Shown: piece by piece, positions 1 to 64,000 of the stretch
How positions within the stretch are numbered: the stretch's first letter is position 1
Layout: each line of letters opens with the position of its first letter
NCBI GenBank assembly: GCA_018831195.1
Contig: JAHJDP010000023.1
Span: forward strand, 124,001 to 188,000
From: Candidatus Eisenbacteria bacterium
GTDB taxonomy: Bacteria; Eisenbacteria; RBG-16-71-46; CAIMUX01; JAHJDP01
DNA: 64,000 nucleotides
Direction of reading: 5' to 3'
Notes under the pieces: generated by a model
The model's input: the letters and a program-made list of their open reading frames with translations, nothing else
What the model was told of the DNA's origin: nothing
The model's database searches: none
Translations under genes and position numbers: made by a program

Positions 1-2468
1 AGGGTCAGCGTCACGGCAAACCCCTCACCCGGCGTGATCCAGCCCGATCCATTCCCCAGCGGCGGGTCGTCATTGACGACCTGCGCGAGATAGCGGATCA
101 TCGGCGCCATCACATTGATGTTAACCGCGCGCTCCCAATCACCCTCGTTCGAATGAACCATCAGCGTGAAATTGATGGAATGTTCATCGGGGGTATTTCC
201 GGCAAGTGAGATCTGATACGGAGTGCTGTTTTCAGAGGTCCCGCCGGCCGGCACATCACCGAAGCTCTGGCTTCCCACGATAATATCGGCGTAATGATCC
301 GTGGTGGTGAGCTCGCCCGTGACGTCGGTCGCATTCTCGACACCGGAGTTCCGTAGAGTGATCGTCAGATCGATCGTTTCGCCGGCGTCGCAGATGTGGT
401 CGCCGTCGCCGCCCCCCGTGTCATCAATATTCATCCCGTCACAAATGACGAACGGACCGGAAGGAGGCAGCACTTCCACATCTTCGATGACGGGAATCTT
501 GTTGCTCGCGGTGACGGTTAGGGTCAAGGTCATCGGCTCACCCGGCACCGGGTCCAATGAAATCGTCGCCATGCCCGAGCCGTCGGTGATCGCCGCGCCG
601 TAGAGAACGCCGCCGGCATAGAGAGCGCAGGTCGCGCCCGCCACGCCCGGAACCGTCACGGCGTACTGGTCGAGCCCGATCATCATCGCGCCGTCATGAG
701 ATGCGGTCATCACCTCGGGCGTCTTGGTCCGGACCAGTACGGACGGATCGCCAAAGATCGTCCAGGTCAGGAACATATCCCCACCGTCGCTGGCGCCATA
801 GACGTCCATCATCTCGCAGGAGCCGTTAAAGCAGATGCCGCCCATCCGGAACATCTCATTATTAACGAGAAGATCGATGGCCGCGTCCTGGCCCCGCATC
901 GGCGGGTTCCATGACTGATTGATCGTCGACATATATGTGGCGATGGCGCCGGTCGGCGTTCCGCCGTTGGTCGCGCGCATCCAGGCTTCAGCAAAACAGG
1001 TCATGCCGGCAAAATCACCGTTGACACAGGCAACGCTAATGATAAAGGGAAGCATCCAATTATTGGTCAAGGCATTGACATGCGTGTTTGAAAAACCGGT
1101 CGATGACCAGGACGTTTCGGATCCATGACCGGTATAGTTGATGATGCTCCGGCCTTCATTGAGAGCGGCCGAAACCTGCGCGGCCGACCCTGTCGGATCG
1201 TAAATTTGATCAACATGGGAATATCCGTAATTTAGAAGTTTCCCGCGAATGACATCCATGTGCTGATTGTCATACTCGCCGTTATCTCCAGGACCCTGGT
1301 CGGAAGCGATACCTGTTCCTTTGTGATACCAATCGGCTCCGGCCATCGGTGTCTGCTCATACGCGATGGTGCGATCCACCTGGGTCTGAGCCTGTGCCGC
1401 TGTCTCAGCGGAGAAACGCCCGATGAAAATCTCGGGATAGCGGTCGCCTCCCGCCAGCAATGAATAGGTCGGATCCGATTCCCCGCCGGCGGCCGAGGGT
1501 GACGCAATTTGAGGTCCATCCCCTACCAGCAGAACATACCCCAGATCACTCCCCGGAGCGTCATAGAGATTCTGAATATAGTTGCGGATCGCCGTGTAAG
1601 TATTTCCGATAGTGGAAACATCAATGATCGTTGTCGCGATCCCCTGCTGATTCTTCCAATCGACAAAAGGCTGCATGGTCGCATGGAAGGCATCGTAGGT
1701 AATGATCAGCATCGACCCCATTTCCTGCACCGGCGTATAACGATCCCAACCATAGTTGAGGAAGTGGTGCTGATAGATCTCGGCAAAACCGCTGATCACT
1801 ACATCCGGCGGCGCGTCGCGATCGATGGAGTTTGTGAGATCGATCCCATCGGCGACCAGCTCAATGGTCAAGTGATGAGCGACACGCAGGGTGCCGGCGG
1901 ATCCGTTCAGCTGGAACGGCATCGCCCGGACCACCATCCCTCTATAATCGCGCAGAATGTATGGATCATCGGATCCTGCCGGCGATTCCGGATATAACTG
2001 GTTTGCAAAATAATCCGCATCGAACTCAAACGGAACGTCTTCTGGATTCACCGTCCGCATGAGATTTCCCTTGGAGGGAATCACCGGCATCCCGGAAAAC
2101 TCCTCCGTTTCGATGCTGAGAACCCGGGCCACCATTCTCGCCTGATCGGGTATGATGACGGAACGGCATATGAACGGCAGTTCAGGCATGCCCGCAGCAA
2201 GACTGTTGCTCTCACCGGGCAGCGTGATCTGGTAATAAGTGGCGCCATTGATCTCCACCGGATCGGCGTAAAAGCCCGGTAATGTATAATCAATGACAAT
2301 GCGATTGGCTGATGACTCGAGCAGCTGCACATCCACGCCGTCTCCCTCGAATCCATCCAAGGGAATCCATGCGCTGTTCGCTCCGCCCGCCACAACCAGC
2401 AGCAACAAAGCGGCGCTCAGCCATATGAGTCCTCTTCCAAATATACTTTGCGACAGCAAGGAATACAT
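1..2468 (-). CDS. Gingipain-like cysteine peptidase (family C25), 3' end beyond the window
   Basis: This is a secreted cysteine endopeptidase of clan CD. The start at 2468 is preceded by a strong GGGAGGGGG ribosome site. The N-terminus has a signal peptide (hydrophobic run at about residues 8-30 ending near ANSA), then a propeptide-like beta domain (about 35-240), then the catalytic domain. The catalytic dyad is visible as TGHG (His448) and SVACVNG (Cys481). The 33-residue spacing equals that of gingipain RgpB (His211/Cys244). Downstream are Ig-like domains with a CARDB-like stretch (DGMNIDDTGGGDGD, then CDAGE). The frame is open to base 1, so the C-terminus, probably a FlgD/T9SS-type tail, is missing. 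It likely acts at the cell surface or outside the cell in protein degradation. Family assignment is firm; substrate specificity is unknown. Confidence 0.9.
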   Translation of the reverse strand, partial: MYSLLSQSIFGRGLIWLSAALLLLVVAGGANSAWIPLDGFEGDGVDVQLLESSANRIVIDYTLPGFYADPVEINGATYYQITLPGESNSLAAGMPELPFICRSVIIPDQARMVARVLSIETEEFSGMPVIPSKGNLMRTVNPEDVPFEFDADYFANQLYPESPAGSDDPYILRDYRGMVVRAMPFQLNGSAGTLRVAHHLTIELVADGIDLTNSIDRDAPPDVVISGFAEIYQHHFLNYGWDRYTPVQEMGSMLIITYDAFHATMQPFVDWKNQQGIATTIIDVSTIGNTYTAIRNYIQNLYDAPGSDLGYVLLVGDGPQIASPSAAGGESDPTYSLLAGGDRYPEIFIGRFSAETAAQAQTQVDRTIAYEQTPMAGADWYHKGTGIASDQGPGDNGEYDNQHMDVIRGKLLNYGYSHVDQIYDPTGSAAQVSAALNEGRSIINYTGHGSETSWSSTGFSNTHVNALTNNWMLPFIISVACVNGDFAGMTCFAEAWMRATNGGTPTGAIATYMSTINQSWNPPMRGQDAAIDLLVNNEMFRMGGICFNGSCEMMDVYGASDGGDMFLTWTIFGDPSVLVRTKTPEVMTASHDGAMMIGLDQYAVTVPGVAGATCALYAGGVLYGAAITDGSGMATISLDPVPGEPMTLTLTVTASNKIPVIEDVEVLPPSGPFVICDGMNIDDTGGGDGDHICDAGETIDLTITLRNSGVENATDVTGELTTTDHYADIIVGSQSFGDVPAGGTSENSTPYQISLAGNTPDEHSINFTLMVHSNEGDWERAVNINVMAPMIRYLAQVVNDDPPLGNGSGWITPGEGFAVTLT

Positions 2469-2741
2469 GATCCCCCTCCCCTAGGTTAGATTGAACACTT
2501 GCCGTAAACCGCTCGGTCCGCACCCGATATAACGATGAACGGCCAGGATGCAGCACACTAAGATAGTATCATAATAGATGGCCCCGGGGTAGGATATGAT
2601 TTCAAATGATGACAATCGTAAGCATAAAAGCGGCCTTCGTAGAGTCTGATCACCCTAAGTTTGGATCTCGATTTCCCGTCCGATACCTCAGACAGGAGTC
2701 AAGTGCCCCTTTTCGGCAGACCGGGAACAAGGAGTTGAGGA

Positions 2742-4247
2742 ATGAAGCATGCGCGGCGGCCCATCAGGACTGGAAAATCTTCAAGGACGGCAAAAGAGAA
2801 AAGAGCTCTGCCCCCCTCGAAAACAAGACCTTCCGCGAAGAAAAATGAACCGGCCAAGCAACCGGTCCGGCGAGCAACGCGAAAGAGCCCAACGCCCCTG
2901 CCGCCTGGTGTTTTCCCTCAGGGAACCATCGCCCAGCCTGTTCTCAAGGGGAATCATATCCAGCGGGTCGGGATCATCTTCGCCGGCGGTCCGGCGCCCG
3001 GCGCCAACGCCGTCATCAGTTCCGCCGCGATATCCTTTCTCGACACGGGCCGGGAAGTGATCGGATTTCAGGACGGATACCGCCATCTGGAGCAGTATCA
3101 TCCGGTCACCTACCGGCTCAAAAAGGGGATACACTACCGCAACTTCGCCGTTCAAGAGGTAACCGGTGTCCGGAACACACAAGGGATTCTCATCAAAACA
3201 TCCCGCGCCAACCCCGGCTCGGAGATCCGCACGCCGCGCGACCTGTCGGATCCTAAGAGATCATTGAAGTTGCACAATTGTTATTCCGCTTTGGTTGACC
3301 TGGGTATCGACGGATTGATCTCCATCGGCGGCGATGACACATTGAAAACGGCCAATCTCCTGCACGAATTCCAGAAAAAACTGCCGAAGAATGCAAAACG
3401 GATCCAGGTCATTCATCTGCCGAAAACCATCGACAATGATTACAAGGGTATCGATTTTACATTCGGTTATTTTACAGCGGTCGACTTCCTCGCCAAAGAG
3501 GTTAAAAATCTGCGGGCCGACGCTGAGGCCAGCAACCGCTATTTCATCGCCCAGGCCATGGGACGCAAGGCCGGGTGGTTATCCTATGGCGTCGGAATCG
3601 CCGGTGAGGCGAATATGATCTTCAGTGTTGAGGATATCGATGAAAGTCTCTTATTAGACGATATCGTCCGGGACAAACACGGCAAGAAACGGAAAGAGAA
3701 GCGACTCCGAGTGGAAGGGATCGTCGACAAGATTGTCGACATGATGATCTGGCGGGAGGAGCGTGAGGGCAAATTATTCGGCACCGTCGTTCTGGCCGAG
3801 GGTTTGGCGGAGTTGCTTCCTGAAAAGTATATCGGTGACATCGATAAGGATGAGCATGGCCATATCTCCATCGGAAAAATCGATATGGGATATATTCTCG
3901 CCCATATGGTTGAGAAGGAATATACCCGGCGAACCGGGAGAAAACGCAAGGTCACCGGTCTTCAGATTGGATACGAAGCCCGCTGCGCCCTGCCGCATGC
4001 CTTCGATGTGATGCTTGGAAGCCAGTTGGGAATCGGCGCCTACCGGGCGCTGGTTGAGGAGAACCTCTCGGGATTTATGGTCAGCACATCGGGACAACTG
4101 GATCTGCACTATGTTCCCTTCCGCAATCTCGTCAATCCGAAAACACTGAAAACCGAGGTGAGATACTTGCGGCCGGGTTCCGATTTCCACCGCCTGGCGC
4201 GCTTTTTGGAATCGCGCACCGAGAGGGGAAAAATCAACGGCAACTAA
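2742..4247 (+). CDS. pfp: 6-phosphofructokinase, PPi-dependent type
   Basis: Phosphorylates fructose 6-phosphate to the 1,6-bisphosphate in glycolysis, or works in reverse if PPi-linked. The product is 501 aa. The PFK core starts near residue 76 with GIIFAGGPAPG. GGDDT (196-200) carries the second Asp typical of PPi-PFK, where ATP enzymes have GGDGS. PKTIDND (227-233) has the Lys characteristic of PPi enzymes, and MGRKAG (273-278) contacts the sugar phosphate. The start is supported by AAGGAG about 8 nt upstream. The first 55-60 residues are an unusual Lys/Arg/Pro/Thr-rich extension with no family counterpart; an internal start could remove it, but no better ribosome site was seen. Phosphoryl donor is inferred from motifs only. 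The gene converges on the small gene at 4260, 12 bp away. Confidence 0.9.
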   Translation: MKHARRPIRTGKSSRTAKEKRALPPSKTRPSAKKNEPAKQPVRRATRKSPTPLPPGVFPQGTIAQPVLKGNHIQRVGIIFAGGPAPGANAVISSAAISFLDTGREVIGFQDGYRHLEQYHPVTYRLKKGIHYRNFAVQEVTGVRNTQGILIKTSRANPGSEIRTPRDLSDPKRSLKLHNCYSALVDLGIDGLISIGGDDTLKTANLLHEFQKKLPKNAKRIQVIHLPKTIDNDYKGIDFTFGYFTAVDFLAKEVKNLRADAEASNRYFIAQAMGRKAGWLSYGVGIAGEANMIFSVEDIDESLLLDDIVRDKHGKKRKEKRLRVEGIVDKIVDMMIWREEREGKLFGTVVLAEGLAELLPEKYIGDIDKDEHGHISIGKIDMGYILAHMVEKEYTRRTGRKRKVTGLQIGYEARCALPHAFDVMLGSQLGIGAYRALVEENLSGFMVSTSGQLDLHYVPFRNLVNPKTLKTEVRYLRPGSDFHRLARFLESRTERGKINGN

Positions 4248-4259
4248 ACAGGCGTCGAG

Positions 4260-4451
4260 TTACTGATATTTTTTGAAATTGTACGTCTTCGCCACTTCGG
4301 CCTTCTTTTCATCCGGCAGAGAGTTAAAGAATTTCTTCCACCCAGGACACCAATTGATATGCCATCGCCAAATCCGGCCCAGAAACGATTCCGGGTTGCC
4401 GTCGTACTTGGCGCGCAGATGGCAGGAATCACATCCTCTATTTTCGGCCAT
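4260..4451 (-). CDS. Small conserved CxxC protein, function unknown
   Basis: Encodes 63 aa. The start ATG at 4451 has a GGGGAG ribosome site 8 nt upstream, which picks this frame over an overlapping longer frame that has no such signal. The sequence has a CDSCHLRAKY segment near the N-terminus and a Trp-rich WRWHINWCPGW segment, so three Cys and two His could form a small metal site. A helical charged tail (LPDEKKAEVAKTY) follows. I recall similar short CxxC/WCPGWK proteins in other bacteria but cannot name a function. It is probably cytoplasmic. It lies downstream of dsbD on the same strand but 500 bp away, so joint transcription is uncertain. Confidence 0.65.
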   Translation of the reverse strand: MAENRGCDSCHLRAKYDGNPESFLGRIWRWHINWCPGWKKFFNSLPDEKKAEVAKTYNFKKYQ

Positions 4452-4953
4452 GAATCGAACTCCCCGTTTAACCGCGGCTCACTGTATTGATCTCTATCCC
4501 TGGATAATGGATCCATCGAATCGATGCAACTGGAGAAATAGCAGGATCATGTACGGCGGGGTCCCCATCCATCTGATGTGGATCGAGACCCCGCGCGCCT
4601 CTGGCAGCCACACAACCGAAGACAACCATGGAAAGGAGAGACCTCTTGGGGGTGATGAACCAAATCGGCAAAATCCACCGGCCCCAGATGATGTCCCCCG
4701 CCCCTTTCTTTCGCAGGTTCCGTTCCAAACAGCCGCCATATAGGCAACCGGTTGCCGGCAATGGGGATACGAGAGGGGATCCCATTTCTGATCAAACGTC
4801 GGAGCCCCAAAAACCGTGCTTGCAAGGGCCAACCCTCCCACCCTGAGGGTGGTTCAGGTAACGTTATGCCACAAAAGGAATTAGCCTGGATATGGCGGAT
4901 ACAGACCCGGGCCGAGGCCGGCCCCGGATCTCCCGGTGGAAGGGCGATCGATT
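4452..4953. other. Intergenic, no supported gene
   Basis: About 500 bp between the end of dsbD and the small CxxC gene. Several overlapping open frames occur on the minus strand in all three phases, but none has a ribosome site, a recognisable domain or the local codon bias. A short perfect hairpin (CCACCC-TGA-GGGTGG, 4838-4852) lacks a T-tract. Nothing else is seen. Confidence 0.5.
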
Positions 4954-6834
4954 TTATTCAATCCCTCGCAGCAGCTCGAGCACATCTTCGGGCTCTTTGA
5001 ACCCGGCGAATCGTATAATTTCCTCGCCGTCGGAATCCAGCAGGATGACGGTGGGGAGCCCGCGCACGCCATAATCCGTCTGCTTCTGCAGCTGCGCCGG
5101 TGTGCGATCAGTGAAATCGAGCTTCACCACGATAAATCGCTCCAGCTCCTCCATGACGGCGGGATCGATCCAGGTCTTTTCATCCAGTTCACGGCAGGCG
5201 CCGCACCAATCGGCATAGAAATCAATCAATACCGGCCGGCCTGATTCCATCGCCAAGATCAACCCTTCCTCATCCGACATGACCCAGTCGGGTTCGGCTT
5301 CGATTTGCGGGGTCGCCGCGCCGCCGCCGGCGCCGACGAGTTGCACATTCCCAGCTTGAAGCAGGCCGAGCAACAGGAGATAGATCCCCACAACAAATAG
5401 AATCATCCCCAGCCCCTTGCGGAACTGGGATCCCCATGAGGGAGACTCGGCCAATCGATGGAAGGCGCCGGTGAAGGTGGCGACAAAAATTGTGAAAGCG
5501 CCGACCAGCAGCTTGAAATTTGTATCGCCGATGAGAGGTTTTACATAATAGAGGCCCATGGCGATGAGCATGACGCCGAAAACATGCTTGACGGTTGCCA
5601 TCCAAACACCCGATTTGGGCAAAGCATTGATCGCGCCGGCGAAGGTTCCAAGCAAGAGAAAGAGCATCCCCATACCGACAGCAAAGGTGAACATGAGCCA
5701 GAAACCGAGGAAGACATTCCCGGCCTTGGCGATCCATGTGAGGAGAACAATGACCACGGGTCCAACACAAGGGGATGCAACCAACCCGGTGACCATCCCC
5801 ATGAGAATCGCTCCGAGAAAACCGCCGCGACGGGCGCCACCCTGGAGTCTTGTCTGCGCGGAGGATGAGAGGGCGATATCGAAGGCGCCGAGCATGCTGA
5901 TTCCCATGATAAAGAGGACCGCCGCGACGAGAAGCAGCACCGGCGTTGATTGCATCGCCGAGCCGAAGAGCGCCCCCGTCTGCGCCGCCAGAACTCCGAG
6001 AATCGAATAGGTCAGCGCGATGCCCAGGACAAAGAAGAGGGAAAGGATAAAGCCGCTGAGCTTCCCTTTGCTCCGGCCGCCGATGAAGCTGATGGTGATG
6101 GGGATCATCGGATAGAGACAGGGTGTGAAACTCATCGCGACACCACCGAGGAAGATCAGCAGGAACGCGACCCAGGAACCCTGGGCGAGGGCTTTCTCCA
6201 CCCGCCCGGCCAGGGAGCCGCTGTCGCCGCCCGCGTCATCGGCCGCCGCGTCGGCCGTTTGATCCTCCAGCGTGAGATCCAATAATGTCACCGCCGGATT
6301 GCTATTGAGAACGGCCGTCAACGCCGCCGGAAGAATCTCGATCGATAATTCAAATTCCCCGCCATCCGGAGGGAAGCACATGAAGATCGGTTCCTCGGCG
6401 CAGATTTGGTATTCGACCAGCACCTTTATCTTTTGCGATCCCGGGGCGAGATCAGCGCCGATCAACAACGGCGTTTTGAGAAGCAGCCGCCCTGTATAAA
6501 CCGGATCGCCTTCATAAGACTGAGGCGGCGGATAAAGGATGAGCCCAAGATCGATTCCTTCAGGTTCTACAATTTGCGCGGAGAGGAATTCATTAACCTG
6601 AATATGGTGGCCGGCGGGAATGTCGAGAACAATTCCCAAAACACCTGAACCGCCCGCGGGAATCGCCGTATGTGAAGGATGAAGTGAAACGGCGACCTGT
6701 AAATTATCCTGCGCCTGAAGAGTTCCCAACAAAAGCGCCGGCAAAAAGAAAAGGCCAAGGGCCAAGAGGGTGCCTGCGGTGCGAGAGCGGCCCGGCGCCA
6801 TTTTGTATCTCTTTGGAAATAAATGAGTTGACAC
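4954..6834 (-). CDS. dsbD: Thiol:disulfide interchange protein DsbD
   Basis: Inner-membrane electron conduit that passes reductant from cytoplasmic thioredoxin to periplasmic thiol proteins. The 626-aa product has the full three-part architecture. A signal/anchor (about 19-40) precedes the periplasmic alpha domain with its Cys pair (C145 and C153). The eight-helix transmembrane beta domain has the two membrane Cys in TPCLYP (C239) and SPCVGP (C356). A C-terminal thioredoxin-like gamma domain has WCGAC (543-547). The start is GTG at 6834, fixed by a GGAGGAG ribosome site (6841-6847) six bases upstream. A later ATG at residue 12 is possible but lacks a site. Length is near the E. coli protein. 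Confidence 0.95.
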   Translation of the reverse strand: MSTHLFPKRYKMAPGRSRTAGTLLALGLFFLPALLLGTLQAQDNLQVAVSLHPSHTAIPAGGSGVLGIVLDIPAGHHIQVNEFLSAQIVEPEGIDLGLILYPPPQSYEGDPVYTGRLLLKTPLLIGADLAPGSQKIKVLVEYQICAEEPIFMCFPPDGGEFELSIEILPAALTAVLNSNPAVTLLDLTLEDQTADAAADDAGGDSGSLAGRVEKALAQGSWVAFLLIFLGGVAMSFTPCLYPMIPITISFIGGRSKGKLSGFILSLFFVLGIALTYSILGVLAAQTGALFGSAMQSTPVLLLVAAVLFIMGISMLGAFDIALSSSAQTRLQGGARRGGFLGAILMGMVTGLVASPCVGPVVIVLLTWIAKAGNVFLGFWLMFTFAVGMGMLFLLLGTFAGAINALPKSGVWMATVKHVFGVMLIAMGLYYVKPLIGDTNFKLLVGAFTIFVATFTGAFHRLAESPSWGSQFRKGLGMILFVVGIYLLLLGLLQAGNVQLVGAGGGAATPQIEAEPDWVMSDEEGLILAMESGRPVLIDFYADWCGACRELDEKTWIDPAVMEELERFIVVKLDFTDRTPAQLQKQTDYGVRGLPTVILLDSDGEEIIRFAGFKEPEDVLELLRGIE

Positions 6835-7229
6835 GATAGACTCCTCCGCGGCCTCTCGGTGACTTCACCGGCGCTCTTTGTCGGTACGGCCCAAACTTGT
6901 TTTCCACAATGCTGATCATCAGAAGTTCCCATCATAGCTGAGAGAGTCCGGTAGTTCTAGATCGAGGAAATCCTCATTTGATTTCGGATGCTTCGGATTT
7001 CAGTTGACCCGGCCCGAATGGTGACGAGAATAGTGAAAACATCCTTTAACCGCGGCCCGCGAGCCCGGAAGGTCACGGCGTGATCCAAACGGTTCAAAAC
7101 CAAGAAACCCATTCCCCGGCCGGGCGATTGGGCTCTTTTTTTTGTCCCGGCTCCCGGGTTACCGGTTCCCTCCGGCCATCCACAAAACCTTTAAGACGGC
7201 GTCTGTGAGCGCCGGAAGGAGAAAATGAG
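6835..7229. other. Intergenic between divergent genes
   Basis: About 395 bp between the divergent starts of dsbD and the aaRS-like gene. It should hold both promoters, but no clear -35/-10 pair was identified. The only signals I can support are the two ribosome sites, GGAGGAG at 6841-6847 for dsbD and GAAGGAGA just before 7230. Confidence 0.5.
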
Positions 7230-8378
7230 ATGCCCCCATCCGGAGTCTTTAATCCCATAAACCCCTCTCCCGCGCCCTCCCCCGCCGGCATGATCCGCCG
7301 TCTGGGGCTGTCCGGCATCCAGTGGTCGGAAAGCGACGAGCCTTTCCCGACACATCATCGCGGGAGCGCCATCCCTCTAAAGAGAAAGATTCAGGTTCAG
7401 AGCATGGTTCTGCAAAAAGTGCGGGATCTCTTCTCCTGCGATGCCTGCCTGGAATCCCATCTCCCCAATCTCACCTCCGCCATCGGATCGAACGGAACCG
7501 CCGGTTCAATTGTAGAATTCAATGATGCGGGGGAGCCGGTTTTTTCCCGTCAGACCAGCTGGCCGCATCTTGATCAGCTTATCAACAACGGCCACTCCTC
7601 CGCCTATTGTGAACGTATCGAAGCCATGAACCATGGATGTCCGGCCGGCATACCGCCGGTTGAGGCTAAGCTTTTTGAAACAGTGCGATGCAATATGAGC
7701 CTGAACGAAATCTGCGATTTTCAGGAAACGCTCGTAAAGAATGTCGCGTCGACTTTAACGGCGGATGATGTTAACGGCGAAAACATGACGCGCCTGGATC
7801 GGATGATCCGCTCCAATCATCCCCGGATCACCTACCGTGACGCCGTCGGCATCCTGCGCCGGCGCGGTTTCTCCGTTGAGTTCGGTTATTATCTGGGCTC
7901 TAAATATGAAGGGGCGCTCCTGCATTATACCGGATATCTCCCGATACATATCACCCATTTCCCGGCCAATTTAAAGCCGTATAACACAAAACTCTGCAAT
8001 GGGGACAAGAGCCTCACCGCAACATCGGAATATATCTTCCCGTTCGCCGGAAGGATCGCCGAGGGCGCAGAGTTGGAATCGGATCCGGCCATCCTCCGTG
8101 ACCGTCTCTATAACGGTTCATTGTACAAGCAGATCATGAAGCAAATCGGGGAATGGCTGAACGGAGAGCCGCGGCTCGCCGGATCCCCCAACAAAACCAG
8201 CCTCGCGGATCGGTGGCAACGCAGCGCGCAGACTTCCGTTCAGGGGGATTTTGAAAAGTATATCTCCCTGCTGGAAACCAGGCCGCTCGAACGCGCCGGG
8301 GCCAGGCTTTGCGCCGGGCGGCTGCTTCAGTACATTATGGGATCGGATTCTGTGGCCGATGCGTTAGAGGTTTCATAA
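7230..8378 (+). CDS. Class II aminoacyl-tRNA synthetase-like paralogue (Asp/Asn type core), function unknown
   Basis: Encodes 382 aa; the start is supported by GAAGGAGA 7-8 nt upstream, over a dead-end ATG at 7225. The C-terminal two thirds resemble the catalytic core of asparaginyl/aspartyl-tRNA synthetases: ITYRDAVGILRRRG, then PIHITHFPANLKPY followed by the TATSEYIFPFAGRIAEGAELE segment (the place where AsnRS has its GIGEIIGGSQRE-type motif), and a degenerate motif 3 near the end (GARLCAGRLLQYIMG, SVADAL). No OB-fold anticodon-binding domain precedes the core; instead there is an unrelated 120-residue N-terminus. This recalls AsnRS/AspRS-derived amidating or modifying enzymes such as the archaeal asparagine synthetase-related protein. 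Whether it aminoacylates, amidates or modifies something else cannot be read from the sequence. Confidence 0.6.
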   Translation: MPPSGVFNPINPSPAPSPAGMIRRLGLSGIQWSESDEPFPTHHRGSAIPLKRKIQVQSMVLQKVRDLFSCDACLESHLPNLTSAIGSNGTAGSIVEFNDAGEPVFSRQTSWPHLDQLINNGHSSAYCERIEAMNHGCPAGIPPVEAKLFETVRCNMSLNEICDFQETLVKNVASTLTADDVNGENMTRLDRMIRSNHPRITYRDAVGILRRRGFSVEFGYYLGSKYEGALLHYTGYLPIHITHFPANLKPYNTKLCNGDKSLTATSEYIFPFAGRIAEGAELESDPAILRDRLYNGSLYKQIMKQIGEWLNGEPRLAGSPNKTSLADRWQRSAQTSVQGDFEKYISLLETRPLERAGARLCAGRLLQYIMGSDSVADALEVS

Positions 8379-8405
8379 TCGTCGAAACCATCGCTCTTGA
8401 TTCTC

Positions 8406-9875
8406 TCAGCCGAACGGATTGAATCTCTTCTTTCTCTTCCAATCCTCCGGCCGGAAAACATCGATCGCCGTGACCCGGTTATCTTCAAAAAGGAATAGAA
8501 TCCCTCGAACGGGATAACCAACCCATCTGTTCGGACCTTCATTGTGCATCGTATCCGGCAGGCCGAATTCATATTGAACTTCTTGAAAAGTGCTGCCGAT
8601 CCCCGTGCCGGCCTCTGTGCGCCCGGCGAAAGCACCGTCACCGCCGATTTCGAATGCTTCGGCGTCCGGATCGACGATGTCACATTCCGGGCGCATGGCG
8701 GGAAAGAAAGCAACATCCTGCATGGAGTCAAAATGCCACCCTATGAGACAAAAGGGTTCCTTGGTTTCATAATCATGAAGGCCGAATTCCCTATGGACAT
8801 CATCGGGCGTCATATCGAGTCTTAGACCGCCCAATCCCTCTCCGGGGAGGATCCCATGCACTGTTTGTCCGGTAAGCACCGTTGAATGTTCGGGAGATTC
8901 TTCATTGGTGCGCCATTCCATCACGGCGGCGAGCCTTCCGGGCTCGACCGGCATCCACATGACATCCAAACGCAGCGAGTCGCCGATCTCGATTGTCGCG
9001 GCGGCATGCGAGAGCGCAATTTCTTCAGGTACAGAGACCGCTTCCAGTTCCAGCCAGCCGTTTCCATAATTGTATAAGGTAAAGGCCCGGGGTTTGCCGA
9101 TATGCAAAGCCGTCGTATTGAAATCCAAACTGTCCGGCCAGCCTTCCAATCGTGGGATACCGCGGCATTCGGCCTTTACTTCCACGCGGATCCGCGGCTG
9201 GAAAGGATCATTGGAGACGATCTCCAGATCTCCTACCCGGAATCCTTCCGTATCACAAGTGAGTTGCAGACGAAGCTCTTCGGAACGGCCGGGCGGCAAA
9301 ATGACGATCCCGGGGATCGGTTCCAGCTCTTGAATCGGTTGAATGACGGATAACGTGCAGGCTGTCGCCGCGAGAGATGAATTTTCACACCTCACACTCC
9401 GCAGGGATTCAATTTCCGGAAAGACACGTCCGAAATCAATCAGGCCCGGTGTCACACGAAGCGACGCCCAAGGGCTCCACGCGACGGCGGCAATCGTGAT
9501 GGCTCCTATCATCTCGTTTGAGGCGACGACCTGTATCTGTGTGGCGTAGGAATCCGCGACCGTGGTGACGAGACCGACAGCCAGTGCCTCCGGCAAAGGA
9601 TCGGGGGATTCCCATACTTCAGGTTCAACACGGAAATGGGGATCGGTGACGAGAAAGCGGAGGGACCCTACCGTTGAGGCTCCGGAAAAGTGAACCGGTA
9701 TTGTTAAGGTCGTATCGTTCCCGACCTGAAGGCGCTCGATCATCAGTGTATCGGTGTTGAAGGTGACGCTCATCTTATGGGATGGTCCGGAGGGATCTTC
9801 TGAGCAGGCCGCCATGACGAGGAGTATCAGCGCCCCTATGATTACGGGTTGGGCGACAATCCGGTCTCTCTTCAC
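8406..9875 (-). CDS. Lipoprotein with ASH-like Ig domains and a BamE-like C-terminus
   Basis: Encodes 489 aa from a GTG start at 9875 (GGAGG four to five bases upstream). This choice gives a clean lipoprotein signal, VKRDR plus a hydrophobic stretch ending in VMAAC, whereas the longer upstream extension of the frame looks non-coding. The mature part has repeated immunoglobulin-like domains of the ASH/Hydin type (SLRVTPGLIDFGRVF near residue 120 and SLDFNTTALHIGKPRAF near 230). A C-terminal segment has two GLRLDMTPDDVHREFG-like motifs, typical of small outer-membrane-associated BamE/SmpA-like folds. It is likely anchored to the outer membrane. No enzymatic motif was seen; function unknown. Confidence 0.7.
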   Translation of the reverse strand: MKRDRIVAQPVIIGALILLVMAACSEDPSGPSHKMSVTFNTDTLMIERLQVGNDTTLTIPVHFSGASTVGSLRFLVTDPHFRVEPEVWESPDPLPEALAVGLVTTVADSYATQIQVVASNEMIGAITIAAVAWSPWASLRVTPGLIDFGRVFPEIESLRSVRCENSSLAATACTLSVIQPIQELEPIPGIVILPPGRSEELRLQLTCDTEGFRVGDLEIVSNDPFQPRIRVEVKAECRGIPRLEGWPDSLDFNTTALHIGKPRAFTLYNYGNGWLELEAVSVPEEIALSHAAATIEIGDSLRLDVMWMPVEPGRLAAVMEWRTNEESPEHSTVLTGQTVHGILPGEGLGGLRLDMTPDDVHREFGLHDYETKEPFCLIGWHFDSMQDVAFFPAMRPECDIVDPDAEAFEIGGDGAFAGRTEAGTGIGSTFQEVQYEFGLPDTMHNEGPNRWVGYPVRGILFLFEDNRVTAIDVFRPEDWKRKKRFNPFG

Positions 9876-10082
9876 ATGGCCTCCATCCGGCCCCCCAAGC
9901 GCCGGGGATCCGTCATTGATCGGGGAATAATGGGATTGTAGCCGGTAAAGGAAGCGGATTCCCACCCCATAATTAGTGGTGCCATCAGATCCTCTCCAAA
10001 CGCCGTTGACTCCTCCAAAAAAGAGCTTATAATATTTAAGCTCGAATGGTGATTCCGCCATGACCTTTGAAATGGGGGTGTC

Positions 10083-10746
10083 ATGAAACGGCATGCGCTG
10101 GTCGCCCTTTCCCTGATTCTTGGCCTGAGAGTCTCGCTGCCTTCCTATACAACGGCTGACGAGGCTTAAGCCCGCGGTCTTGGCTATAGTGAAGACACCT
10201 GGGTCGTTCCCGATCCGGACGATGATGTTTGCCCCGGGACGACATTGCAGCAAAACGATGATGGTTCTTTCGAGGATGGATCTACTTGGATATTTGGGGG
10301 TCCCGCTCCACCCATTGATTCTGGAGCCTGGGCCGAAAGCTATGACTCCGATTATGTCTGCGGTATTCAACTCATGCTGACTCAAGAAGATGTCTCCAGC
10401 GATTTTCGAATCGATGTTTATGTTTGGGACTCAGATCCGGAGGGGGATCCTCTTCCGGGACCCGCTCCGGGCAATGTTTTGATGTTGTACATCAAACGGT
10501 TTGCACTTTGCGGGATTTCGCCGCCTTTATCCTCTATATGTGGAGGCGGATGGGAATGGACCGGATGCAGGGCATTCTCGGACAAAGCTCCAGGAAGGTC
10601 TCGAAGGGGGACCTGGTTGGATACATGTCACGGATGTTCATGAAAACTGCAAAAATCTTGGAATCCGGGAGTTCTCAGGCATCGGGGATTGCCAGCCCAC
10701 CCCGGCTCATAAAACAAACTGGGGAATGATCAAGGCGCTATACTAA
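10083..10746 (+). pseudogene. Broken gene for a small secreted protein
   Basis: The frame opens at 10083 with a good signal peptide (MKRH, then a hydrophobic run, then LPSYTTADEA) and meets an in-frame TAA after codon 28. The same frame continues past the stop as a plausible mature secreted domain (EDTWVVPDPDDDVCPGTTLQ and onward, with IDVYVWDSDPEGDPLPG) up to about 10470. The coding signal then moves to another phase and ends at 10746 with TNWGMIKALY, so at least one frameshift is also present. A terminator-like hairpin follows directly. An intact relative would be a surface protein of about 215 aa. Stop read-through or sequencing error cannot be excluded, but two lesions argue for decay. 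Confidence 0.65.
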
Positions 10747-10783
10747 ATCCCCCCTCCACGCCGGCAGAGAGGGGATTGCTTTT
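10746..10783 (+). terminator. Rho-independent terminator-like hairpin
   Basis: AATCCCCCCTC (10746-10756) pairs with GAGAGGGGATT (10767-10777) with one mismatch, followed by GCTTTT. It overlaps the last base of the broken gene's stop and would end its transcript. Confidence 0.6.
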
Positions 10784-10819
10784 CCTATTGTTCGCTACCG
10801 CAAATCGCTATCACATATT

Positions 10820-10856
10820 CGCCATCGCGTCGACATTGGCTTCCCAAAACTCGACG
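10820..10856 (-). pseudogene. 37-bp relic of an isocitrate-dehydrogenase-type gene
   Basis: Bases 10820-10856 match 16796-16832 inside the dehydrogenase gene at 35 of 37 positions. On the minus strand the segment encodes VEFWEANVDAMA, versus VELWEANVDAMA in the intact gene. No other part of the gene is recognisable nearby. It is probably the remnant of a lost duplicate. Confidence 0.55.
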
Positions 10857-11022
10857 TTTGATCAATTCCTTTGAGATACTCCGAGTAATCATACATTCAT
10901 GGCACCAGCATTGTGTGCAAAACGCAGGTTAAAATTACGATTTACACAGCATTCGTCAATTTCCCGTTAAGAAGAGGGCGGAAGATTTCGTTGGTAATCG
11001 TAACCGGCTGCAATGTCTTATG

Positions 11023-12144
11023 TTAAAAGAACAACTGTACCCTCATGCCAAGAGCCCAAACGTCATCATTCTCTCTGTCGCTATTGGGATTTTTCACCCG
11101 CTGGATATCGAGAGATAGGTTCAGTTGTTTGCTAACCTTGAAACGGTAATAGAGTTCCACGTGGTGCTCATCACCAGAATTGATGCCATTCATTTGATCG
11201 ACATCTTTCCAATCATGCCCAATGATGGCCATCCCGCATGCCAAACCAAAAGCGTCTGCCTCCCGGCCGTAGAGTTTTCCGGAACATTGAAGCCCAGCAC
11301 TCCAGGCATGCTCAACTTGTGAAACACTGCCGCGCTGCCATCCATACCGGACGAATTGCGCCATAACCTCGTTGATCTCCTGGTCGAACGACAGGCCAAA
11401 CCCATAATTGTCTTCTTTAGTCTTGGCCGGGTCTTTCAGGCGTTCATGATCCTTGCCGTTGAACCAGCTATAAATTCGGAAATTACCCTGACTCTCCACG
11501 ATCTTCGGCTTGAAATCCAGCTCCACTATGGAAAAGACATTCTCGAATACGTTATCCCAGTCCGCATCAGCGTCTGCAACCCCAACACCGATGTTCCAAA
11601 GATCGCAAAGTGAAACCCACAGCATCTCTCCGAAGCCATTGTCGTCAGGAAATTCCACGGCCGGGTTATTCACAAACCCGCTGGAGAGGAACTGATCGGT
11701 CCCGCAGTTGGCAACCTCATTGGCATCAAAGTCGGTTGTGAGATCGACCTTGCCTCCACGAAACCGCAAGCGCGCACCGAACCAGATATGCTCATACCAT
11801 AACTCAGTGAGTCTACTATTCTGATCGTCATCCGCATCGTCGTTGAAGCCAGTTAGGGTGAGAATGTCGCCATCGATACCATCTCCTGCTCCGGTTTCAA
11901 ATAGTGAGTAGAATTTTCCGTATTGTACAACCGGCAAGACTAACTCTAAATCGAATGACATAGAACCATCGGTCACATCCCCCTCCGGGCTCAGGCTGTC
12001 TTTCATACCGGATGAGGCTTGGAGTACCCCGGTTGCTCCAACCGCGATATCAATCTTCTCGGACCAATATGCCTGACCGAATGCTGGGCCAGCTGAAAGC
12101 AGGATCATCAATCCTCCGATCACTGATATTCCGGGTTTGCTCAT
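11023..12144 (-). CDS. OprB-family carbohydrate-type outer-membrane porin
   Basis: Encodes 373 aa with a signal peptide (MSKPGISVIGG to PAFGQA, cut near residue 24). The mature protein has alternating amphipathic beta strands and the OprB-like features GKFYSLFETGAGDG, a strand with VDLTTDFDANEVAN, then SGFVNNPAVEFPDD and a terminal aromatic strand ending VQLFF, the outer-membrane C-terminal signature. OprB-type barrels pass sugars and other small solutes. It lies downstream of the feo genes, but a hairpin terminator (12176-12226) sits between, so it is probably a separate unit. Substrate is not deducible. Confidence 0.75.
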   Translation of the reverse strand: MSKPGISVIGGLMILLSAGPAFGQAYWSEKIDIAVGATGVLQASSGMKDSLSPEGDVTDGSMSFDLELVLPVVQYGKFYSLFETGAGDGIDGDILTLTGFNDDADDDQNSRLTELWYEHIWFGARLRFRGGKVDLTTDFDANEVANCGTDQFLSSGFVNNPAVEFPDDNGFGEMLWVSLCDLWNIGVGVADADADWDNVFENVFSIVELDFKPKIVESQGNFRIYSWFNGKDHERLKDPAKTKEDNYGFGLSFDQEINEVMAQFVRYGWQRGSVSQVEHAWSAGLQCSGKLYGREADAFGLACGMAIIGHDWKDVDQMNGINSGDEHHVELYYRFKVSKQLNLSLDIQRVKNPNSDRENDDVWALGMRVQLFF

Positions 12145-12175
12145 GCTTTCTTACTCCTTTTGTAACTCGTGAACA

Positions 12176-12226
12176 AACAAAAAGGACGTGACGAACACGG
12201 CATTTCCTGCCGATATCATCACGCCC
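12176..12226 (-). terminator. Terminator of the feo operon
   Basis: Read on the minus strand, GGGCGTGA pairs with TCACGTCC around an inner perfect hairpin (CGGCA-GGAAA-TGCCG, 12198-12212), and a TTTTT run follows. It sits between the coiled-coil gene and the porin gene. Confidence 0.6.
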
Positions 12227-12280
12227 TCACTTCCCAGCTCCCAGCGCCGGGCCGTAGGACTTGTTTTCTATTCCCGAGGG

Positions 12281-12547
12281 TTAGGTGTTCTCCACCAATA
12301 CCTCGATCAACCTCTTCCGTAGTGCTTCAAGTTGCTTGGACTTGAAGGCTTTCCTCGATTCCTCCAAAACCTCAACTGTCTTCAGAAGTGTTTCCGTGAG
12401 GCGTCGCTTATGAGGACAGCTCACGAGACGGAAATCCAGATCCGCTTCCTCACATCCTTCCTTCAATCCGTTAAGAAGGCACTCGTGCTCCTTGAGCCGC
12501 GCCTGGATATCCTCGATACTTTTAGACATCGCTTCGTAAGCAGTCAT
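12281..12547 (-). CDS. Small coiled-coil protein at the end of the feo operon
   Basis: Encodes 88 aa, predicted almost wholly helical with charged heptad-like segments (SIEDIQARLKEHE and RKAFKSKQLEALRKRL). A Cys pair in the middle (C24, C32) and SCPHKRR are the only distinctive residues. Its ATG overlaps the stop of the upstream P12-like gene by four bases (ATGA), so it is translationally coupled to the iron-transport genes. A supporting role in ferrous iron uptake is inferred from position only. Confidence 0.7.
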   Translation of the reverse strand: MTAYEAMSKSIEDIQARLKEHECLLNGLKEGCEEADLDFRLVSCPHKRRLTETLLKTVEVLEESRKAFKSKQLEALRKRLIEVLVENT

Positions 12548-12729
12548 TTCCCGCCGCTCCGCCCTGGAAAAGCTCTACCGGAAGACTCGCGACAACTGTC
12601 AGAAAAAGGGCATCCGGTCCCACCGTTCTTACATTCTTCATTCTTGCCTGTAAAAATCCGAAAGAACGACATTCCCATGAGAACCAGCGCCACGCCGATA
12701 ATTGTATAAACAACGATTGTCTCACCCAT
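12544..12729 (-). CDS. FeoB-associated Cys-rich membrane protein (P12/FeoC-like)
   Basis: Encodes 61 aa starting at ATG 12729, with AGGAG eight bases upstream; a longer upstream reading of the frame runs back inside feoB and is rejected. One transmembrane helix (about 5-25, VVYTIIGVALVLMGMSFF) is followed by a short Cys-containing tail (ECKNGGTGCPFSDSC). This layout is that of the FeoB-associated Cys-rich membrane protein family found directly after feoB. It starts 11 bases after the feoB stop. The Cys residues may handle iron or redox state for FeoB. Confidence 0.8.
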   Translation of the reverse strand: MGETIVVYTIIGVALVLMGMSFFRIFTGKNEECKNGGTGCPFSDSCRESSGRAFPGRSGGK

Positions 12730-12740
12730 GGATTTATCTC

Positions 12741-14978
12741 CTAACCGAGCCCAAGGGATCTGCCGACCTGGAACACGATTGTAGTTATTACATAAGCCAG
12801 AGCGGTGAGTCCCCCTAGTTGAAATAGCGCCCACTTCCACGAGTTGCTTTCCCGTCTTGTGATTGCGATGGTTGCCATGCACGGCGCGCTGATAAGACAG
12901 AAGAGCATAATGCATAATCCAACCAATGGAGTGTAGGTGCTTTTGAGTCTGTCCCTGAGCGTTTCAGAATCCTCGTCCGTTTCACCTACGGAGTAGACGA
13001 TCCCCATCTGGGCCACAAAGACCTCCTTGGCGGCAAATGCGCCGATGAGGGCAGTGCCTATTTTCCAGTCAAACCCCATGGGCTTGAGAAGCGGTTCCAT
13101 GGCATGGCCGATGCGACCGGCTATACTATATTGTAAAGCCGCTCCGGCTTCGGCATGGTCAATGGTGGTAAGATGGCCGGCGAGTTCTTCATTATTCTCC
13201 GAGAAGTTAACCTGGATAGTTCGCCGCTCATTTTCGAAACGGGCTTTTTCCCCATCCGGCAAGGCGGGAAATGTTGTCATCGCCCACAAGAGTATTGAAA
13301 TGCCAAGGATGACTGTTCCCGCCTTTTTAAGATAGAGCCAGCCACGTTCCCACATATGAATCAACAGACCTTTGATTGTGGGCACCCTGTACGGTGGCAA
13401 CTCCATAACAAACGGAACCGATTCACCCTTCAATATTGTGCCGCGAAGAAGCTTCGCGCCAAGAATTGCCAGGGCGATTCCAATCATATAGATAATCCAC
13501 AACATATGCGCGTGCCAGACCTGTGGGAAAAAAGCAGGGATTAGGAGCGCGTATATGGGCAAGCGTGCTCCGCAACTCATCAATGGCACCACCAGCATGG
13601 TGACAAGCCTATCGCGTCTGTTCTCCAACATTCGTGTCGCCATAATTGCCGGAACCGAGCAACCAAAACCGATCAACATGGGGATAAAGCTTTTTCCATG
13701 AAGGCCGATTTTATGCATCAAGCGATCCATTATGAACGCCGTGCGCGCCATGTAACCGGAATCTTCAAGGACCGCGATGGCCAAGAACAGCAGTAGAATA
13801 TTGGGTAGAAACACGATAACGCCGCCAACACCGCCGATGATGCCATCCACCAGGAGAGACTTCAGTAAACTCTCTGAACCGTTCGGCCACCAACCTTCGA
13901 CGGCCCCGCCTAACCAGCCGAAAAGCCCCTCAATCCATCCCATGGGGGGACCTCCCAGGGTGAAGGTTAAGTGAAAAACGAGATACATTAATCCAAGGAA
14001 AACCGGGATGCCAAAAAGGCGGTTCGTGACGATAGAATCTATCCTGTCCGAGAACATGTGGCGGATCTCAATGGTGGAACGGACCGCTTCCTGGCAAGCG
14101 CCGGAGATAAATCCGTACCTGGCTCCAGCAATCACGGTTTCGGAGGATTCACCGAGTACCTTCTCAATGTGGGCCGCACTTTTATCGACTTGCTCGTTGA
14201 CTTCAGAGGATGCAACCTGGGCTCGTAGCTCCTTGTCGTTTTCAAGTAGTTTTAGGGCCAACCATTGTGTATCGTACGCCCCGGTGACCGAACCATTTGT
14301 TTGAATCAGGGATTCTATTTTCGCAACCTCTTCTCCGATCTCCCGTCCATAGTTCATGACCGGCATCCTATGATGAGGCCCTCGAATGCGCACATTGTGG
14401 GCATTGGAAAAATTGAAGGAATTGGAGAGAAAAGAGCCAGCTGATGACCCTTCCTCTTTGCGGTTTGCATTCGGCCCAGCCTCAGTTGCAGTTAATGTGA
14501 TAGCGTCAAGAAGTTCTTCCGTCCCTACACCCTTGTTCCCGACCATCTGTACGATACGGGCTCCGAAGAACTGTGAGAATTTATCAATGTCGAACTCGTA
14601 TCCCCGGGCTTTGGCCATGTCACTCATGTTGAAAGCCAGCACGAGAGGTATGTCGAGTTCCATGAGCTGAACCGCGAGATATAGATTCCTCTCGAGGTTC
14701 GAGGTGTCGAGGATATCAACGACGACATCCGGCTTTTCGTTGATGATGAAGTTTCTGGCAATCAGTTCCTCGGCAGAGTAGGCGGTCAGACTGTATGTCC
14801 CGGGCAGATCTACAATTTGTAGTTCGATATGGCCGTGACGGCGGGACCCTTCCTTGCGCTCCACCGTCACACCAGGATAATTCCCGACATGCTGGCGTGC
14901 GCCGGTCAAGCCGTTGAAAATGGTGGTCTTCCCGGAGTTCGGATTGCCCGCAAGGGCGACGACTATCCTGGGCTTCAT
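12741..14978 (-). CDS. feoB: Ferrous iron transport protein B
   Basis: Inner-membrane Fe(II) importer with an N-terminal G domain; 745 aa from ATG 14978, which has GGAGG/GGGAG sites just upstream (an upstream in-frame start would add 17 unconserved residues). G1 is GNPNSGKT (11-18), G3 DLPG (57-60), G4 NMSD (117-120). The membrane domain contains paired Gate motifs (FLPNILLLFLAIAVLEDSGYMAR and a later AKEVFVAQMG segment), GFGCSVPAIMATR with its conserved Cys, and a C-terminal ISAPCMATIA Cys. It follows feoA and a DtxR-like palindrome, so iron-responsive repression is likely. Confidence 0.97.
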   Translation of the reverse strand: MKPRIVVALAGNPNSGKTTIFNGLTGARQHVGNYPGVTVERKEGSRRHGHIELQIVDLPGTYSLTAYSAEELIARNFIINEKPDVVVDILDTSNLERNLYLAVQLMELDIPLVLAFNMSDMAKARGYEFDIDKFSQFFGARIVQMVGNKGVGTEELLDAITLTATEAGPNANRKEEGSSAGSFLSNSFNFSNAHNVRIRGPHHRMPVMNYGREIGEEVAKIESLIQTNGSVTGAYDTQWLALKLLENDKELRAQVASSEVNEQVDKSAAHIEKVLGESSETVIAGARYGFISGACQEAVRSTIEIRHMFSDRIDSIVTNRLFGIPVFLGLMYLVFHLTFTLGGPPMGWIEGLFGWLGGAVEGWWPNGSESLLKSLLVDGIIGGVGGVIVFLPNILLLFLAIAVLEDSGYMARTAFIMDRLMHKIGLHGKSFIPMLIGFGCSVPAIMATRMLENRRDRLVTMLVVPLMSCGARLPIYALLIPAFFPQVWHAHMLWIIYMIGIALAILGAKLLRGTILKGESVPFVMELPPYRVPTIKGLLIHMWERGWLYLKKAGTVILGISILLWAMTTFPALPDGEKARFENERRTIQVNFSENNEELAGHLTTIDHAEAGAALQYSIAGRIGHAMEPLLKPMGFDWKIGTALIGAFAAKEVFVAQMGIVYSVGETDEDSETLRDRLKSTYTPLVGLCIMLFCLISAPCMATIAITRRESNSWKWALFQLGGLTALAYVITTIVFQVGRSLGLG

Positions 14979-15036
14979 GGTCTTCTCCCTTCCTCCTGCC
15001 CCTTTAGCGGCAAGCGTCTTCGGTACCACGCAAATA

Positions 15037-15052
15037 TTTAGGCACGCCGAAA
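15037..15052 (-). promoter_or_regulatory. DtxR-type operator before feoB
   Basis: Near-perfect palindrome TTTAGGC-AC-GCCGAAA in an AT-rich stretch between feoA and feoB. Its minus-strand half TTTCGGC also occurs upstream of the regulator gene (16118-16134). It is the expected kind of site for the DtxR-family protein encoded at 15318. Confidence 0.6.
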
Positions 15053-15068
15053 CTATATAATAATAAAA

Positions 15069-15284
15069 TTACTCGACCATGATCTTCTGAGCCATTCCGC
15101 GGCCCAGCATTATGCGACCGCCCTTCACCTCTATAAGAAATGGTCCCTGTATTGAATTTCGGAGAACTTTAATCTCCGCGCCTGGGATCAGGCCCATGGC
15201 AGTCAACCTGCCCTGGAGCCCATAGCCCGCCTCCACGGAAACGAGCCGCACCCGCCTACCTGCTTGTACAATGGTCAACGGCAT
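15069..15284 (-). CDS. feoA: Ferrous iron transport protein A
   Basis: Small cytoplasmic SH3-like protein that supports FeoB. Encodes 71 aa from ATG 15284, chosen over a GTG at 15293 because GAGAGG lies eight bases before the ATG and would overlap the GTG. Typical FeoA features are AMGLIPGAEIKVL and a closing GRGMAQKI strand. It lies 33 bp after the DtxR-like gene and ahead of feoB, with an operator between feoA and feoB. Confidence 0.9.
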   Translation of the reverse strand: MPLTIVQAGRRVRLVSVEAGYGLQGRLTAMGLIPGAEIKVLRNSIQGPFLIEVKGGRIMLGRGMAQKIMVE

Positions 15285-15317
15285 TACCGGCACCTCTCAA
15301 TCGGATTTGACGGCCAC

Positions 15318-16076
15318 CTACAACTCTTCAATCTCGATCCCCTCGGCTTCGTCTTTCCGCAGAGAGAGATGATAGCCTTTTACTTTAATGTCAATAGGGT
15401 CGCCTAATGGGGCTACACGCTCCACTTCAACGACGGCCCCGGGAGTGACTCCCATCTCGACAATCCGCTTGTTCATTTCGCCTCGGATATTGATTTTCAG
15501 CACTTTGCCTTTATGGCCTGGTTTCAAGTCTTTCAACTTGGTTGTTGTCACCGCGTTTCGGCCACCTTTCTGTCTGCGTTGTTTTACTTCTTCAAGGGTC
15601 ACTGAAATACATTTTTCACAGTTCTCCATTTTATCGCCTTGATCGCATTGGTAACCGAATCCCTCGATCCACTTGGTGCCCCCGCGGGGACAAACCTCAA
15701 CGAACTCAGCGAACTGGACAAACCGCTCCAGGATAACTTGTGGAATTGAATGCTCCATCAGGCAAGCTGCCTTGTCTGCATCTAGCTCCTCCACGGCAAG
15801 CACTTTGACGAAAAAATCACGAAGGACTTCATGGCGACGGACCACGTCTTTTGCGGCAGTCTCCCCGATGGGTGTCAGGGAAATCACATCATATGGGGCG
15901 TAGTTGATCAGTTGTCTATTGGCCAGGGAGCGGAGCGCACCCGTCACAGAGGAGTTGCTGACACTCAGCCGCTTGGCGATATCCTTAGGCCTCACCGCCT
16001 TTTTCTTCGCGATGATGTGAAAAATAGCCTCCAGATAGTCCTCCAAGCTGGCTGTCAACGTATCGGTCAATGTCAT
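15318..16076 (-). CDS. DtxR/MntR-family metal-dependent repressor with FeoA-like domain
   Basis: Encodes 252 aa. An N-terminal winged helix (about 10-75; KDIAKRLSVSNSSVTGALRSL is the recognition region) is followed by the metal-binding and dimerisation domain (VRRHEVLRDFF, AACLMEHSIP at 103-112) and a C-terminal SH3/FeoA-like domain (about 180-252, MNKRIVEMGVTPGA). Between them is a Cys-rich stretch with CPRGG and CDQGDKMENCEKC, seen in a subset of this family. It probably represses feoAB and itself when Fe(II) is abundant, using the palindromes at 15037 and 16118. Fe versus Mn specificity is inferred from the neighbouring feo genes. Confidence 0.9.
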   Translation of the reverse strand: MTLTDTLTASLEDYLEAIFHIIAKKKAVRPKDIAKRLSVSNSSVTGALRSLANRQLINYAPYDVISLTPIGETAAKDVVRRHEVLRDFFVKVLAVEELDADKAACLMEHSIPQVILERFVQFAEFVEVCPRGGTKWIEGFGYQCDQGDKMENCEKCISVTLEEVKQRRQKGGRNAVTTTKLKDLKPGHKGKVLKINIRGEMNKRIVEMGVTPGAVVEVERVAPLGDPIDIKVKGYHLSLRKDEAEGIEIEEL

Positions 16077-16117
16077 TCCCCGCCTCCTTGATTATCTGTT
16101 TTCGCCACACCTAATAT

Positions 16118-16134
16118 TTTACGGTAAGCCGAAA
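16118..16134 (-). promoter_or_regulatory. DtxR-type operator upstream of the regulator
   Basis: TTTACGG-TAA-GCCGAAA (minus strand TTTCGGCTTACCGTAAA) lies about 42 bp upstream of the regulator start in an AT-rich promoter-like stretch. It shares the TTTCGGC half-site with the operator before feoB, which suggests autoregulation. Confidence 0.5.
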
Positions 16135-16338
16135 GTTATATCAAACTATTTTTTCATAAAACTTTAACTCCTTCTATTCGAGACTGTTAGGCTGTCCCCG
16201 GTATATATCCCATCAACAAGGTTCCGGCCTTTCCCACGAGCCCCGACCCGTGGGCGGGACGACCGATCACCCAGCACAAACCGGATTATCGCGACAAGAT
16301 CACTGAACTGATGGTTGCTATGCTTGGTAGGGCCCACT

Positions 16339-16370
16339 AATCCCCCCTTCGCCTTCACGAAGAGGGGATT
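16339..16370. terminator. Hairpin at the 3' side of the dehydrogenase gene
   Basis: AATCCCCCCTTCG pairs with CGAAGAGGGGATT (13 bp, one mismatch, six-base loop). It lies 38 bp beyond the stop of the isocitrate-dehydrogenase-type gene. A short T-run follows only on the plus strand, so its direction is uncertain. It resembles the hairpin at 10746-10783. Confidence 0.5.
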
Positions 16371-16408
16371 TTCAGCCTGCTGTTATCGCCCCAGCACGCG
16401 CCGCGATC

Positions 16409-17542
16409 CTACGCCTTCTTCGCCGCCTCGGCGATCGCTGCAGCCATTTCACTGGTCTTGCTGGAGCCGCCCATGTCGTAGGTGCGCACCTTGCCCTCTT
16501 TCACAACATTCGCCACGCCCTGCATGACTTTTCGGGCCATCTCTTTCTCGCCCAGCCAATCGAGCATCAGCTTGGCGGAAAGGATCATGGCGATCGGGTT
16601 GACCTTATCCATCCCCTCATACTTGGGAGCGCTGCCGTGCGTCGGTTCGAAGACGGCGTACTTATCAGCAATGTTGCCGCTGGCGGCGAATCCCAATCCG
16701 CCCACGAGCTGGGCGCAGAGGTCGCTAATGATATCGCCGAACATATTCGAGGAAACAAGAACACCGTAATTCTGAGGATTCTTGACCAGCCACATCGCCA
16801 TCGCGTCGACATTAGCTTCCCACAACTCGACGCCGGAACCCTTGAATTCCTCCGCCACCTTGCGGGCCTCGCGAACCATCAAGCCGCTTGTCTCGCGGAT
16901 GACGTTCGGCTTCTCAACGACGGTCACCGATTTGTAGCCGTGCTCTTTGGCAAAGGTAAAGGCCTTGTGTACAATTCGACGGCAGGCCTCACGGGTGAAG
17001 AGCCGGATCGACATCGCCATATCTTCATTGGCGGTCGCTTTGAACGGCGCCATCTTCTTGTGATTCGCCTCGAGGACCTCACGGACCGCCGCCGGGATGG
17101 GATGGAATTCCAATCCAGCGTACAACCCCTCGGTGTTCTCCCGGAAGACGACCAGATCGATATCATCGCGGTAGTTCAGGGGATTGTTTTCAAACGCCCG
17201 GCAGGGTCGCAGGTTGGCGTAAAGTTGAAACTCCTGGCGGAGACGCACGATCGGACTCGAGTAGATGAGGCCCTTGCCCTTCAATGAGGGATCGAGTTCC
17301 GCTTCCGCCTCTTCTTTCGGCTTGCTGGTGATCGCGCCGAAGAGAGCGCAGTCGGTTTGTCGCATTATCCTGAGTGTTCGATCCGGCAGGGGGTTCCCCT
17401 CCTTCTTCCAAAACTCCCAGCCGATATCACCGTGGATATATTCGGCGTGGAAACCGATACCATCCAATACCAAGCGCGCGGCGTGCATCACATCCACACC
17501 GACACCATCTCCGGGAAGCCATGCCACACGATATTTCGCCAC
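16409..17542 (-). CDS. Isocitrate/isopropylmalate dehydrogenase family enzyme, probably isocitrate dehydrogenase
   Basis: Encodes 377 aa from GTG 17542, with AAAGGGGG eight bases upstream; the longer reading adds a non-homologous leader. It shows the family signature NMFGDIISDLCAQ then GGLGFAASGNI, the substrate region FRENTEGLYAGLEF, and EPTHGSAPKYEG near the nucleotide site. Members oxidatively decarboxylate 2R,3S-hydroxy acids with NAD(P). Given its place directly after citryl-CoA lyase and CoA-ligase genes, isocitrate dehydrogenase acting within a reductive or oxidative TCA cycle is the best reading. Homoisocitrate, isopropylmalate or tartrate activity cannot be excluded by eye. Confidence 0.85.
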   Translation of the reverse strand: MAKYRVAWLPGDGVGVDVMHAARLVLDGIGFHAEYIHGDIGWEFWKKEGNPLPDRTLRIMRQTDCALFGAITSKPKEEAEAELDPSLKGKGLIYSSPIVRLRQEFQLYANLRPCRAFENNPLNYRDDIDLVVFRENTEGLYAGLEFHPIPAAVREVLEANHKKMAPFKATANEDMAMSIRLFTREACRRIVHKAFTFAKEHGYKSVTVVEKPNVIRETSGLMVREARKVAEEFKGSGVELWEANVDAMAMWLVKNPQNYGVLVSSNMFGDIISDLCAQLVGGLGFAASGNIADKYAVFEPTHGSAPKYEGMDKVNPIAMILSAKLMLDWLGEKEMARKVMQGVANVVKEGKVRTYDMGGSSKTSEMAAAIAEAAKKA

Positions 17543-17603
17543 TTCACCATCCCCCTTTCGTCGGACAGAGAATCCGGTAAAAGCCCTCAATCTGAGCAAC
17601 GAA

Positions 17604-18383
17604 TCAGTTTTTGACCGGCCTCTCCGCCGGACCATCATATTCATGATTCTTGATATCGATGTGCCGCATCGGCCGCTCACGGCTCATCTCTTCTACAATG
17701 TGCGCTACAAGGCCCGGGACACGGGAAATGATAAAGAAGGCATTCCCCAACGCCGGATCGACACCCAGCTCGCAGAGGACCACGCCGATGGCGCCGTCTA
17801 CATTAAGAGGAAGTTTTTTGCCGAGGCTCTGCTCCAGCTGCGCCTCGAACGCCGCGCCGATCGCCAGATACCGGCCCTCCACCTTCGACTCCCGCGCCAG
17901 CTGCAGCAACCGCACGGCGCGTGGATCTTCGGTATGAATCCGGTGGCCGAATCCCGCGGCCCGCTGTCCTTTAGCTTTCATCTCGGCGAGGATCGCCGCC
18001 GCCGCCTCTAAAGGCGTGGCCCCTGCCTCAACTCGCTTGCCGGCATCATAGAACATCCGCATGGCCGTTTCACCGGCGCCGCCATGCACCTGTGTGATCG
18101 GCAGGACACCCGCCGCCACACAAGCGCCGAGCGTCGCCCGCGTCGATGCGGCATTCAGCGCACCCAAGGCCGAGGGCGGCGTGGCGCCATGATCAATACT
18201 ACTGACAAAGATGGCGTTAACGAGCTTGGCCTGCGCCGGCGTCGGAAGCTCGCCGGAAACGGCGAGAAAGATCGCCTCGGCAAAGGAAACCCTGCCCATC
18301 AGCTCATCAATCCGGTATCCCCGCAGCAGCAGTTTGTTCGGCTCAACTTTTGTTATCGCAGTTTTCCAGGTTTCACTGGCCAC
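17604..18383 (-). CDS. ccl: Citryl-CoA lyase (citrate synthase superfamily)
   Basis: Encodes 259 aa from GTG 18383 with GAGGAGG upstream. This is too short for citrate synthase (about 430 aa) but equals the stand-alone citryl-CoA lyase of the Aquificales-type reductive TCA cycle and the C-terminal domain of ATP-citrate lyase. The superfamily His residues appear in SSIDHGATPPS (H65), QVHGGAGE (H100) and GFGHRIHTEDPRA (H147). The reaction is citryl-CoA to acetyl-CoA plus oxaloacetate, or the reverse. It sits 17 bp after the CoA-ligase alpha gene, consistent with a citryl-CoA synthetase/lyase pair. A role as a short citrate synthase is the alternative. Confidence 0.85.
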   Translation of the reverse strand: MASETWKTAITKVEPNKLLLRGYRIDELMGRVSFAEAIFLAVSGELPTPAQAKLVNAIFVSSIDHGATPPSALGALNAASTRATLGACVAAGVLPITQVHGGAGETAMRMFYDAGKRVEAGATPLEAAAAILAEMKAKGQRAAGFGHRIHTEDPRAVRLLQLARESKVEGRYLAIGAAFEAQLEQSLGKKLPLNVDGAIGVVLCELGVDPALGNAFFIISRVPGLVAHIVEEMSRERPMRHIDIKNHEYDGPAERPVKN

Positions 18384-18400
18384 CTCAATTCCTCCTCAGC

Positions 18401-19318
18401 TCAGGCATCCACAGAAATACCGATCGATTTCAAAACCTCCCGGGTCACCCGGGGGATATCATCGAAATCCTCCACCAGGTGGGCGCCGGCCGCCGTCAGC
18501 CGCTCCACCTTTGCTTCGCGCGTGCCCCGTCCGCCCTCGATAATCGCGCCGGCGTGCGAGAAACGGGTTCCCTCTTTCGCCCCCTTGCCGCCGATATAGG
18601 CGACCACCGGCTTGGTGACGCGCCCCGATTCCATCAGGTCGGCAACCTGCTCTTCCTGCGTTGTTCCGATCTCGCCGAAGATCACAATCGCTTTCGTGTC
18701 AGGGTCATCCTGAAAACGGGTGACGATTTCCGGATGGGGCAGTCCGACCAAAGGATCGCCGCCGACATGTACAATCGAAGTCGCACCGACGCCGCTCCGT
18801 CCGAGGTAATAGGCTATCGATGATGTGATCCCGCCGCTCCGGGATGAAACACCGACCGGTCCCGGTTTGAAGAATTTCTTCGCCGCGGCGGCGCGCCCGC
18901 CCATCATTCCCAGCACCGCCTTATCAGGCGAGAGACAACCCAGCGTGTTCGGCCCAAGAAAGACGGCGCCCCGCTCCTTGGCCGCATGTGAAATGGTCAG
19001 GACATCATGCAGCGGAACCCGGTCGGGCACGATGACGATAAACGGCACACCGGCGCCGATCGCCTCCAGCGCCGCATCCTTGACCAGCGGCGCCGGAACA
19101 AAGATAACGCTGGCGTCGACACCGCCGTGCACCTCAACGCATTCTCCCACCGTGTCATAAACCGGCACTTCAAGAACCTCGACACCGCCCTTGCCCGGCG
19201 TGCAACCGGCGATGACATTGGTGCCGTACTCTTTCATGAGCTTGGTGCGGGCCATGCCCTCGCGCCCGGTGATTCCTTGCACAATAACTTTCTTCGTGCC
19301 GTCAATGAGGATGCTCAT
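18401..19318 (-). CDS. CoA-ligase alpha subunit, probable citryl-CoA synthetase small subunit
   Basis: Encodes 305 aa from ATG 19318, which overlaps the upstream stop by four bases (ATGA) and has GGAGG about ten bases before it. It is a SucD-type protein: CoA-binding Rossmann domain with VQGITGREG (13-21), CTPGKGG, and the phosphohistidine loop SHAGA (H255). Succinyl-CoA synthetase alpha and citryl-CoA synthetase CcsB belong to the same family and are not separable by motif. The downstream citryl-CoA lyase makes citrate the likely substrate. The active enzyme would pair with the ATP-grasp subunit encoded just upstream. Confidence 0.8.
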   Translation of the reverse strand: MSILIDGTKKVIVQGITGREGMARTKLMKEYGTNVIAGCTPGKGGVEVLEVPVYDTVGECVEVHGGVDASVIFVPAPLVKDAALEAIGAGVPFIVIVPDRVPLHDVLTISHAAKERGAVFLGPNTLGCLSPDKAVLGMMGGRAAAAKKFFKPGPVGVSSRSGGITSSIAYYLGRSGVGATSIVHVGGDPLVGLPHPEIVTRFQDDPDTKAIVIFGEIGTTQEEQVADLMESGRVTKPVVAYIGGKGAKEGTRFSHAGAIIEGGRGTREAKVERLTAAGAHLVEDFDDIPRVTREVLKSIGISVDA

Positions 19319-20865
19319 GCGGAAGTTTCCTCCAATCCGGGAATGGGCAGGTCGATATGAATCGCGTTCTCCGCCTCGTCCCAACACGCCAGCTCGCAGG
19401 CCAGGCATTCGGTGCAGCGGCCCTTTTTCGCCACTTCTTCGGTCACCGCCAGGACAGGCGCCTTGTTGTCATTCAGCGCCAGAATTTGCGTTGGGCAGGC
19501 GGGAATGCAGACCTGATTTGTACAATGCACGCACTTCGCATGATCGATCGTCAGGCTGCCGGTCATCGTTGCAAACTTGTACGGCTTGTCCGGCGCCTCC
19601 TGATTCCCGATGCGAGTCACCGGCGCCGCTCCAGCCTTCGGCTTCTTCCAATTGTCGACGAGATCCCGAAGCCGCTCGGCGCAGAAGACCGCCGAATCGT
19701 CCTTGCCATAAGCTTCCACCGGCGCGGGAAGATCCTTACCGTACTTATGGAGGATATCGATGGCGATCTCTTCTGCATTGCCGCCGAGCCGGATCACGGC
19801 GGGCACGGAGAGATTCAATTCGCGGAAGGCCTTTATCATTCCCCGCGCGGATTGAAACTGCTCCTGGCTTGCCACACCGCTTCCGCTGGCGAAGTATCCG
19901 TCGATCTCTTTTTGTTGAAGGATGACCTTAGCGGCGCGATACACCTTGCTTGCCGGAGGATTCCCGCTGGTATCGCAGAAATTCGCGGGTTTAAAATTAA
20001 ATTTTTGCAGGGCATCCATACTCATCATACTGCCGCCGCCGCCGGCGCCGTGGAATCCGACATAACCCTCGCCGGCTTTAAATCCCTGGGCCATTTGGAA
20101 AAAGTAAAATGTACCCCGGTAATCTTCCTGTTCACAGCGATAGGCGGCCATCTCCAAGGGCGTCGGTGTGTGATCCAGCTCCCGCGCCATGGTGATCCCC
20201 AACTCGGGATGCCGGAAGACGGCATAATCGTCGACGGTGAGATGGCAATCGCCCGCGATCAGACGGCCATCCGTCGTTTCGAGGATCGGATTCACCTCGA
20301 TGGTGCGCGCCTCCACCTGCCGGAAAGCCTTGTACAAATTCGGCAGGAAATCGCCGAGTTTCAGGAGCGTCCGGCCGGATATGCCGACCTTCCGGACGAG
20401 ATCGCGGGCCTCAAAAGCCTGCAGACCCGTGAGAATATCGATCGGCGCATCGATCACCGATTCGGGATACTTTTTCGCAATCTCCTCGATACCCGATCCG
20501 CCCCGAGAGCTGAAAAGAATCCGCGGCGCGCGGAGGCGGTCATCGACCAGAACCGCGGCGAAGTATTCCTTCGCCACATCGACCTTCTCCTCCACAAGAA
20601 CCTGCACCACCGTCTGATTCGATTCGACGCGCCCCAGAAGATCCCGGGCTTCCTTCTCAGCCGATGCGACATCCTTGGCGAAACGTATCAACCCCTTCGC
20701 CGCGCGCCCCGTGACAAGGATTTGGGCCTTGAGAACACATTCACCCCCGATCTCCGCCGCGATCGAACGGGCTTCCGCGGGTGTCGTCGCTACGCGACCC
20801 TTCGGAGTCGGGAGCCCCGCTTTTTGCAGGATTTCCTTACCTTTAGCTTCAATGATTCTGGCCAA
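19315..20865 (-). CDS. ATP-grasp CoA-ligase beta subunit fused to a C-terminal 2[4Fe-4S] ferredoxin
   Basis: Encodes 516 aa. The start is TTG 20865, set by GGAGG six bases upstream, giving LARIIEAKGKEILQ, the normal beginning of SucC-like proteins. Residues 1-215 form the ATP-grasp fold (CVLKAQILVTGRAAKG, EARTIEVNPI) and about 240-410 the CoA-ligase flavodoxin-like domain. The protein then continues with a bacterial ferredoxin domain from residue 445: CVHCTNQVCIPAC (C-x2-C-x4-C-x3-C) and CTECLACELAC (484-494). Citryl- or succinyl-CoA synthetase beta subunits are about 390-430 aa and carry no iron-sulfur cluster, so the fusion is unusual. Function is inferred as the nucleotide-binding subunit of citryl-CoA synthetase in the four-gene operon, with unknown electron-transfer or structural use of the clusters. 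Confidence 0.8.
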   Translation of the reverse strand: MARIIEAKGKEILQKAGLPTPKGRVATTPAEARSIAAEIGGECVLKAQILVTGRAAKGLIRFAKDVASAEKEARDLLGRVESNQTVVQVLVEEKVDVAKEYFAAVLVDDRLRAPRILFSSRGGSGIEEIAKKYPESVIDAPIDILTGLQAFEARDLVRKVGISGRTLLKLGDFLPNLYKAFRQVEARTIEVNPILETTDGRLIAGDCHLTVDDYAVFRHPELGITMARELDHTPTPLEMAAYRCEQEDYRGTFYFFQMAQGFKAGEGYVGFHGAGGGGSMMSMDALQKFNFKPANFCDTSGNPPASKVYRAAKVILQQKEIDGYFASGSGVASQEQFQSARGMIKAFRELNLSVPAVIRLGGNAEEIAIDILHKYGKDLPAPVEAYGKDDSAVFCAERLRDLVDNWKKPKAGAAPVTRIGNQEAPDKPYKFATMTGSLTIDHAKCVHCTNQVCIPACPTQILALNDNKAPVLAVTEEVAKKGRCTECLACELACWDEAENAIHIDLPIPGLEETSA

Positions 20866-21158
20866 CGAACGCCTCCATTTGCTGTGGGTATGCCGCCAAC
20901 CCCTCATTAGATAATCTTTAACGAGGCGATTGTCAAGGTGGGCAAAATGACGAATCAAGAGAGACGCGCCACGCGGATTCCGAGATGATCCCTCTTGCGT
21001 CCCAGGCTCTCAGGTATCATATTTATAGCATAGTAAATTTGTTTTTACTCCGGCGATCTGTTGCTCCCTTCCGGAATCCGGCCGATTTTCCTCCAAGTGA
21101 GTCCGGATAACCGGGCGGCGGAAATCCACGGACGAATCAATCTGAAAGGACGGTTTGC
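20866..21158. other. Intergenic between divergent genes
   Basis: Some 290 bp between the citrate operon and trxA. An AT-rich patch at about 21014-21047 (TATCATATTTATAGCATAG) is the likely promoter area, but no convincing -35/-10 pair can be assigned. The rest shows nothing. Confidence 0.4.
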
Positions 21159-21479
21159 ATGGCTTTGAATAAGGTGACGGATGACAACTTCAATTCGGAG
21201 GCTCTTCAGGCCGGCGCGCTGGTGATGCTCGACTTCGGCGCAACCTGGTGCGGTCCCTGCAAAGCTTTGGAACCGATTCTTGCGGAAATCTCTGAAGAAT
21301 ACGGCGATCGGATTTTTATCGGCAAAGCCGACATTGAAGAGGCGCCCAAGATCGCGGAACGGTTCTCCATCATGTCGGTTCCGACGGTTATCTTTTTAAA
21401 AGCCGGGGAAGAAGTCGGCCGTTTTGTCGGCGCCGAGCGGAAAGACAAAATCGTCAAGAAAATCGAAGGGTACCTCTAA
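21159..21479 (+). CDS. trxA: Thioredoxin
   Basis: Cytoplasmic dithiol reductant, 106 aa, the standard length. The active site is WCGPC (about residues 29-33) within LDFGATWCGPCKAL, and the cis-proline loop is MSVPTVIFLKAG. An AAAGGACGG ribosome site precedes the ATG. It could supply electrons to the DsbD encoded upstream. It is monocistronic and faces the sigma-like gene on the opposite strand. Confidence 0.95.
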   Translation: MALNKVTDDNFNSEALQAGALVMLDFGATWCGPCKALEPILAEISEEYGDRIFIGKADIEEAPKIAERFSIMSVPTVIFLKAGEEVGRFVGAERKDKIVKKIEGYL

Positions 21480-21507
21480 CTTCAAGAGATCAAAGAAATC
21501 CTTGCAT

Positions 21508-22839
21508 CTAGTGAGTCGGTCGGGGTGATAGAAGCGTCGTCAATTGACGCTCCGCATCATCCCGATACGAGCTCTCCCCGCCGGCCAGTACAGCTCTCAA
21601 CTCCTCCCGCGCTTCCTCGACCCGCCCGATAATCAGCAGGGCCTGCGCGCGGTAAAAGTGATAGGGAATCCCCGCCGATCCCTGCGGAACATGACGCACC
21701 AGTGTCTGGGCCGCCTCCTCGACCTTGCCGGAGAGAAGTTGCGTGACTCCCAGGTAAAGCAACAAGTTGGGAACCGGCACGCCCTCGGTGTAAAGCCGCT
21801 CCCACCGGCCCAGAGCAACGGAATACTGCCCTTTTTCATAGGCGGTCACGGCCCTCTCATAATCGCCGATATAGGGCGAAGCGGCCGGCATGGCAAATTC
21901 GCTATCCACCGGCACAGGTTGGAGAATCGTCATCTCCTGTGAAGGACCGATCATTTGCTCGCGCCCCACACTTGATTGGACGAAGAGCGCAACGATGATC
22001 CCTATCAGGAGGGTCGCAAAAGCCCCTCCCACGATTTTGAGTCGGCTGCGGCCGATCGATTCCCGCTCCGGAAACCCCTCGCCGGCGTTGCTCTTGCGGG
22101 TCCCGCCGGCCGCACTCTCACCGGATCGAAAGACGTCTAATATTGTGTGCAGCAACACGATCATACCGCCGCAGCGCCGGCATTTGAATCCTTGGCTCTC
22201 AAGAAGATGGGTCGTATCGGGATCAAGTTGATTCCGGACATAGTTGGTAAAAGGAACCCTCCAGAAATCCTGACAGCAGCCTGGCTCTGACGTGGCCGGA
22301 AGTGTCTTGGCGTCAGGTCCAAGATAGACCCCCAGCAAATTCACCAGGCTCGTTTCCGCCATTCTCGACACAACTTCGGAACTGAGATCGAGCTCGCTCG
22401 CGATCTGGGAATCATTGAGACCCTTGAGATAACGCTGGCGGAGAATCTCACGGGGAAGCTCATCCAGGTCGTTTAGGGACCGGCGGATGGTCTCGGTGCG
22501 AGCCCTAATCTTGACTTGAACACCCTCGACGCGTTCGCGGGGACCGTCCGGCACGGTCGGCGAATCACCCTCCGAAGGGGCCTTGGATGCGGCCCCCTCG
22601 GCTCGAAGCGACCCGGAACGAGCCATCAACTCGTGGAGGCGGGTATGCAATATGCCTCCCAGCCTCTCCTGAGGGATGCCAGGATTCCGCTCAACCTGTT
22701 GTATGACTTCAAGTTCCATTCGTCCAAGAATAATCTTGGCCATCTCTTCATCGATATTGACGGCATGCCGGAGAGTTGTTCGTATCATTGGATTGAACCA
22801 AACCAGATGGTCCAGGACCGAACGATCTTTCCCTGTCAT
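21508..22839 (-). CDS. Sigma-region-4-like HTH fused to anti-sigma-like zinc finger, TM helix and TPR domain
   Basis: Encodes 443 aa from ATG 22839 with GAGGAGG four bases upstream (an upstream extension is rejected). Residues 1-75 are helical and recall sigma region 2 or a PVC-type count domain. Residues 122-170 are a sigma70 region-4 type HTH (ELPREILRQRYLKGLNDSQIASELDLS). Residues 188-223 contain CC, then H211 and CRRC, as in zf-HC2 anti-sigma zinc fingers. A transmembrane helix spans about 268-288, and about 318-440 form TPR-like helices (AVTAYEKGQYSVALGRWERLY). The protein would place a DNA-binding head inside and TPRs in the periplasm. It is probably a membrane-bound regulator; target genes are unknown. 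Confidence 0.65.
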   Translation of the reverse strand: MTGKDRSVLDHLVWFNPMIRTTLRHAVNIDEEMAKIILGRMELEVIQQVERNPGIPQERLGGILHTRLHELMARSGSLRAEGAASKAPSEGDSPTVPDGPRERVEGVQVKIRARTETIRRSLNDLDELPREILRQRYLKGLNDSQIASELDLSSEVVSRMAETSLVNLLGVYLGPDAKTLPATSEPGCCQDFWRVPFTNYVRNQLDPDTTHLLESQGFKCRRCGGMIVLLHTILDVFRSGESAAGGTRKSNAGEGFPERESIGRSRLKIVGGAFATLLIGIIVALFVQSSVGREQMIGPSQEMTILQPVPVDSEFAMPAASPYIGDYERAVTAYEKGQYSVALGRWERLYTEGVPVPNLLLYLGVTQLLSGKVEEAAQTLVRHVPQGSAGIPYHFYRAQALLIIGRVEEAREELRAVLAGGESSYRDDAERQLTTLLSPRPTH

Positions 22840-23105
22840 CACACCTCCTCGATTCGGCATCCCGCAGTGGCTCCGCGGATTCCGGAAGACTTCAGGGCTC
22901 CTCTCAAAATCACGCCCCGGGAGGAGTCTAGGAGAGGCTTGCCCGCGCCGCAACATCGGCGAACAATTCCCGGCGGAATGATGTCCGTGGCATCGAAAAA
23001 ATCTGGAACCGGCTTCACCGAACCCTGGAGGTCCCTACATCACAGGCCGATACCAGAATTGACTATTACATCTCAACAAAACCCTATTATGGAGTAGGAG
23101 ACACC

Positions 23106-24095
23106 ATGGGCTTCAAATTCATCGATAAGATTCGCCGCCACGCAGCCGTCTCGAGTGGAAACTTCGGCACAATGTTTAAGGATGTCGACTTTCCCCCGCT
23201 GCCGGAAGCGGCCACAAAGCTAATAGAGGAAGTCAATAAGCCGGACCCCGATTTACAGCGGATCGTGAAGGTTATTTCCTCATCACCTGAAACCGCCGCC
23301 TGCGTTATCCGCACGGTGAATTCGTCTTTCTTTGCTCTCCGGAATGAAGTGCGATCCGTAAAACACGCCGTCACGCTGCTCGGCCTCAAACACATCCGTC
23401 CGATCGCCCTTTCTTATGCGGTCATGAATTCTTTGCCGCACCCGAAAGAATCGATCTTTAATCACAAGGCCTTCTGGAGCGACTCTCTGATCCGGGCCAT
23501 TTTCGCCCGGGCCCTCGCCCGCCGTCATTGCAAGAGTGAAGAAGAGGAGGCCTTTACGGCCATGCTCCTGGCGGATCTCGCTCTCCCCGTTCTAATGGTC
23601 ACTTGGGGCGAATATTATATGCCGATCATCGAGGAGTGGAAGGCGGGGACGGAAAGGCTTTCGGAGATCGAACAATCCAACTTCAAATGGAACCATGCAC
23701 AAGCGGCGGCCTGGGTGATGAAATCCTGGGGTTTGCCTGAGGAGCTAATTTGTTATGTGGGGTTGCATAATGCCCTGCCATCGGTCATCCGGGACAATGA
23801 ACTCGAAAAGACGATCGCGCTGCCGATGGCGGTGGCCTCCATGTTCCCCAGCTCTCTTCGAGATAACCCGGCGCGTAACAGAATGTTTATAGAATCATCC
23901 ATTATCGAATTCTCTTTGAGCTTTTCAGATATGGAGGATCTCATCAAAGATTCCCGTGAAGCCTTCTCTGACATCCAAGCTTCCTTCCACCTGACAGGCA
24001 ATACTGTGATTGAGAAGCTGGATAGTCTAATAATGACCGTTCAAGAAATGAGGAATGAAAGCGATGAGGAAACTGAACGCCAGGGGGCTGCCTGA
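23106..24095 (+). CDS. HDOD domain signalling protein
   Basis: Encodes 329 aa with TAGGAG before the start. The HDOD domain covers about residues 25-225 (PPLPEAATKLIEEVNKPD, then ISSSPETAACVIRTVNS, then HAVTLLGLKHI), a catalytically inactive relative of HD phosphohydrolases that lacks the HD pair. HDOD proteins act as scaffolds in stress and motility signalling. The C-terminal 100 residues are helical with no known domain. It is divergent from the sigma-like gene, and the HPP gene begins within its last 32 bases. Confidence 0.85.
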   Translation: MGFKFIDKIRRHAAVSSGNFGTMFKDVDFPPLPEAATKLIEEVNKPDPDLQRIVKVISSSPETAACVIRTVNSSFFALRNEVRSVKHAVTLLGLKHIRPIALSYAVMNSLPHPKESIFNHKAFWSDSLIRAIFARALARRHCKSEEEEAFTAMLLADLALPVLMVTWGEYYMPIIEEWKAGTERLSEIEQSNFKWNHAQAAAWVMKSWGLPEELICYVGLHNALPSVIRDNELEKTIALPMAVASMFPSSLRDNPARNRMFIESSIIEFSLSFSDMEDLIKDSREAFSDIQASFHLTGNTVIEKLDSLIMTVQEMRNESDEETERQGAA

Positions 24096-24885
24096 TTGGT
24101 CTGAAAATCAAGAGCTGCAAAATCACGCCTCCCCCCATCCGGCAGAGCCCGCCATCCGGGTTCTGACCGGATACGGGAGAATTGTACCCAAGAAATCTCC
24201 GCAACAAGGCTTTATCTTCCGGCTGATTGCCTTCCTAGCGCATCTCCAGCTCATCTATCTGGTCAAGAGCGCGAAACATTGGCGGCTTTTTTTAATTCTC
24301 TATGTCTTCTTCAAGGGCGCCGTGGCATTGGGTATTATTACCGCCGTTGCCTTTGTGACCCATTTCCCGTTGCTTTTCCCGCCACTGGGTCCCTCGGCAT
24401 TCATTCTCTTCAACACACCCATGTCGCCGAACGCGAGCCCCAAAAATGTAATCCTATCTCACACCGTCGCGGCGCTTTCGGGATTGACGGCGCTTCACCT
24501 GCTGGTTCTCATCTTCCCCGAGGCTCATCTCAGCAACCCGCAGATCCTAAGCTGGCCGCGGGTCGCGGTGATTGGTTTGGCCATGGGTTTGACAGGAGCG
24601 CTCATCCTTGCGCTCCGATGCCCGCATCCCCCCGCCGCCGCCACCGCCCTGATTGTCGCGCTGGGTTACTTTGAGACACCCATCAAGGTCTTGGGTCTCC
24701 TCTTGGCCCTGGTCCTCCTCGTGTTGCAGGCCTTTCTCTTCAATCGCATCTTGGGCGGCATGCCCTATCCCCTTTGGAAGTGCGATCCGAAGATTGCGCG
24801 TGACTATGGGGAGCTTGCCGGGATAGGCGATGAGACATCCTCGTTTTGGCAGAGGTTGACAATCAAGGTTTTCCAGCGCCGGTGA
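24064..24885 (+). CDS. HPP family integral membrane protein
   Basis: Encodes 273 aa from ATG 24064, preferred over 24055 because GAGGA then has proper nine-base spacing. It overlaps the HDOD gene by 32 bases. After a roughly 75-residue cytoplasmic N-terminus come four or five membrane helices carrying the HPP-family motifs FPPLGPSAFILF, MSPNASPKNVILSH and LRCPHPPAAATALI. Some HPP proteins (plant NITR2;1-like, cyanobacterial) transport nitrite, but the family is mostly uncharacterised. The C-terminus after the last helix is cytoplasmic. The function of this one is unknown. Confidence 0.8.
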   Translation: MRKLNARGLPDWSENQELQNHASPHPAEPAIRVLTGYGRIVPKKSPQQGFIFRLIAFLAHLQLIYLVKSAKHWRLFLILYVFFKGAVALGIITAVAFVTHFPLLFPPLGPSAFILFNTPMSPNASPKNVILSHTVAALSGLTALHLLVLIFPEAHLSNPQILSWPRVAVIGLAMGLTGALILALRCPHPPAAATALIVALGYFETPIKVLGLLLALVLLVLQAFLFNRILGGMPYPLWKCDPKIARDYGELAGIGDETSSFWQRLTIKVFQRR

Positions 24886-25065
24886 TCTGATTCAGGGCGC
24901 GCCCCCCATGAGCCGGCCTGAAATCCCATCTTCACATCCCGGTCTTTTTTTCGCATACTTAACAACACCACCGATAACAACAAGCGACCCATTTTTCTTT
25001 AGATCATTGCATTGAAATTCGTAAGCCTTCTTGATCTCCATATTCATGTGTTATTAACTGGACTG

Positions 25066-26217
25066 ATGATAATGATTGATCGTCAAAGAAAGTTGCTGCA
25101 ACTCCTCCGGCAAAAAGGAGCTTTGAGCCGCTCAGAGATGTCGCGGCTCAGCGGTTTCCGTCCCAACACCGTCGGTGACCTCATCGCCTCCCTGCTGGAT
25201 GCTGAGATCATCCGGGAGTGCGGCTCGGTTCCTTCTCAGGGAGGCCGGCCCCGCCTACCCCTCGAAATCGATCCAACCCGCCGTCATGTCGTCGGATTGG
25301 GGATTGCCCCCGGTCTGATAAGTTGCGCCCGTTTGAACCTCCGGGGAAGTGTCATTGAAGGACCCTTCCTTGAAGAGGCGCATGGGGCCGGCCAAATCGT
25401 CAATGCGGCGAAAAAGCTCCTCAGCCGAACGATCGATCCTAAAACGCTCGGGATCGGAATCAGCGTCACCGGATTTGTCGATGGCGACACCAAGACGATC
25501 CTCTTCAGCTCATCGACGCCGGGGGAACGGGCCGTCAGCCTGGAAAAGCTCACGGAGGCGACAAAAGAGCTCCCGGTCATTATGAACAATGACATGCAAG
25601 CGTTGGCGGCCAATTGGATGCTCTTTCATCGAGAGCTCATCTTTGATGACACGCTGTTGGTGAGGATCGGCGACGGATCGATCGGAGCCTCGATGCTGGT
25701 GAATGGAATGCCCGTCTGCGGATGTATTAGTGGAGCCAACGAGCTGGGCCATATGCGCTTTCTTGTCGAAACCGAGCGTTGTTATTGCGGATTTGAGGGC
25801 TGCCTCGAGCAAATTTTTAGCACCAGCTATCTAAAAAAGATTCATCCGGGCGACCATCGCTCTCTTTTTGAGCAGATCCGTTGGTATGACTCGGGCAACC
25901 CCTCTCTCGACACACTGATCAGATACCTCTCCACCGGCATCGCTAATGCCGTCAACCTCATCCGCCCTCATCGTCTCGTCCTGGCCGGCGAGATGATTTC
26001 ATGCGGATCCTTCATGGCCGAGCTGACCCGTCTCGTCCGGCTGGGAATCCTCCCCGAGCTTGTCGACTGCATCCGCGTCGATATGTGGGATCACCCCTCC
26101 ACCCATGACGCCGAAATCGGCGGATGGTTGGCCTTGGCGGGATTTTACCTGGAAGGATGGTGTATCCGCAGAGAACAATCCCCACGGGGCGGCCGGTCAA
26201 CCCTTGACTCCCCCTAG
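25066..26217 (+). CDS. ROK family transcriptional regulator
   Basis: Encodes about 383 aa; ATGs at 25066 and 25072 are equally plausible and neither has a strong ribosome site. The N-terminal winged helix (KLLQLLRQKGALSRSEMSRLSGF, then NTVGDLIASLL) precedes the ROK sugar-kinase-like fold with SVTGFVDGD, MNNDMQALA and the zinc motif ELGH followed by CYCGFEGCLEQ (CxCGxxGCxE). ROK repressors bind a sugar or sugar phosphate and control neighbouring uptake genes. It ends convergently with the ABC permease operon, overlapping by 21 bp, and probably controls that operon and the alpha-glucan genes. The effector is inferred as a maltodextrin or glucose. Confidence 0.88.
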   Translation: MIMIDRQRKLLQLLRQKGALSRSEMSRLSGFRPNTVGDLIASLLDAEIIRECGSVPSQGGRPRLPLEIDPTRRHVVGLGIAPGLISCARLNLRGSVIEGPFLEEAHGAGQIVNAAKKLLSRTIDPKTLGIGISVTGFVDGDTKTILFSSSTPGERAVSLEKLTEATKELPVIMNNDMQALAANWMLFHRELIFDDTLLVRIGDGSIGASMLVNGMPVCGCISGANELGHMRFLVETERCYCGFEGCLEQIFSTSYLKKIHPGDHRSLFEQIRWYDSGNPSLDTLIRYLSTGIANAVNLIRPHRLVLAGEMISCGSFMAELTRLVRLGILPELVDCIRVDMWDHPSTHDAEIGGWLALAGFYLEGWCIRREQSPRGGRSTLDSP

Positions 26218-27039
26218 CGTCAACCCGCCCACTAGGAATCGATTGAGAATTAAAAAGAGCGCCACCACCGGAATCGAGACCAGGATGGATCCGGCGGAGT
26301 ACGTCGCCCATTCCGTTTGGAAAGTCCCGGCCAGGCCCTCAAGCCCCAGCGGCAAGGTATACAATGATTGGCTGCTCACAATGACGCGCGCGACAATAAA
26401 CTCGGACCAGCCGGCCATGAAAGAGAAGAGGCCGGTGATCATGAGGGCGGGCCGCGCCAACGGCAAAATAATGCGGACAAAGGCCCCGAACGGCCCCGTT
26501 CCGTCCACCAGGGCCGCTTCCTCCAGATCACGGGGGATCGTGTCATAGTAACCCTTCATCGTCCAGATTGTGAAAGGGAGCACTGTCGCCGTATAAGCCA
26601 CAATGAGGCCCAGGAGGGTGTCGACCAGGGCGAGACGGCTCATCAGTATGAAGAGGGGCAGCAACAGCATCGTCGCCGGGAACATCTGCGTCACCAGAAG
26701 AGCGACCATTCCGGCCTTCCGGCCCGGAAAACCGTACCTCGAGAAGGCATAGCCGGCCGATGAGGCCAAGGTCACACCAAGAATCGTGACGGCGATCGAC
26801 ACGAGGAAGGAATTCCGCATCCAGACAAGAAAATCTTTTGTAAAGAGGATGTCGTGATAGGCTTGAAAGGTGGCCTTCTCCGGGATGAGGCTCAAGGATG
26901 TCGAGTAGAGTGCATCCGAGGGGCGCAGCGAAATATTGATCACGACCAGAACAGGGTAGATTGTGATGAGCGTGATCACGATGACGGCGAGATAGACGAG
27001 AACCTGTTTGAGATTTTTAAACCGTTGTCCCGTGCTCAT
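26197..27039 (-). CDS. malG: Sugar ABC transporter permease, MalG type
   Basis: Encodes 280 aa from ATG 27039 with GGAGG seven bases upstream; it overlaps the malF-type stop (ATGA). Six transmembrane helices and the cytoplasmic EAA loop (EEAALVDGTGPFGAFVRI), which docks on the ATPase, are present. N-terminal segment YPVLVVINISLRP is typical of MalG/CUT1 permeases. It is the last gene of the ABC operon. Malto-oligosaccharide specificity is inferred from the surrounding alpha-glucan genes; the symbol is by analogy. Confidence 0.88.
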   Translation of the reverse strand: MSTGQRFKNLKQVLVYLAVIVITLITIYPVLVVINISLRPSDALYSTSLSLIPEKATFQAYHDILFTKDFLVWMRNSFLVSIAVTILGVTLASSAGYAFSRYGFPGRKAGMVALLVTQMFPATMLLLPLFILMSRLALVDTLLGLIVAYTATVLPFTIWTMKGYYDTIPRDLEEAALVDGTGPFGAFVRIILPLARPALMITGLFSFMAGWSEFIVARVIVSSQSLYTLPLGLEGLAGTFQTEWATYSAGSILVSIPVVALFLILNRFLVGGLTLGGVKG

Positions 27040-27926
27040 CGCCTTTCCTCCCGAAGCGCGTGGGTCGTTTTCAGATACCACAAAACAAACCCCAGCAAGA
27101 TCAAAAAGATCAAGACGGAAAAGGCGGCGGCATACCCGTATCTGTAATATGTAAAGGCCGCTTTATAGACATAGGTGACGAGAATGTGGGATTTATCCGA
27201 CGGCTGTCCTCCGCGCGTCACGATCCACATGACGTTCAGATTATTGAAAGTCCAGATCGTCCCCAATGAAACCGCTGGAACCATAATCGGCTTCAACATA
27301 GGCAGAGTGACATGGCGGAACCGCCGCCAGGCCGAGGCGCCATCGATGGCCGCCGCCTCATAGAGCTCCGCCGGAATAGACTGCATCGCCCCCAGGGCGA
27401 CAATCATCATAAAGGGAAAGCCGAGCCAGATGTTCGTTATTGTGGCCGCGATAAAAGCCAAAGTCTCGTTCGACAGCCAGGGAACAGGCGGCAAATGGAG
27501 CCATTTTCCAAGCAGCAGATTAATCGAACCATATTGATAATTGAACATTCCCCGCCAGGTCAAAGCCACGATATACTGCGGCATCGCCCAGGGCAGAATC
27601 AGAAGCGCCCGATAAACGCCGCGCCCCTTGATGGATTGATTCAGCAGCATCGCCACGCCGATGCCGATGCCGACATGAAAGAAAACATTTACAAAAGTCC
27701 AGACGGCTGTCTTCGCGAGGACAACATAAAGCTCAGGCTCCAACAATATATTCTTATAGTTCTCAAACCCGACAAGGTGCGCGTCATGAATGTGATAGAG
27801 ACTCATATTGGACAGGGAGAGCCAGAAATTGTACAAAAATGGATAGAGAACGACAATCAGGATGACCAAAAGGGATGGTAGGAGCAAAAGATAGGGGAAG
27901 CGGTGCTTCGATAGTGTCGAGATCAT
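27036..27926 (-). CDS. malF: Sugar ABC transporter permease, MalF type
   Basis: Encodes 296 aa, six helices, short form without the large periplasmic loop of E. coli MalF. The EAA loop reads YEAAAIDGASAWRRFRHVTLPML and the N-terminal motif LLPSLLVILIVVLYPFLYNFWLSLS is typical. The start lies 22 bp after the binding-protein stop and the end overlaps the MalG-type start by four bases. It would form the heterodimeric channel with the MalG-type protein. Confidence 0.88.
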   Translation of the reverse strand: MISTLSKHRFPYLLLLPSLLVILIVVLYPFLYNFWLSLSNMSLYHIHDAHLVGFENYKNILLEPELYVVLAKTAVWTFVNVFFHVGIGIGVAMLLNQSIKGRGVYRALLILPWAMPQYIVALTWRGMFNYQYGSINLLLGKWLHLPPVPWLSNETLAFIAATITNIWLGFPFMMIVALGAMQSIPAELYEAAAIDGASAWRRFRHVTLPMLKPIMVPAVSLGTIWTFNNLNVMWIVTRGGQPSDKSHILVTYVYKAAFTYYRYGYAAAFSVLIFLILLGFVLWYLKTTHALREERR

Positions 27927-27947
27927 TTCACGCCACCCCTATCAGGA

Positions 27948-29180
27948 CTAGCCTTTCATCTCATTGATTTTCGCCACCGCATGTTCCTGCATCTGCCGCG
28001 CGGCTTCGGCCGGTTCCAACGTGCCGTTCCAGACAGATTGCACGGCGGGGCGCATAATGTCCCAAATCGCTCTCATCTCGGTGATGACCGGCATTTTCCG
28101 TCCGACCTCCACCTGGGCCAGTGAGTTTCTCAAGATAGGGTCGTTCTGGATGCGGGTGTCGGCATAGGCCGCCTGGCGCGACGGCAAAGTCCCCAGCTGC
28201 ATTGCGAAATCGATCTGATTTTCCACAGACGTCAAAGAGTTCAAAGCGTCAAGCACCAGGGTGAGCCGATCGCCTTTGACCCGGTTGCCGATCGAATAAC
28301 CTTTGGATGAAACCATCGGCGCAGGCCACCGGCCTGATTTTGCCTCTCGGGGGAGGCGGGCCAATCCAAAATGGATCCCCGCTTTTTTGTAAGCCCCCCA
28401 TGACCAGGGCCCGTTGATGATCATGGCGGCGCGGCCTTCCTTGAACATCGTGTCGGCCAGTTCATAATCGCATTCGGCGGGCATAATTCCGTACCGATAC
28501 CGAAGATCTTTCAGAAATTGGAGCGCCTCCACCATCGCCGGCGAGTCAAGCGTTGGCTTATTGTTCGAATCCATGATCCATCCGCCGAACGCCGTCAGAA
28601 AGGGGATCGCCCAAAAAGGTTCACTGACATTAAAGACCAGTCCATATCGCTCCGGAACTCCGTCGCCATTCTCATCCACCGTCACATTCTTGGCCGTTTC
28701 GATCAGTTCATCCAATGTCATCGGCGCCGCACTTATAAGATCGCTGTTCCATACGAGGATGAGATGGTTGCCGAGTTGATCGGGCACGGCCCAGATATGT
28801 CCATCGAGTGTATCCAGGGCATCCGGCCGGAAGGCGTTGAGCTCTTCGTGCGTCAGCAGCTCATCAATCGGTTGAATCAACTGCATGACAGAGAAGGGTC
28901 CGACTTGATCACTGGGCCCAAAAACGAGATCGGGACCGCCGCCCGCCATTCCCGCCGTTTGAAATTGCGTGCGAAGATCATCGGTGCTGTAATGTGAAAC
29001 TTCGAAGAGAACGCCGGGGTGTTCTTGTTCATAAACCTCAATATGATGGGCGAAAATATCACGCTCCTCGGGATCCATCTGTTCCCAAATCGTGATCGGT
29101 TTCTCCCCTCCACCGCCGCATCCCACCGCCAAAAGAAAGACCAACGGCGGAATCAGAAAGAAAATAGATCGTCTTCTCAT
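27948..29180 (-). CDS. Extracellular sugar-binding lipoprotein of an ABC importer, MalE type
   Basis: Encodes 410 aa. The lipoprotein signal ends in LAVGC (Cys21). The mature part is a cluster-B type 1 binding protein: TIWEQMDPEERDIFAHHIEVYE, SAVGP-like loop SDQVGPFSVMQ, FKEGRAAMIINGPWSWGAYKKAG and QQAAY-type C-terminus. The aromatic GPWSWG segment is a hallmark of maltodextrin and related oligosaccharide binders. Its ATG overlaps the stop of the ATPase gene (ATGA). Lipid anchoring in a diderm places it on the periplasmic side of the inner membrane or in the outer membrane. Confidence 0.9.
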   Translation of the reverse strand: MRRRSIFFLIPPLVFLLAVGCGGGGEKPITIWEQMDPEERDIFAHHIEVYEQEHPGVLFEVSHYSTDDLRTQFQTAGMAGGGPDLVFGPSDQVGPFSVMQLIQPIDELLTHEELNAFRPDALDTLDGHIWAVPDQLGNHLILVWNSDLISAAPMTLDELIETAKNVTVDENGDGVPERYGLVFNVSEPFWAIPFLTAFGGWIMDSNNKPTLDSPAMVEALQFLKDLRYRYGIMPAECDYELADTMFKEGRAAMIINGPWSWGAYKKAGIHFGLARLPREAKSGRWPAPMVSSKGYSIGNRVKGDRLTLVLDALNSLTSVENQIDFAMQLGTLPSRQAAYADTRIQNDPILRNSLAQVEVGRKMPVITEMRAIWDIMRPAVQSVWNGTLEPAEAARQMQEHAVAKINEMKG

Positions 29181-30259
29181 AATGAATCGATCCTCTGCTC
29201 TGTTTCTGTATTGAAAAAGTGCGCCTGTTCAAGGTCGAAGCGAAGATGAATCTCCTCGCCTATCGCGAGGCGGATCGCGCCGGGCGCCTGGGCGACCAAC
29301 GTTAGATTCCCCATCCGGCTGTAGACGTATGATTCGCCGCCGGTCGGCTCGACCAATGTGACCTCCGTCTTGACAGCGCCCGCTGGATCAAGATGAACAT
29401 TTTCAGGCCGCAATCCGAGGTCCACCGCTTTCCCGGAACTGCCGGTCAAAAGCTTGCGCCCGGATTCCGGCAACGGCAGGGAGGTTCCGAAAAGGGCAAT
29501 CCGGGCGGCATCGGCGGAAACATCAGCGCGAAAGAGGTTCATCTGCGGGCTTCCGATAAATCCCGCAACAAAGAGATTTATCGGTTTTTGATAGATCTCC
29601 AGAGGCTCGCCGATCTGCTGGACGATTCCATCTTTGAGGACGACGATTCGCTCCCCCATCGTCATGGCTTCAACCTGATCGTGTGTCACATAGACCGTGG
29701 TGACTTGAAGCCGGCGATGAAGCGAGGAAATTTCCGAACGCATTTCCGTGCGCAGCTTGGCATCCAGGTTTGAAAGGGGCTCGTCAAAGAGAAAGACCTG
29801 TGGGTTTCGAACAATGGCCCGGCCCAAGGCGATCCGCTGCCGCTCCCCGCCCGATAGTTGCTTCGGCATTTTATCCAGAAGCTCAACAACGCCGAGGATT
29901 TGAGCGACATTCCGGACCGTCTTATCAATTTCTTTTTTGGGGATTTTGCGCAGACGAAGACCGAAGGAGATATTTTCATAGGCGGTCATATGCGGATAGA
30001 GAGCATAACTCTGGAAAACCATGGCGACATCGCGGGCCTTTGGCGGGACATCATTGACGATCCGGTCACCGATCCAGACGGTGCCCGCTGTAACCTCCTC
30101 CAGCCCCGCAATGATCCGCAGGACGGTCGACTTGCCGCAGCCGGAGGGACCGACGAGCACGAGGAATTCGTGGTCTTTGATCTCGAGAGAAAGATCGCTA
30201 AGAACCCGCTTCCCCCGGCCATAGACCTTATCGACATTTTCAAGTCTAACGGTTGCCAT
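29177..30259 (-). CDS. malK: Sugar ABC transporter ATP-binding protein, MalK/UgpC/MsmX type
   Basis: Encodes 360 aa. Walker A GPSGCGKST (about 37-45), signature LSGGERQRIALGRA, Walker B VFLFDEPLSNLD and the H-loop YVTHDQVEAM are intact. A C-terminal TOBE/regulatory domain (about 240-360, LGLRPENVHLD) is typical of the CUT1 family. It is the first gene of the operon ATPase, binding protein, MalF type, MalG type, with overlapping junctions. It is transcribed divergently from the FlgD-tailed secreted protein at 30506. Confidence 0.93.
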   Translation of the reverse strand: MATVRLENVDKVYGRGKRVLSDLSLEIKDHEFLVLVGPSGCGKSTVLRIIAGLEEVTAGTVWIGDRIVNDVPPKARDVAMVFQSYALYPHMTAYENISFGLRLRKIPKKEIDKTVRNVAQILGVVELLDKMPKQLSGGERQRIALGRAIVRNPQVFLFDEPLSNLDAKLRTEMRSEISSLHRRLQVTTVYVTHDQVEAMTMGERIVVLKDGIVQQIGEPLEIYQKPINLFVAGFIGSPQMNLFRADVSADAARIALFGTSLPLPESGRKLLTGSSGKAVDLGLRPENVHLDPAGAVKTEVTLVEPTGGESYVYSRMGNLTLVAQAPGAIRLAIGEEIHLRFDLEQAHFFNTETEQRIDSL

Positions 30260-30357
30260 GTCATAGGATTCCTATCGCATTGCGGGATTGAGGGCAAGAA
30301 AGGACTCTCGATCGGATGCACGGGATCTCTGTTTGTTTACACCCTGTGGCAAATATC

Positions 30358-30386
30358 TAGACACCGCCCGCCCGACTTGTTATAAT
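30358..30386 (+). promoter_or_regulatory. Sigma70-like promoter for the 30506 gene
   Basis: TAGACA (30358-30363), a 17-base spacer, then a perfect TATAAT (30381-30386). Transcription would begin near 30393, leaving a leader of about 110 nt that holds the inverted repeat at 30454-30480. Confidence 0.6.
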
Positions 30387-30453
30387 GTGGTTAATTATAC
30401 CCTGCTTGCATATCCGTCGGCGGAGTGGTTCCGCAGGCGCATAGTTAAACATA

Positions 30454-30480
30454 TCTATCTACCGTCAAGCGCTAGATAGA
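30454..30480. promoter_or_regulatory. Perfect 8-bp inverted repeat in the leader
   Basis: TCTATCTA (30454-30461) and TAGATAGA (30473-30480) are exact reverse complements separated by 11 bases, just ahead of the ribosome site of the gene at 30506. It could be an operator for a dimeric regulator such as the ROK protein, or an RNA hairpin. Confidence 0.45.
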
Positions 30481-30505
30481 CAGGACATCTTAGGGGGCAC
30501 CACCG

Positions 30506-32527
30506 ATGAAACACCATTTATTCATTTTGACAGTCGTCAGCCTGTCTTTGGTCCTATGGGCGGGGATTGCCATGGCCGAAGGATTCGGCACTCCCATCGT
30601 CGACGGCGTGCTTGACGGCGTTTACGGCGCCGCCGAGGCATCCGATCCTTCAGGAGACGGCAACGGCAACGCTCCGATGGATCTGCTCAATCTCTATGTT
30701 TGCAACGATAATGTTTATTGGTATTTCTACTTTACCATTAATACCGATATCAGCGCCAATAACTGGGGCAAGTACGCGATCTACATTGACACGACCAACG
30801 ACGCCAACGGCGCCACATCCGACGCATGGGGCCGGAATGTCATCGTCAATGATCCGCACAAGCCGGAATACGGCATATACACCTGGATCAATGCCACCCC
30901 CTATGGCACCGAGGATATCAATCTGGCGTCCTGGAACGGCGCGGGTTGGGATTTTTCAACAATCTCCGAGGGCGCGCTTTTGGGTGGAGTGACCCCGGGC
31001 GCGATTGAGTGGAAGGTCGAAAAGACCGCCATCGGCAGCCCCACGGAAATCTGGTGTGAAGTCTGGGATACCGGCGGCGGCGGCGGCGACAATGCCCAGG
31101 ATACGATTAACGATCCGCCCGATGATTGGAACGCCACTGATTGGTCGACACAGGCCGTCTTATCCAACTCGACACATGTCAGCGAGTCGGCCGGCGGCGA
31201 CGTCATCCCTCCGACTGTTTCCTATGCAAAGGCTGTCGGGCAGGATCCGATCACACAAATCTCGGTTCTCTTCAGCGAGCCGGTCGATCAAACAACCGCC
31301 GAAGCAACAAACAACTACACCGTCTCCGGCGGTATAATGGTTAGCACAGCGACCCTTCAGGGCGGCGCGACGACGGTTCTTCTCGACATAACGCCCGCCT
31401 TGACCACCGGCGCCTGTTATTCGGTGACCGTTATCAATGTTGAAGATCTTGCGGGGAATCCGATTGTCGCCAACGGTGTCGGAAACGTCGATTGCTTCAA
31501 GCTCTTTGAACTTTTTGTTAAGGCCAATATGAATCTTCATCTGCGGGATCACACGTACTATCCCGATCCCGATCTCGTCGCGATCGAGGGAAGCCGTGAT
31601 CCCTTTACATGGGATCCGACCTGCGACGACATGCTCGAGGACGCCGATGGGGACAGTGTCTACACAGGCACCTTCCAGTTCTGCATCGCGTGCGATTGCG
31701 GCACCGGCCTGATTCCCTTCTCCACGCTGGAGTACAAATTCACGCATCAATGCACCGAATGGGAAGGAACGGGCAACCACTACTATGAATTCAGCGATGC
31801 GGCTCCGGTCGACACCGTCAATATCTGGTGGGAAGATGTCGCCCCGGCCGATCTCACGCTCAACGCCATGGATGTGATTTGGTTTGTTGACTTCAATCAA
31901 CTTGCCGAACCGCCCGTCGATGGTGTCGACACGGTGGGAGTCAACGGCAGCCAGGCGCCCCTGAGCTGGGACGTGCCGCCGATCAACGAGCTGCGTGATA
32001 ACGGCGTGCTGCCCGATACGACGGCCGGCGATGGAATCTGGTCGACCAGGATCACCTTCCCCGCGGGCACCTACAAGAATGTCGGCTACAAATTCCTGCT
32101 CAACAGTGTTTATGAGTGCGAGGGCGAGGGCAACCGCGACATCTATCTCGATGACACCATGTTCAGCGAAGCCAACCCCCTCGTCATGCCGGTGCTGATC
32201 TACGACATCTGCCAGCCGAGCAGTGTGGAAGATCTTTCCCTCGGGACATCACGATTGTCGCTGACGGTTCATCCGAACCCGGCTGTTGGAATGCGGACGA
32301 AGCTTTCCTTCATCGCTCCCGAGAGCGGTCATGGCCGGATCGCTGTTTATGACCTCGGCGGCCGTTTGATCCGCACTCTTAGGGATCAGGTATTCGAAGC
32401 CGGCATTCATACCACCCTCTTTGATGGGCGGGATGCGGCCGGCAACGAAATCCCCGCCGGAATCTATTTTGTCCGTCTCAATCTGAATAATTTGCAGGAG
32501 ACGCGGCGGATGACCTTCCTGCGGTGA
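30506..32527 (+). CDS. Secreted protein: CBM9/DOMON-like, Big_5-like and glucan-binding-like domains with FlgD/T9SS-type tail
   Basis: Encodes 673 aa with a signal peptide (cut near AMAEG, residue 24). Residues about 30-215 form a DOMON/CBM9-like beta domain (VDGVLDGVYGAAEASDP, NVYWYFYFTINTD). About 230-335 is an SbsA/Big_5 Ig-like domain (PPTVSYAKAV, VLFSEPVD). About 340-580 holds two repeats of a CBM20/pullulanase-like module (ELFVKANMNLHLRD and VIWFVDFNQL). The tail (VHPNPAVGM, then IAVYDLGGRLIRTL, then GIYFVRLNLNN) is the C-terminal sorting module. Divergence from the ABC operon and neighbouring glucan genes suggest a polysaccharide-binding surface protein. Confidence 0.7.
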   Translation: MKHHLFILTVVSLSLVLWAGIAMAEGFGTPIVDGVLDGVYGAAEASDPSGDGNGNAPMDLLNLYVCNDNVYWYFYFTINTDISANNWGKYAIYIDTTNDANGATSDAWGRNVIVNDPHKPEYGIYTWINATPYGTEDINLASWNGAGWDFSTISEGALLGGVTPGAIEWKVEKTAIGSPTEIWCEVWDTGGGGGDNAQDTINDPPDDWNATDWSTQAVLSNSTHVSESAGGDVIPPTVSYAKAVGQDPITQISVLFSEPVDQTTAEATNNYTVSGGIMVSTATLQGGATTVLLDITPALTTGACYSVTVINVEDLAGNPIVANGVGNVDCFKLFELFVKANMNLHLRDHTYYPDPDLVAIEGSRDPFTWDPTCDDMLEDADGDSVYTGTFQFCIACDCGTGLIPFSTLEYKFTHQCTEWEGTGNHYYEFSDAAPVDTVNIWWEDVAPADLTLNAMDVIWFVDFNQLAEPPVDGVDTVGVNGSQAPLSWDVPPINELRDNGVLPDTTAGDGIWSTRITFPAGTYKNVGYKFLLNSVYECEGEGNRDIYLDDTMFSEANPLVMPVLIYDICQPSSVEDLSLGTSRLSLTVHPNPAVGMRTKLSFIAPESGHGRIAVYDLGGRLIRTLRDQVFEAGIHTTLFDGRDAAGNEIPAGIYFVRLNLNNLQETRRMTFLR

Positions 32528-32562
32528 TGAGCACGCCGCCGGCACATACCTATTAATGGCGC

Positions 32563-32597
32563 GAGGGGGGCTCTTCGACGAGCCCCCCTCACTTTTT
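32563..32597 (+). terminator. Rho-independent terminator
   Basis: GAGGGGGGCTC and GAGCCCCCCTC form an 11-bp perfect stem with a six-base loop (TTCGAC), followed by ACTTTTT. It closes the gene at 30506 before the CotH gene. Confidence 0.9.
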
Positions 32598-32617
32598 ACC
32601 AACGATTGAGGATTGTG

Positions 32618-34747
32618 ATGATGATACTCGGAAAACAGCGCCTGAGCCTCGCGCGCATCCTCACTCTTTTTTCCCTGCTTTGCGCAGCTTCCATTGCCGC
32701 GCCGGTTGCCGTTATCGCGGTCACGCCTATTCCGAAGAGCGACAGCGACTATAACGAATCGAATGCCACGATTTTTCGTGAAGGCGAATTGCCGGTTATT
32801 GAGATCACGATGTCCCAAGCCGTTCTCGAATCGCTCCTTGCCGACCCTTGGGGCGATGAATATGTCATGTGCCGTGTCCGTTTCCAAAACTCCGTTATCG
32901 ATGAAACGGCCGATAGCGTCGGCATCAGGGTGAGGGGCAACACATCCCGGCAGGCGATAAAAAAATCCTGGAAATTGAGTTTCAATGCCTTTGTCCCCGG
33001 CCGGAAATTCCATGGCTTAGAGAAGTTCAACCTCAACGGCGAACACAACGACGTCTCGATTATCCGATCGAAGCTGGCGTGGGACCTGTTTAAAGAGATG
33101 CAAATTCCATCCTCCCGGGCCGGCCATGTCCGTCTGACGATCAATGACGGGTCGATCGTTGATGGCGTCTTTATACATATTGAACAGGTGGATGAGGAGT
33201 TCACCGACGCCTGGTTCGGAAATAAAACGGGAAACCTGTATAAATGCCTCTATAAAAATGAACGTGCGGATCTGAGATATGTCGAGCCGGGCACCGCCGA
33301 AACCTATGAAAACTATGGCTGGGGCGAAACATATGATGAACAGAATCAAATCGACCCTGATTACACCGATTTGGCTGAGTTCATCGACTTCATCAATCAT
33401 TCAAACAACGCGGAGTTTGTAGCGGGAATCGCCGGCCGGTTCAGCATCGATAACTTCCTGAGATCGACCGCGATTGATGTCCTGATCGGGAACTGGGATA
33501 ACTACTGGTATGGGGCTAATAACTATTACCTCTACCACAACCCCGAAACCGATCGCTTTGAATATATCCCCTATGATCTCGACAACACCTACGGGGTCGA
33601 TTTCTTCGGCATCGATTGGGCGGAGCGCCCCCTGAGCGGCTGGGGGGATAATGGCTTCGGCAGCACCGGCGGAGAATGCCCTCCGTTGATTCAGCGGATC
33701 CTGAACACCCCCGCCTTTGAGGCGCAAATCCGCCGCTATCTGCTCGAGTTGGTCAATGGCCCCTTTCGACTCGTCGAAACCGAAGCCGCGATTGACTCCC
33801 TGCACGCCATGATCGGCGCCTATGCCTTTGAAGGTTCGTTCGATCACGGCAATATGGACTGGGGTTATACAACCGCGATGTTTCACGAGTCCTATACATT
33901 TCCTGAAGAATATCGCAATTGGGACTGGGGATGGGATTACGGCCTCAAACCCTTTATCGAAGACCGTACAAATTTCATCCTGCAGACCATTGCCGAACCA
34001 CCCGCATTGCCTTCACTTTTTATCAATGAGTTCTTGGCTGCGAACAGCCTGACAAATACCGATGAATGGGGTGACTTTGACGATTGGGTTGAGATTTATA
34101 ACGGCGGATCCGGCAGCCTGAATCTGGGGGGGTTGTCTTTGACCGACGATCTGCGCCATCCATTCCGGTTTATTTTCCCCGATACGCTGCTGCCCGCCGG
34201 GGCATTCCTTCTTGTTTGGTGCGACGGGGAGGCCCACGAAGGAGACCTGCACACCTCTTTCAAATTGAGCGCCGCCGGCGAAGATATCGGACTCTATTCT
34301 GCTCCTGAGAACGGCTCTGTTCCGCTTGATTTTTTGAGCTTCGACGCCCAAACGACGGATGTTTCCTTCGGCCGGGAATCCGACGGCGCCGATTCCTGGA
34401 TCCAATTAGCGAACCCGACGCCCGGAACAAGCAATGACTCATCTGATGTGCCGGACCTCATCGATCCCAAGCGGTTTCTGATTCTATCAAGCCACCCGAA
34501 TCCGACCCGAGCCGGTTTCACTATTGATTTTAACCTGCCCGATCCCCGGTTGGTTCAATTGAGGATCTTATCCATCGATGGGCGCCTGGTTGCTGAACAT
34601 TCTATCCGGCACGACTCTTCAGGGCGCAAGAGCATCGTATGGGATGGACGAAGCGCCGAAGGCCGGAAGACGGCTCCCGGCGTCTATCTTTATCAATTGA
34701 CCGCCGGGAAGGATGAGGTTCGCGGAAGAGTTTTAATATTGAGGTAG
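32618..34747 (+). CDS. Secreted CotH-family protein with lamin-tail domain and FlgD/T9SS-type tail
   Basis: Encodes 709 aa from ATG 32618, with GAGG upstream; an earlier TTG is disfavoured. A signal peptide ends near VAVIAV. The CotH domain (about 55-440) shows VGIRVRGNTSR, KKSWKLSFN, FNLNGEHNDVSIIRSKL, DGVFIHIEQVDEEF and YIPYDLDNTYG; these are the nucleotide- and metal-binding positions of CotH protein kinases. A lamin-tail (LTD) domain follows (about 455-600, INEFLAANSLTNTDEWGDFDDWVEIYN), then the C-terminal sorting module (SSHPNPTRAG, APGVYLYQLTAG). Kinase activity outside the cell is possible but unproven. A separate terminator precedes it. Confidence 0.82.
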   Translation: MMILGKQRLSLARILTLFSLLCAASIAAPVAVIAVTPIPKSDSDYNESNATIFREGELPVIEITMSQAVLESLLADPWGDEYVMCRVRFQNSVIDETADSVGIRVRGNTSRQAIKKSWKLSFNAFVPGRKFHGLEKFNLNGEHNDVSIIRSKLAWDLFKEMQIPSSRAGHVRLTINDGSIVDGVFIHIEQVDEEFTDAWFGNKTGNLYKCLYKNERADLRYVEPGTAETYENYGWGETYDEQNQIDPDYTDLAEFIDFINHSNNAEFVAGIAGRFSIDNFLRSTAIDVLIGNWDNYWYGANNYYLYHNPETDRFEYIPYDLDNTYGVDFFGIDWAERPLSGWGDNGFGSTGGECPPLIQRILNTPAFEAQIRRYLLELVNGPFRLVETEAAIDSLHAMIGAYAFEGSFDHGNMDWGYTTAMFHESYTFPEEYRNWDWGWDYGLKPFIEDRTNFILQTIAEPPALPSLFINEFLAANSLTNTDEWGDFDDWVEIYNGGSGSLNLGGLSLTDDLRHPFRFIFPDTLLPAGAFLLVWCDGEAHEGDLHTSFKLSAAGEDIGLYSAPENGSVPLDFLSFDAQTTDVSFGRESDGADSWIQLANPTPGTSNDSSDVPDLIDPKRFLILSSHPNPTRAGFTIDFNLPDPRLVQLRILSIDGRLVAEHSIRHDSSGRKSIVWDGRSAEGRKTAPGVYLYQLTAGKDEVRGRVLILR

Positions 34748-34775
34748 GTTCATAAGGAAACCGGCTTGCGGCATA

Positions 34776-34807
34776 CCGCGCCTGCAATCCAATGATCGCA
34801 GGCGCGG
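34776..34807. terminator. Bidirectional hairpin between convergent genes
   Basis: CCGCGCCTGC (34776-34785) pairs perfectly with GCAGGCGCGG (34798-34807). It lies between the CotH gene and the end of the envelope operon; there is no strong T-run on either side. Confidence 0.5.
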
Positions 34808-34819
34808 ATCCGCAGTGGA

Positions 34820-36829
34820 TTAATTCAGCAACTGAATCGTGAACATCTTTGTTCTTTCATTCACTTCAAAGCGATAATTCCCGGTAGCCGGGTACTTAAT
34901 CGTAATCCCCGTCCCCTGCCCGCTGACCATGCAGATACCGCCGGAGACCTGGCCGCCGGTAAAAACAAAGACGAAACTCTCACCGCCGTAGTCAGAACAG
35001 GAGCCGTAGCTTGGATCCCAGGTCCGGTCAGTCCGGAACTTCATGATGTAGGTGCTGTCCTGGTCACTGGCGATGTTTATAGCCAGTGTATCGGCCCAGA
35101 TGCAATTCCCCTTATAGGTCGCAAAAGGCCCCTGGCCCGGAGCCGGCCAATTGTTAAACTCGCCGACAAGTTCAATCGATGACACCGGAACACATTCCCC
35201 CTCGGGCGCCATCAGTATCTGCCCGATATCGGTATTCTGATCACCAACAATGACGACATCTTCCAACCCATGGATGATATATCCCACGGCTTGGAAGATG
35301 ATGACATAATTCCCCGGGACGAGGTCTTGAACCAAGAAGGAGCCGTCTTCTTCCATAAGAACCTGCGCCACCGCTTGGGGCGAATTGGCCGGATAAACCG
35401 TCACCGTCGTCATCGGCAGTTCGACGGGATCATCTTCAAAGGCGATCGTTCCGCTGATGGAACCATAGACAATCTCGCCGATTCGCGTGATCGAATACTC
35501 ATAGATCGCCTCATTCAAGGTGAACTCATACAGGCCCGATTCGGGGAAGCGAACGCTCAGAGCGGTCTCCGCACCCGTCACAAGACAGACATCCCCGGTC
35601 AAGCCTTGGATCTCATCCTGTGTCGTACAGGTTCCAAAATCCGGGGGCGTCTCCCAGACGCCGTTGGTTCGGAACTTCATCAGCCAAACCGATCCCGTAT
35701 CGGCTTCAGCAGCAACCGCGATGGTGTCCCGCCAGAGACAAGATCCAACCCGATCCATCGAGGACAATGGAGCCCAGCCGTTAAACTCACCCATAACTTC
35801 GATCATTGTGTAGGCCGTGCTGCAGCCAAGATGCATCAACACCGTTCCCATGTCGGTGTCCTGCCCATTGATGAATTCAACATTATATTCAAACAACGTC
35901 TCATAACCCGAAGCGCTGAAACTCAAATCATAATGCCCGGTCAGCAACCCCTCGATGGAGAAGTTTCCTTCAGCATCCGTGGAATCGGTTGCCACAAGAG
36001 CGCTGCCGCCCGCCGGGTGGACCTGGATCGTCGCCGTGGGCATCGGATCAGGGGAATCCTCAAACGCGACAACTCCGGCAATGGCGCCGCTTGGAGATAT
36101 AATATCGATGGTGCCGAGATCGCTCTCTGTCTTTGCATCAAGGAAGACATCGCTTATATGGGTTGTAATATAGCCGCCGGCCACGATGATAATTTCGTAT
36201 GTTCCCGGCAGGAGGTTGAGAATTTCAAAGGCACCCGTTACCGGATCGGACTTCACAATCGGAGCGTCCTCACCCGTTGCAATAATATAGGAGGGCGGAT
36301 CGGTTCCTTCAAAAAGCAGGGCGTAATAATCACCGGTCTCGGGAACATCAGCGCCCAGATCGCCGCCACTCCCCGCTTGCAGATCCCCGACGAGACCGTC
36401 GCCGGAACCTGTGCTGACATAATCCGGCGGATTGTCCCATGCGCCGTTGGTCACAAATTTCCAGTTGATGGGTCCCGCCACCAGGGACAGAAGCTCCACC
36501 CAGGTGCATCCGCCGAGATACTCCATGCCGGGTGTCGTTATCCAAAGGTCCTCATTCCAATCGTTAAAAGTCCCCATAATGTGGATCGTGGAATATCCCG
36601 TGGCGCACGTTTCATCATATCCGCCCAGGGCATAGATCGTCGCAACCGGACGATCGGTGCCACCTTGACCATTGAATGTCAGAACACCGCTGATCTTCGC
36701 CGATCCGCCCGTAGGGTCGAGGATCGTGTCTTTGCCGGCATCCTCGCAGGCGCCGACCACCAGAAGCATCGCAACAGCGAGAAGAAGAGGCGCGGCGCTG
36801 AAAATTCTTTTCTTTAAACGGATGCTCAT
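34820..36829 (-). CDS. Lipoprotein with three repeats of carboxypeptidase-regulatory-like plus glucan-binding-like domains
   Basis: Encodes 669 aa from ATG 36829 with AGGAGG upstream; the lipobox is LVVGAC. The mature protein is built from three units, each pairing a CarboxypepD_reg-type beta sandwich (ISGVLTFN..., IAGVVAFEDSPDPMP, ISGTIAFEDDPVELP) with an E-set/CBM48-like domain recognised by IEVMGEFNGW-type strands (GTFNDW, GEFNGW, GEFNNW) and WKFVTNG or MKFRTNG-type strands. The GxFNxW signature is the one used by AMPK/CBM48 glycogen-binding domains. It is last in the six-gene operon and is probably an outer-membrane-anchored glucan-binding protein. Binding has not been shown. Confidence 0.75.
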   Translation of the reverse strand: MSIRLKKRIFSAAPLLLAVAMLLVVGACEDAGKDTILDPTGGSAKISGVLTFNGQGGTDRPVATIYALGGYDETCATGYSTIHIMGTFNDWNEDLWITTPGMEYLGGCTWVELLSLVAGPINWKFVTNGAWDNPPDYVSTGSGDGLVGDLQAGSGGDLGADVPETGDYYALLFEGTDPPSYIIATGEDAPIVKSDPVTGAFEILNLLPGTYEIIIVAGGYITTHISDVFLDAKTESDLGTIDIISPSGAIAGVVAFEDSPDPMPTATIQVHPAGGSALVATDSTDAEGNFSIEGLLTGHYDLSFSASGYETLFEYNVEFINGQDTDMGTVLMHLGCSTAYTMIEVMGEFNGWAPLSSMDRVGSCLWRDTIAVAAEADTGSVWLMKFRTNGVWETPPDFGTCTTQDEIQGLTGDVCLVTGAETALSVRFPESGLYEFTLNEAIYEYSITRIGEIVYGSISGTIAFEDDPVELPMTTVTVYPANSPQAVAQVLMEEDGSFLVQDLVPGNYVIIFQAVGYIIHGLEDVVIVGDQNTDIGQILMAPEGECVPVSSIELVGEFNNWPAPGQGPFATYKGNCIWADTLAINIASDQDSTYIMKFRTDRTWDPSYGSCSDYGGESFVFVFTGGQVSGGICMVSGQGTGITIKYPATGNYRFEVNERTKMFTIQLLN

Positions 36830-36877
36830 TGGTGTTCCTCCTGCATCGGTCTTCCAAGCGCTCAAAACATAGTATAT

Positions 36878-37291
36878 CTAATCGACAATCAAGACGGAGT
36901 TGGATCCTCCATATCCATCATCGGTACGCTGAGGATTGTTGGGATCCGTCTTCCAGTTCTGTTCATCGATAATAAATTTGTATTGGTACCGGCCCGCCGG
37001 CAATTTCACAAAAAGCTCCCAGAGCCCGTCGCCGTCAGGATCCTCCATCGCTCCGATTCGAAAACCGCCTGTATCAGCCAATCCCGAACACCAGTTATTG
37101 GTGTCCCAATTGCCGCAAACTTGAACAATCTGAGCGGAAGGACTGTAAAACTGAAACAGAACGCCCTTTTCGGTGATCTGGGGCGGCGGGAGACGCTTTT
37201 TGATAAAACTTAGACCTGTACAACCTGACAACAAGAGGCCCAGGATGATAACCGCCGTAAGAGCCAAGCCTGTTTTTGACAGCTGCCGCAT
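36878..37291 (-). CDS. Lipoprotein with a single CBM48/AMPK-type glycogen-binding domain
   Basis: Encodes 137 aa. The signal peptide ends in LLSGC (Cys24). The rest is essentially one E-set domain: VLFQFYSPSAQIVQVCGNWDTNNW, LWELFVKLPAGRYQYKFIID and GGSNSVLIVD. The VxVCGNWDxNNW and YQYKFIID strands with their Trp and Lys correspond to the ligand-binding residues of starch/glycogen-binding domains. It starts 28 bp after the barrel gene and lies 48 bp before the three-repeat lipoprotein gene. It is likely a small surface or periplasmic starch-binding module. Confidence 0.82.
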   Translation of the reverse strand: MRQLSKTGLALTAVIILGLLLSGCTGLSFIKKRLPPPQITEKGVLFQFYSPSAQIVQVCGNWDTNNWCSGLADTGGFRIGAMEDPDGDGLWELFVKLPAGRYQYKFIIDEQNWKTDPNNPQRTDDGYGGSNSVLIVD

Positions 37292-37319
37292 AAAATCCCT
37301 CTTGCCGCCCCTTCGGGCG

Positions 37320-39557
37320 CTAGAAATTCAGAATGCCCTCGAGCTGAATACGTCGCTCATCTTCCAACGCCTGCTCAGCCCGCTCGATGATACGGCGGAG
37401 TCCCAAGAAATTCGATTCGGCCGTCGCGCCGTTGGCGTTTTGATTGAAGAGATATTGATCCCGCCCGATCTTGTCGTAGCGGTTGGTGACGCCATCGACG
37501 ACATAAGGATCCACGCCGTAACTGAGGGCCAACGTTATCCCATCTGCGGGCTGATAGGCCAATTCAAGGTAGGAGCAATGGTAGGACTCTTTCAATTCCA
37601 AAACCGGATCATCATATTTCGCGATTCGAGTCTCGCAGGAAAGCCGCCAATCCTCATAGATAAATCCTCGAAGCTGCAAAATCGTTTCGAGATACTTGGG
37701 TTTGCCGTCAAAGCCTTCCGCGCTGAAGGTTCCTTCATAAATCAAATCGACCTTGTGGTCCTGCTCGAGATGGAATGTTAAATCGGGGTGCCAGACAAAG
37801 GCGTCCCGGCCGCCGAGCAGCGTCATCCGGTGGTAGGAAACCTGATGTTCGCCGTTCTCCAACCAGAGATTTCTCGTATCAAACCAGAACTGGCTCTCCC
37901 ACGGGGCGTCATCAGCATATGAGAAATTGTGGAATTCAAAGGCGATTTTCGTGTCGGCCGCCAGCCCCAGCAGCGGAAAATGAAATCCGGCGCTGTTGAA
38001 CTCACCGCGCCAGATCGTCACCGAGTTTTCAATGTTATGATGCGGCGGCGTTTCCATCGCCGACATGGCTAGAGCATCAAGGTCATGATCTTGATACTCC
38101 ATCGACAACCGCCATTTGGCGCCGAAGAATCCCTTATCCCACTGCAGTCCGAGCCACATTCTATTTGAGCTGTCCAGGTCGAAATCCCGGCCTCCGACCG
38201 CTGACGTCTCGGTGAAGCGTGAAATCCGGCCTGCCAGCGTGTCCTCTTCAGCGACTGTTTGGAGCACGGCTTTGCTCTTGGAGCCCGAGAAGGTCTCAAT
38301 CCAAGCCGATCCATGAAGATACTCCAGATCAATTATCAGATTCTCAGCCGCATCGAATTGTATATCTCCGCCCATGAATTGCGCCCGCTCAAAAGTGGCG
38401 CCATATTCATAAAGCTCCCCGGTCGTCCGGCTTGCATCGCTCGTGTCGACCTCCATGAAGGCCAGGGAGCCGGGATTAAAACCGCGGTTCAGCCGGTACG
38501 AGACGCCCAGACGGATCCTTCCATCGAACATCCGGTCAAGCCGCCGCTTAACCCGCAGCGCGGCGACATCCATTCCATTGTCGGTATCGTTCATCCGGTA
38601 ATCAAAAACCTTGTCGGTCTTAAATCCAAGCAACCCCCCATCGAGAAAAACGCGGTGTTCCTCCGACCCGAGGGTATTGATTTCAATACCGGGATGATCT
38701 GTTCCGCCCGGTTCCGAGTCATCGGAATAGATAAGCTCAAAATCAAATTTGCGGATCTTTTTCTTCGCTTGCACGCCGACCGCGTTGAACCCGTAAGCAT
38801 GATGATAGATGCCGATATCCCCGATGAGATGGAGGGGATCATCCCAAATCCCGATTTCATCGCCGTCCCAGGCCTTGAGGTAGATGCTGGGATTATTGAC
38901 TATCAGCGATCCGCGATCGAAGTTGAGCCTGGTTTGATAAAAATCCACATTCTCCGATTCATTATTAATGTTGGTAAGGATATAGGCTTCCATATCCTCA
39001 TTGACCCTGACCCTGAAACCGAGATCCATATCGAGTTTCGGGCGGTGCAGCTCATAGCGCGCATCGGGCCCTTTGGATTTTTCCGAGAGATAGAGGGCGA
39101 TGGTCCGCCCCTCGATCCACAGCTTGGGACTCAACGGGGTATTTGATGTCGCCTTCATTGCGATGAGAGCGCCTTCGGATGAGACCGTGATGCCGGAATT
39201 TCCATATTCACCGACCGTGACGGGATTCTCCGGATCGGCCATCCACTGTCCATCCACGACGAACTTGTACTCATGCTGCCCGGGTTCAAGCTCGATGACG
39301 GCGCTCCAAAGATCGCCGTCTTTCCCCATGGGATTCGCCGTCGCCGACCAATTGTTAAAATCACCGGCGAGGGCCACGGACAGGGCCGCGGGAGCGATAT
39401 GGGTAAATCGAATGCCGTCGCCTGTGGATTCCACCGCGGCGTGACCCGGTGCGATCGATAGTGCAAAACTGATCATGAGCAAAATCGTGCGGCCCAAATT
39501 CCCTATTCCAAGACGCCGCCCGGCGCATTCCGTCCGATGGCAAGTTCCTGCTTCCAT
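37320..39557 (-). CDS. Outer-membrane beta-barrel with N-terminal CBM48/AMPK-type glucan-binding domain
   Basis: Encodes 745 aa; the ATG overlaps the upstream TAA (TAATG) and has AAGGGG eight bases before it. A signal peptide ends near GHAAV (about 41). Residues 45-130 are a glycogen-binding domain (IRFTHIAPAALSVALAGDFNNWSA, ELEPGQHEYKFVVDGQW, GNSGITVS). From about 150 to the end the protein consists of alternating amphipathic strands (for example IRLGVSYRLNRGF, NLIIDLEYLHGSA, FTFHLEQDHKVDLIYEG) and ends in an aromatic residue (LNF), as barrels do. It is not a TonB-dependent receptor: there is no plug or TonB box. It may couple starch binding at the membrane to passive or assisted passage of oligosaccharides. 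Function is inferred. Confidence 0.75.
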   Translation of the reverse strand: MEAGTCHRTECAGRRLGIGNLGRTILLMISFALSIAPGHAAVESTGDGIRFTHIAPAALSVALAGDFNNWSATANPMGKDGDLWSAVIELEPGQHEYKFVVDGQWMADPENPVTVGEYGNSGITVSSEGALIAMKATSNTPLSPKLWIEGRTIALYLSEKSKGPDARYELHRPKLDMDLGFRVRVNEDMEAYILTNINNESENVDFYQTRLNFDRGSLIVNNPSIYLKAWDGDEIGIWDDPLHLIGDIGIYHHAYGFNAVGVQAKKKIRKFDFELIYSDDSEPGGTDHPGIEINTLGSEEHRVFLDGGLLGFKTDKVFDYRMNDTDNGMDVAALRVKRRLDRMFDGRIRLGVSYRLNRGFNPGSLAFMEVDTSDASRTTGELYEYGATFERAQFMGGDIQFDAAENLIIDLEYLHGSAWIETFSGSKSKAVLQTVAEEDTLAGRISRFTETSAVGGRDFDLDSSNRMWLGLQWDKGFFGAKWRLSMEYQDHDLDALAMSAMETPPHHNIENSVTIWRGEFNSAGFHFPLLGLAADTKIAFEFHNFSYADDAPWESQFWFDTRNLWLENGEHQVSYHRMTLLGGRDAFVWHPDLTFHLEQDHKVDLIYEGTFSAEGFDGKPKYLETILQLRGFIYEDWRLSCETRIAKYDDPVLELKESYHCSYLELAYQPADGITLALSYGVDPYVVDGVTNRYDKIGRDQYLFNQNANGATAESNFLGLRRIIERAEQALEDERRIQLEGILNF

Positions 39558-41137
39558 TAGAAGTACCCCTTGATGATCAGTTTGACCAAATCCTGATTAT
39601 CCCCGCTCCCCGCCAGATCGTTGTCATCTACGGGATCGGGAGTATCTCCAATCCAATTGGGACCATACTCAAGGAAGATATCCATATTCCCCCGCGGCCT
39701 ATACTGAAGCTGGGTAAACAATCCCTTTCGCAAACGAGCCGGATCATTTCCGAAGGCGTAGCGGCCGTATAGCTTTAACTTATCCGTCAGGTTGACCGAC
39801 GTTTCCAATGACCCCAGTTCCTTCCGGCGGGAAGATCCGAGATTTTTGATCTTTCCCTGGACGCGCATCCAGGCCAGAGAGCTCTCAACCTGAATTTCAG
39901 CGAATAAGTCTTTATTGGTAGTGATATCCGTATATCGCGGATCGCCATAATCCCGAGTCTTTCGATTCGAGTACGACATCTTCGACGTGAAGCCGTTTTC
40001 ATATTCCGTGTAGATCTCGCCATAGAATTCCGTATAATGCTTCTTATCGAACTCGCGGTTTACGGTGCTTGTATAATTCAGCGATAAAGTGACGGCTCTC
40101 TGCGGAATCAAATACCATGTATTGATCCAGACACCCTGCTCGTCTTTCTTTCCATCTCCGAGCGGATTGACAAAACCAGGACCGTAATACCAGAAAGTGG
40201 GTACAATATTGTAATAACCGAGGGCCGGGCTTCCGAAGCGAATGGACCGAATCTCGCCCCGCAACACTGCGTCGGGCGGCAGCCAGTTTTCCATATGTTT
40301 CAAGTTCATGCGCCGCAGATGCCACACACCGTACATGTGCTCGGGCGTGTTTTTAGACTGGGATTCGGCGTATTCGAGCAGAATATCGGTGTTGCGCCAG
40401 GTATAACGCAGATCGCCGGCCATGACGCCCTGGTAGGCGTCGGGATCGGCATCCTGCCCTTCCATCCTCCTGTTGAATGTCAGTCCGGCCCGCAAATCAT
40501 TATTGAAGAACAACCGTCTCAAGCGCGCCACATAGGCGTCGTCGGTGCCGACCGGCGCTCCCGCTTGGGATCCGGCGCCCGGGTTCGACTGCCCGCTATA
40601 GTCACTGGCGATAAATGTGAAATTTGTTCCCTTCAAGCCCCAGATGTCGAATCTCGCGCCCTGGGCGTTGTCTGAATCCTTCAGCTTGTCGGATTGAACA
40701 ACTTGGATAAGATGATTCTCAACCCAGTACCGGTCTTGGCGTTGAAAAAGGTACACATCGCCGCCGTAGCCATCCCGGTCGAGGCGGTAGCGGACATGAC
40801 TCTCCCGGTATTGAAAGACGGGGTTCTCCCATTCATTGGATCCGGGATTCCAATCCGCCTCGAATTTGACAAAAGCCTCGGTATTGGGGAAGGGCGCGGA
40901 GAAGATGCGGAAATTCACGCCGTTCCATGTGTCGCCGTTGTTTGCATCGTAATCCCACGGGAAAGAGCGATACTGTTTGCGGGAGTCGATCATGATTTGG
41001 TACTCGCCTTCAACTTTTGTCAAAGCTAAGACGGCGGGTGCGGCCGTCATAAGAAGCAGGGCCGCCAGCAGGATGATTGCCGGCCCGTTGATCGGCGAAT
41101 TCCCGAATCTCTTATATCGCTTTAATCTTCTCACCAT
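39557..41137 (-). CDS. Outer-membrane beta-barrel protein
   Basis: Encodes 526 aa. A signal peptide (about 17-40, ILLAALLLMTAAPAVLALT) precedes amphipathic strands to the end (FVKFEADWN, HVRYRLDRDGYGGDVYLFQRQDRYW, NTDILLEYAESQSK, VTLSLNYTS), closing with LVKLIIKGYF and its terminal Phe. The 20-24-strand size suggests a solute channel or a substrate-free large barrel; no family name can be given. Start and stop overlap the neighbouring operon genes by 7 and 1 bases. It is probably the partner channel of the glucan-binding barrel. Confidence 0.72.
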   Translation of the reverse strand: MVRRLKRYKRFGNSPINGPAIILLAALLLMTAAPAVLALTKVEGEYQIMIDSRKQYRSFPWDYDANNGDTWNGVNFRIFSAPFPNTEAFVKFEADWNPGSNEWENPVFQYRESHVRYRLDRDGYGGDVYLFQRQDRYWVENHLIQVVQSDKLKDSDNAQGARFDIWGLKGTNFTFIASDYSGQSNPGAGSQAGAPVGTDDAYVARLRRLFFNNDLRAGLTFNRRMEGQDADPDAYQGVMAGDLRYTWRNTDILLEYAESQSKNTPEHMYGVWHLRRMNLKHMENWLPPDAVLRGEIRSIRFGSPALGYYNIVPTFWYYGPGFVNPLGDGKKDEQGVWINTWYLIPQRAVTLSLNYTSTVNREFDKKHYTEFYGEIYTEYENGFTSKMSYSNRKTRDYGDPRYTDITTNKDLFAEIQVESSLAWMRVQGKIKNLGSSRRKELGSLETSVNLTDKLKLYGRYAFGNDPARLRKGLFTQLQYRPRGNMDIFLEYGPNWIGDTPDPVDDNDLAGSGDNQDLVKLIIKGYF

Positions 41138-42036
41138 CGGCTCCCCCCAAAGGGGATGCGCAGGGAGACTTCATAAGAGGCTCCCAACTCGTTGTGCGTT
41201 TCAAAGGCGACATCCACCAGGTAACGTCCCGTTTTCAAACCGGCTCCTCCGGAGAACCGATTTATAGAGAACCCGGTTCTCAGACCGAAAACATCGTAAA
41301 ACCAGACTTCCCCGCCCGCATGCAGCGTCCATTCTCCCGAGGCTTCCCGCGTATACGCGCCGGTAACGGTTGAAGAAGGATTCCAGCGGTAAGCGACACC
41401 GAGATCCTGTGTATGGTAGAGAATGGTTCCGCCGCCCGAACCGGCAAAATTAAAGCGGGGTTCTCCCAGGTTGCGGGCGACATAACTCAAGGAGAGACGG
41501 CGGCCGACACTAAGCAGTGTCCCGATATCCCCGGTAAAATGCACCTCCTGGCCATAATCCTTTTCGAGCTGGGAATCATATCCGACATGCGCGAGCTTTA
41601 AATTTCCACCGACCGAGCAGGCATATCTGCCGCCCGGGGCCAGAAGATCCCTCGCCAGGCCGAGCGTGATCAGATTCTCTCCCATCACGCCGCTGATCCC
41701 CGTGTGATGCCACGAGAGTCCGACTGAGACGTCATTCCGCGGCAGGGCAAAACCCATATAGCTCGATTGAAGGTTGGAGATGGCATAGGGCTTGGCATAC
41801 ATGAGGAGGATGTCACCCCGCTGCAGCGTCACCAATGCCGCGGGATTCCAATACGCCGCGGAGGCGTCATCGACCAGCGCGGAGTAAGCGCCCCCCATGC
41901 CGGTCGCCCGCGCGCCCGCGTGAATCTTCTCAAAATACGCGCCGGCCGGACGGGGCGATAACAATACCGCCGGGAAAACAACCAGGAGAACCGTGAAGCA
42001 GAGCCGCCTTATTCCTATATTTCGTTCCGCCATCAT
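41131..42036 (-). CDS. PorV/UPF0164-like outer-membrane protein
   Basis: Encodes 301 aa from ATG 42036 (a second ATG at 42033 is equivalent), overlapping the upstream stop. A signal peptide ends near PAGAYF. The mature start GARATGMGGAYSALVDDASAAYWNPAAL is the diagnostic FadL-superfamily/PorV opening, followed by short barrel strands and a terminal SLRIPFGGSRW. PorV carries C-terminal-sorted substrates away from the type IX translocon. Here a PorV-like gene sits inside an operon whose first product has a C-terminal FlgD-like tail, suggesting a dedicated shuttle, though a fatty-acid-type channel is the alternative. Confidence 0.8.
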   Translation of the reverse strand: MMAERNIGIRRLCFTVLLVVFPAVLLSPRPAGAYFEKIHAGARATGMGGAYSALVDDASAAYWNPAALVTLQRGDILLMYAKPYAISNLQSSYMGFALPRNDVSVGLSWHHTGISGVMGENLITLGLARDLLAPGGRYACSVGGNLKLAHVGYDSQLEKDYGQEVHFTGDIGTLLSVGRRLSLSYVARNLGEPRFNFAGSGGGTILYHTQDLGVAYRWNPSSTVTGAYTREASGEWTLHAGGEVWFYDVFGLRTGFSINRFSGGAGLKTGRYLVDVAFETHNELGASYEVSLRIPFGGSRW

Positions 42037-43244
42037 CGCACCACCGAAAATGCTTTTTGAACCCGGCTTAATCCAGGCTCCAGGACAACACTGATAATGT
42101 ATATGCCGCCGTGAACATACGAACCGTCTTCGGCCATCCCGTACCAAAGATCCTTTTCTTCATCGTATGGGTCATTCTTTGTGCGCGGATCCCTCTCATA
42201 TAGTGTGATGACTTCATCTCCCGCCATATCGAATATCCGCGCCGTGATCAGGGCATCCGACTGTTCAAAATTGACATGGAACCGCATGGCGATTCCTTCT
42301 TCGGGGGAAGCGATGGGCGAATCGAGAATGAGGTTCTTGAATTTGCACTCGACGCCGCGGACCGGCGGTGTGCGCTTGAATGTGATTCTATCCTTGGGTT
42401 CGATGCCGAAATCGGGAACCGCTTCGATGCTGTCTGTGTCGAGGGGCACGATGGCGTAGTTGTCAATGAGGACCTGATCGGAGCTCTCGTTTGTGTGCCC
42501 GCAGAAATTATCAGGGGCGGAGTCGGGCCCACCGGTTCCATCGGCGCCGGCGGTGACGACCGCGGCGATTTTGAGAACACTCATGCCGTCGGGGATCACC
42601 CAGACATTCGTTCCAAGATCGGGCTGGAACTCCTCCGAGGACAACCCCAAGAAGATCAGCGACCAGGGTATCGCCGCTTCCATCGAGCGGCCCGGTGAAC
42701 TCTGCTGAAACGTCGCCAAGGTGAGGAAAGATGAAGAGGGAACCTCGGTCACATGATTCGGTCCGTCGTACATCATGAGCCGGGGCTGGGAATTGCCATC
42801 CCATGTCGCTAAAAACATCTCCGGCGCAAAATCCTGGGCGAAGACAAAGTTCCTCCGCCATGAATTAAGCTCGGTCATGCCGGTCAGGCCGTTATCGGCC
42901 TCTGTCTCGGGGTCGCGATCCGTGACATCGAGCAGAAGAATAACATTATTGTCAAAGATAAACCCGTCAACGGCGACGTAGAGGTTTTGGGCGTCCCAAG
43001 TGACCTTGATCTGATTAATGTCGTTGAAGGCGCCCCACTTGGAGTCGTTCGTTGATTCTTCGGCCACGAGGAGATCGGGATTGATGCCAAAAACCGACTC
43101 CCCTTCGGTGAACTCTGTCGAGAAACCGTCGATCGACATTCGGGAGGAGAGATTGATCGCCGTTTCGGCATGGGCCCCGCAAGCCGGACAGAGCACTATG
43201 AGTAACAGTATGTACAGGAATCTGTTACGCGATCGTTCCTTCAT
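42033..43244 (-). CDS. Secreted CBM9/DOMON-like protein with FlgD-type C-terminus
   Basis: Encodes 403 aa with a signal peptide (LLLIVLCPACGAHAE, about 1-27). The N-terminal half is a DOMON/CBM9-like beta domain (SRMSIDGFSTEF, DINQIKVTWDAQNLYVAVDG, MEAAIPWSLIFLG), the kind found in glucodextranase and xylanase accessory modules. The C-terminal about 90 residues form a FlgD-Ig-like module (ARIFDMAGDEVITLYE, then GSYVHGGIYIISVVLE). It is the first gene of the six-gene envelope operon and is divergent from the GH13 gene. A surface glucan-binding role is inferred. Confidence 0.72.
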   Translation of the reverse strand: MKERSRNRFLYILLLIVLCPACGAHAETAINLSSRMSIDGFSTEFTEGESVFGINPDLLVAEESTNDSKWGAFNDINQIKVTWDAQNLYVAVDGFIFDNNVILLLDVTDRDPETEADNGLTGMTELNSWRRNFVFAQDFAPEMFLATWDGNSQPRLMMYDGPNHVTEVPSSSFLTLATFQQSSPGRSMEAAIPWSLIFLGLSSEEFQPDLGTNVWVIPDGMSVLKIAAVVTAGADGTGGPDSAPDNFCGHTNESSDQVLIDNYAIVPLDTDSIEAVPDFGIEPKDRITFKRTPPVRGVECKFKNLILDSPIASPEEGIAMRFHVNFEQSDALITARIFDMAGDEVITLYERDPRTKNDPYDEEKDLWYGMAEDGSYVHGGIYIISVVLEPGLSRVQKAFSVVR

Positions 43245-43449
43245 CCGCCCCCCTATCCTTTGAACCCATTTTGCCGGATTCCGGTGTCGGCGCCTTGAGG
43301 CTTCCCTGAAAGCATGACTCCGACGTACTATAGGATCCTCTCGGTCTCTCCGGCAAGCGTCTTGCCACGAGGCCGGGCAGAAATCCGACTTTCGGGAAAT
43401 CCGGGAATCGGGGGATCAGAACCGCAGGAGTGCCTGAAGGGGGGGAGTC

Positions 43450-46400
43450 ATGGCCGCATCAAGGATATCCCGGCTGAATTCCGGCAACCGGTCTTTATAC
43501 AGTGAATGGAGTGGTTTCTTTTGGCCAGGAAAAATCCTTTGGGGATTTCTTCTGGGAGCGGCCGCGGTCGCCCTTCTTGGATTCGCTATCGGTTCCTCTC
43601 AGGCGGTTGATATAACATTTCATTATCAGCCGGTAAACGCGGGGGCGGATGTCTTTCTCGCCGGAACCTTTAATAATTGGTCTCCGACCGCGAACAAGAT
43701 GACCGACGATAACGGCGACGGTGTCTTTGAATATACAATGGATCTGGCGCCAGGACGGTATGAATACAAATTCGTCGTGAATGGAACCTGGTATGAAGAT
43801 TTGAGCGCCGGTGAGTTTGTCGATGACACCCATGGCGGCCGAAACTCGATACTCAATGTGGGTGAAGACGGTATCATCGCTCCGCCGCAGGTTTCGCCGG
43901 CCGGTACGATAACAACCCCCGCGGGGGCCGATGCCGGCGCCGGACACCCGGTGACCTTTACTTACACACCGATGGTGCCGACGGACAATATCTTTTTGGC
44001 GGGTACTTTCAACAACTGGTCGCCGACGGCGATGCGCATGACCGATGCAGACGGCAATAATGTCTACGAATATACGTTGAATCTCGAGCCCGGCCGGTAT
44101 GAATACAAATTTGTCGTCAACGGCACCTGGTATGAAGACCAGAAGGCCGGTGAGTTTGCCGATGACGGCCTCGGCGGGAAAAACTCGATTCTCAATGTCG
44201 GTGAAGGCGGCGTGATTCCCTCCGCAGGCGGCTCAATGGGCGGCGCCATGGGCGAAGGCTCGAGTGCGCCGGCGCCGGAGGGTGTTTTCCAGGTCGCCTT
44301 CTCGTACACGCCGGATAAAACGCCGCAGAAGGTCTTTATTGCCGGATCGTTCAATGATTGGTCCGCCACATCGAACCCGATGGCGGACCCCGAGGGTGAT
44401 GGCACCTATTCCATTAATCTTGTGTTGCCGGGCGGGACGCACAAATACAAATTCGTCGTCGACGGCGTCTGGCTGCACGACCCCAAGGCCGTCGAACAGG
44501 TCGATGACGGATTCGGCGGCAGGAATTCCGTGATTCACATCGACGAAAGCTTCAAGAAAATCGATCTGAAAAAGGGAGACGGCAAGATCTTCACCGACGG
44601 TATCACGCACTCCTTCTCTCTTTCCGAGCGAAACATGATATCAAACCAAGAAGTCCTCTTCCGTGCGCGCGCTTATACCGGAGACGTCGAATCGGTTTCA
44701 CTCGCCTGGAGAGCCGATGGCGAGTGGACCAGAGTGCCGATGGAGCGCCTGTCGGGAGACACCGCATTTGACTATTATGAAACAATGCTTTCTTCGGATC
44801 AGGATTTGAAGCCCTTTCATTACGCCTTTGTCTATGTTGACGGCAAAACCGAGCTCTGGCTTGGGCCGGATGGCTTTGCCAAGAACGGCTCCTCAATGGC
44901 CGGATTCGCTTTTGATCCGGCGACGGTGGAACGTCTAAGAATACCCTTGTGGGTGCGCGACGGCGTCTTCTATCAGATCTTCCCGGAACGCTTTTACAAT
45001 GGCGACAAGTCAAACGATCCCGATTTCAAGGAATGGTACTATGAGGGGAAAACAAGCCTTCCCCGCGTCGGCCTCTTTGACGGAGAATATTACCATCTCG
45101 TCAAGGACTGGTACGATGTCGGCGGTCTCAAAAAAAGCCCCTACCGCTCCGACGGGAATCCCGATTGGTACTCTTTCTACGGGGGTGATATCGCCGGTGT
45201 TATGGAGAAAATTCCTTATCTCCAGGATTTGGGTATCACCATTATCTATTTCAATCCGGTTTTTCAGGCCCGCTCAAGCCACAAATACGACACGATCGAT
45301 TATATGACGGTCGACCCCCATTTTGCCGATGAGGCTCTCTTTAAGAAATTTGTTCAAAAGGCCCACGCCGCGGGAATCCGCATTATTATCGATGTCGTCT
45401 TCAATCATACCGGCGACGCCCATTGGGCTTTTCAGGATATTGTCAAGAACGGGCCCGAATCAAAATATTGGAACTGGTACGAATGGAAGAAGTGGCCCCT
45501 GCCCGATCCCCGGCCCGCCGATTTCAGAGCGGAGAATTATTACGCCTGCTGGTGGAATTACGGCAGCCTGCCCGATCTGAATTTCGATCTCAGCCTGCCC
45601 AATCCGGATGAAAATTCGGTTGTTGATATAGAGAAGGCGACGCCGAATTGGCCGATGATCAATTACCTGCTCGAGTCGACCCGCTACTGGTTCTCAACAC
45701 TCGATATTGATGGCGTTCGTCTCGATGTACCCAACGAAGCGCCGTTGTGGTTCTGGAAACTCTTCGCCGCCGAAGTCCGCAAGGCGAAGCCCGACTCCTA
45801 TATCATCGCCGAATTATGGGGTGACGCCTCCGGTTGGATCAGCCCCGATATGGTCGACGCCACGATGAACTACCGTTTCTTCAAGGATCCGGTGATGAAA
45901 TGGATCGGCAAGGGCGAGGGTTCCGCCGCCGCATTCGACCGCGAGTTGGCGCCGGGGCGTTCGGTTTATGCCCCCCAATCCCAGCAGATTATGATGAACC
46001 TCATCGACAGCCATGACACGGTTCGTTTTCTCACCGACGCGGGCAAGGATATCCGTCGTCTCATGCTGGCCGCTGTCTTCCAGATGACGTATGTCGGCAC
46101 ACCGCACATCTACTATGGCGACGAGGTCGCGATGGAAGGGAACAAAGATCCCGACTGCCGGCGGCCGTTCTATTGGAAATACGCCGAGGAAGGCCGCCGC
46201 GTTATCCTTCGCGATCATTACCAGAAGCTCATAAAAATCCGGCGTAACCTTCCCGTGCTGCGCCGGGGATCGTTTAGTACAATCCTGGCCGAAGGTCAAA
46301 CCCTCGCCTATCTTCGCAGTGATCCCGACGCTCTGATCCTTGTCGTCTTGAACAATGCCGACAAAATGATCGAGGTGTCGATTCCACTCGGCGGAATCGA

Positions 46401-46524
46401 TCGGATAAAAACGGGCGCGACCTTTGAGAATCTCATGGGAGGCGGCACATTAAAGATGGACGGCTCGATACTCAAGGTCAAAGTTGATCCGATTTCAGGT
46501 ACTATTTTCAAGCTGATGCCCTAA
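43450..46524 (+). CDS. Secreted GH13 alpha-amylase family enzyme with three N-terminal CBM48/AMPK-type domains
   Basis: Encodes 1024 aa; the start has an AGGGGGGGAG site. A membrane-spanning signal (about 20-55) comes first. Three glycogen-binding domains follow (about 58-138, 165-255, 280-365), each with FLAGTFNNWS or FIAGSFNDWS, and YEYKFVVNGTWY or HKYKFVVDGVWL. A CBM34-like linker leads to the GH13 barrel (about 490-930): SHKYDTIDY, IIIDVVFNHTGD (region I), GVRLDVPNEA (nucleophile Asp), IIAELWGDASG (acid/base Glu) and NLIDSHDT (region IV). The motif set resembles the neopullulanase/cyclomaltodextrinase subfamily. It hydrolyses starch or maltodextrins outside the cytoplasm. Secretion route and exact specificity are inferred. 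Confidence 0.92.
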   Translation: MAASRISRLNSGNRSLYSEWSGFFWPGKILWGFLLGAAAVALLGFAIGSSQAVDITFHYQPVNAGADVFLAGTFNNWSPTANKMTDDNGDGVFEYTMDLAPGRYEYKFVVNGTWYEDLSAGEFVDDTHGGRNSILNVGEDGIIAPPQVSPAGTITTPAGADAGAGHPVTFTYTPMVPTDNIFLAGTFNNWSPTAMRMTDADGNNVYEYTLNLEPGRYEYKFVVNGTWYEDQKAGEFADDGLGGKNSILNVGEGGVIPSAGGSMGGAMGEGSSAPAPEGVFQVAFSYTPDKTPQKVFIAGSFNDWSATSNPMADPEGDGTYSINLVLPGGTHKYKFVVDGVWLHDPKAVEQVDDGFGGRNSVIHIDESFKKIDLKKGDGKIFTDGITHSFSLSERNMISNQEVLFRARAYTGDVESVSLAWRADGEWTRVPMERLSGDTAFDYYETMLSSDQDLKPFHYAFVYVDGKTELWLGPDGFAKNGSSMAGFAFDPATVERLRIPLWVRDGVFYQIFPERFYNGDKSNDPDFKEWYYEGKTSLPRVGLFDGEYYHLVKDWYDVGGLKKSPYRSDGNPDWYSFYGGDIAGVMEKIPYLQDLGITIIYFNPVFQARSSHKYDTIDYMTVDPHFADEALFKKFVQKAHAAGIRIIIDVVFNHTGDAHWAFQDIVKNGPESKYWNWYEWKKWPLPDPRPADFRAENYYACWWNYGSLPDLNFDLSLPNPDENSVVDIEKATPNWPMINYLLESTRYWFSTLDIDGVRLDVPNEAPLWFWKLFAAEVRKAKPDSYIIAELWGDASGWISPDMVDATMNYRFFKDPVMKWIGKGEGSAAAFDRELAPGRSVYAPQSQQIMMNLIDSHDTVRFLTDAGKDIRRLMLAAVFQMTYVGTPHIYYGDEVAMEGNKDPDCRRPFYWKYAEEGRRVILRDHYQKLIKIRRNLPVLRRGSFSTILAEGQTLAYLRSDPDALILVVLNNADKMIEVSIPLGGIDRIKTGATFENLMGGGTLKMDGSILKVKVDPISGTIFKLMP

Positions 46525-46529
46525 GCGCC

Positions 46530-48893
46530 GTGAATCGGCTTTTGTTCAAACGATGGCATCAAGCTCGGATGGCGGCGATGGCGGCCCGGTTCGCCTTCGC
46601 CTGGATCCTCATCGGCTTTTTCACCGCCGGCGCCCTGGCCGCTGAGCCGGATATCATCTCCGAATCGAGAACGGAGCTTCAAATGAGTTCATCCATTGAA
46701 TTCAATGTTGATTCTCTGGCCATCGTGGTGACGCGGGATCATCCCCGGGAGTTTATCTATACCGACAAGGGTGCGGCCCACCTCGCCGGTGAAGCGGTGG
46801 GACCCGATACCCGGAGTTATCACGGCTTTTACATTGCGATGCATGAGATCCTGGATGGATGGTCGCTGCGTCTCGAAAACGGCGCCGAGATCGGACCGGA
46901 AACATCGCTCTCGGCGACCGTCTGGCCCGACCGGATCGAGCGCCTGCACCGGCTTCCCGGCGGACAGCTGGTCACCGAGGTGATCACCCTCTTCGACCGC
47001 TCCAACGGTTTTCGCGTGCTCTACCAGAATGTTCCCGCGGGCCGGTTTGAATTGATCCCCCGCGTCGACATGCGTTTTCTTTGGAGTACCGGGCAACCGG
47101 AATACCGGATCGAATGGCGGGACGGATTTCTGCTCATCGCGCGCGAGGATGAAATCGCATCGACCCAGCCGCTGGATCATCCCCCATGGTTGGCGATCGC
47201 CGTCAAGGGCGCCGAAGAATTCCGCGAAAAGGGAACCTATCACAAAACAATTTATCCCAAAGACGCGGCCCGGAGGGCGATGGGCGAGGCCTTCCCCTAC
47301 ATACCCGGCAGGATCACGGGCAGGATTCCCCCGCCGGTCCCGGAGGCCGATATCGAGATCATCTTCGCCGCCGACGTCACGGCCGATGCGGCCGCCGCAA
47401 GCGCCCGGCGCTTGCGGGCCGACGCTGATCGACTGGCTCAAGCGCGCCGGGATCGCCTCACGGACCTCATTCAAAACGCGCGCATTCAAACCGGCGTCGA
47501 GAAAGACGACCATGCTTTGGCTTGGGCGCGGATCTCCCTCGACAACCTGATCATGAATCAGCGCGGCGCCGGAATTTATGCCGGCTTTTACTGGTTCACA
47601 ACCTATTGGGGACGGGATACCTTTATTGTTCTCCCCGGCGCTTGTATAACCAATGGCGATTTCAGTACCGCCGAAACAGTGCTGCGATCCTTCGCCACAT
47701 TCCAAGCGACCGATCCCAACAACCCACACGAGGGACGCCTGCCCAACTTTGTCACGGTCGAGCAGGTTCAGTTTGCGGGGATCGACGGCACCTGGTGGTT
47801 TGTTCGCGCCCTCGACGAACTTTGGCGCCGATCAGGCTGGGATGATTTTGCGCGCGAGATGACGCCCGTCGTTCTCCGCGCCGTCGAGGGGGCGTTGCGC
47901 CATGCCGTCGATGAGCATGGTTTCCTACAACACGGCGACGGCGAAACATGGATGGACGCCGGCGGCGAAGCCCATCCCTACTCACCGCGGGGGAACCGGG
48001 CCATAGAAGTGCAGGCGCTCTTTCACCGCGGTCTCCTTACAGCTTCGCGATTGGCCGCACGCTTCTCCGACGATGCCGAACTGTCTTCCCGCTATCAACA
48101 TCGCGCGGATCAACTCGCAGCGAACTTCCATCAGTATTTCACGGCGGATGATCATTTCACCGACCATCTGAATCCCGACGGCTCGCAGGATACTCAAATC
48201 CGTCCCAATGCCTTGTTGGCGGTGATGGCGTCACCGACATTGTTCAGCGATGATCAACGCCGGATGATCACACGGCGCGCGGCGGAATATCTCGTGAAAC
48301 CCTGGGGGATCCTTTCGTTGAATGAAGAGGATCCCGCTTTTCATCCAAAACATCTCGATCTTGCGAACTACTATTACGATGAAGCCTATCACAATGGCGA
48401 CATTTGGCTTTGGCTGTCGGGCCCGTATGTCTCGGCCGGCGCCGATCCCCGTGCGGCCTTCGGCCAGACGCGGATGCTTCTCGACGAGATTATGGATGAG
48501 GGCGCCGTGGGAACACTCCAAGAGATCCGCGATGGCGCCCGTGCGAGCTCCAATGATGAGTTCGGCGGCGCCACCAGCCAGGCCTGGTCGCTTTCAGAGT
48601 TGTTGCGAACCATCGCCGACGATTACATGGGCCTCTCCGTCGATCTCACGCAGGATCCGCCGCATGTCAGCGTGATGCCCAATCTCCCCGATGAATGGCC
48701 CGGCTTATCGATGAGAACACGCATCGGGGTTCATGATGTGCTCGTTGAGTGCCGCCGGGGATCCGACGGTGATGCCGACGAGGTCACTCTGACTTTCGAC
48801 CACCTGCTTCCGGAGGATTGGAAGATCGAGATGAAAGGCGGCGGGAAAATGATGATCAAATCCGCCAAACAAGCGCCTTCGCAAGAAAAATAG
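46530..48893 (+). CDS. Secreted GH133-type glycogen debranching enzyme (amylo-alpha-1,6-glucosidase)
   Basis: Encodes 787 aa from GTG 46530, five bases after the amylase stop; the ribosome site is weak, so coupling is likely (ATG at 46569 is an alternative). A signal peptide is evident (FAFAWILIGFFTAGALAAEP). The N-terminal beta domain (GDE_N type, about 50-300) precedes an (alpha/alpha)6 barrel with YWFTTYWGRDTFIVLPG, DGETWMDAGGE, IRPNALLAVMAS and DEGAVGTLQEIRDG, the GH133 signature set. It removes alpha-1,6 branches. Most family members are cytoplasmic; the signal peptide makes this one periplasmic or extracellular, acting with the GH13 enzyme encoded just upstream. Confidence 0.88.
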   Translation: MNRLLFKRWHQARMAAMAARFAFAWILIGFFTAGALAAEPDIISESRTELQMSSSIEFNVDSLAIVVTRDHPREFIYTDKGAAHLAGEAVGPDTRSYHGFYIAMHEILDGWSLRLENGAEIGPETSLSATVWPDRIERLHRLPGGQLVTEVITLFDRSNGFRVLYQNVPAGRFELIPRVDMRFLWSTGQPEYRIEWRDGFLLIAREDEIASTQPLDHPPWLAIAVKGAEEFREKGTYHKTIYPKDAARRAMGEAFPYIPGRITGRIPPPVPEADIEIIFAADVTADAAAASARRLRADADRLAQARRDRLTDLIQNARIQTGVEKDDHALAWARISLDNLIMNQRGAGIYAGFYWFTTYWGRDTFIVLPGACITNGDFSTAETVLRSFATFQATDPNNPHEGRLPNFVTVEQVQFAGIDGTWWFVRALDELWRRSGWDDFAREMTPVVLRAVEGALRHAVDEHGFLQHGDGETWMDAGGEAHPYSPRGNRAIEVQALFHRGLLTASRLAARFSDDAELSSRYQHRADQLAANFHQYFTADDHFTDHLNPDGSQDTQIRPNALLAVMASPTLFSDDQRRMITRRAAEYLVKPWGILSLNEEDPAFHPKHLDLANYYYDEAYHNGDIWLWLSGPYVSAGADPRAAFGQTRMLLDEIMDEGAVGTLQEIRDGARASSNDEFGGATSQAWSLSELLRTIADDYMGLSVDLTQDPPHVSVMPNLPDEWPGLSMRTRIGVHDVLVECRRGSDGDADEVTLTFDHLLPEDWKIEMKGGGKMMIKSAKQAPSQEK

Positions 48894-49008
48894 ATTCTCT
48901 TTAGGTAATCCTCAGGTTCCGCTGACTCCAATGTTTATATAATAAGGGTATAGACGACATACCGTGCTTCGGCTTGGACCCAACGACCCAAACGAAAGGA
49001 GCTTCCGG

Positions 49009-51297
49009 ATGCGTTTCAGCACTCCTTTGCTGTCCGCCCTTCTACTCATAGGGGTCTGGTTGCCGGCCGCCCATGCCGGAACCCGCGAATACGCCGTCGA
49101 GGTCAGCGCCGTTGTCCAGGATTCCCCGCCCAGGATAGATCTCTCCTGGCCGGCCGATCCGACAGCGCCCGAGATCTTCATCTATCGAAGAACAGAAGGG
49201 GATTCTTCCTGGTCCGCTCCGATCGCCCACCTCGACGGCAGCGCCACCAGTTTCACGGATTCCGATGTCATCTGTGGCAGGGGTTATGAATACGCATTCC
49301 GCAAGACGCTCGGATTCTTTTCAGACACGATTCAGGTACCCAATGGATCCGATCTCACCTTTGCCATTTATGACGCCTGGCACGACGGAATGTGCTGCTA
49401 CCACGGCCTGGGGGCCTATGAAGTCGCCGGATGCGGCGTCGTCTACGCCGCAGGAGGAAGTTTCGGAGCAGAGGAAATCACCGCCTTCACATTGGGTAGC
49501 CCGGAGGAACCGTGCAACGAGTTGATTGTTAACGTGACCCTTGATGTTTATGGACAAGAGACCACCTGGCGGCTCAGCGAAGAGGCCTCGGGAGCGGTGC
49601 TGGCCGAGGGCGGGCCCTACGCCCCGCCGCACTTCGGCCATCTTTTTGCCGGCATTAAGTACCCGGCGATTGAGAATCGTGGAACGATCCTCCTACTGGT
49701 AGAGGAATCACTGAGTGCACCGCTCGCGGACAGGCTTCAGCGGCTTGAAATGGACCTGATAGCCGATGGCTACCAGGTGCGCCGCCGCACGGTCAACCGC
49801 AACGACGAGGTGCCCGCCGTCAAAGCGCTCATCCTGGCGGAGCGGGCCGGCGACCCAAGCATGGAAACACTCTTCCTCCTCGGGCGCATTCCTGTCCCTT
49901 ATTCCGGAAACATCATGGAACATAGCGATCACTGCGGGGCGTGGCCGGCCGACACTTACTACGGCGAACTGGACGGAACATGGACCGACCTGTCGGTGAA
50001 CAATACGACCGCCTCCCGGCCGGAGAATCACAATATCCCGGGTGACGGCAAGTTCGATCAGACTTTTCTTCCCTCGGATATGGATTTGCAGGTCGGGAGA
50101 GTGGATCTGGCCAATATGTCGGTCTTTGCAGAGGATGAACAGGCGCTTATCGCGCGCTATCTGGATAAGAACCACGCTTTCCGCGCGGGCCAGCAAACCA
50201 CCATCCGCCGGGGTCTGATCGACGACAATGTCGGGGAACTCTATGGATTGGCTCCCGCCGCAACGGGGTGGCGTTATTTCACCGGCCTCTTCGGCGCCGG
50301 CGCGGTGTCTGAGGGGGATTTCTTTCCAACGCTCGAGAGCGAGAGCTACTTGTGGTGCTACGGATGTGGAGCGGGGAGTTATACAAGTTGCGCCGGGGTG
50401 GGCACATCTTATGACTTCGCAACGCGGCCTGTTACTTCCGTCTTCACCTCTCTCTACGGGAGTTATTTCGGGGACTGGGATTCAACCAACAACCTTCTAC
50501 GCGCCATGTTGGGCGCGCAGGGGCAGCCGCTTGTCTGCGTCTATTCCGGCCGGCCCAATTGGCACCTTCATCATATGGCATTGGGTCATTCGATCGGGTA
50601 TAGCACCAGATTGACACAGAACAATATCAATCAGTATACCAGCAGTGATTGCATCCGGCAGGTTCCCACCGCGTTGATGGGCGATCCGACACTCAAGCTT
50701 CACGTGCTGGCCTCCCCCTCTCAATTGCAAACCACCATACTGCCCGGCGAACAAGTGGAATTGACCTGGACTTCGGCGGGTAGCGGCCTGGAAGGGTATC
50801 ACATCTATCGCGCGCCATCGATCCGCGCCGCATTTGAACGTATCAATGAGACCCCGGTCGATGGGCTCACCTGGATCGACGCATCTCCCTCGGAGGGGAT
50901 GAATGTCTATATGGTGCGGGCCATAAAGTTGGAAACCAGCGGCAGCGGAACATACTACAACCTGAGCCCAGGGACATTTGACTCGCTGAATGTTTCATCC
51001 TCGGTCGATGAGACATTGTTCGGCGCCGGCACAATCCGCAATTTCCCAAATCCTTTTGTGGAAGGCACGGTTCTGCACTTTGATCAGCCCCAGGCATCCC
51101 GCGGATTAATAAGAGTCTTCAATGTGACCGGCGGCCTGGTGCGCACTTTGTTTGATGGAGAGCTGACAGCCGGCAAGCAGAGCATTGCTTGGGATGGCAC
51201 GGGTGCGAAAGGGCATCGCTTGCCCAGCGGGCTCTACTTCTGCACATTAACGGCCGGCGGGCAGACGCAATCCAGACGGATGACCCTTCTTAAGTGA
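49009..51297 (+). CDS. Large secreted protein with gingipain-like core and FlgD/T9SS-type tail, probably inactive
   Basis: Encodes 762 aa from ATG 49009 (AAAGGAG seven bases before). A signal peptide is cut near AAHAG. Two Ig/Fn3-like segments (RIDLSWPADPTAPEIFIYRR; later QVELTWTSAGSGLEGYHIYRAP) flank a middle domain with ILLLVEESLSAPLADRLQRLEMDLIADGY, LFLLGRIPVPYSG and TALMGDPTLKLHV, an order typical of C25/clan CD peptidase relatives. At the place of the catalytic His-Gly there is YGCGAGSY, and the usual Cys segment reads TSLYGSYFG, so the dyad is missing. The tail is IRNFPNPF, then IRVFNVTGGLVRTL, then GLYFCTLTAG. Likely a structural or pseudo-peptidase surface protein. Confidence 0.7.
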   Translation: MRFSTPLLSALLLIGVWLPAAHAGTREYAVEVSAVVQDSPPRIDLSWPADPTAPEIFIYRRTEGDSSWSAPIAHLDGSATSFTDSDVICGRGYEYAFRKTLGFFSDTIQVPNGSDLTFAIYDAWHDGMCCYHGLGAYEVAGCGVVYAAGGSFGAEEITAFTLGSPEEPCNELIVNVTLDVYGQETTWRLSEEASGAVLAEGGPYAPPHFGHLFAGIKYPAIENRGTILLLVEESLSAPLADRLQRLEMDLIADGYQVRRRTVNRNDEVPAVKALILAERAGDPSMETLFLLGRIPVPYSGNIMEHSDHCGAWPADTYYGELDGTWTDLSVNNTTASRPENHNIPGDGKFDQTFLPSDMDLQVGRVDLANMSVFAEDEQALIARYLDKNHAFRAGQQTTIRRGLIDDNVGELYGLAPAATGWRYFTGLFGAGAVSEGDFFPTLESESYLWCYGCGAGSYTSCAGVGTSYDFATRPVTSVFTSLYGSYFGDWDSTNNLLRAMLGAQGQPLVCVYSGRPNWHLHHMALGHSIGYSTRLTQNNINQYTSSDCIRQVPTALMGDPTLKLHVLASPSQLQTTILPGEQVELTWTSAGSGLEGYHIYRAPSIRAAFERINETPVDGLTWIDASPSEGMNVYMVRAIKLETSGSGTYYNLSPGTFDSLNVSSSVDETLFGAGTIRNFPNPFVEGTVLHFDQPQASRGLIRVFNVTGGLVRTLFDGELTAGKQSIAWDGTGAKGHRLPSGLYFCTLTAGGQTQSRRMTLLK

Positions 51298-51727
51298 CGG
51301 CGCTGTTCGCGGGCGTTACAGGCTCTTGTCTTTTGGTCGCACGAACCCGCACCCGTGCGAGTCGGTACCAGGGGTTAAAGATTTACCGGATGTATAAGAT
51401 GCGCGCGAGGCAGGGACCGTGGACCAGCAATGACAGCCTTCGATCGTCGGCCGCTTGACCCCTGGATCACCCCTCCCTGCCTCACGCCATCGTCATTCAA
51501 ACAACCCTCCCAATCCAGCCGTCGCACAATTGGGATTGACGCCGATTAGGCATTGGTATACTCTCCCTGCAGATTGAATAATTGAGACTTTGCTGGGGTT
51601 CCCTGTTATTTGGCGGTCGGGACAGCAAGCGGAGGCGTAGATGGAGCCGTGCCATCGAAGCAGCCGAAGGAAGATCGAATCCGTTCATTCCAGCGATGGA
51701 GTGGCGGATTTTGTGTTAGGAGGAGCC
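51298..51727. other. Intergenic with direct-repeat copy
   Basis: About 430 bp with no supported gene. It contains the first copy of the 53-bp direct repeat (51343-51395) and, near its end, a weak promoter candidate (TTGACG at 51536-51541, TATACT at 51557-51562, 15-base spacer). Upstream in-frame extensions of the next gene lack a ribosome site and are not counted. Confidence 0.5.
51343..51395. repeat. 53-bp imperfect direct repeat, left copy
   Basis: Matches 57657-57709 at 44 of 53 positions in the same orientation, sharing blocks such as CACCCGTGCG, GTCGGTACCAGG and ATTT-CCGG. The two copies bracket the segment with two A-rich-codon secreted-protein genes, the IS4-type element and the IS91 relic. 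Confidence 0.7.
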
Positions 51728-52417
51728 ATGAAGTACATCCCCTTCCTACTCTTGTGCTTTTCAATGGCAGGCATTGTGCTTGCCCAGGACGAACCACTGG
51801 AGTACAAACCAACGGCCGGAACGGTCATCCTGCATGGAATTGTTCTAGATGGCCAGGAATTTCAGTTAAGAATCGAAGACACCAAGCTCTTTGCCAATGA
51901 CACCATTATTTGGGAAGTCACCTTGGAAGAGCGCAGTGGAATGGACACTACCAGCATCACCGAACACAACTTCACCAAGTTCCTTAGCGACACGTACCGG
52001 CGGGCAAGGAACAGCGGTGCAGATCCCGAAGCTGCATTACAGGAGTTTGCACATCAATACGACTTCATCGACCGCATTGAGAAAGTCTCGCCGGGTTCCT
52101 ATAACATCTGGTATCCCGACGGGGAACGGGAGATCTTGGTGATTGGCGAGCCCGGACCCGACAACTCAGTACCAACAATAGAACGAGTGCATGCCCAGTA
52201 TAATTTCTTTGTCAGCGGTATCATCAAAACCCTTAACAAAGGAGGTGTTGTAGTTATTAATCCTGCGCGAAGAGATTATGGTCGGCCCATTACAAGGACC
52301 TATAGCCCCCAACAAGTCAATAATGTTCTCCGCGAAGTGATCAGAGTACTCCAGGGAGGCAAAAACTTTAAGCTCCTTGACACTCAGACAATCGAGGAAA
52401 TCAAGCGTACACAATAA
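51728..52417 (+). CDS. Secreted protein of unknown function
   Basis: Encodes 229 aa from ATG 51728, set by AGGAGGAG immediately upstream. A signal peptide ends near IVLAQ. The mature protein has a beta-rich N-terminus (TVILHGIVLDGQEFQLRIEDTKLFANDTIIWEVTLEE) and a helical C-terminus (SPQQVNNVLREVIRVLQG). No domain recognised and no Cys. Codon use is richer in A/T-ending codons than in the rest of the window. It ends 13 bp before the start of the next secreted protein, with which it likely forms an operon. Confidence 0.7.
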   Translation: MKYIPFLLLCFSMAGIVLAQDEPLEYKPTAGTVILHGIVLDGQEFQLRIEDTKLFANDTIIWEVTLEERSGMDTTSITEHNFTKFLSDTYRRARNSGADPEAALQEFAHQYDFIDRIEKVSPGSYNIWYPDGEREILVIGEPGPDNSVPTIERVHAQYNFFVSGIIKTLNKGGVVVINPARRDYGRPITRTYSPQQVNNVLREVIRVLQGGKNFKLLDTQTIEEIKRTQ

Positions 52418-52430
52418 GGAGAGCGAAGTC

Positions 52431-55124
52431 ATGCGGATCGTCCTATATTTTTTCCTGCTCGCAGTCATTGCAGGAAATACATTCGCAGATCATGCACTCC
52501 CCCGCGGCACAAACACCTTCTACCTTGGAGTAAGCGCATTTGAGCACGACCCTGACATGGAAGAGTATTTTGCCGCAACCAGTTGCTGGGAGAATCAGGG
52601 CTATCAAACAGGCAACGACCGCAATTTCCTCAACCTTATGGGCTACTATGACACCTACACACTTTATGAAATCTGGGATTTCGTATTCGACATTATCAAC
52701 ACTTCCGATCCGGTCCGGGTGCTGGAGACGTATCAGCATGCAAACGTGGATGTCCTTGCCATCGAACTATATGCCTACACTGATCTGGGCGAGGACACGC
52801 GTGACGAGAGCTACTGGAATCTGAGAAATCTCTACACGGCAGACCAAATAGTGAGAGCAGACAGGGACACCTCTATACCATATTATGGTATTGGCGTTAC
52901 CGCCGACTTCTTCAAGGAGATCTTTACCGAGTACGGGATCACAGGGCCCGACTTATACTTCATCCTGGGATGTGACACAGGGGATTCCCCCCACTGGGAA
53001 CGGCTCATTGAAGAAATTGGCGTGCGTTGCCTCATCACTTTAAGAGGGAACGAACATACCAATCTTGAAGCAATGCTCCCCTGGTACAGGATGAACGGCA
53101 CTGACCAGCAAGGCTACTTCCTTCCTGATAAGCGGCTTCGCACCCTCCCACTCGCCTTCCAACAAGACGAATGGATAGGAAGCAACCACTACCTCGACTA
53201 TAACGGCATGCCGTTATACGATGTTGACTTTGCAGCGGGAATCGACAGCATGGCACTCACCCCCACCGTGTTCTCTACAACGACAGTCGAGAACAAAATA
53301 TATGACGACCTACCCATCCAGGAAACAGTCGTGTACAGCTGCAAGATGAACCCGAATGTCCCTAGCGCGACCATGTCAGGTCTGGGCGGCGCGTGGGTCT
53401 GGGGAGAGACCTGGGTTAATGACTACACACTCACCTTCAATGTTGAAAGTGTAAAACTCGACGCAGGGTCAAATATCCGATATAACTCCATGCGAAGCGA
53501 CACTGTCATGACCAGAAGCATGCAAGGCAATCATCCAGTCTCCTGGTCAGGTAGAGGTCCTGTAGGAAACGATTGGCTCGTCCCAGTAATTTGCATCCAC
53601 GATGATCCCAACAATGCATGTGCATACGATCCGATCAGCGCATGGCGTGACGGAAACGAGCTCAAGGTATGGCTGCAAGGAACAGAAGCAGGAGTGCCGC
53701 AACCAACAACACTCCATCGCATTCTCGGCGGCCCCAATGTCAATGAGATGCGAGAGCTCGCCACCATCCCTGGATCAGGGCAGCACAACTATATTGTCGA
53801 TGAACTGATCACCATCACAGAGGCAGAAGACATCATCATCATCCAAGTCCAAGAAGAACCCGACGGAAGTACAAGCAGGGTAAATCTCGTCCTTGACAAT
53901 GAACCCAGCGAGCATCTCGGTCATGTGCACCAATCAGGCATGCAAGAATTCGTCCCCACAGAACAAGACGAGTACGACATCGAACTTTTCCGTGAAGAAT
54001 GCCCTGACTGGATCATCTATGGCCCGATGGACTTGATGCTCACTCCTGAACTCTGGACAGTGTTCGCCATCCTCAACAATCTCGGCTACGACGATATCGA
54101 GATGGTGCCTGCAATAGGGAACTCAGCATGGTACTTGAAAATGTTTCTTGCCCTGTATCAGGAAGCATTTGGCACAGTACCGAAAGGCGCGACCATCATC
54201 GGGAGCGGCTGTGATGATCCTGAGCATCCTGATAACATCATCTCACCCTACAAGTGGGACGGATGCGAAGAATGCTACTGGACACCATGGCAATCCGGCG
54301 ACGCGCATTACGGCGTCCTCAATCAAGACTGGGAGATCGACGGTTGGCATCCAGACGTGGGCATCACCCGCATTCCCGGAAGGACGCAAGCAGAAGTGGG
54401 GGCATACTGCCTGAATGCCATGAGCTACCACCAACAGGCACTTGACAGCACCCTTCCACGACGCGCACTCGTCCTCTTAGGAGATGAAGAAGACTCGGGC
54501 ATCGCTCCAGACACGAGCATCTCTGTGTACAACTGGAACGTACTCCCCTCACTTGAGAACGACGGGTGGGCAGTGCAGGTCATGAAAGACTCCGACTATC
54601 CCAACAATATCAACGGATACTTGCAGAGCCACATAGACTTTGCAGACATCCGCAATGGGAACAATTGGTGCTCCTATATCACCAGCATCGGACCGGTCAG
54701 CGCAGCAAGCCAGACACCCGGATACCTCGTCCACAAAGGAAGCGGAAGCAACCCATGGGACGGAAGCCTGTTTGATCCAGAACTCGAACGGCCCTTCGGC
54801 ATGTTCGCTCCTGGCTGCGGCAGTGCAGGCATATTCCGCAACACGGCATACCGCCCAGCACTTGCAGGAGAATTTCTCAACCAAGCAGCATGGTGGGTCG
54901 GCTGTTCGAGCGGCGGACTCGAAAGTCTCCATAAAGAATGGATGATGCTCTGGAACTACTACATGCCCATCAGCAACAATACCTACGACTGCTATCAGCG
55001 TTGCCTGCAGACATTCGCCCTGCGTTACTCTGAACACTTCGAATACGCAATGGGCATGGTGTACATCGGCATCCCCATGCAATGGCAGGACATGGCAGCA
55101 AGTGTGGAATACATTGAAAGGTAA
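52431..55124 (+). CDS. Large secreted protein, possible clan CD peptidase, C-terminus cut by an IS
   Basis: Encodes 897 aa from ATG 52431 with AAGGAGAG upstream; the signal peptide ends near TFADH. Beta-rich domains fill residues 30-500. The C-terminal third has RALVLLGDEEDSG, GYLVHKGSGS (His768) and MFAPGCGSAG (Cys796), then LAGEFLNQAAWWVGC, an arrangement like the His/Cys dyad of C25-type peptidases but only tentatively so. The stop codon TAA (55122-55124) uses bases of the IS inverted repeat that begins at 55121, and the protein ends in SVEYIER without the usual sorting tail, so it is probably truncated. Codon usage is distinct from the flanking chromosome. Confidence 0.7.
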   Translation: MRIVLYFFLLAVIAGNTFADHALPRGTNTFYLGVSAFEHDPDMEEYFAATSCWENQGYQTGNDRNFLNLMGYYDTYTLYEIWDFVFDIINTSDPVRVLETYQHANVDVLAIELYAYTDLGEDTRDESYWNLRNLYTADQIVRADRDTSIPYYGIGVTADFFKEIFTEYGITGPDLYFILGCDTGDSPHWERLIEEIGVRCLITLRGNEHTNLEAMLPWYRMNGTDQQGYFLPDKRLRTLPLAFQQDEWIGSNHYLDYNGMPLYDVDFAAGIDSMALTPTVFSTTTVENKIYDDLPIQETVVYSCKMNPNVPSATMSGLGGAWVWGETWVNDYTLTFNVESVKLDAGSNIRYNSMRSDTVMTRSMQGNHPVSWSGRGPVGNDWLVPVICIHDDPNNACAYDPISAWRDGNELKVWLQGTEAGVPQPTTLHRILGGPNVNEMRELATIPGSGQHNYIVDELITITEAEDIIIIQVQEEPDGSTSRVNLVLDNEPSEHLGHVHQSGMQEFVPTEQDEYDIELFREECPDWIIYGPMDLMLTPELWTVFAILNNLGYDDIEMVPAIGNSAWYLKMFLALYQEAFGTVPKGATIIGSGCDDPEHPDNIISPYKWDGCEECYWTPWQSGDAHYGVLNQDWEIDGWHPDVGITRIPGRTQAEVGAYCLNAMSYHQQALDSTLPRRALVLLGDEEDSGIAPDTSISVYNWNVLPSLENDGWAVQVMKDSDYPNNINGYLQSHIDFADIRNGNNWCSYITSIGPVSAASQTPGYLVHKGSGSNPWDGSLFDPELERPFGMFAPGCGSAGIFRNTAYRPALAGEFLNQAAWWVGCSSGGLESLHKEWMMLWNYYMPISNNTYDCYQRCLQTFALRYSEHFEYAMGMVYIGIPMQWQDMAASVEYIER

Positions 55125-55159
55125 GCGGTCAGTAAACCTTCCAATTACCCACAAGTATT
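55121..55159. repeat. Left terminal inverted repeat of the IS
   Basis: 39 bp, pairs with 57002-57040 with two mismatches. The first five bases contribute the stop codon of the truncated upstream gene. Confidence 0.85.
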
Positions 55160-55173
55160 ACTATAGGATCAAT

Positions 55174-55497
55174 TCATTTGCCTCTCCTTTTTGTTGTTTT
55201 ACTGGATTCCTGCGTCCAGGGTGCGTCGATAATGGACTGGCGCAGCAGTTTGGCAATTTGCCGTTGGAGTTTACGATAATTTCTGATTCGCTTTTTGCAT
55301 TCCATAGCCGTCTGTCTGCTGATTGTCTTTGTCGTTCTTTTGCCGTCAATAAGGCCGGTCCATCGGTAATAGATACCGTGAAGGCGGGGCGGATCGCCTT
55401 TGCACGCACAATTAGGTTTTCCACACTGACTATGAGCTGTTGAAACACTCCCGGGTAATACTGGTCCATCCAGATCAAAGCGGATGTATTCTTGCAT
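55174..55497 (-). CDS. DUF6788-like Cys-motif protein carried by the IS
   Basis: Encodes 107 aa from ATG 55497, preceded by AGGAGGGGG. The features are CGKPNCACKGDPPRLHG (a C-x4-C-x-C metal-like motif followed by HG), YYRWTGLIDGKRTTKTI and a basic helix ending in NYRKLQRQIAKLL. This is how I recall the small DUF6788 proteins often found near transposable elements. It is divergent from the transposase and lies wholly inside the inverted repeats, so it moves with the element. It may bind nucleic acid and regulate or assist transposition; this is inference. Confidence 0.7.
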   Translation of the reverse strand: MQEYIRFDLDGPVLPGSVSTAHSQCGKPNCACKGDPPRLHGIYYRWTGLIDGKRTTKTISRQTAMECKKRIRNYRKLQRQIAKLLRQSIIDAPWTQESSKTTKRRGK

Positions 55498-55576
55498 AAT
55501 CCCCCTCCTGATGTATATCTACATTAGGACTATCGATAAGTCCAGCGACTTTTTGCTTATATACGGAGGTGAAACA

Positions 55577-57016
55577 ATGATCCGTCATGTCAATAAAAAT
55601 GACCAAGTGAACTCGTGGATTAACAAAGAGTTGGCAGGGTGCCGATTTGCTGATGTTCGTTTGGAGAAGAGATTCAAGGCTCTCGTGAACCACATGTCGG
55701 AGAGTTTTGGCGAAAGCATTCCAATGGCCTGCCAGGATTGGGCGGCCACAAAGGCTGCATACCGATTTTTCTCAAATGAGCGTGTGAGTGAGGCAGAAAT
55801 TCTTTCCGGACATTTTCAGGCCACCCGTGACCGGTTTCGTGCAACCCAAGGAGTCGCACTTGTGCTTCATGACACGACTGAATTTTCATTTCAGAGGAAA
55901 AACAAGAAGGCTATTGGAGTCGTGCGTAAGACACGCGGTGGACAACGAAAGGAATATATGCCAAAAGCCAAGACAGTTTGCGGAATGCTTTTGCATTCCA
56001 GCCTCGTAATTACTACCGAAGGGCTCCCCCTCGGTATCTCAGCTGTGAAATTTTGGACCCGAAAAAGATTTAAGGGATGCAACGCTCTCAAGAAGAAAAT
56101 CAATCCGACACGAGTCCCAATCGAGAAGAAAGAAAGCATGCGGTGGATCGAGAACATCAAGGCATCCACGACCTTGATGAATGAGCCTGACAGATGTGTT
56201 CATATCGGTGATCGAGAAAGCGACATCTATGAGCTCTTTTGTACTGCGCAAAACATCGGGACGCATTTCCTCGTGCGGACCTGTGTTAACCGGTTGGCTG
56301 GGGATGGCAAACATACGATTGCGGACGAAATGAAGAAAGTCCGTGTCAAAGGAACTCATCGCATCGAAGTGCAAGACAGGAAAGGAAATAGATCAAAAGC
56401 CATTCTGGATATCCGTTATCGCCGAATCCAAGTACTGCCCCCGATTGGCAAACAAAATAGATATCCGGAAATTAAACTCACCGTTCTATACGCCCAGGAG
56501 CGCGGAACACCGAAGGATCGCGAGAAGATCAACTGGAAGCTGATTACGGATTTACCGGTGACTTCCCAAGCTGAGGCAATTGAAAAATTGCAGTGGTACG
56601 CTTCGCGCTGGAAAATTGAAACCTTCCACAAAATTCTCAAGTCAGGGTGCAAAGCTGAAGATTCAAAACTTAGAACCGCTGAACGCCTGTGTCGACTGAT
56701 TGCGGTATTCTGTCTCCTAAGCTGGCGCATCTTCTGGATGACGATGATCAATAGAACGGCTGCTACATTGCCTGCAAGCGTCGTCTTTACCACTTCAGAG
56801 TGTCAACTCCTCGACCTTCTGGTGCGAGATTGTAAACGCCACGGCATGACGAAAGCGACATTGTCAGACTACATTACAAAAGTTGCAAAACTTGGCGGCT
56901 ACCTTGCCCGAGCTAATGATCCGCCGCCTGGGAATCTCGTCATGTGGCGCGGCCTGTCACGTTTCACAGACATTCAGCTCGGGTTCGATATTCAGATGGG
57001 AAATACTTGTGGGTAA
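55577..57016 (+). CDS. IS4 family transposase, IS50/Tn5 group
   Basis: Encodes 479 aa from ATG 55577 with GGAGGT nine bases upstream. The N-terminal Tn5-type DNA-binding domain (WINKELAGCRFADVRLEKRF, MACQDWAATKAAYRFFSNERV) is followed by the RNase H-like catalytic core: LHDTTEFSF (first Asp), GDRESDIYELF (second Asp) and YASRWKIETFHKILKSGCKAE with the YREK-type Tyr-Arg-Glu-Lys (Glu third). A Tn5 dimerisation-like C-terminus (AERLCRLIAVFCLLSWRIFWM) completes it. Length and all catalytic residues are intact, so it should be functional for cut-and-paste transposition. It ends within the right inverted repeat. Confidence 0.95.
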   Translation: MIRHVNKNDQVNSWINKELAGCRFADVRLEKRFKALVNHMSESFGESIPMACQDWAATKAAYRFFSNERVSEAEILSGHFQATRDRFRATQGVALVLHDTTEFSFQRKNKKAIGVVRKTRGGQRKEYMPKAKTVCGMLLHSSLVITTEGLPLGISAVKFWTRKRFKGCNALKKKINPTRVPIEKKESMRWIENIKASTTLMNEPDRCVHIGDRESDIYELFCTAQNIGTHFLVRTCVNRLAGDGKHTIADEMKKVRVKGTHRIEVQDRKGNRSKAILDIRYRRIQVLPPIGKQNRYPEIKLTVLYAQERGTPKDREKINWKLITDLPVTSQAEAIEKLQWYASRWKIETFHKILKSGCKAEDSKLRTAERLCRLIAVFCLLSWRIFWMTMINRTAATLPASVVFTTSECQLLDLLVRDCKRHGMTKATLSDYITKVAKLGGYLARANDPPPGNLVMWRGLSRFTDIQLGFDIQMGNTCG

Positions 57017-57040
57017 TTGGAAGGTTTATTGATCGCTTAC
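57002..57040. repeat. Right terminal inverted repeat of the IS
   Basis: Reverse complement of 55121-55159 with two mismatches; it overlaps the end of the transposase gene. Confidence 0.85.
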
Positions 57041-57510
57041 GCGGAGACCGTAGCGGAGCAGGCGCTCCAGCGCTTCCCGGTCCCACGCGGGGACTTGCCC
57101 GCTTTCCCAGTGGGGCGTTGCGGGCAAAGAAGAACGCCTCGCACAGCGCGGCAAGATCGGGATCGAGATAGTCGCTGCCGTCCACCTCCCACGCCGGCGT
57201 TGCCAGGCGAAAAGAACTTGCAAGAACACCCGCAACAACGTGGTCAGAAGTGCTCGATCCGCCGCCAGGCGGAAGCGCAGGGTCCAGGGAAAGGTCAAAA
57301 CCCATTGCCGATAGCCCGCCTTGGGAAGAAGCTGATCCACCAGCCAGGCCGACGTGTCCGCTGTCCGCCGGGCGAGGAAGGTCTCCAGATGCTGCTGCAC
57401 GATCTCATACAGGACCGTTGTCTCGGGATGGCGGCGGCGATAGGTACAGGATAGTCGTGCTTCATCGCTCAAGGTCCGCACGCTGGAGACTTGTCGCCGT
57501 GTTGACATCT
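57041..57510 (-). pseudogene. IS91-type transposase relic
   Basis: On the minus strand an opening of the IS91 transposase type (RRRHPETTVLYEIVQQHLETFLA) joins directly to RRTADTSAWLVDQLLP and YRQWVLTFPWTLRF, which in intact members follow a zinc-binding domain of about 60 residues. That domain is absent here. After WQRRRGR the coding frame shifts (AWEVDGSDYLDPDLAALCEAFFFARN) and shifts again (VPAWDREALERLLRYGL) before being cut by the IS right end at 57040. It is therefore a non-functional remnant with an internal deletion, frameshifts and truncation. Confidence 0.7.
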
Positions 57511-57656
57511 ATGCGCTGGGGCAAATGCAGGATCAGTGCCACAACGACGAGCGCTTGTGGGATTCCGGATCGAGAAGGAGGAGGAAAATGCGCGCAACTG
57601 GCCGGTTTTGCATGTGACTTATAAATTCGACAATGCAGAATTCCCGTCGCTAACAT

Positions 57657-57709
57657 GAACCCACACCCGTGCGCGTCGGTACCAGGCGTTAGGAATTTGC
57701 CGGGCGTAT
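57657..57709. repeat. 53-bp imperfect direct repeat, right copy
   Basis: Same-orientation partner of 51343-51395 (44 of 53 matching). It lies between the IS91 relic and the FG-GAP genes. Confidence 0.7.
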
Positions 57710-57802
57710 CGGATTTGAATGTGGTATGAGGTTCTCAGTTCGTCAACACGCCGCCTCGCTTGACCCTCCGGTCCAGGTCGTCTAACGGCCATTTCAGGCA
57801 TG

Positions 57803-57841
57803 AAAATAGACGACCACCTCCCTATTAAAGAGATGGTCGCC
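57803..57841 (-). terminator. Terminator downstream of the first FG-GAP gene
   Basis: On the minus strand GGCGACCATCTC pairs with GAGGTGGTCGTC across a nine-base loop, followed by TATTTT. It lies about 20 bp beyond the stop of the gene at 57863. Confidence 0.75.
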
Positions 57842-57862
57842 CTTGACACTAGCCGTTTCACA

Positions 57863-59383
57863 TCAGCGCAATACCGTCACCTTTGTGGCTGCAGTGTGCC
57901 TATCCCACGTTGCCCGAATCCAGTAAATTCCCGCAGACAGGGGGTTGCCTAAATCGTCGCAGCCATTCCAGTAGACGGATGCCTGGCCGCCAGCCCCCTG
58001 CCTGAGATTTAGGGTTGCGCGATTACGACCGACAATGTCCACGACCTCAACCCTGAATGACCGGAGCGTGCTGCTGGGTGTTTCGGCTTGGAGCGTAATC
58101 TTGCAGCCGCCGGCGGCGATCACCGAGGGTGAAACTTGAAGACGGCGCGATTGAGCAATCTGCACCGGTTCCACTGATGACGGATCCAGATACGTGATGT
58201 TAGGAAGAACATTAAGTGTGTCTTCATTGAAACCGATCAGGTCCTTGCCGGGATGCTCGTCAATGTCTGTAATTTCCAAATCACGCAAGACTACATGAAT
58301 TACCTGGGTTTCCTCAAAGGATCCAGACCCATCCCCAGCTGCAATAACGCCCCATTGCCCCGGACCATACATTGTAAATGCTAAATCCGTTTCATAGTCA
58401 TCATTTAAGTCATCAAGCCCAATCCAATAAGACACAATTGAGTTAGTAAATGTCACTCCGGGAGCAAATCCACCGTCACCTGTATTTATTAAAGTCCTGA
58501 GGCTCCCGGGCCCACCACTCATTCCAATATCGAGCAAGTTATCTTCGTTTAAATGCGCAATATCCATTCCTGGGAAGTTATCATAAAAATGGCCATCTTC
58601 TTCGCGAATAACCCACTCGACTGACTCAGGGAATTGGCGACTTCCGAGATTTCTCAGCAAGGCAATGGCTCGATCCTGCAGGCAGTCGTAGTGACTGCCA
58701 ACAACGCTTACGACAATATCTTTAAGCCCATCGCCAGTGACGTCGGCAACTTTCAACTCCGTTGCATACGTGTCATCCCCCCACATGCACCCCGGATCGA
58801 TTTGGCACTCGTAGGCATCTGGAATTGGATCAAACCCATTGCCGTTTCCCCAGAAAATGATGATGCTCTCAATAACTTCAACAGTGACAAATCCAAATGC
58901 AATAACATCTTTGTTTCCATCAGAATCGAGATCAGCAATTCGGGCCAACCTCAACCCACCATCAAATGAGATGGCCACGGGTGGTTCAAATAACCCGTCG
59001 CCCTCATTTAAATATACAAGCATGTCATCAGGATGGCCGCCGGCTGTTATGATATCATCACCTCCATAGTCATCGATATCACCAGCTGCAATGTCATAGT
59101 AAAGACCTGGATAGGTTGCTGCCAACTGAAAGTGACCGTCACCCAAACCGTATAACACTCTTACATTGAGATCCGGGGTCAGATAAGCCGCATCGAGTAA
59201 CGTGTCGGGATTGAAATATCCCAGCGCCAACTGTATGGGCTCCTCAGGAAGAACCGTCTTGATCGGATCCCCGAACCAGTCTTCAGCCAATAACGGCCTA
59301 CACAAACTGGCAATCCCCAGAATCAAAATCGCAAGCAACAGGTGAGCACCGGATCGCCTCCAAGACCTGCTCTCGATCCTCAT
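57863..59383 (-). CDS. Secreted FG-GAP/VCBS-repeat protein with C-terminal sorting tail, paralogue 1
   Basis: Encodes 506 aa from ATG 59383 (GAGGGGGG eight bases upstream). A signal peptide is cut near LLAED. The body is a beta-propeller of FG-GAP repeats with the Ca-binding pattern (DIAAGDIDDYGGDDIITAG, RIADLDSDGNKDVIAFG, KVADVTGDGLKDIVVS). The C-terminal module is VSPSVIAAGG, then RNRATLNLRQG, then GIYWIRATWDRHTAATKVTVLR. The closest relative is its neighbour at 59417, of exactly equal length; the two share DWFGDPIKT, ECQIDPGCMWGDD and NITYLDPSSVE. Surface or extracellular adhesive role inferred. Confidence 0.85.
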   Translation of the reverse strand: MRIESRSWRRSGAHLLLAILILGIASLCRPLLAEDWFGDPIKTVLPEEPIQLALGYFNPDTLLDAAYLTPDLNVRVLYGLGDGHFQLAATYPGLYYDIAAGDIDDYGGDDIITAGGHPDDMLVYLNEGDGLFEPPVAISFDGGLRLARIADLDSDGNKDVIAFGFVTVEVIESIIIFWGNGNGFDPIPDAYECQIDPGCMWGDDTYATELKVADVTGDGLKDIVVSVVGSHYDCLQDRAIALLRNLGSRQFPESVEWVIREEDGHFYDNFPGMDIAHLNEDNLLDIGMSGGPGSLRTLINTGDGGFAPGVTFTNSIVSYWIGLDDLNDDYETDLAFTMYGPGQWGVIAAGDGSGSFEETQVIHVVLRDLEITDIDEHPGKDLIGFNEDTLNVLPNITYLDPSSVEPVQIAQSRRLQVSPSVIAAGGCKITLQAETPSSTLRSFRVEVVDIVGRNRATLNLRQGAGGQASVYWNGCDDLGNPLSAGIYWIRATWDRHTAATKVTVLR

Positions 59384-59416
59384 AACCGTCACCCCCCTCG
59401 GTTGGAAGACGCAGGA

Positions 59417-60937
59417 TTACCGCAATATCGTTACCTTGGTCGCCGCGATTTGCTCATTCTGGGACGCACGGATCCAATAGATCCCAGCAGGCAAAGGGTG
59501 GCCGGAATCGTTGCAGCCATCCCAATGAGCGAATGCCGTTCCATCGGTGCTCTGTTTGAGATTCAAGGTCGCGCGACTGCGGCCGAGAATGTCAACGATC
59601 TCGACACTACTGTGCTGATGCGGGCTGGTTGATGCTCCGGTAAAAAGTGTAATGTCGCAACCGCTCCCGATAACCACCGAGGGCGAGACCTGAAGAAGAT
59701 GGGATTTGGCAATCTGAGTTTGTTCCACCGATGACGGATCGAGATAGGTTATGTTGGGATAGACAGTGAGCGTGTCCTCAAAGAATCCGACAACTTCATG
59801 ACCAGGATGTGTATCAATGTCTGCCATCTCAACATCGCGAAGAACGGAGTACAGCATTTGGACATGTTCCATTCCACCCGCTCCGTCCCCTCGAGCTATT
59901 GCAGATAGACCGCCGGCGAAATGTGACCAGGCAAGATCTGTCAATCCGTCACGATTGAGATCTCCCAGATCCATATAATAACCCGGTATTGTATCGAGTC
60001 CCTGGCCTTCAACAAGTTGACCATCTCCCAGATTTATAAATGTCCTAAAGTCAGGCTCCGGATCTCCATTTAGACCTAAATCGAGAAGATTATCTGCATC
60101 GAGATAGCCGAGATCAAAGTCTCTGTATTTACAATTGTTGGGACAGACCCCAGGTTCCCGCAAAATCCATTCGACGGATTCCGAGAATTGACGATCGCCC
60201 ACACTGCGCAGCAAGCCGATGCCCATGTCGTTGAGGCAGTCATAGTGAGAGCCAAATGCACATACGAGAACGTCATTAAGAGAATCCCCAGTGAAATCTG
60301 CGACTTTCAACTCCTTCGCATCAGTGTCATCCCCCCACATGCACCCCGGATCGATTTGGCATTCGTAGAAATCTGGATTTGGATCAATACCATCGCCGGT
60401 TCCCCAATAGATGATGATGCTTTCGATATAGTCAGGAGGTAGTATTCCGAAGCAGACAAGATCATTATCATTGTCAGAATCCAAGTCCGCCACTCGGATG
60501 AGATTCAGTTCAACATCTAGTAGAATGATCAACGGAGGCTCAAAGGAACCGTAGCCATCGCTGAGATAGATCAGCATACTTCCTTCTTCTGTGTCAGCGG
60601 TAACGATATCGTCACCGGCGTAGTGATCAAGATCCCCCGCCGCGACATCCTTGATTCCTCCCGCATAAGGGGCGGTGGATGAAAAATGACCATTTCCCAA
60701 ATTATGAAGGATATAGAGGTGCCGAGTGAGGGTCTGATAGGCCACATCCAATAGGCTATCCTGATCGAAATATCCGAAGGCAAGATTTCTTGGTTCTTCA
60801 GGAAGAATCGTCTTGATCGGATCCCCGAACCAGTCTTCGGCTACCACCGGCCTGCTCGATATGAGTATCCCCAGAATCAAAATCGCAAGCCACAGGTGAG
60901 CACCGGATCGCCCCCAAGACCCGCTTTCGGTCCTCAT
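59417..60937 (-). CDS. Secreted FG-GAP/VCBS-repeat protein with C-terminal sorting tail, paralogue 2
   Basis: Encodes 506 aa from ATG 60937 (AAGGGGG eight bases upstream); a longer reading adds an unconserved nine-residue leader. A signal peptide is cut near VVAED. FG-GAP repeats include DVAAGDLDHYAGDDIVTAD, RVADLDSDNDNDLVCFG and KVADFTGDSLNDVLVC. The sorting tail is VSPSVVIGSG, then SRATLNLKQS, then GIYWIRASQNEQ and TKVTILR. It is 33 bp upstream of its tandem paralogue, so they are probably co-transcribed. The ribosome-site region is conserved between the copies, which points to recent duplication of the whole gene. Confidence 0.85.
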   Translation of the reverse strand: MRTESGSWGRSGAHLWLAILILGILISSRPVVAEDWFGDPIKTILPEEPRNLAFGYFDQDSLLDVAYQTLTRHLYILHNLGNGHFSSTAPYAGGIKDVAAGDLDHYAGDDIVTADTEEGSMLIYLSDGYGSFEPPLIILLDVELNLIRVADLDSDNDNDLVCFGILPPDYIESIIIYWGTGDGIDPNPDFYECQIDPGCMWGDDTDAKELKVADFTGDSLNDVLVCAFGSHYDCLNDMGIGLLRSVGDRQFSESVEWILREPGVCPNNCKYRDFDLGYLDADNLLDLGLNGDPEPDFRTFINLGDGQLVEGQGLDTIPGYYMDLGDLNRDGLTDLAWSHFAGGLSAIARGDGAGGMEHVQMLYSVLRDVEMADIDTHPGHEVVGFFEDTLTVYPNITYLDPSSVEQTQIAKSHLLQVSPSVVIGSGCDITLFTGASTSPHQHSSVEIVDILGRSRATLNLKQSTDGTAFAHWDGCNDSGHPLPAGIYWIRASQNEQIAATKVTILR

Positions 60938-60991
60938 AACTGTCACCCCCTTAATATCAGGCACCTTTAGATACCATAATTATACACCTGT

Positions 60992-63900
60992 CTACCGAAT
61001 CAGGACAAGCTTCTCGGTTAACTCAAACCGCCCGGCCTTATAGCGGGCAAAATAGACACCTGCCGGAACCTTATGCCCGCCATCGGATTGTCCGTCCCAA
61101 GGCAAGGAATAGACTCCCGGATCCAGTATCCGATTTTCGAGCGTTCTCACTTTCCTTCCTGATGTATCGTAGATATCGAGCGATATTCGTGTTCTAAACG
61201 GCACACGGAAGGTCAGAATTTTTTGACCCTTGAAGGGATTGGGGCCCTCTGGAAGGAAGGCAGCCCCATGGCCAGGGAGGATTTCTTCCGGCCCATCCGG
61301 GTGTTGTATTCGGTACAAGACTCCGCTCTCTGTATTCCCAGTCCGCCTCGAATCATGAGCCGCACTCCCCCAGAGTACATCATCGCTGGACGTCAGGCTG
61401 GGCAGGTTGTAGACATGAACGTAGTCGCCCACCGGAACAATCATTTCAAAATAGCCGTCATTGTCAGGGTCGGCAATGATCGGTGTCCCCGGATTTTCCG
61501 GATAGACTATGGGCCAACCGCTTTCAGGTTCACATTCAAAGCAATGAGATTCAGAATCCCAAATTGCCTCCCAGCAGAAGAGTCCTCCCTGCATGGAAGG
61601 CACGAGAATTTCGATCCGGCCATCGTCGTCAATATCTGCCAGTAATGGTGAGCCTTGGGTCACCGCATTGTTAAGATATCTGCGTCCGGGAAGAGGGATA
61701 GAATCCAGACAGGTCGTGATGTGATCTTCTCCATCATAAACCCAGAGCAAGGTAACCTTGGTGATCGGATCGTAAGTAATGATACTGTCTTTATCAGCCT
61801 GGCGCGAAATGACAACCTCAAGGGTGTCGGAACTACCTCCCAAATCCCCCAAGCTCGGCTGAGAAGGGCGCTCGAAGATCACCAAGCTATCTACACCGCT
61901 CCCACGGTAGAACCAGAAATCGCCCAGGGGGTCTCCCGAATTTCCATCAATTGTCTGGACGGGATACCATTGCACATTCCGTGCAGCGAAGACAACATCA
62001 AGGTAGGTATTGCCGTTGCTGTACACGTGGCCTAGGGCTGGAGTGGAAAGAGGACAACCCGGACAACCAACATAATGAGGATCCCAAAGACTATCCGGAC
62101 CAGCCGGACAACCGGTAGTATCGGAATCCCAGGCATATACGTAACCGGAAGGAAGCGGCTGAATGATATCAAGCTCACCATCCTCATTGAGATCAGCCAC
62201 TCCAACTCCTGCATAATTGCCCCAATTATAAGTATCCCCTTGAGGAGCATCGGCAAAGAGACCATTTGTATTGTTGCACCAGTAGGTCTCTCCGTCCTCC
62301 CGGAAGACAAATAGGCTACCGCCGTCGCACCCATTGAGAATGATCTCCAAATTGTCGTCGTCGTCCAGATCGGCCAGTGTTGGAGTCGATCGCGCATGGA
62401 CTCTGGCAGACCAGAGCCGATCCCCATCGGAGTCAATGACCAAGAGGGAGTCATCACCGAAACATCCTACAATTTCGTCTTTGCCATCATGATCAATGTC
62501 ACCGGCGGCTAGATCTCCGTGAAACTCAAAGTTGGGTTGATCAAACTCGCTGTCATCTGGAATCGGGTCATACAGCGTTCCATCGCCCCCATAAGCCGGC
62601 GTCCCGTTTAGATTCCAAGCAGATATCACACGCCCGCCGACGATGATCTCCAATGAGGATTCACGATCAATGTCAGCGAGTACGACTGACGTGACGCACC
62701 CTTTGGGGACGCGAATCGGCCAGCCTGACCTGTCTTGGAGAGTGGTCAGTTCAGAACCCGCCCAGGTTATCGGCCCCTCATACAGACCATTGGTTACGGC
62801 CGAGACACCGTAGGTGTAGGAAAGGGGATTACCCGCCCCGTCCTTGTATTCAAGGTCATTCAATTGAAGCACAAAGGTATCGATGAGAAGCTCACCGGTG
62901 ACACGCCGCACGACGGTCGCAGAATCGCGATAGACATAATAACCTAGAATATTGCCTTCACCAGGAGCTTCATCCCACCTAACCCTCAAGCCGCCATTCA
63001 TCGGCTCGACATCTATATCCGGAACTTCGACCCAGTAGTCGTTCAGAGGCCAGGGATCCAGATTTTCCCAAACACCCAGCGTGTCCATATCCCCATCAAC
63101 TTCACGAGCAGCTGTCAGAGAAGTGATTCTGAATGTACGTTCATCATCACAGAAGAGAAATTCGCCGTGGGTCCAATCTTCCTCGCCTGCTTCCAAATCC
63201 AGCCACAGTGTATCCTTGTAAACTGAGATATTTGCACCGGTGGCCTCGAGGGTCAGAAGAAGATCACCTGTTGCGGCATCCCCGCGATTCCACACCCTGG
63301 GCCGCGCGCCAAATTCCTCAGCAGTATAGCCACAGTCCCATAGACCGTCGAGGCTGTCGATTTCGACGCAATTCAAGACCAGGTCGGGAGTATGGATTGT
63401 CGTGTAGAAATCACTGAATGTGGGATCCGTATTGCTGCCTGGAGGATTTGATTGAACACTCATATTTAGACGCCAATCGGTAGGCATCCCCGGCTTTATT
63501 CGGAACTGGAATTCGACACTTGTCGTATCAATCCCATCGATAAACGAGACGGTGTCATAGGCGGCCGAGTCCGCGGTGACTTCGATCCAATTCTGCGCCT
63601 GGGCATTAAAAAGCAGCGTGTCGTCGGTTGCATCACCAACGAAGTCGAATTCCAGCACGTCAAGCGATCCCCAAGTTGTCAGTGACACCTCGTCGCTGCC
63701 GTCTATGCCTTCATAGACCACATCTATACCCCCCTCGGTTATGAACACCCCGGAGAAGGAATCGCCGATATCCGGCGTGTCATAATGAGCAACAACGTTG
63801 TAGGTGAAGGTCGTATCCCGCCAGATGTAAATGGCGCCGGTGTTGTTCATGTAATTCGGTTCCAATTCAGGCCGGAATGCATATTCATTCATGATAAGGG

Positions 63901-64000
63901 AGAAAGTGTCGAGCTCCGCGGGGGGATTGTATTTATCCTTGCCAATAAAGATGAGGTCGGGATTGTATTCGGAATTAATCAACATTGAAGTCTTTATCCT
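60992..64000 (-). CDS. Large secreted protein: Fn3, FG-GAP propeller and C-terminal sorting tail; 5' end beyond the window
   Basis: The frame is open to base 64000 with no stop, so the N-terminus is missing; at least 1002 aa are visible. The first 350 residues are beta-rich CARDB-like domains. An Fn3-type domain follows (LRVRWDEAPGEGNILGYYVYRDS), then six or more FG-GAP repeats (VVLADIDRESSLEIIVGG, LAAGDIDHDGKDEIVGC, TLADLDDDDNLEIILNG, VGVADLNEDGELDIIQP). The tail reads GPNPFKGQ, then LDIYDTSGRKVRTL, then GVYFARYKAG and KLVLIR. This domain order occurs in C-terminal halves of large surface peptidases, but no catalytic domain is inside the window. Stop 54 bp upstream of the FG-GAP paralogue. 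Confidence 0.8.
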   Translation of the reverse strand, partial: RIKTSMLINSEYNPDLIFIGKDKYNPPAELDTFSLIMNEYAFRPELEPNYMNNTGAIYIWRDTTFTYNVVAHYDTPDIGDSFSGVFITEGGIDVVYEGIDGSDEVSLTTWGSLDVLEFDFVGDATDDTLLFNAQAQNWIEVTADSAAYDTVSFIDGIDTTSVEFQFRIKPGMPTDWRLNMSVQSNPPGSNTDPTFSDFYTTIHTPDLVLNCVEIDSLDGLWDCGYTAEEFGARPRVWNRGDAATGDLLLTLEATGANISVYKDTLWLDLEAGEEDWTHGEFLFCDDERTFRITSLTAAREVDGDMDTLGVWENLDPWPLNDYWVEVPDIDVEPMNGGLRVRWDEAPGEGNILGYYVYRDSATVVRRVTGELLIDTFVLQLNDLEYKDGAGNPLSYTYGVSAVTNGLYEGPITWAGSELTTLQDRSGWPIRVPKGCVTSVVLADIDRESSLEIIVGGRVISAWNLNGTPAYGGDGTLYDPIPDDSEFDQPNFEFHGDLAAGDIDHDGKDEIVGCFGDDSLLVIDSDGDRLWSARVHARSTPTLADLDDDDNLEIILNGCDGGSLFVFREDGETYWCNNTNGLFADAPQGDTYNWGNYAGVGVADLNEDGELDIIQPLPSGYVYAWDSDTTGCPAGPDSLWDPHYVGCPGCPLSTPALGHVYSNGNTYLDVVFAARNVQWYPVQTIDGNSGDPLGDFWFYRGSGVDSLVIFERPSQPSLGDLGGSSDTLEVVISRQADKDSIITYDPITKVTLLWVYDGEDHITTCLDSIPLPGRRYLNNAVTQGSPLLADIDDDGRIEILVPSMQGGLFCWEAIWDSESHCFECEPESGWPIVYPENPGTPIIADPDNDGYFEMIVPVGDYVHVYNLPSLTSSDDVLWGSAAHDSRRTGNTESGVLYRIQHPDGPEEILPGHGAAFLPEGPNPFKGQKILTFRVPFRTRISLDIYDTSGRKVRTLENRILDPGVYSLPWDGQSDGGHKVPAGVYFARYKAGRFELTEKLVLIR

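Follow-up and report, generated by a model that had tools for sequence, protein, structure and literature searches.

Does this locus encode a debranching enzyme of family GH133 that works outside the cytoplasm? The question is posed by a reading frame at positions 46530 to 48893 (+) of the 64,000-nucleotide stretch of Candidatus Eisenbacteria DNA analysed here (the window). In the parts of the literature available to us, GH133 is either tied to glycogen inside the cell or listed among starch CAZymes with no location given (PMC11046441, PMC4837477, PMC13236585, PMC11093988, PMC9458734, PMC11784079, PMC9386147, PMC10344455, PMC4236520, PMC5712168), and the same parts hold no description of an exported member, which does not prove that none has been published. 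The frame starts with GTG at 46530, ends with TAG at 48893 and comprises 787 codons. A preliminary description had placed it five bases behind a gene for an exported GH13 enzyme, and this is the arrangement found, with the GH13 stop at 46524 and a gap from 46525 to 46529. The product had also been taken for a GH133-type enzyme with a signal peptide, a view on which the reading frame, a GDE_C match (2.4e-60), the N-terminus and conservation in the clade of related genes agree. These features, like the candidate catalytic residues, the predicted fold and the gene context, are legible in the sequence itself.

The N-terminus, VNRLLFKRWHQARMAAMAARFAFAWILIGFFTAGALA followed by AE, has a charged (basic) n-region, an uncharged hydrophobic core and an AxA site, and residues 1-37 (46530 to 46640, +) are predicted by a simple rule, with counterparts in relatives, to form a Sec signal peptide cleaved at ALA/AE. 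The rule asks for a positive n-region, an uncharged core with a mean hydropathy of at least 1.9, and either AxA or a lipobox. The start codon is uncertain and may be GTG 46530, ATG 46569 or ATG 46578; the hydrophobic core is kept in all three cases, and the rule is passed from GTG 46530 and from ATG 46569. It is not strict when taken alone, since 107 of 2000 sequences made by shuffling residues 2-52 passed as well, and the weight of the argument therefore rests on conservation within the clade. The rule also missed the window's own GH13, whose hydrophobic core begins late, and one related gene (L027), both of which we read as failures of the rule; L027 was kept as a miss in all counts. Given the passing shuffles and the missed GH13, it is used here solely as a comparative measure.

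Relatives were sought in 84,980 species genomes, and 14 loci at 56-66% identity were found, in groups that include Candidatus Eisenbacteria, Krumholzibacteriia/-ota and Latescibacterota. The N-terminus is present in 13 of the 14. Counting the query and two additional genomes, this clade has 16 scoreable members, of which 15 passed the signal rule (the exception is L027). It was also passed by seven of eight scoreable relatives at 40-43% identity (L106 failed), and by none of the 19 scoreable relatives at about 30% identity. Unscored were L038, L113 and L115, which have no N-terminus, and L013, L100, L109 and L110, which have no anchor motif; by eye, the starts of L100 and L110 look signal-like and that of L109 is ambiguous. 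In a maximum-likelihood tree of 44 rows, a branch with 100/100 support parts 23 rows, made up of the 60% and 40% groups, from 21 distant rows. Fragments (L019, L035, L037-L039, L112, L113, L116) and duplicates (L087-L093, L095-L098, and L101 and L108) were left out of this alignment and tree.

Could the protein nonetheless be made without its signal? An internal ATG at codon 52 (46683 to 46685, +) is the sole candidate start that deletes the hydrophobic core, and translation from it would give an enzyme of the cytoplasm, there to debranch glycogen reserves or branched dextrin after import. It is preceded, six bases 5', by GGAG, a better ribosome site than any before 46530, 46569 or 46578, where none is clear, and a fair point in favour of this start; every catalytic part of the protein lies downstream of codon 52; and the gene is the sole GDE_C gene of a genome that also holds GT5 and GT35 genes. 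The near-uniform presence of signals in the scoreable clade members, some of them lipoprotein-like, argues against this start, however, as does the fact that the in-frame internal starts of the relatives share no common place. The third-position GC content of codons 1-51 (0.73) is likewise similar to that of the remainder (0.68). We therefore consider the cytoplasmic start, which the preliminary description had named as its own refutation, very improbable, and the protein very probably exported.

Export appears to be a property of the subfamily that is usual and not universal. Eleven wider subfamily members outside the window's phylum were judged by eye: a signal is present in five (L120-L123, L125), absent from four (L117-L119, L124) and ambiguous in two (L126, L127). 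A tree of the wider subfamily requires three changes of signal label; in it, all 11 rows of the 40% group were labelled signal-bearing, though L106 and L109 lacked support, eight distant rows were thinned out, L117-L125 were labelled by eye and L126 and L127 stayed unlabelled.

The host genome (5.24 Mb in 123 contigs, 99% complete) has no second GDE_C gene by profile search. It contains a second GH13 gene on another contig, a phosphorylase (GT35) and a GT5 synthase, so enzymes of intracellular glycogen metabolism exist there apart from the GH133 gene. In the 13 genomes of loci L027-L039, too, there is no clear GDE_C gene besides the exported one: in G069 and G071 a fragment on a second contig covers the part missing from the first GDE_C fragment, and weaker second matches were found in G063 (24.3 bits, cut-off 21) and, under the cut-off, in G061.

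We then asked to which family the protein belongs. GDE_C (PF06202) is the single Pfam domain of the chain; it spans residues 343-693 (47556 to 48608, +), scores 204.8 bits against a cut-off of 21 and covers profile positions 12-367 of 367, and Pfam detected no N-terminal GH13-type transferase domain in the 787 residues. As the GDE_C model also matches in E. coli, it may be broader than GH133. Among solved structures, sequence profiles matched human GDE (4.6e-16), fungal GDE (about 5e-15) and the Thermococcus gammatolerans amylo-alpha-1,6-glucosidase 7vma (0.0057), followed by one allergen at chance level (0.049). The NCBIfam model for archaeal-type GDE, TIGR01561, gave 125.8, below its curated cut-off of 364.15, and matched over profile positions 256-567 only.

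An AlphaFold2 model built with 14 sequences (mean pLDDT 73.7, pTM 0.78, with values below 50 in the catalytic loops 342-363, 470-486, 592-629 and 659-682) predicts an N-terminal beta-sandwich domain at about residues 57-300 (46698 to 47429, +), which enters the VIA alignment with 7vma from residue 73, and an (alpha/alpha)6 catalytic domain that coincides with GDE_C. The model thus has the supersandwich and (alpha/alpha)6 fold, one that is common to GH65, GH94 and other families. VIA aligned 528 residues with 7vma (Z 27.1, rmsd 3.5); human PGGHG reached Z 27.7 and a GH65 alpha-1,2-glucosidase 26.6, and scores this close mean that fold alone does not decide the family. In Foldseek the first rows were GH94/GH65 enzymes, with 7vma at rank 34 (6.1e-12); naming the family after the top GH94 phosphorylases was dropped in view of the close VIA scores. 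Despite these fold matches, the Pfam profiles of GH65 and GH94 found no match in the protein at E 1e-3; GH100 and GH15 were compared by Pfam scan only. The protein resembles the Thermococcus enzyme in combining a sandwich with an (alpha/alpha)6 domain and in lacking a transferase domain. It differs from it by its signal peptide, by an identity of only 14% in the structural alignment and by its sub-threshold TIGR01561 score.

In the available part of the work on Candida glabrata GDE (CgGDE), the catalytic pair is D1241 and E1492, D1078 is a pocket residue, the main-chain contacts include R1123, N1125 and Y1407, and the pocket accepts a single-glucose branch (PMC4837477). By alignment, D363 (in WGRD, 47616 to 47618, +) corresponds to D1078 of the glucosyl pocket and D476 (in TWMD, 47955 to 47957, +) to D1241. 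For E1492 we propose E665 (in EIRDG, 48522 to 48524, +), which was mapped through bacterial relatives, the profile alignment to human GDE being shifted at this position. All three residues are conserved throughout the clade (23 of 23 rows), and the protein is probably an inverting alpha-glucosidase.

The main-chain contacts have changed. R1123 is replaced by Q414 and Y1407 by H608 in all 23 rows, and N1125 by A416 in 21 of them. W422 and N622 are likewise invariant in the clade, their counterparts in the distant rows being L and Q (21/21), and the motifs DGTWW and YHNG occur in every clade row. The position of R1123 also differs in the bacterial relatives at about 30% identity, with E in 15 of 21, and loss of the CgGDE residues does not, therefore, exclude GH133 membership. 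The signal-less members L117-L119 also have YHNG and DGT[WL]W, so that the altered cleft belongs to the subfamily and not to export itself. With three contact residues replaced, a specificity identical to that of fungal GDE cannot be assumed; the acceptor is perhaps not simply a glycogen chain bound as in the fungal enzyme, and specificity may differ. The protein shares with CgGDE and the GC domain of human AGL the equivalents of D1078, D1241 and E1492, which are conserved in its clade, and departs from both in having no GT domain, in the replaced contacts and in its predicted export. The cytosolic-type GH133 proteins of the same phylum (for example L005 and L011) have the domain and the catalytic residues in common with it; they differ in that they reach only about 30% identity and have an EWLxTNGxGG N-terminus, no signal and other cleft motifs.

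Such a cleft could also serve an exported alpha-glucosidase of the same fold with another linkage or acceptor preference, exo-acting on isomalto-, kojibiose- or other alpha-glucosides. The contacts fixed in the clade (Q414 and H608, and mostly A416) and the invariant DGTWW and YHNG motifs are compatible with this, and GH65 kojibiose and alpha-1,2-glucosidase enzymes are among the top fold matches, some with Z values tied with 7vma. We nevertheless hold it to be unlikely, if worth keeping in mind: at the thresholds used, profile searches link the sequence to GH133 and to none of those families, and genes for alpha-1,4/1,6-glucan enzymes adjoin in several loci.

Here, as in several relatives, the genes around the frame give an alpha-glucan context. 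The gene at 43450 to 46524 (+) encodes a predicted secreted neopullulanase-type GH13 of 1024 amino acids with three CBM48/AMPK-type modules, assigned by Pfam and catalytic motifs. It has a hydrophobic N-terminal stretch and intact GH13 motifs, and its nearest match with a solved structure is neopullulanase/alpha-amylase II. Neopullulanases degrade pullulan to panose. A GH133 pocket for one glucose would be suited to the alpha-1,6-linked glucose that a neopullulanase leaves. An ABC sugar importer of MalEFGK type (26197 to 30259, -), with two permeases, a binding lipoprotein and an ATPase, is also encoded in the window, more than 16 kb from the GH133 frame. The 3' end of a gene for a ROK-family regulator (25012 to 26217, +) overlaps the 3' end of this oppositely oriented cluster.

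From these data we infer a compartment, a substrate, a division of labour and a coupling to the importer. The GH133 protein would be an exported, single-activity amylo-alpha-1,6-glucosidase, secreted by the Sec route and acting in the periplasm with the adjacent GH13. The CBM48-bearing GH13 would cut alpha-1,4 bonds of a branched alpha-glucan, yielding panose-like oligosaccharides or dextrins with alpha-1,6 stubs of a single glucose, and would so supply the trimming step performed by the transferase domain in fungal and animal GDE. The GH133 enzyme would take off the stubs by inverting hydrolysis with D476 and E665, and the MalEFGK importer would then take up linear maltodextrin and glucose. 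Taken as a whole, this division of labour between GH133 and GH13 ahead of uptake is the reading we favour, with some reserve. Of the extracytoplasmic starch debranching claimed in the preliminary description, export, alpha-glucan context and GH133 chemistry (through the catalytic residues) find support here, and starch debranching and the substrate itself stand as proposals.

Where the enzyme would act was left between imported and surface-bound starch. The Pfam scan found no T9SS- or FlgD-type tail on either the GH133 or the GH13 protein, which makes the periplasm the likelier place. Alternatively, the enzyme might be anchored or released at the outer surface and act on surface-bound starch together with CBM48 proteins of a divergent gene cluster (36878 to 43244, -). 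Lipoprotein signals do occur in some relatives (L026, L104 and L111 by the rule, L122 by eye) and the cluster does encode CBM48 proteins with export signals, but the query has neither a lipobox nor a FlgD/T9SS-type tail, unlike other proteins of the window, and a surface location seems rather improbable to us.

In the divergent cluster, all on the minus strand and taken here by rising coordinate, a small lipoprotein-like CBM48 protein of 137 amino acids with the motif LLSGC (36878 to 37291) is followed by a protein with a signal-like N-terminus by the rule, a CBM48 by Pfam and then about 620 residues of unknown fold (37320 to 39557). Next come a protein with a signal-like N-terminus that is possibly an outer-membrane barrel and has no Pfam match (39557 to 41137), a possible outer-membrane protein with weak FadL/UPF0164/PorV resemblance (41131 to 42147; E 0.003 to 0.25, below the cut-offs) and a protein without an assigned family (42033 to 43244), again with a signal-like N-terminus, that is kept in the cluster. 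The last three had no Pfam match at E 1e-3; relaxing the threshold to E 5 left two without a match and gave the third weak outer-membrane matches only. A single-sequence structure prediction of the protein at 37320 to 39557 was uninformative (mean pLDDT 31.5). Some match to it was found in 26 of 47 genomes of the phylum, many through CBM48 alone, and full-length matches at 35-100% identity in seven, the query included. The cluster may serve to capture alpha-glucan, in a kind of system that does without SusCD.

One of the nearest known systems is the Sus system of Bacteroides, in which the periplasmic pair is SusA, a GH13 neopullulanase, and SusB, an alpha-glucosidase. In both cases an exported neopullulanase-type GH13 accompanies an exported exo-alpha-glucosidase, with CBM-bearing exported proteins nearby, as predicted here. 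In our locus, by contrast, the exo-enzyme is of GH133 type, no SusC or SusD was recognised among the window ORFs scanned, and a MalEFGK importer is present in the window. As a tentative extension, for which the odds are somewhat against us, GH133-like enzymes outside the cytoplasm, a subfamily with an acceptor cleft of its own (Q414, A416, DGTWW, H608, YHNG), would belong to a starch-uptake system of uncultured phyla. In it, CBM48 lipoproteins and CBM48-bearing membrane proteins would replace SusCD, and debranching, in the animal cytosol the task of a single bifunctional enzyme, would be divided between a neopullulanase in the periplasm and the exported alpha-1,6-glucosidase.

The gene context in relatives bears on the proposed pairing. 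The gene order of the divergent cluster, headed by the GH13 gene and closed by a CarboxypepD_reg gene, is kept in G003 and G002; beside a CBM48-rich GH13, its conservation spans two other families of the taxonomic order, as loci L146 and L147 show. At the low-coordinate end of L146 and L147, tandem CarboxypepD_reg-like paralogues lie past the CBM48 lipoprotein gene. In G003 the GDE gene is away from the GH13 cluster, adjoining a frame that by eye resembles an M42 peptidase, and in G002 the GH13 cluster is present and the GDE gene absent; the pairing of GH13 and GDE is thus not obligatory. A malK gene adjoins the GDE gene in four of the 14 related loci (L029, L032, L036, L038), with two GH13 genes across malK from GDE in L029 and L036 and GH57 genes following malK/GDE in L032 and L038. 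Ten of the 14 have neither malK nor a full-length GH13 in the stretch examined, several stretches being short, and in the other related loci no full alpha-glucan gene was found among that part of the frames which was examined, several contigs being short. At L032 (8736 to 18910), the exported GDE is accompanied by malK, two GH57 genes, a GT5 (GlgA-type) synthase and a GlgC-like protein, so an exported GDE can also occupy a glycogen-type cluster.

What is new here is a GH133 subfamily with predicted export signals in little-known phyla, partly in alpha-glucan loci. A full-length member was found in two of the 47 genomes of the window's phylum (G000, the host genome, and G003), and in the phylum of G061, taken to be Krumholzibacteriota, the best match reached at least 300 bits in 27 of 80 genomes. 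Among 385 sampled genomes, 11 that lie outside the window's phylum had a match of at least 250 bits. With such a subfamily, if well supported, GH133 counts from uncultured phyla could not be taken as a measure of the capacity to store glycogen. Further, the proposed sharing of debranching by two exported enzymes is testable, and the acceptor-site residues are marked as targets for a comparison of specificity. Farther along the window, the frame at 55484 to 57016 (+) resembles what we take to be a transposase of IS4/Tn5 type.
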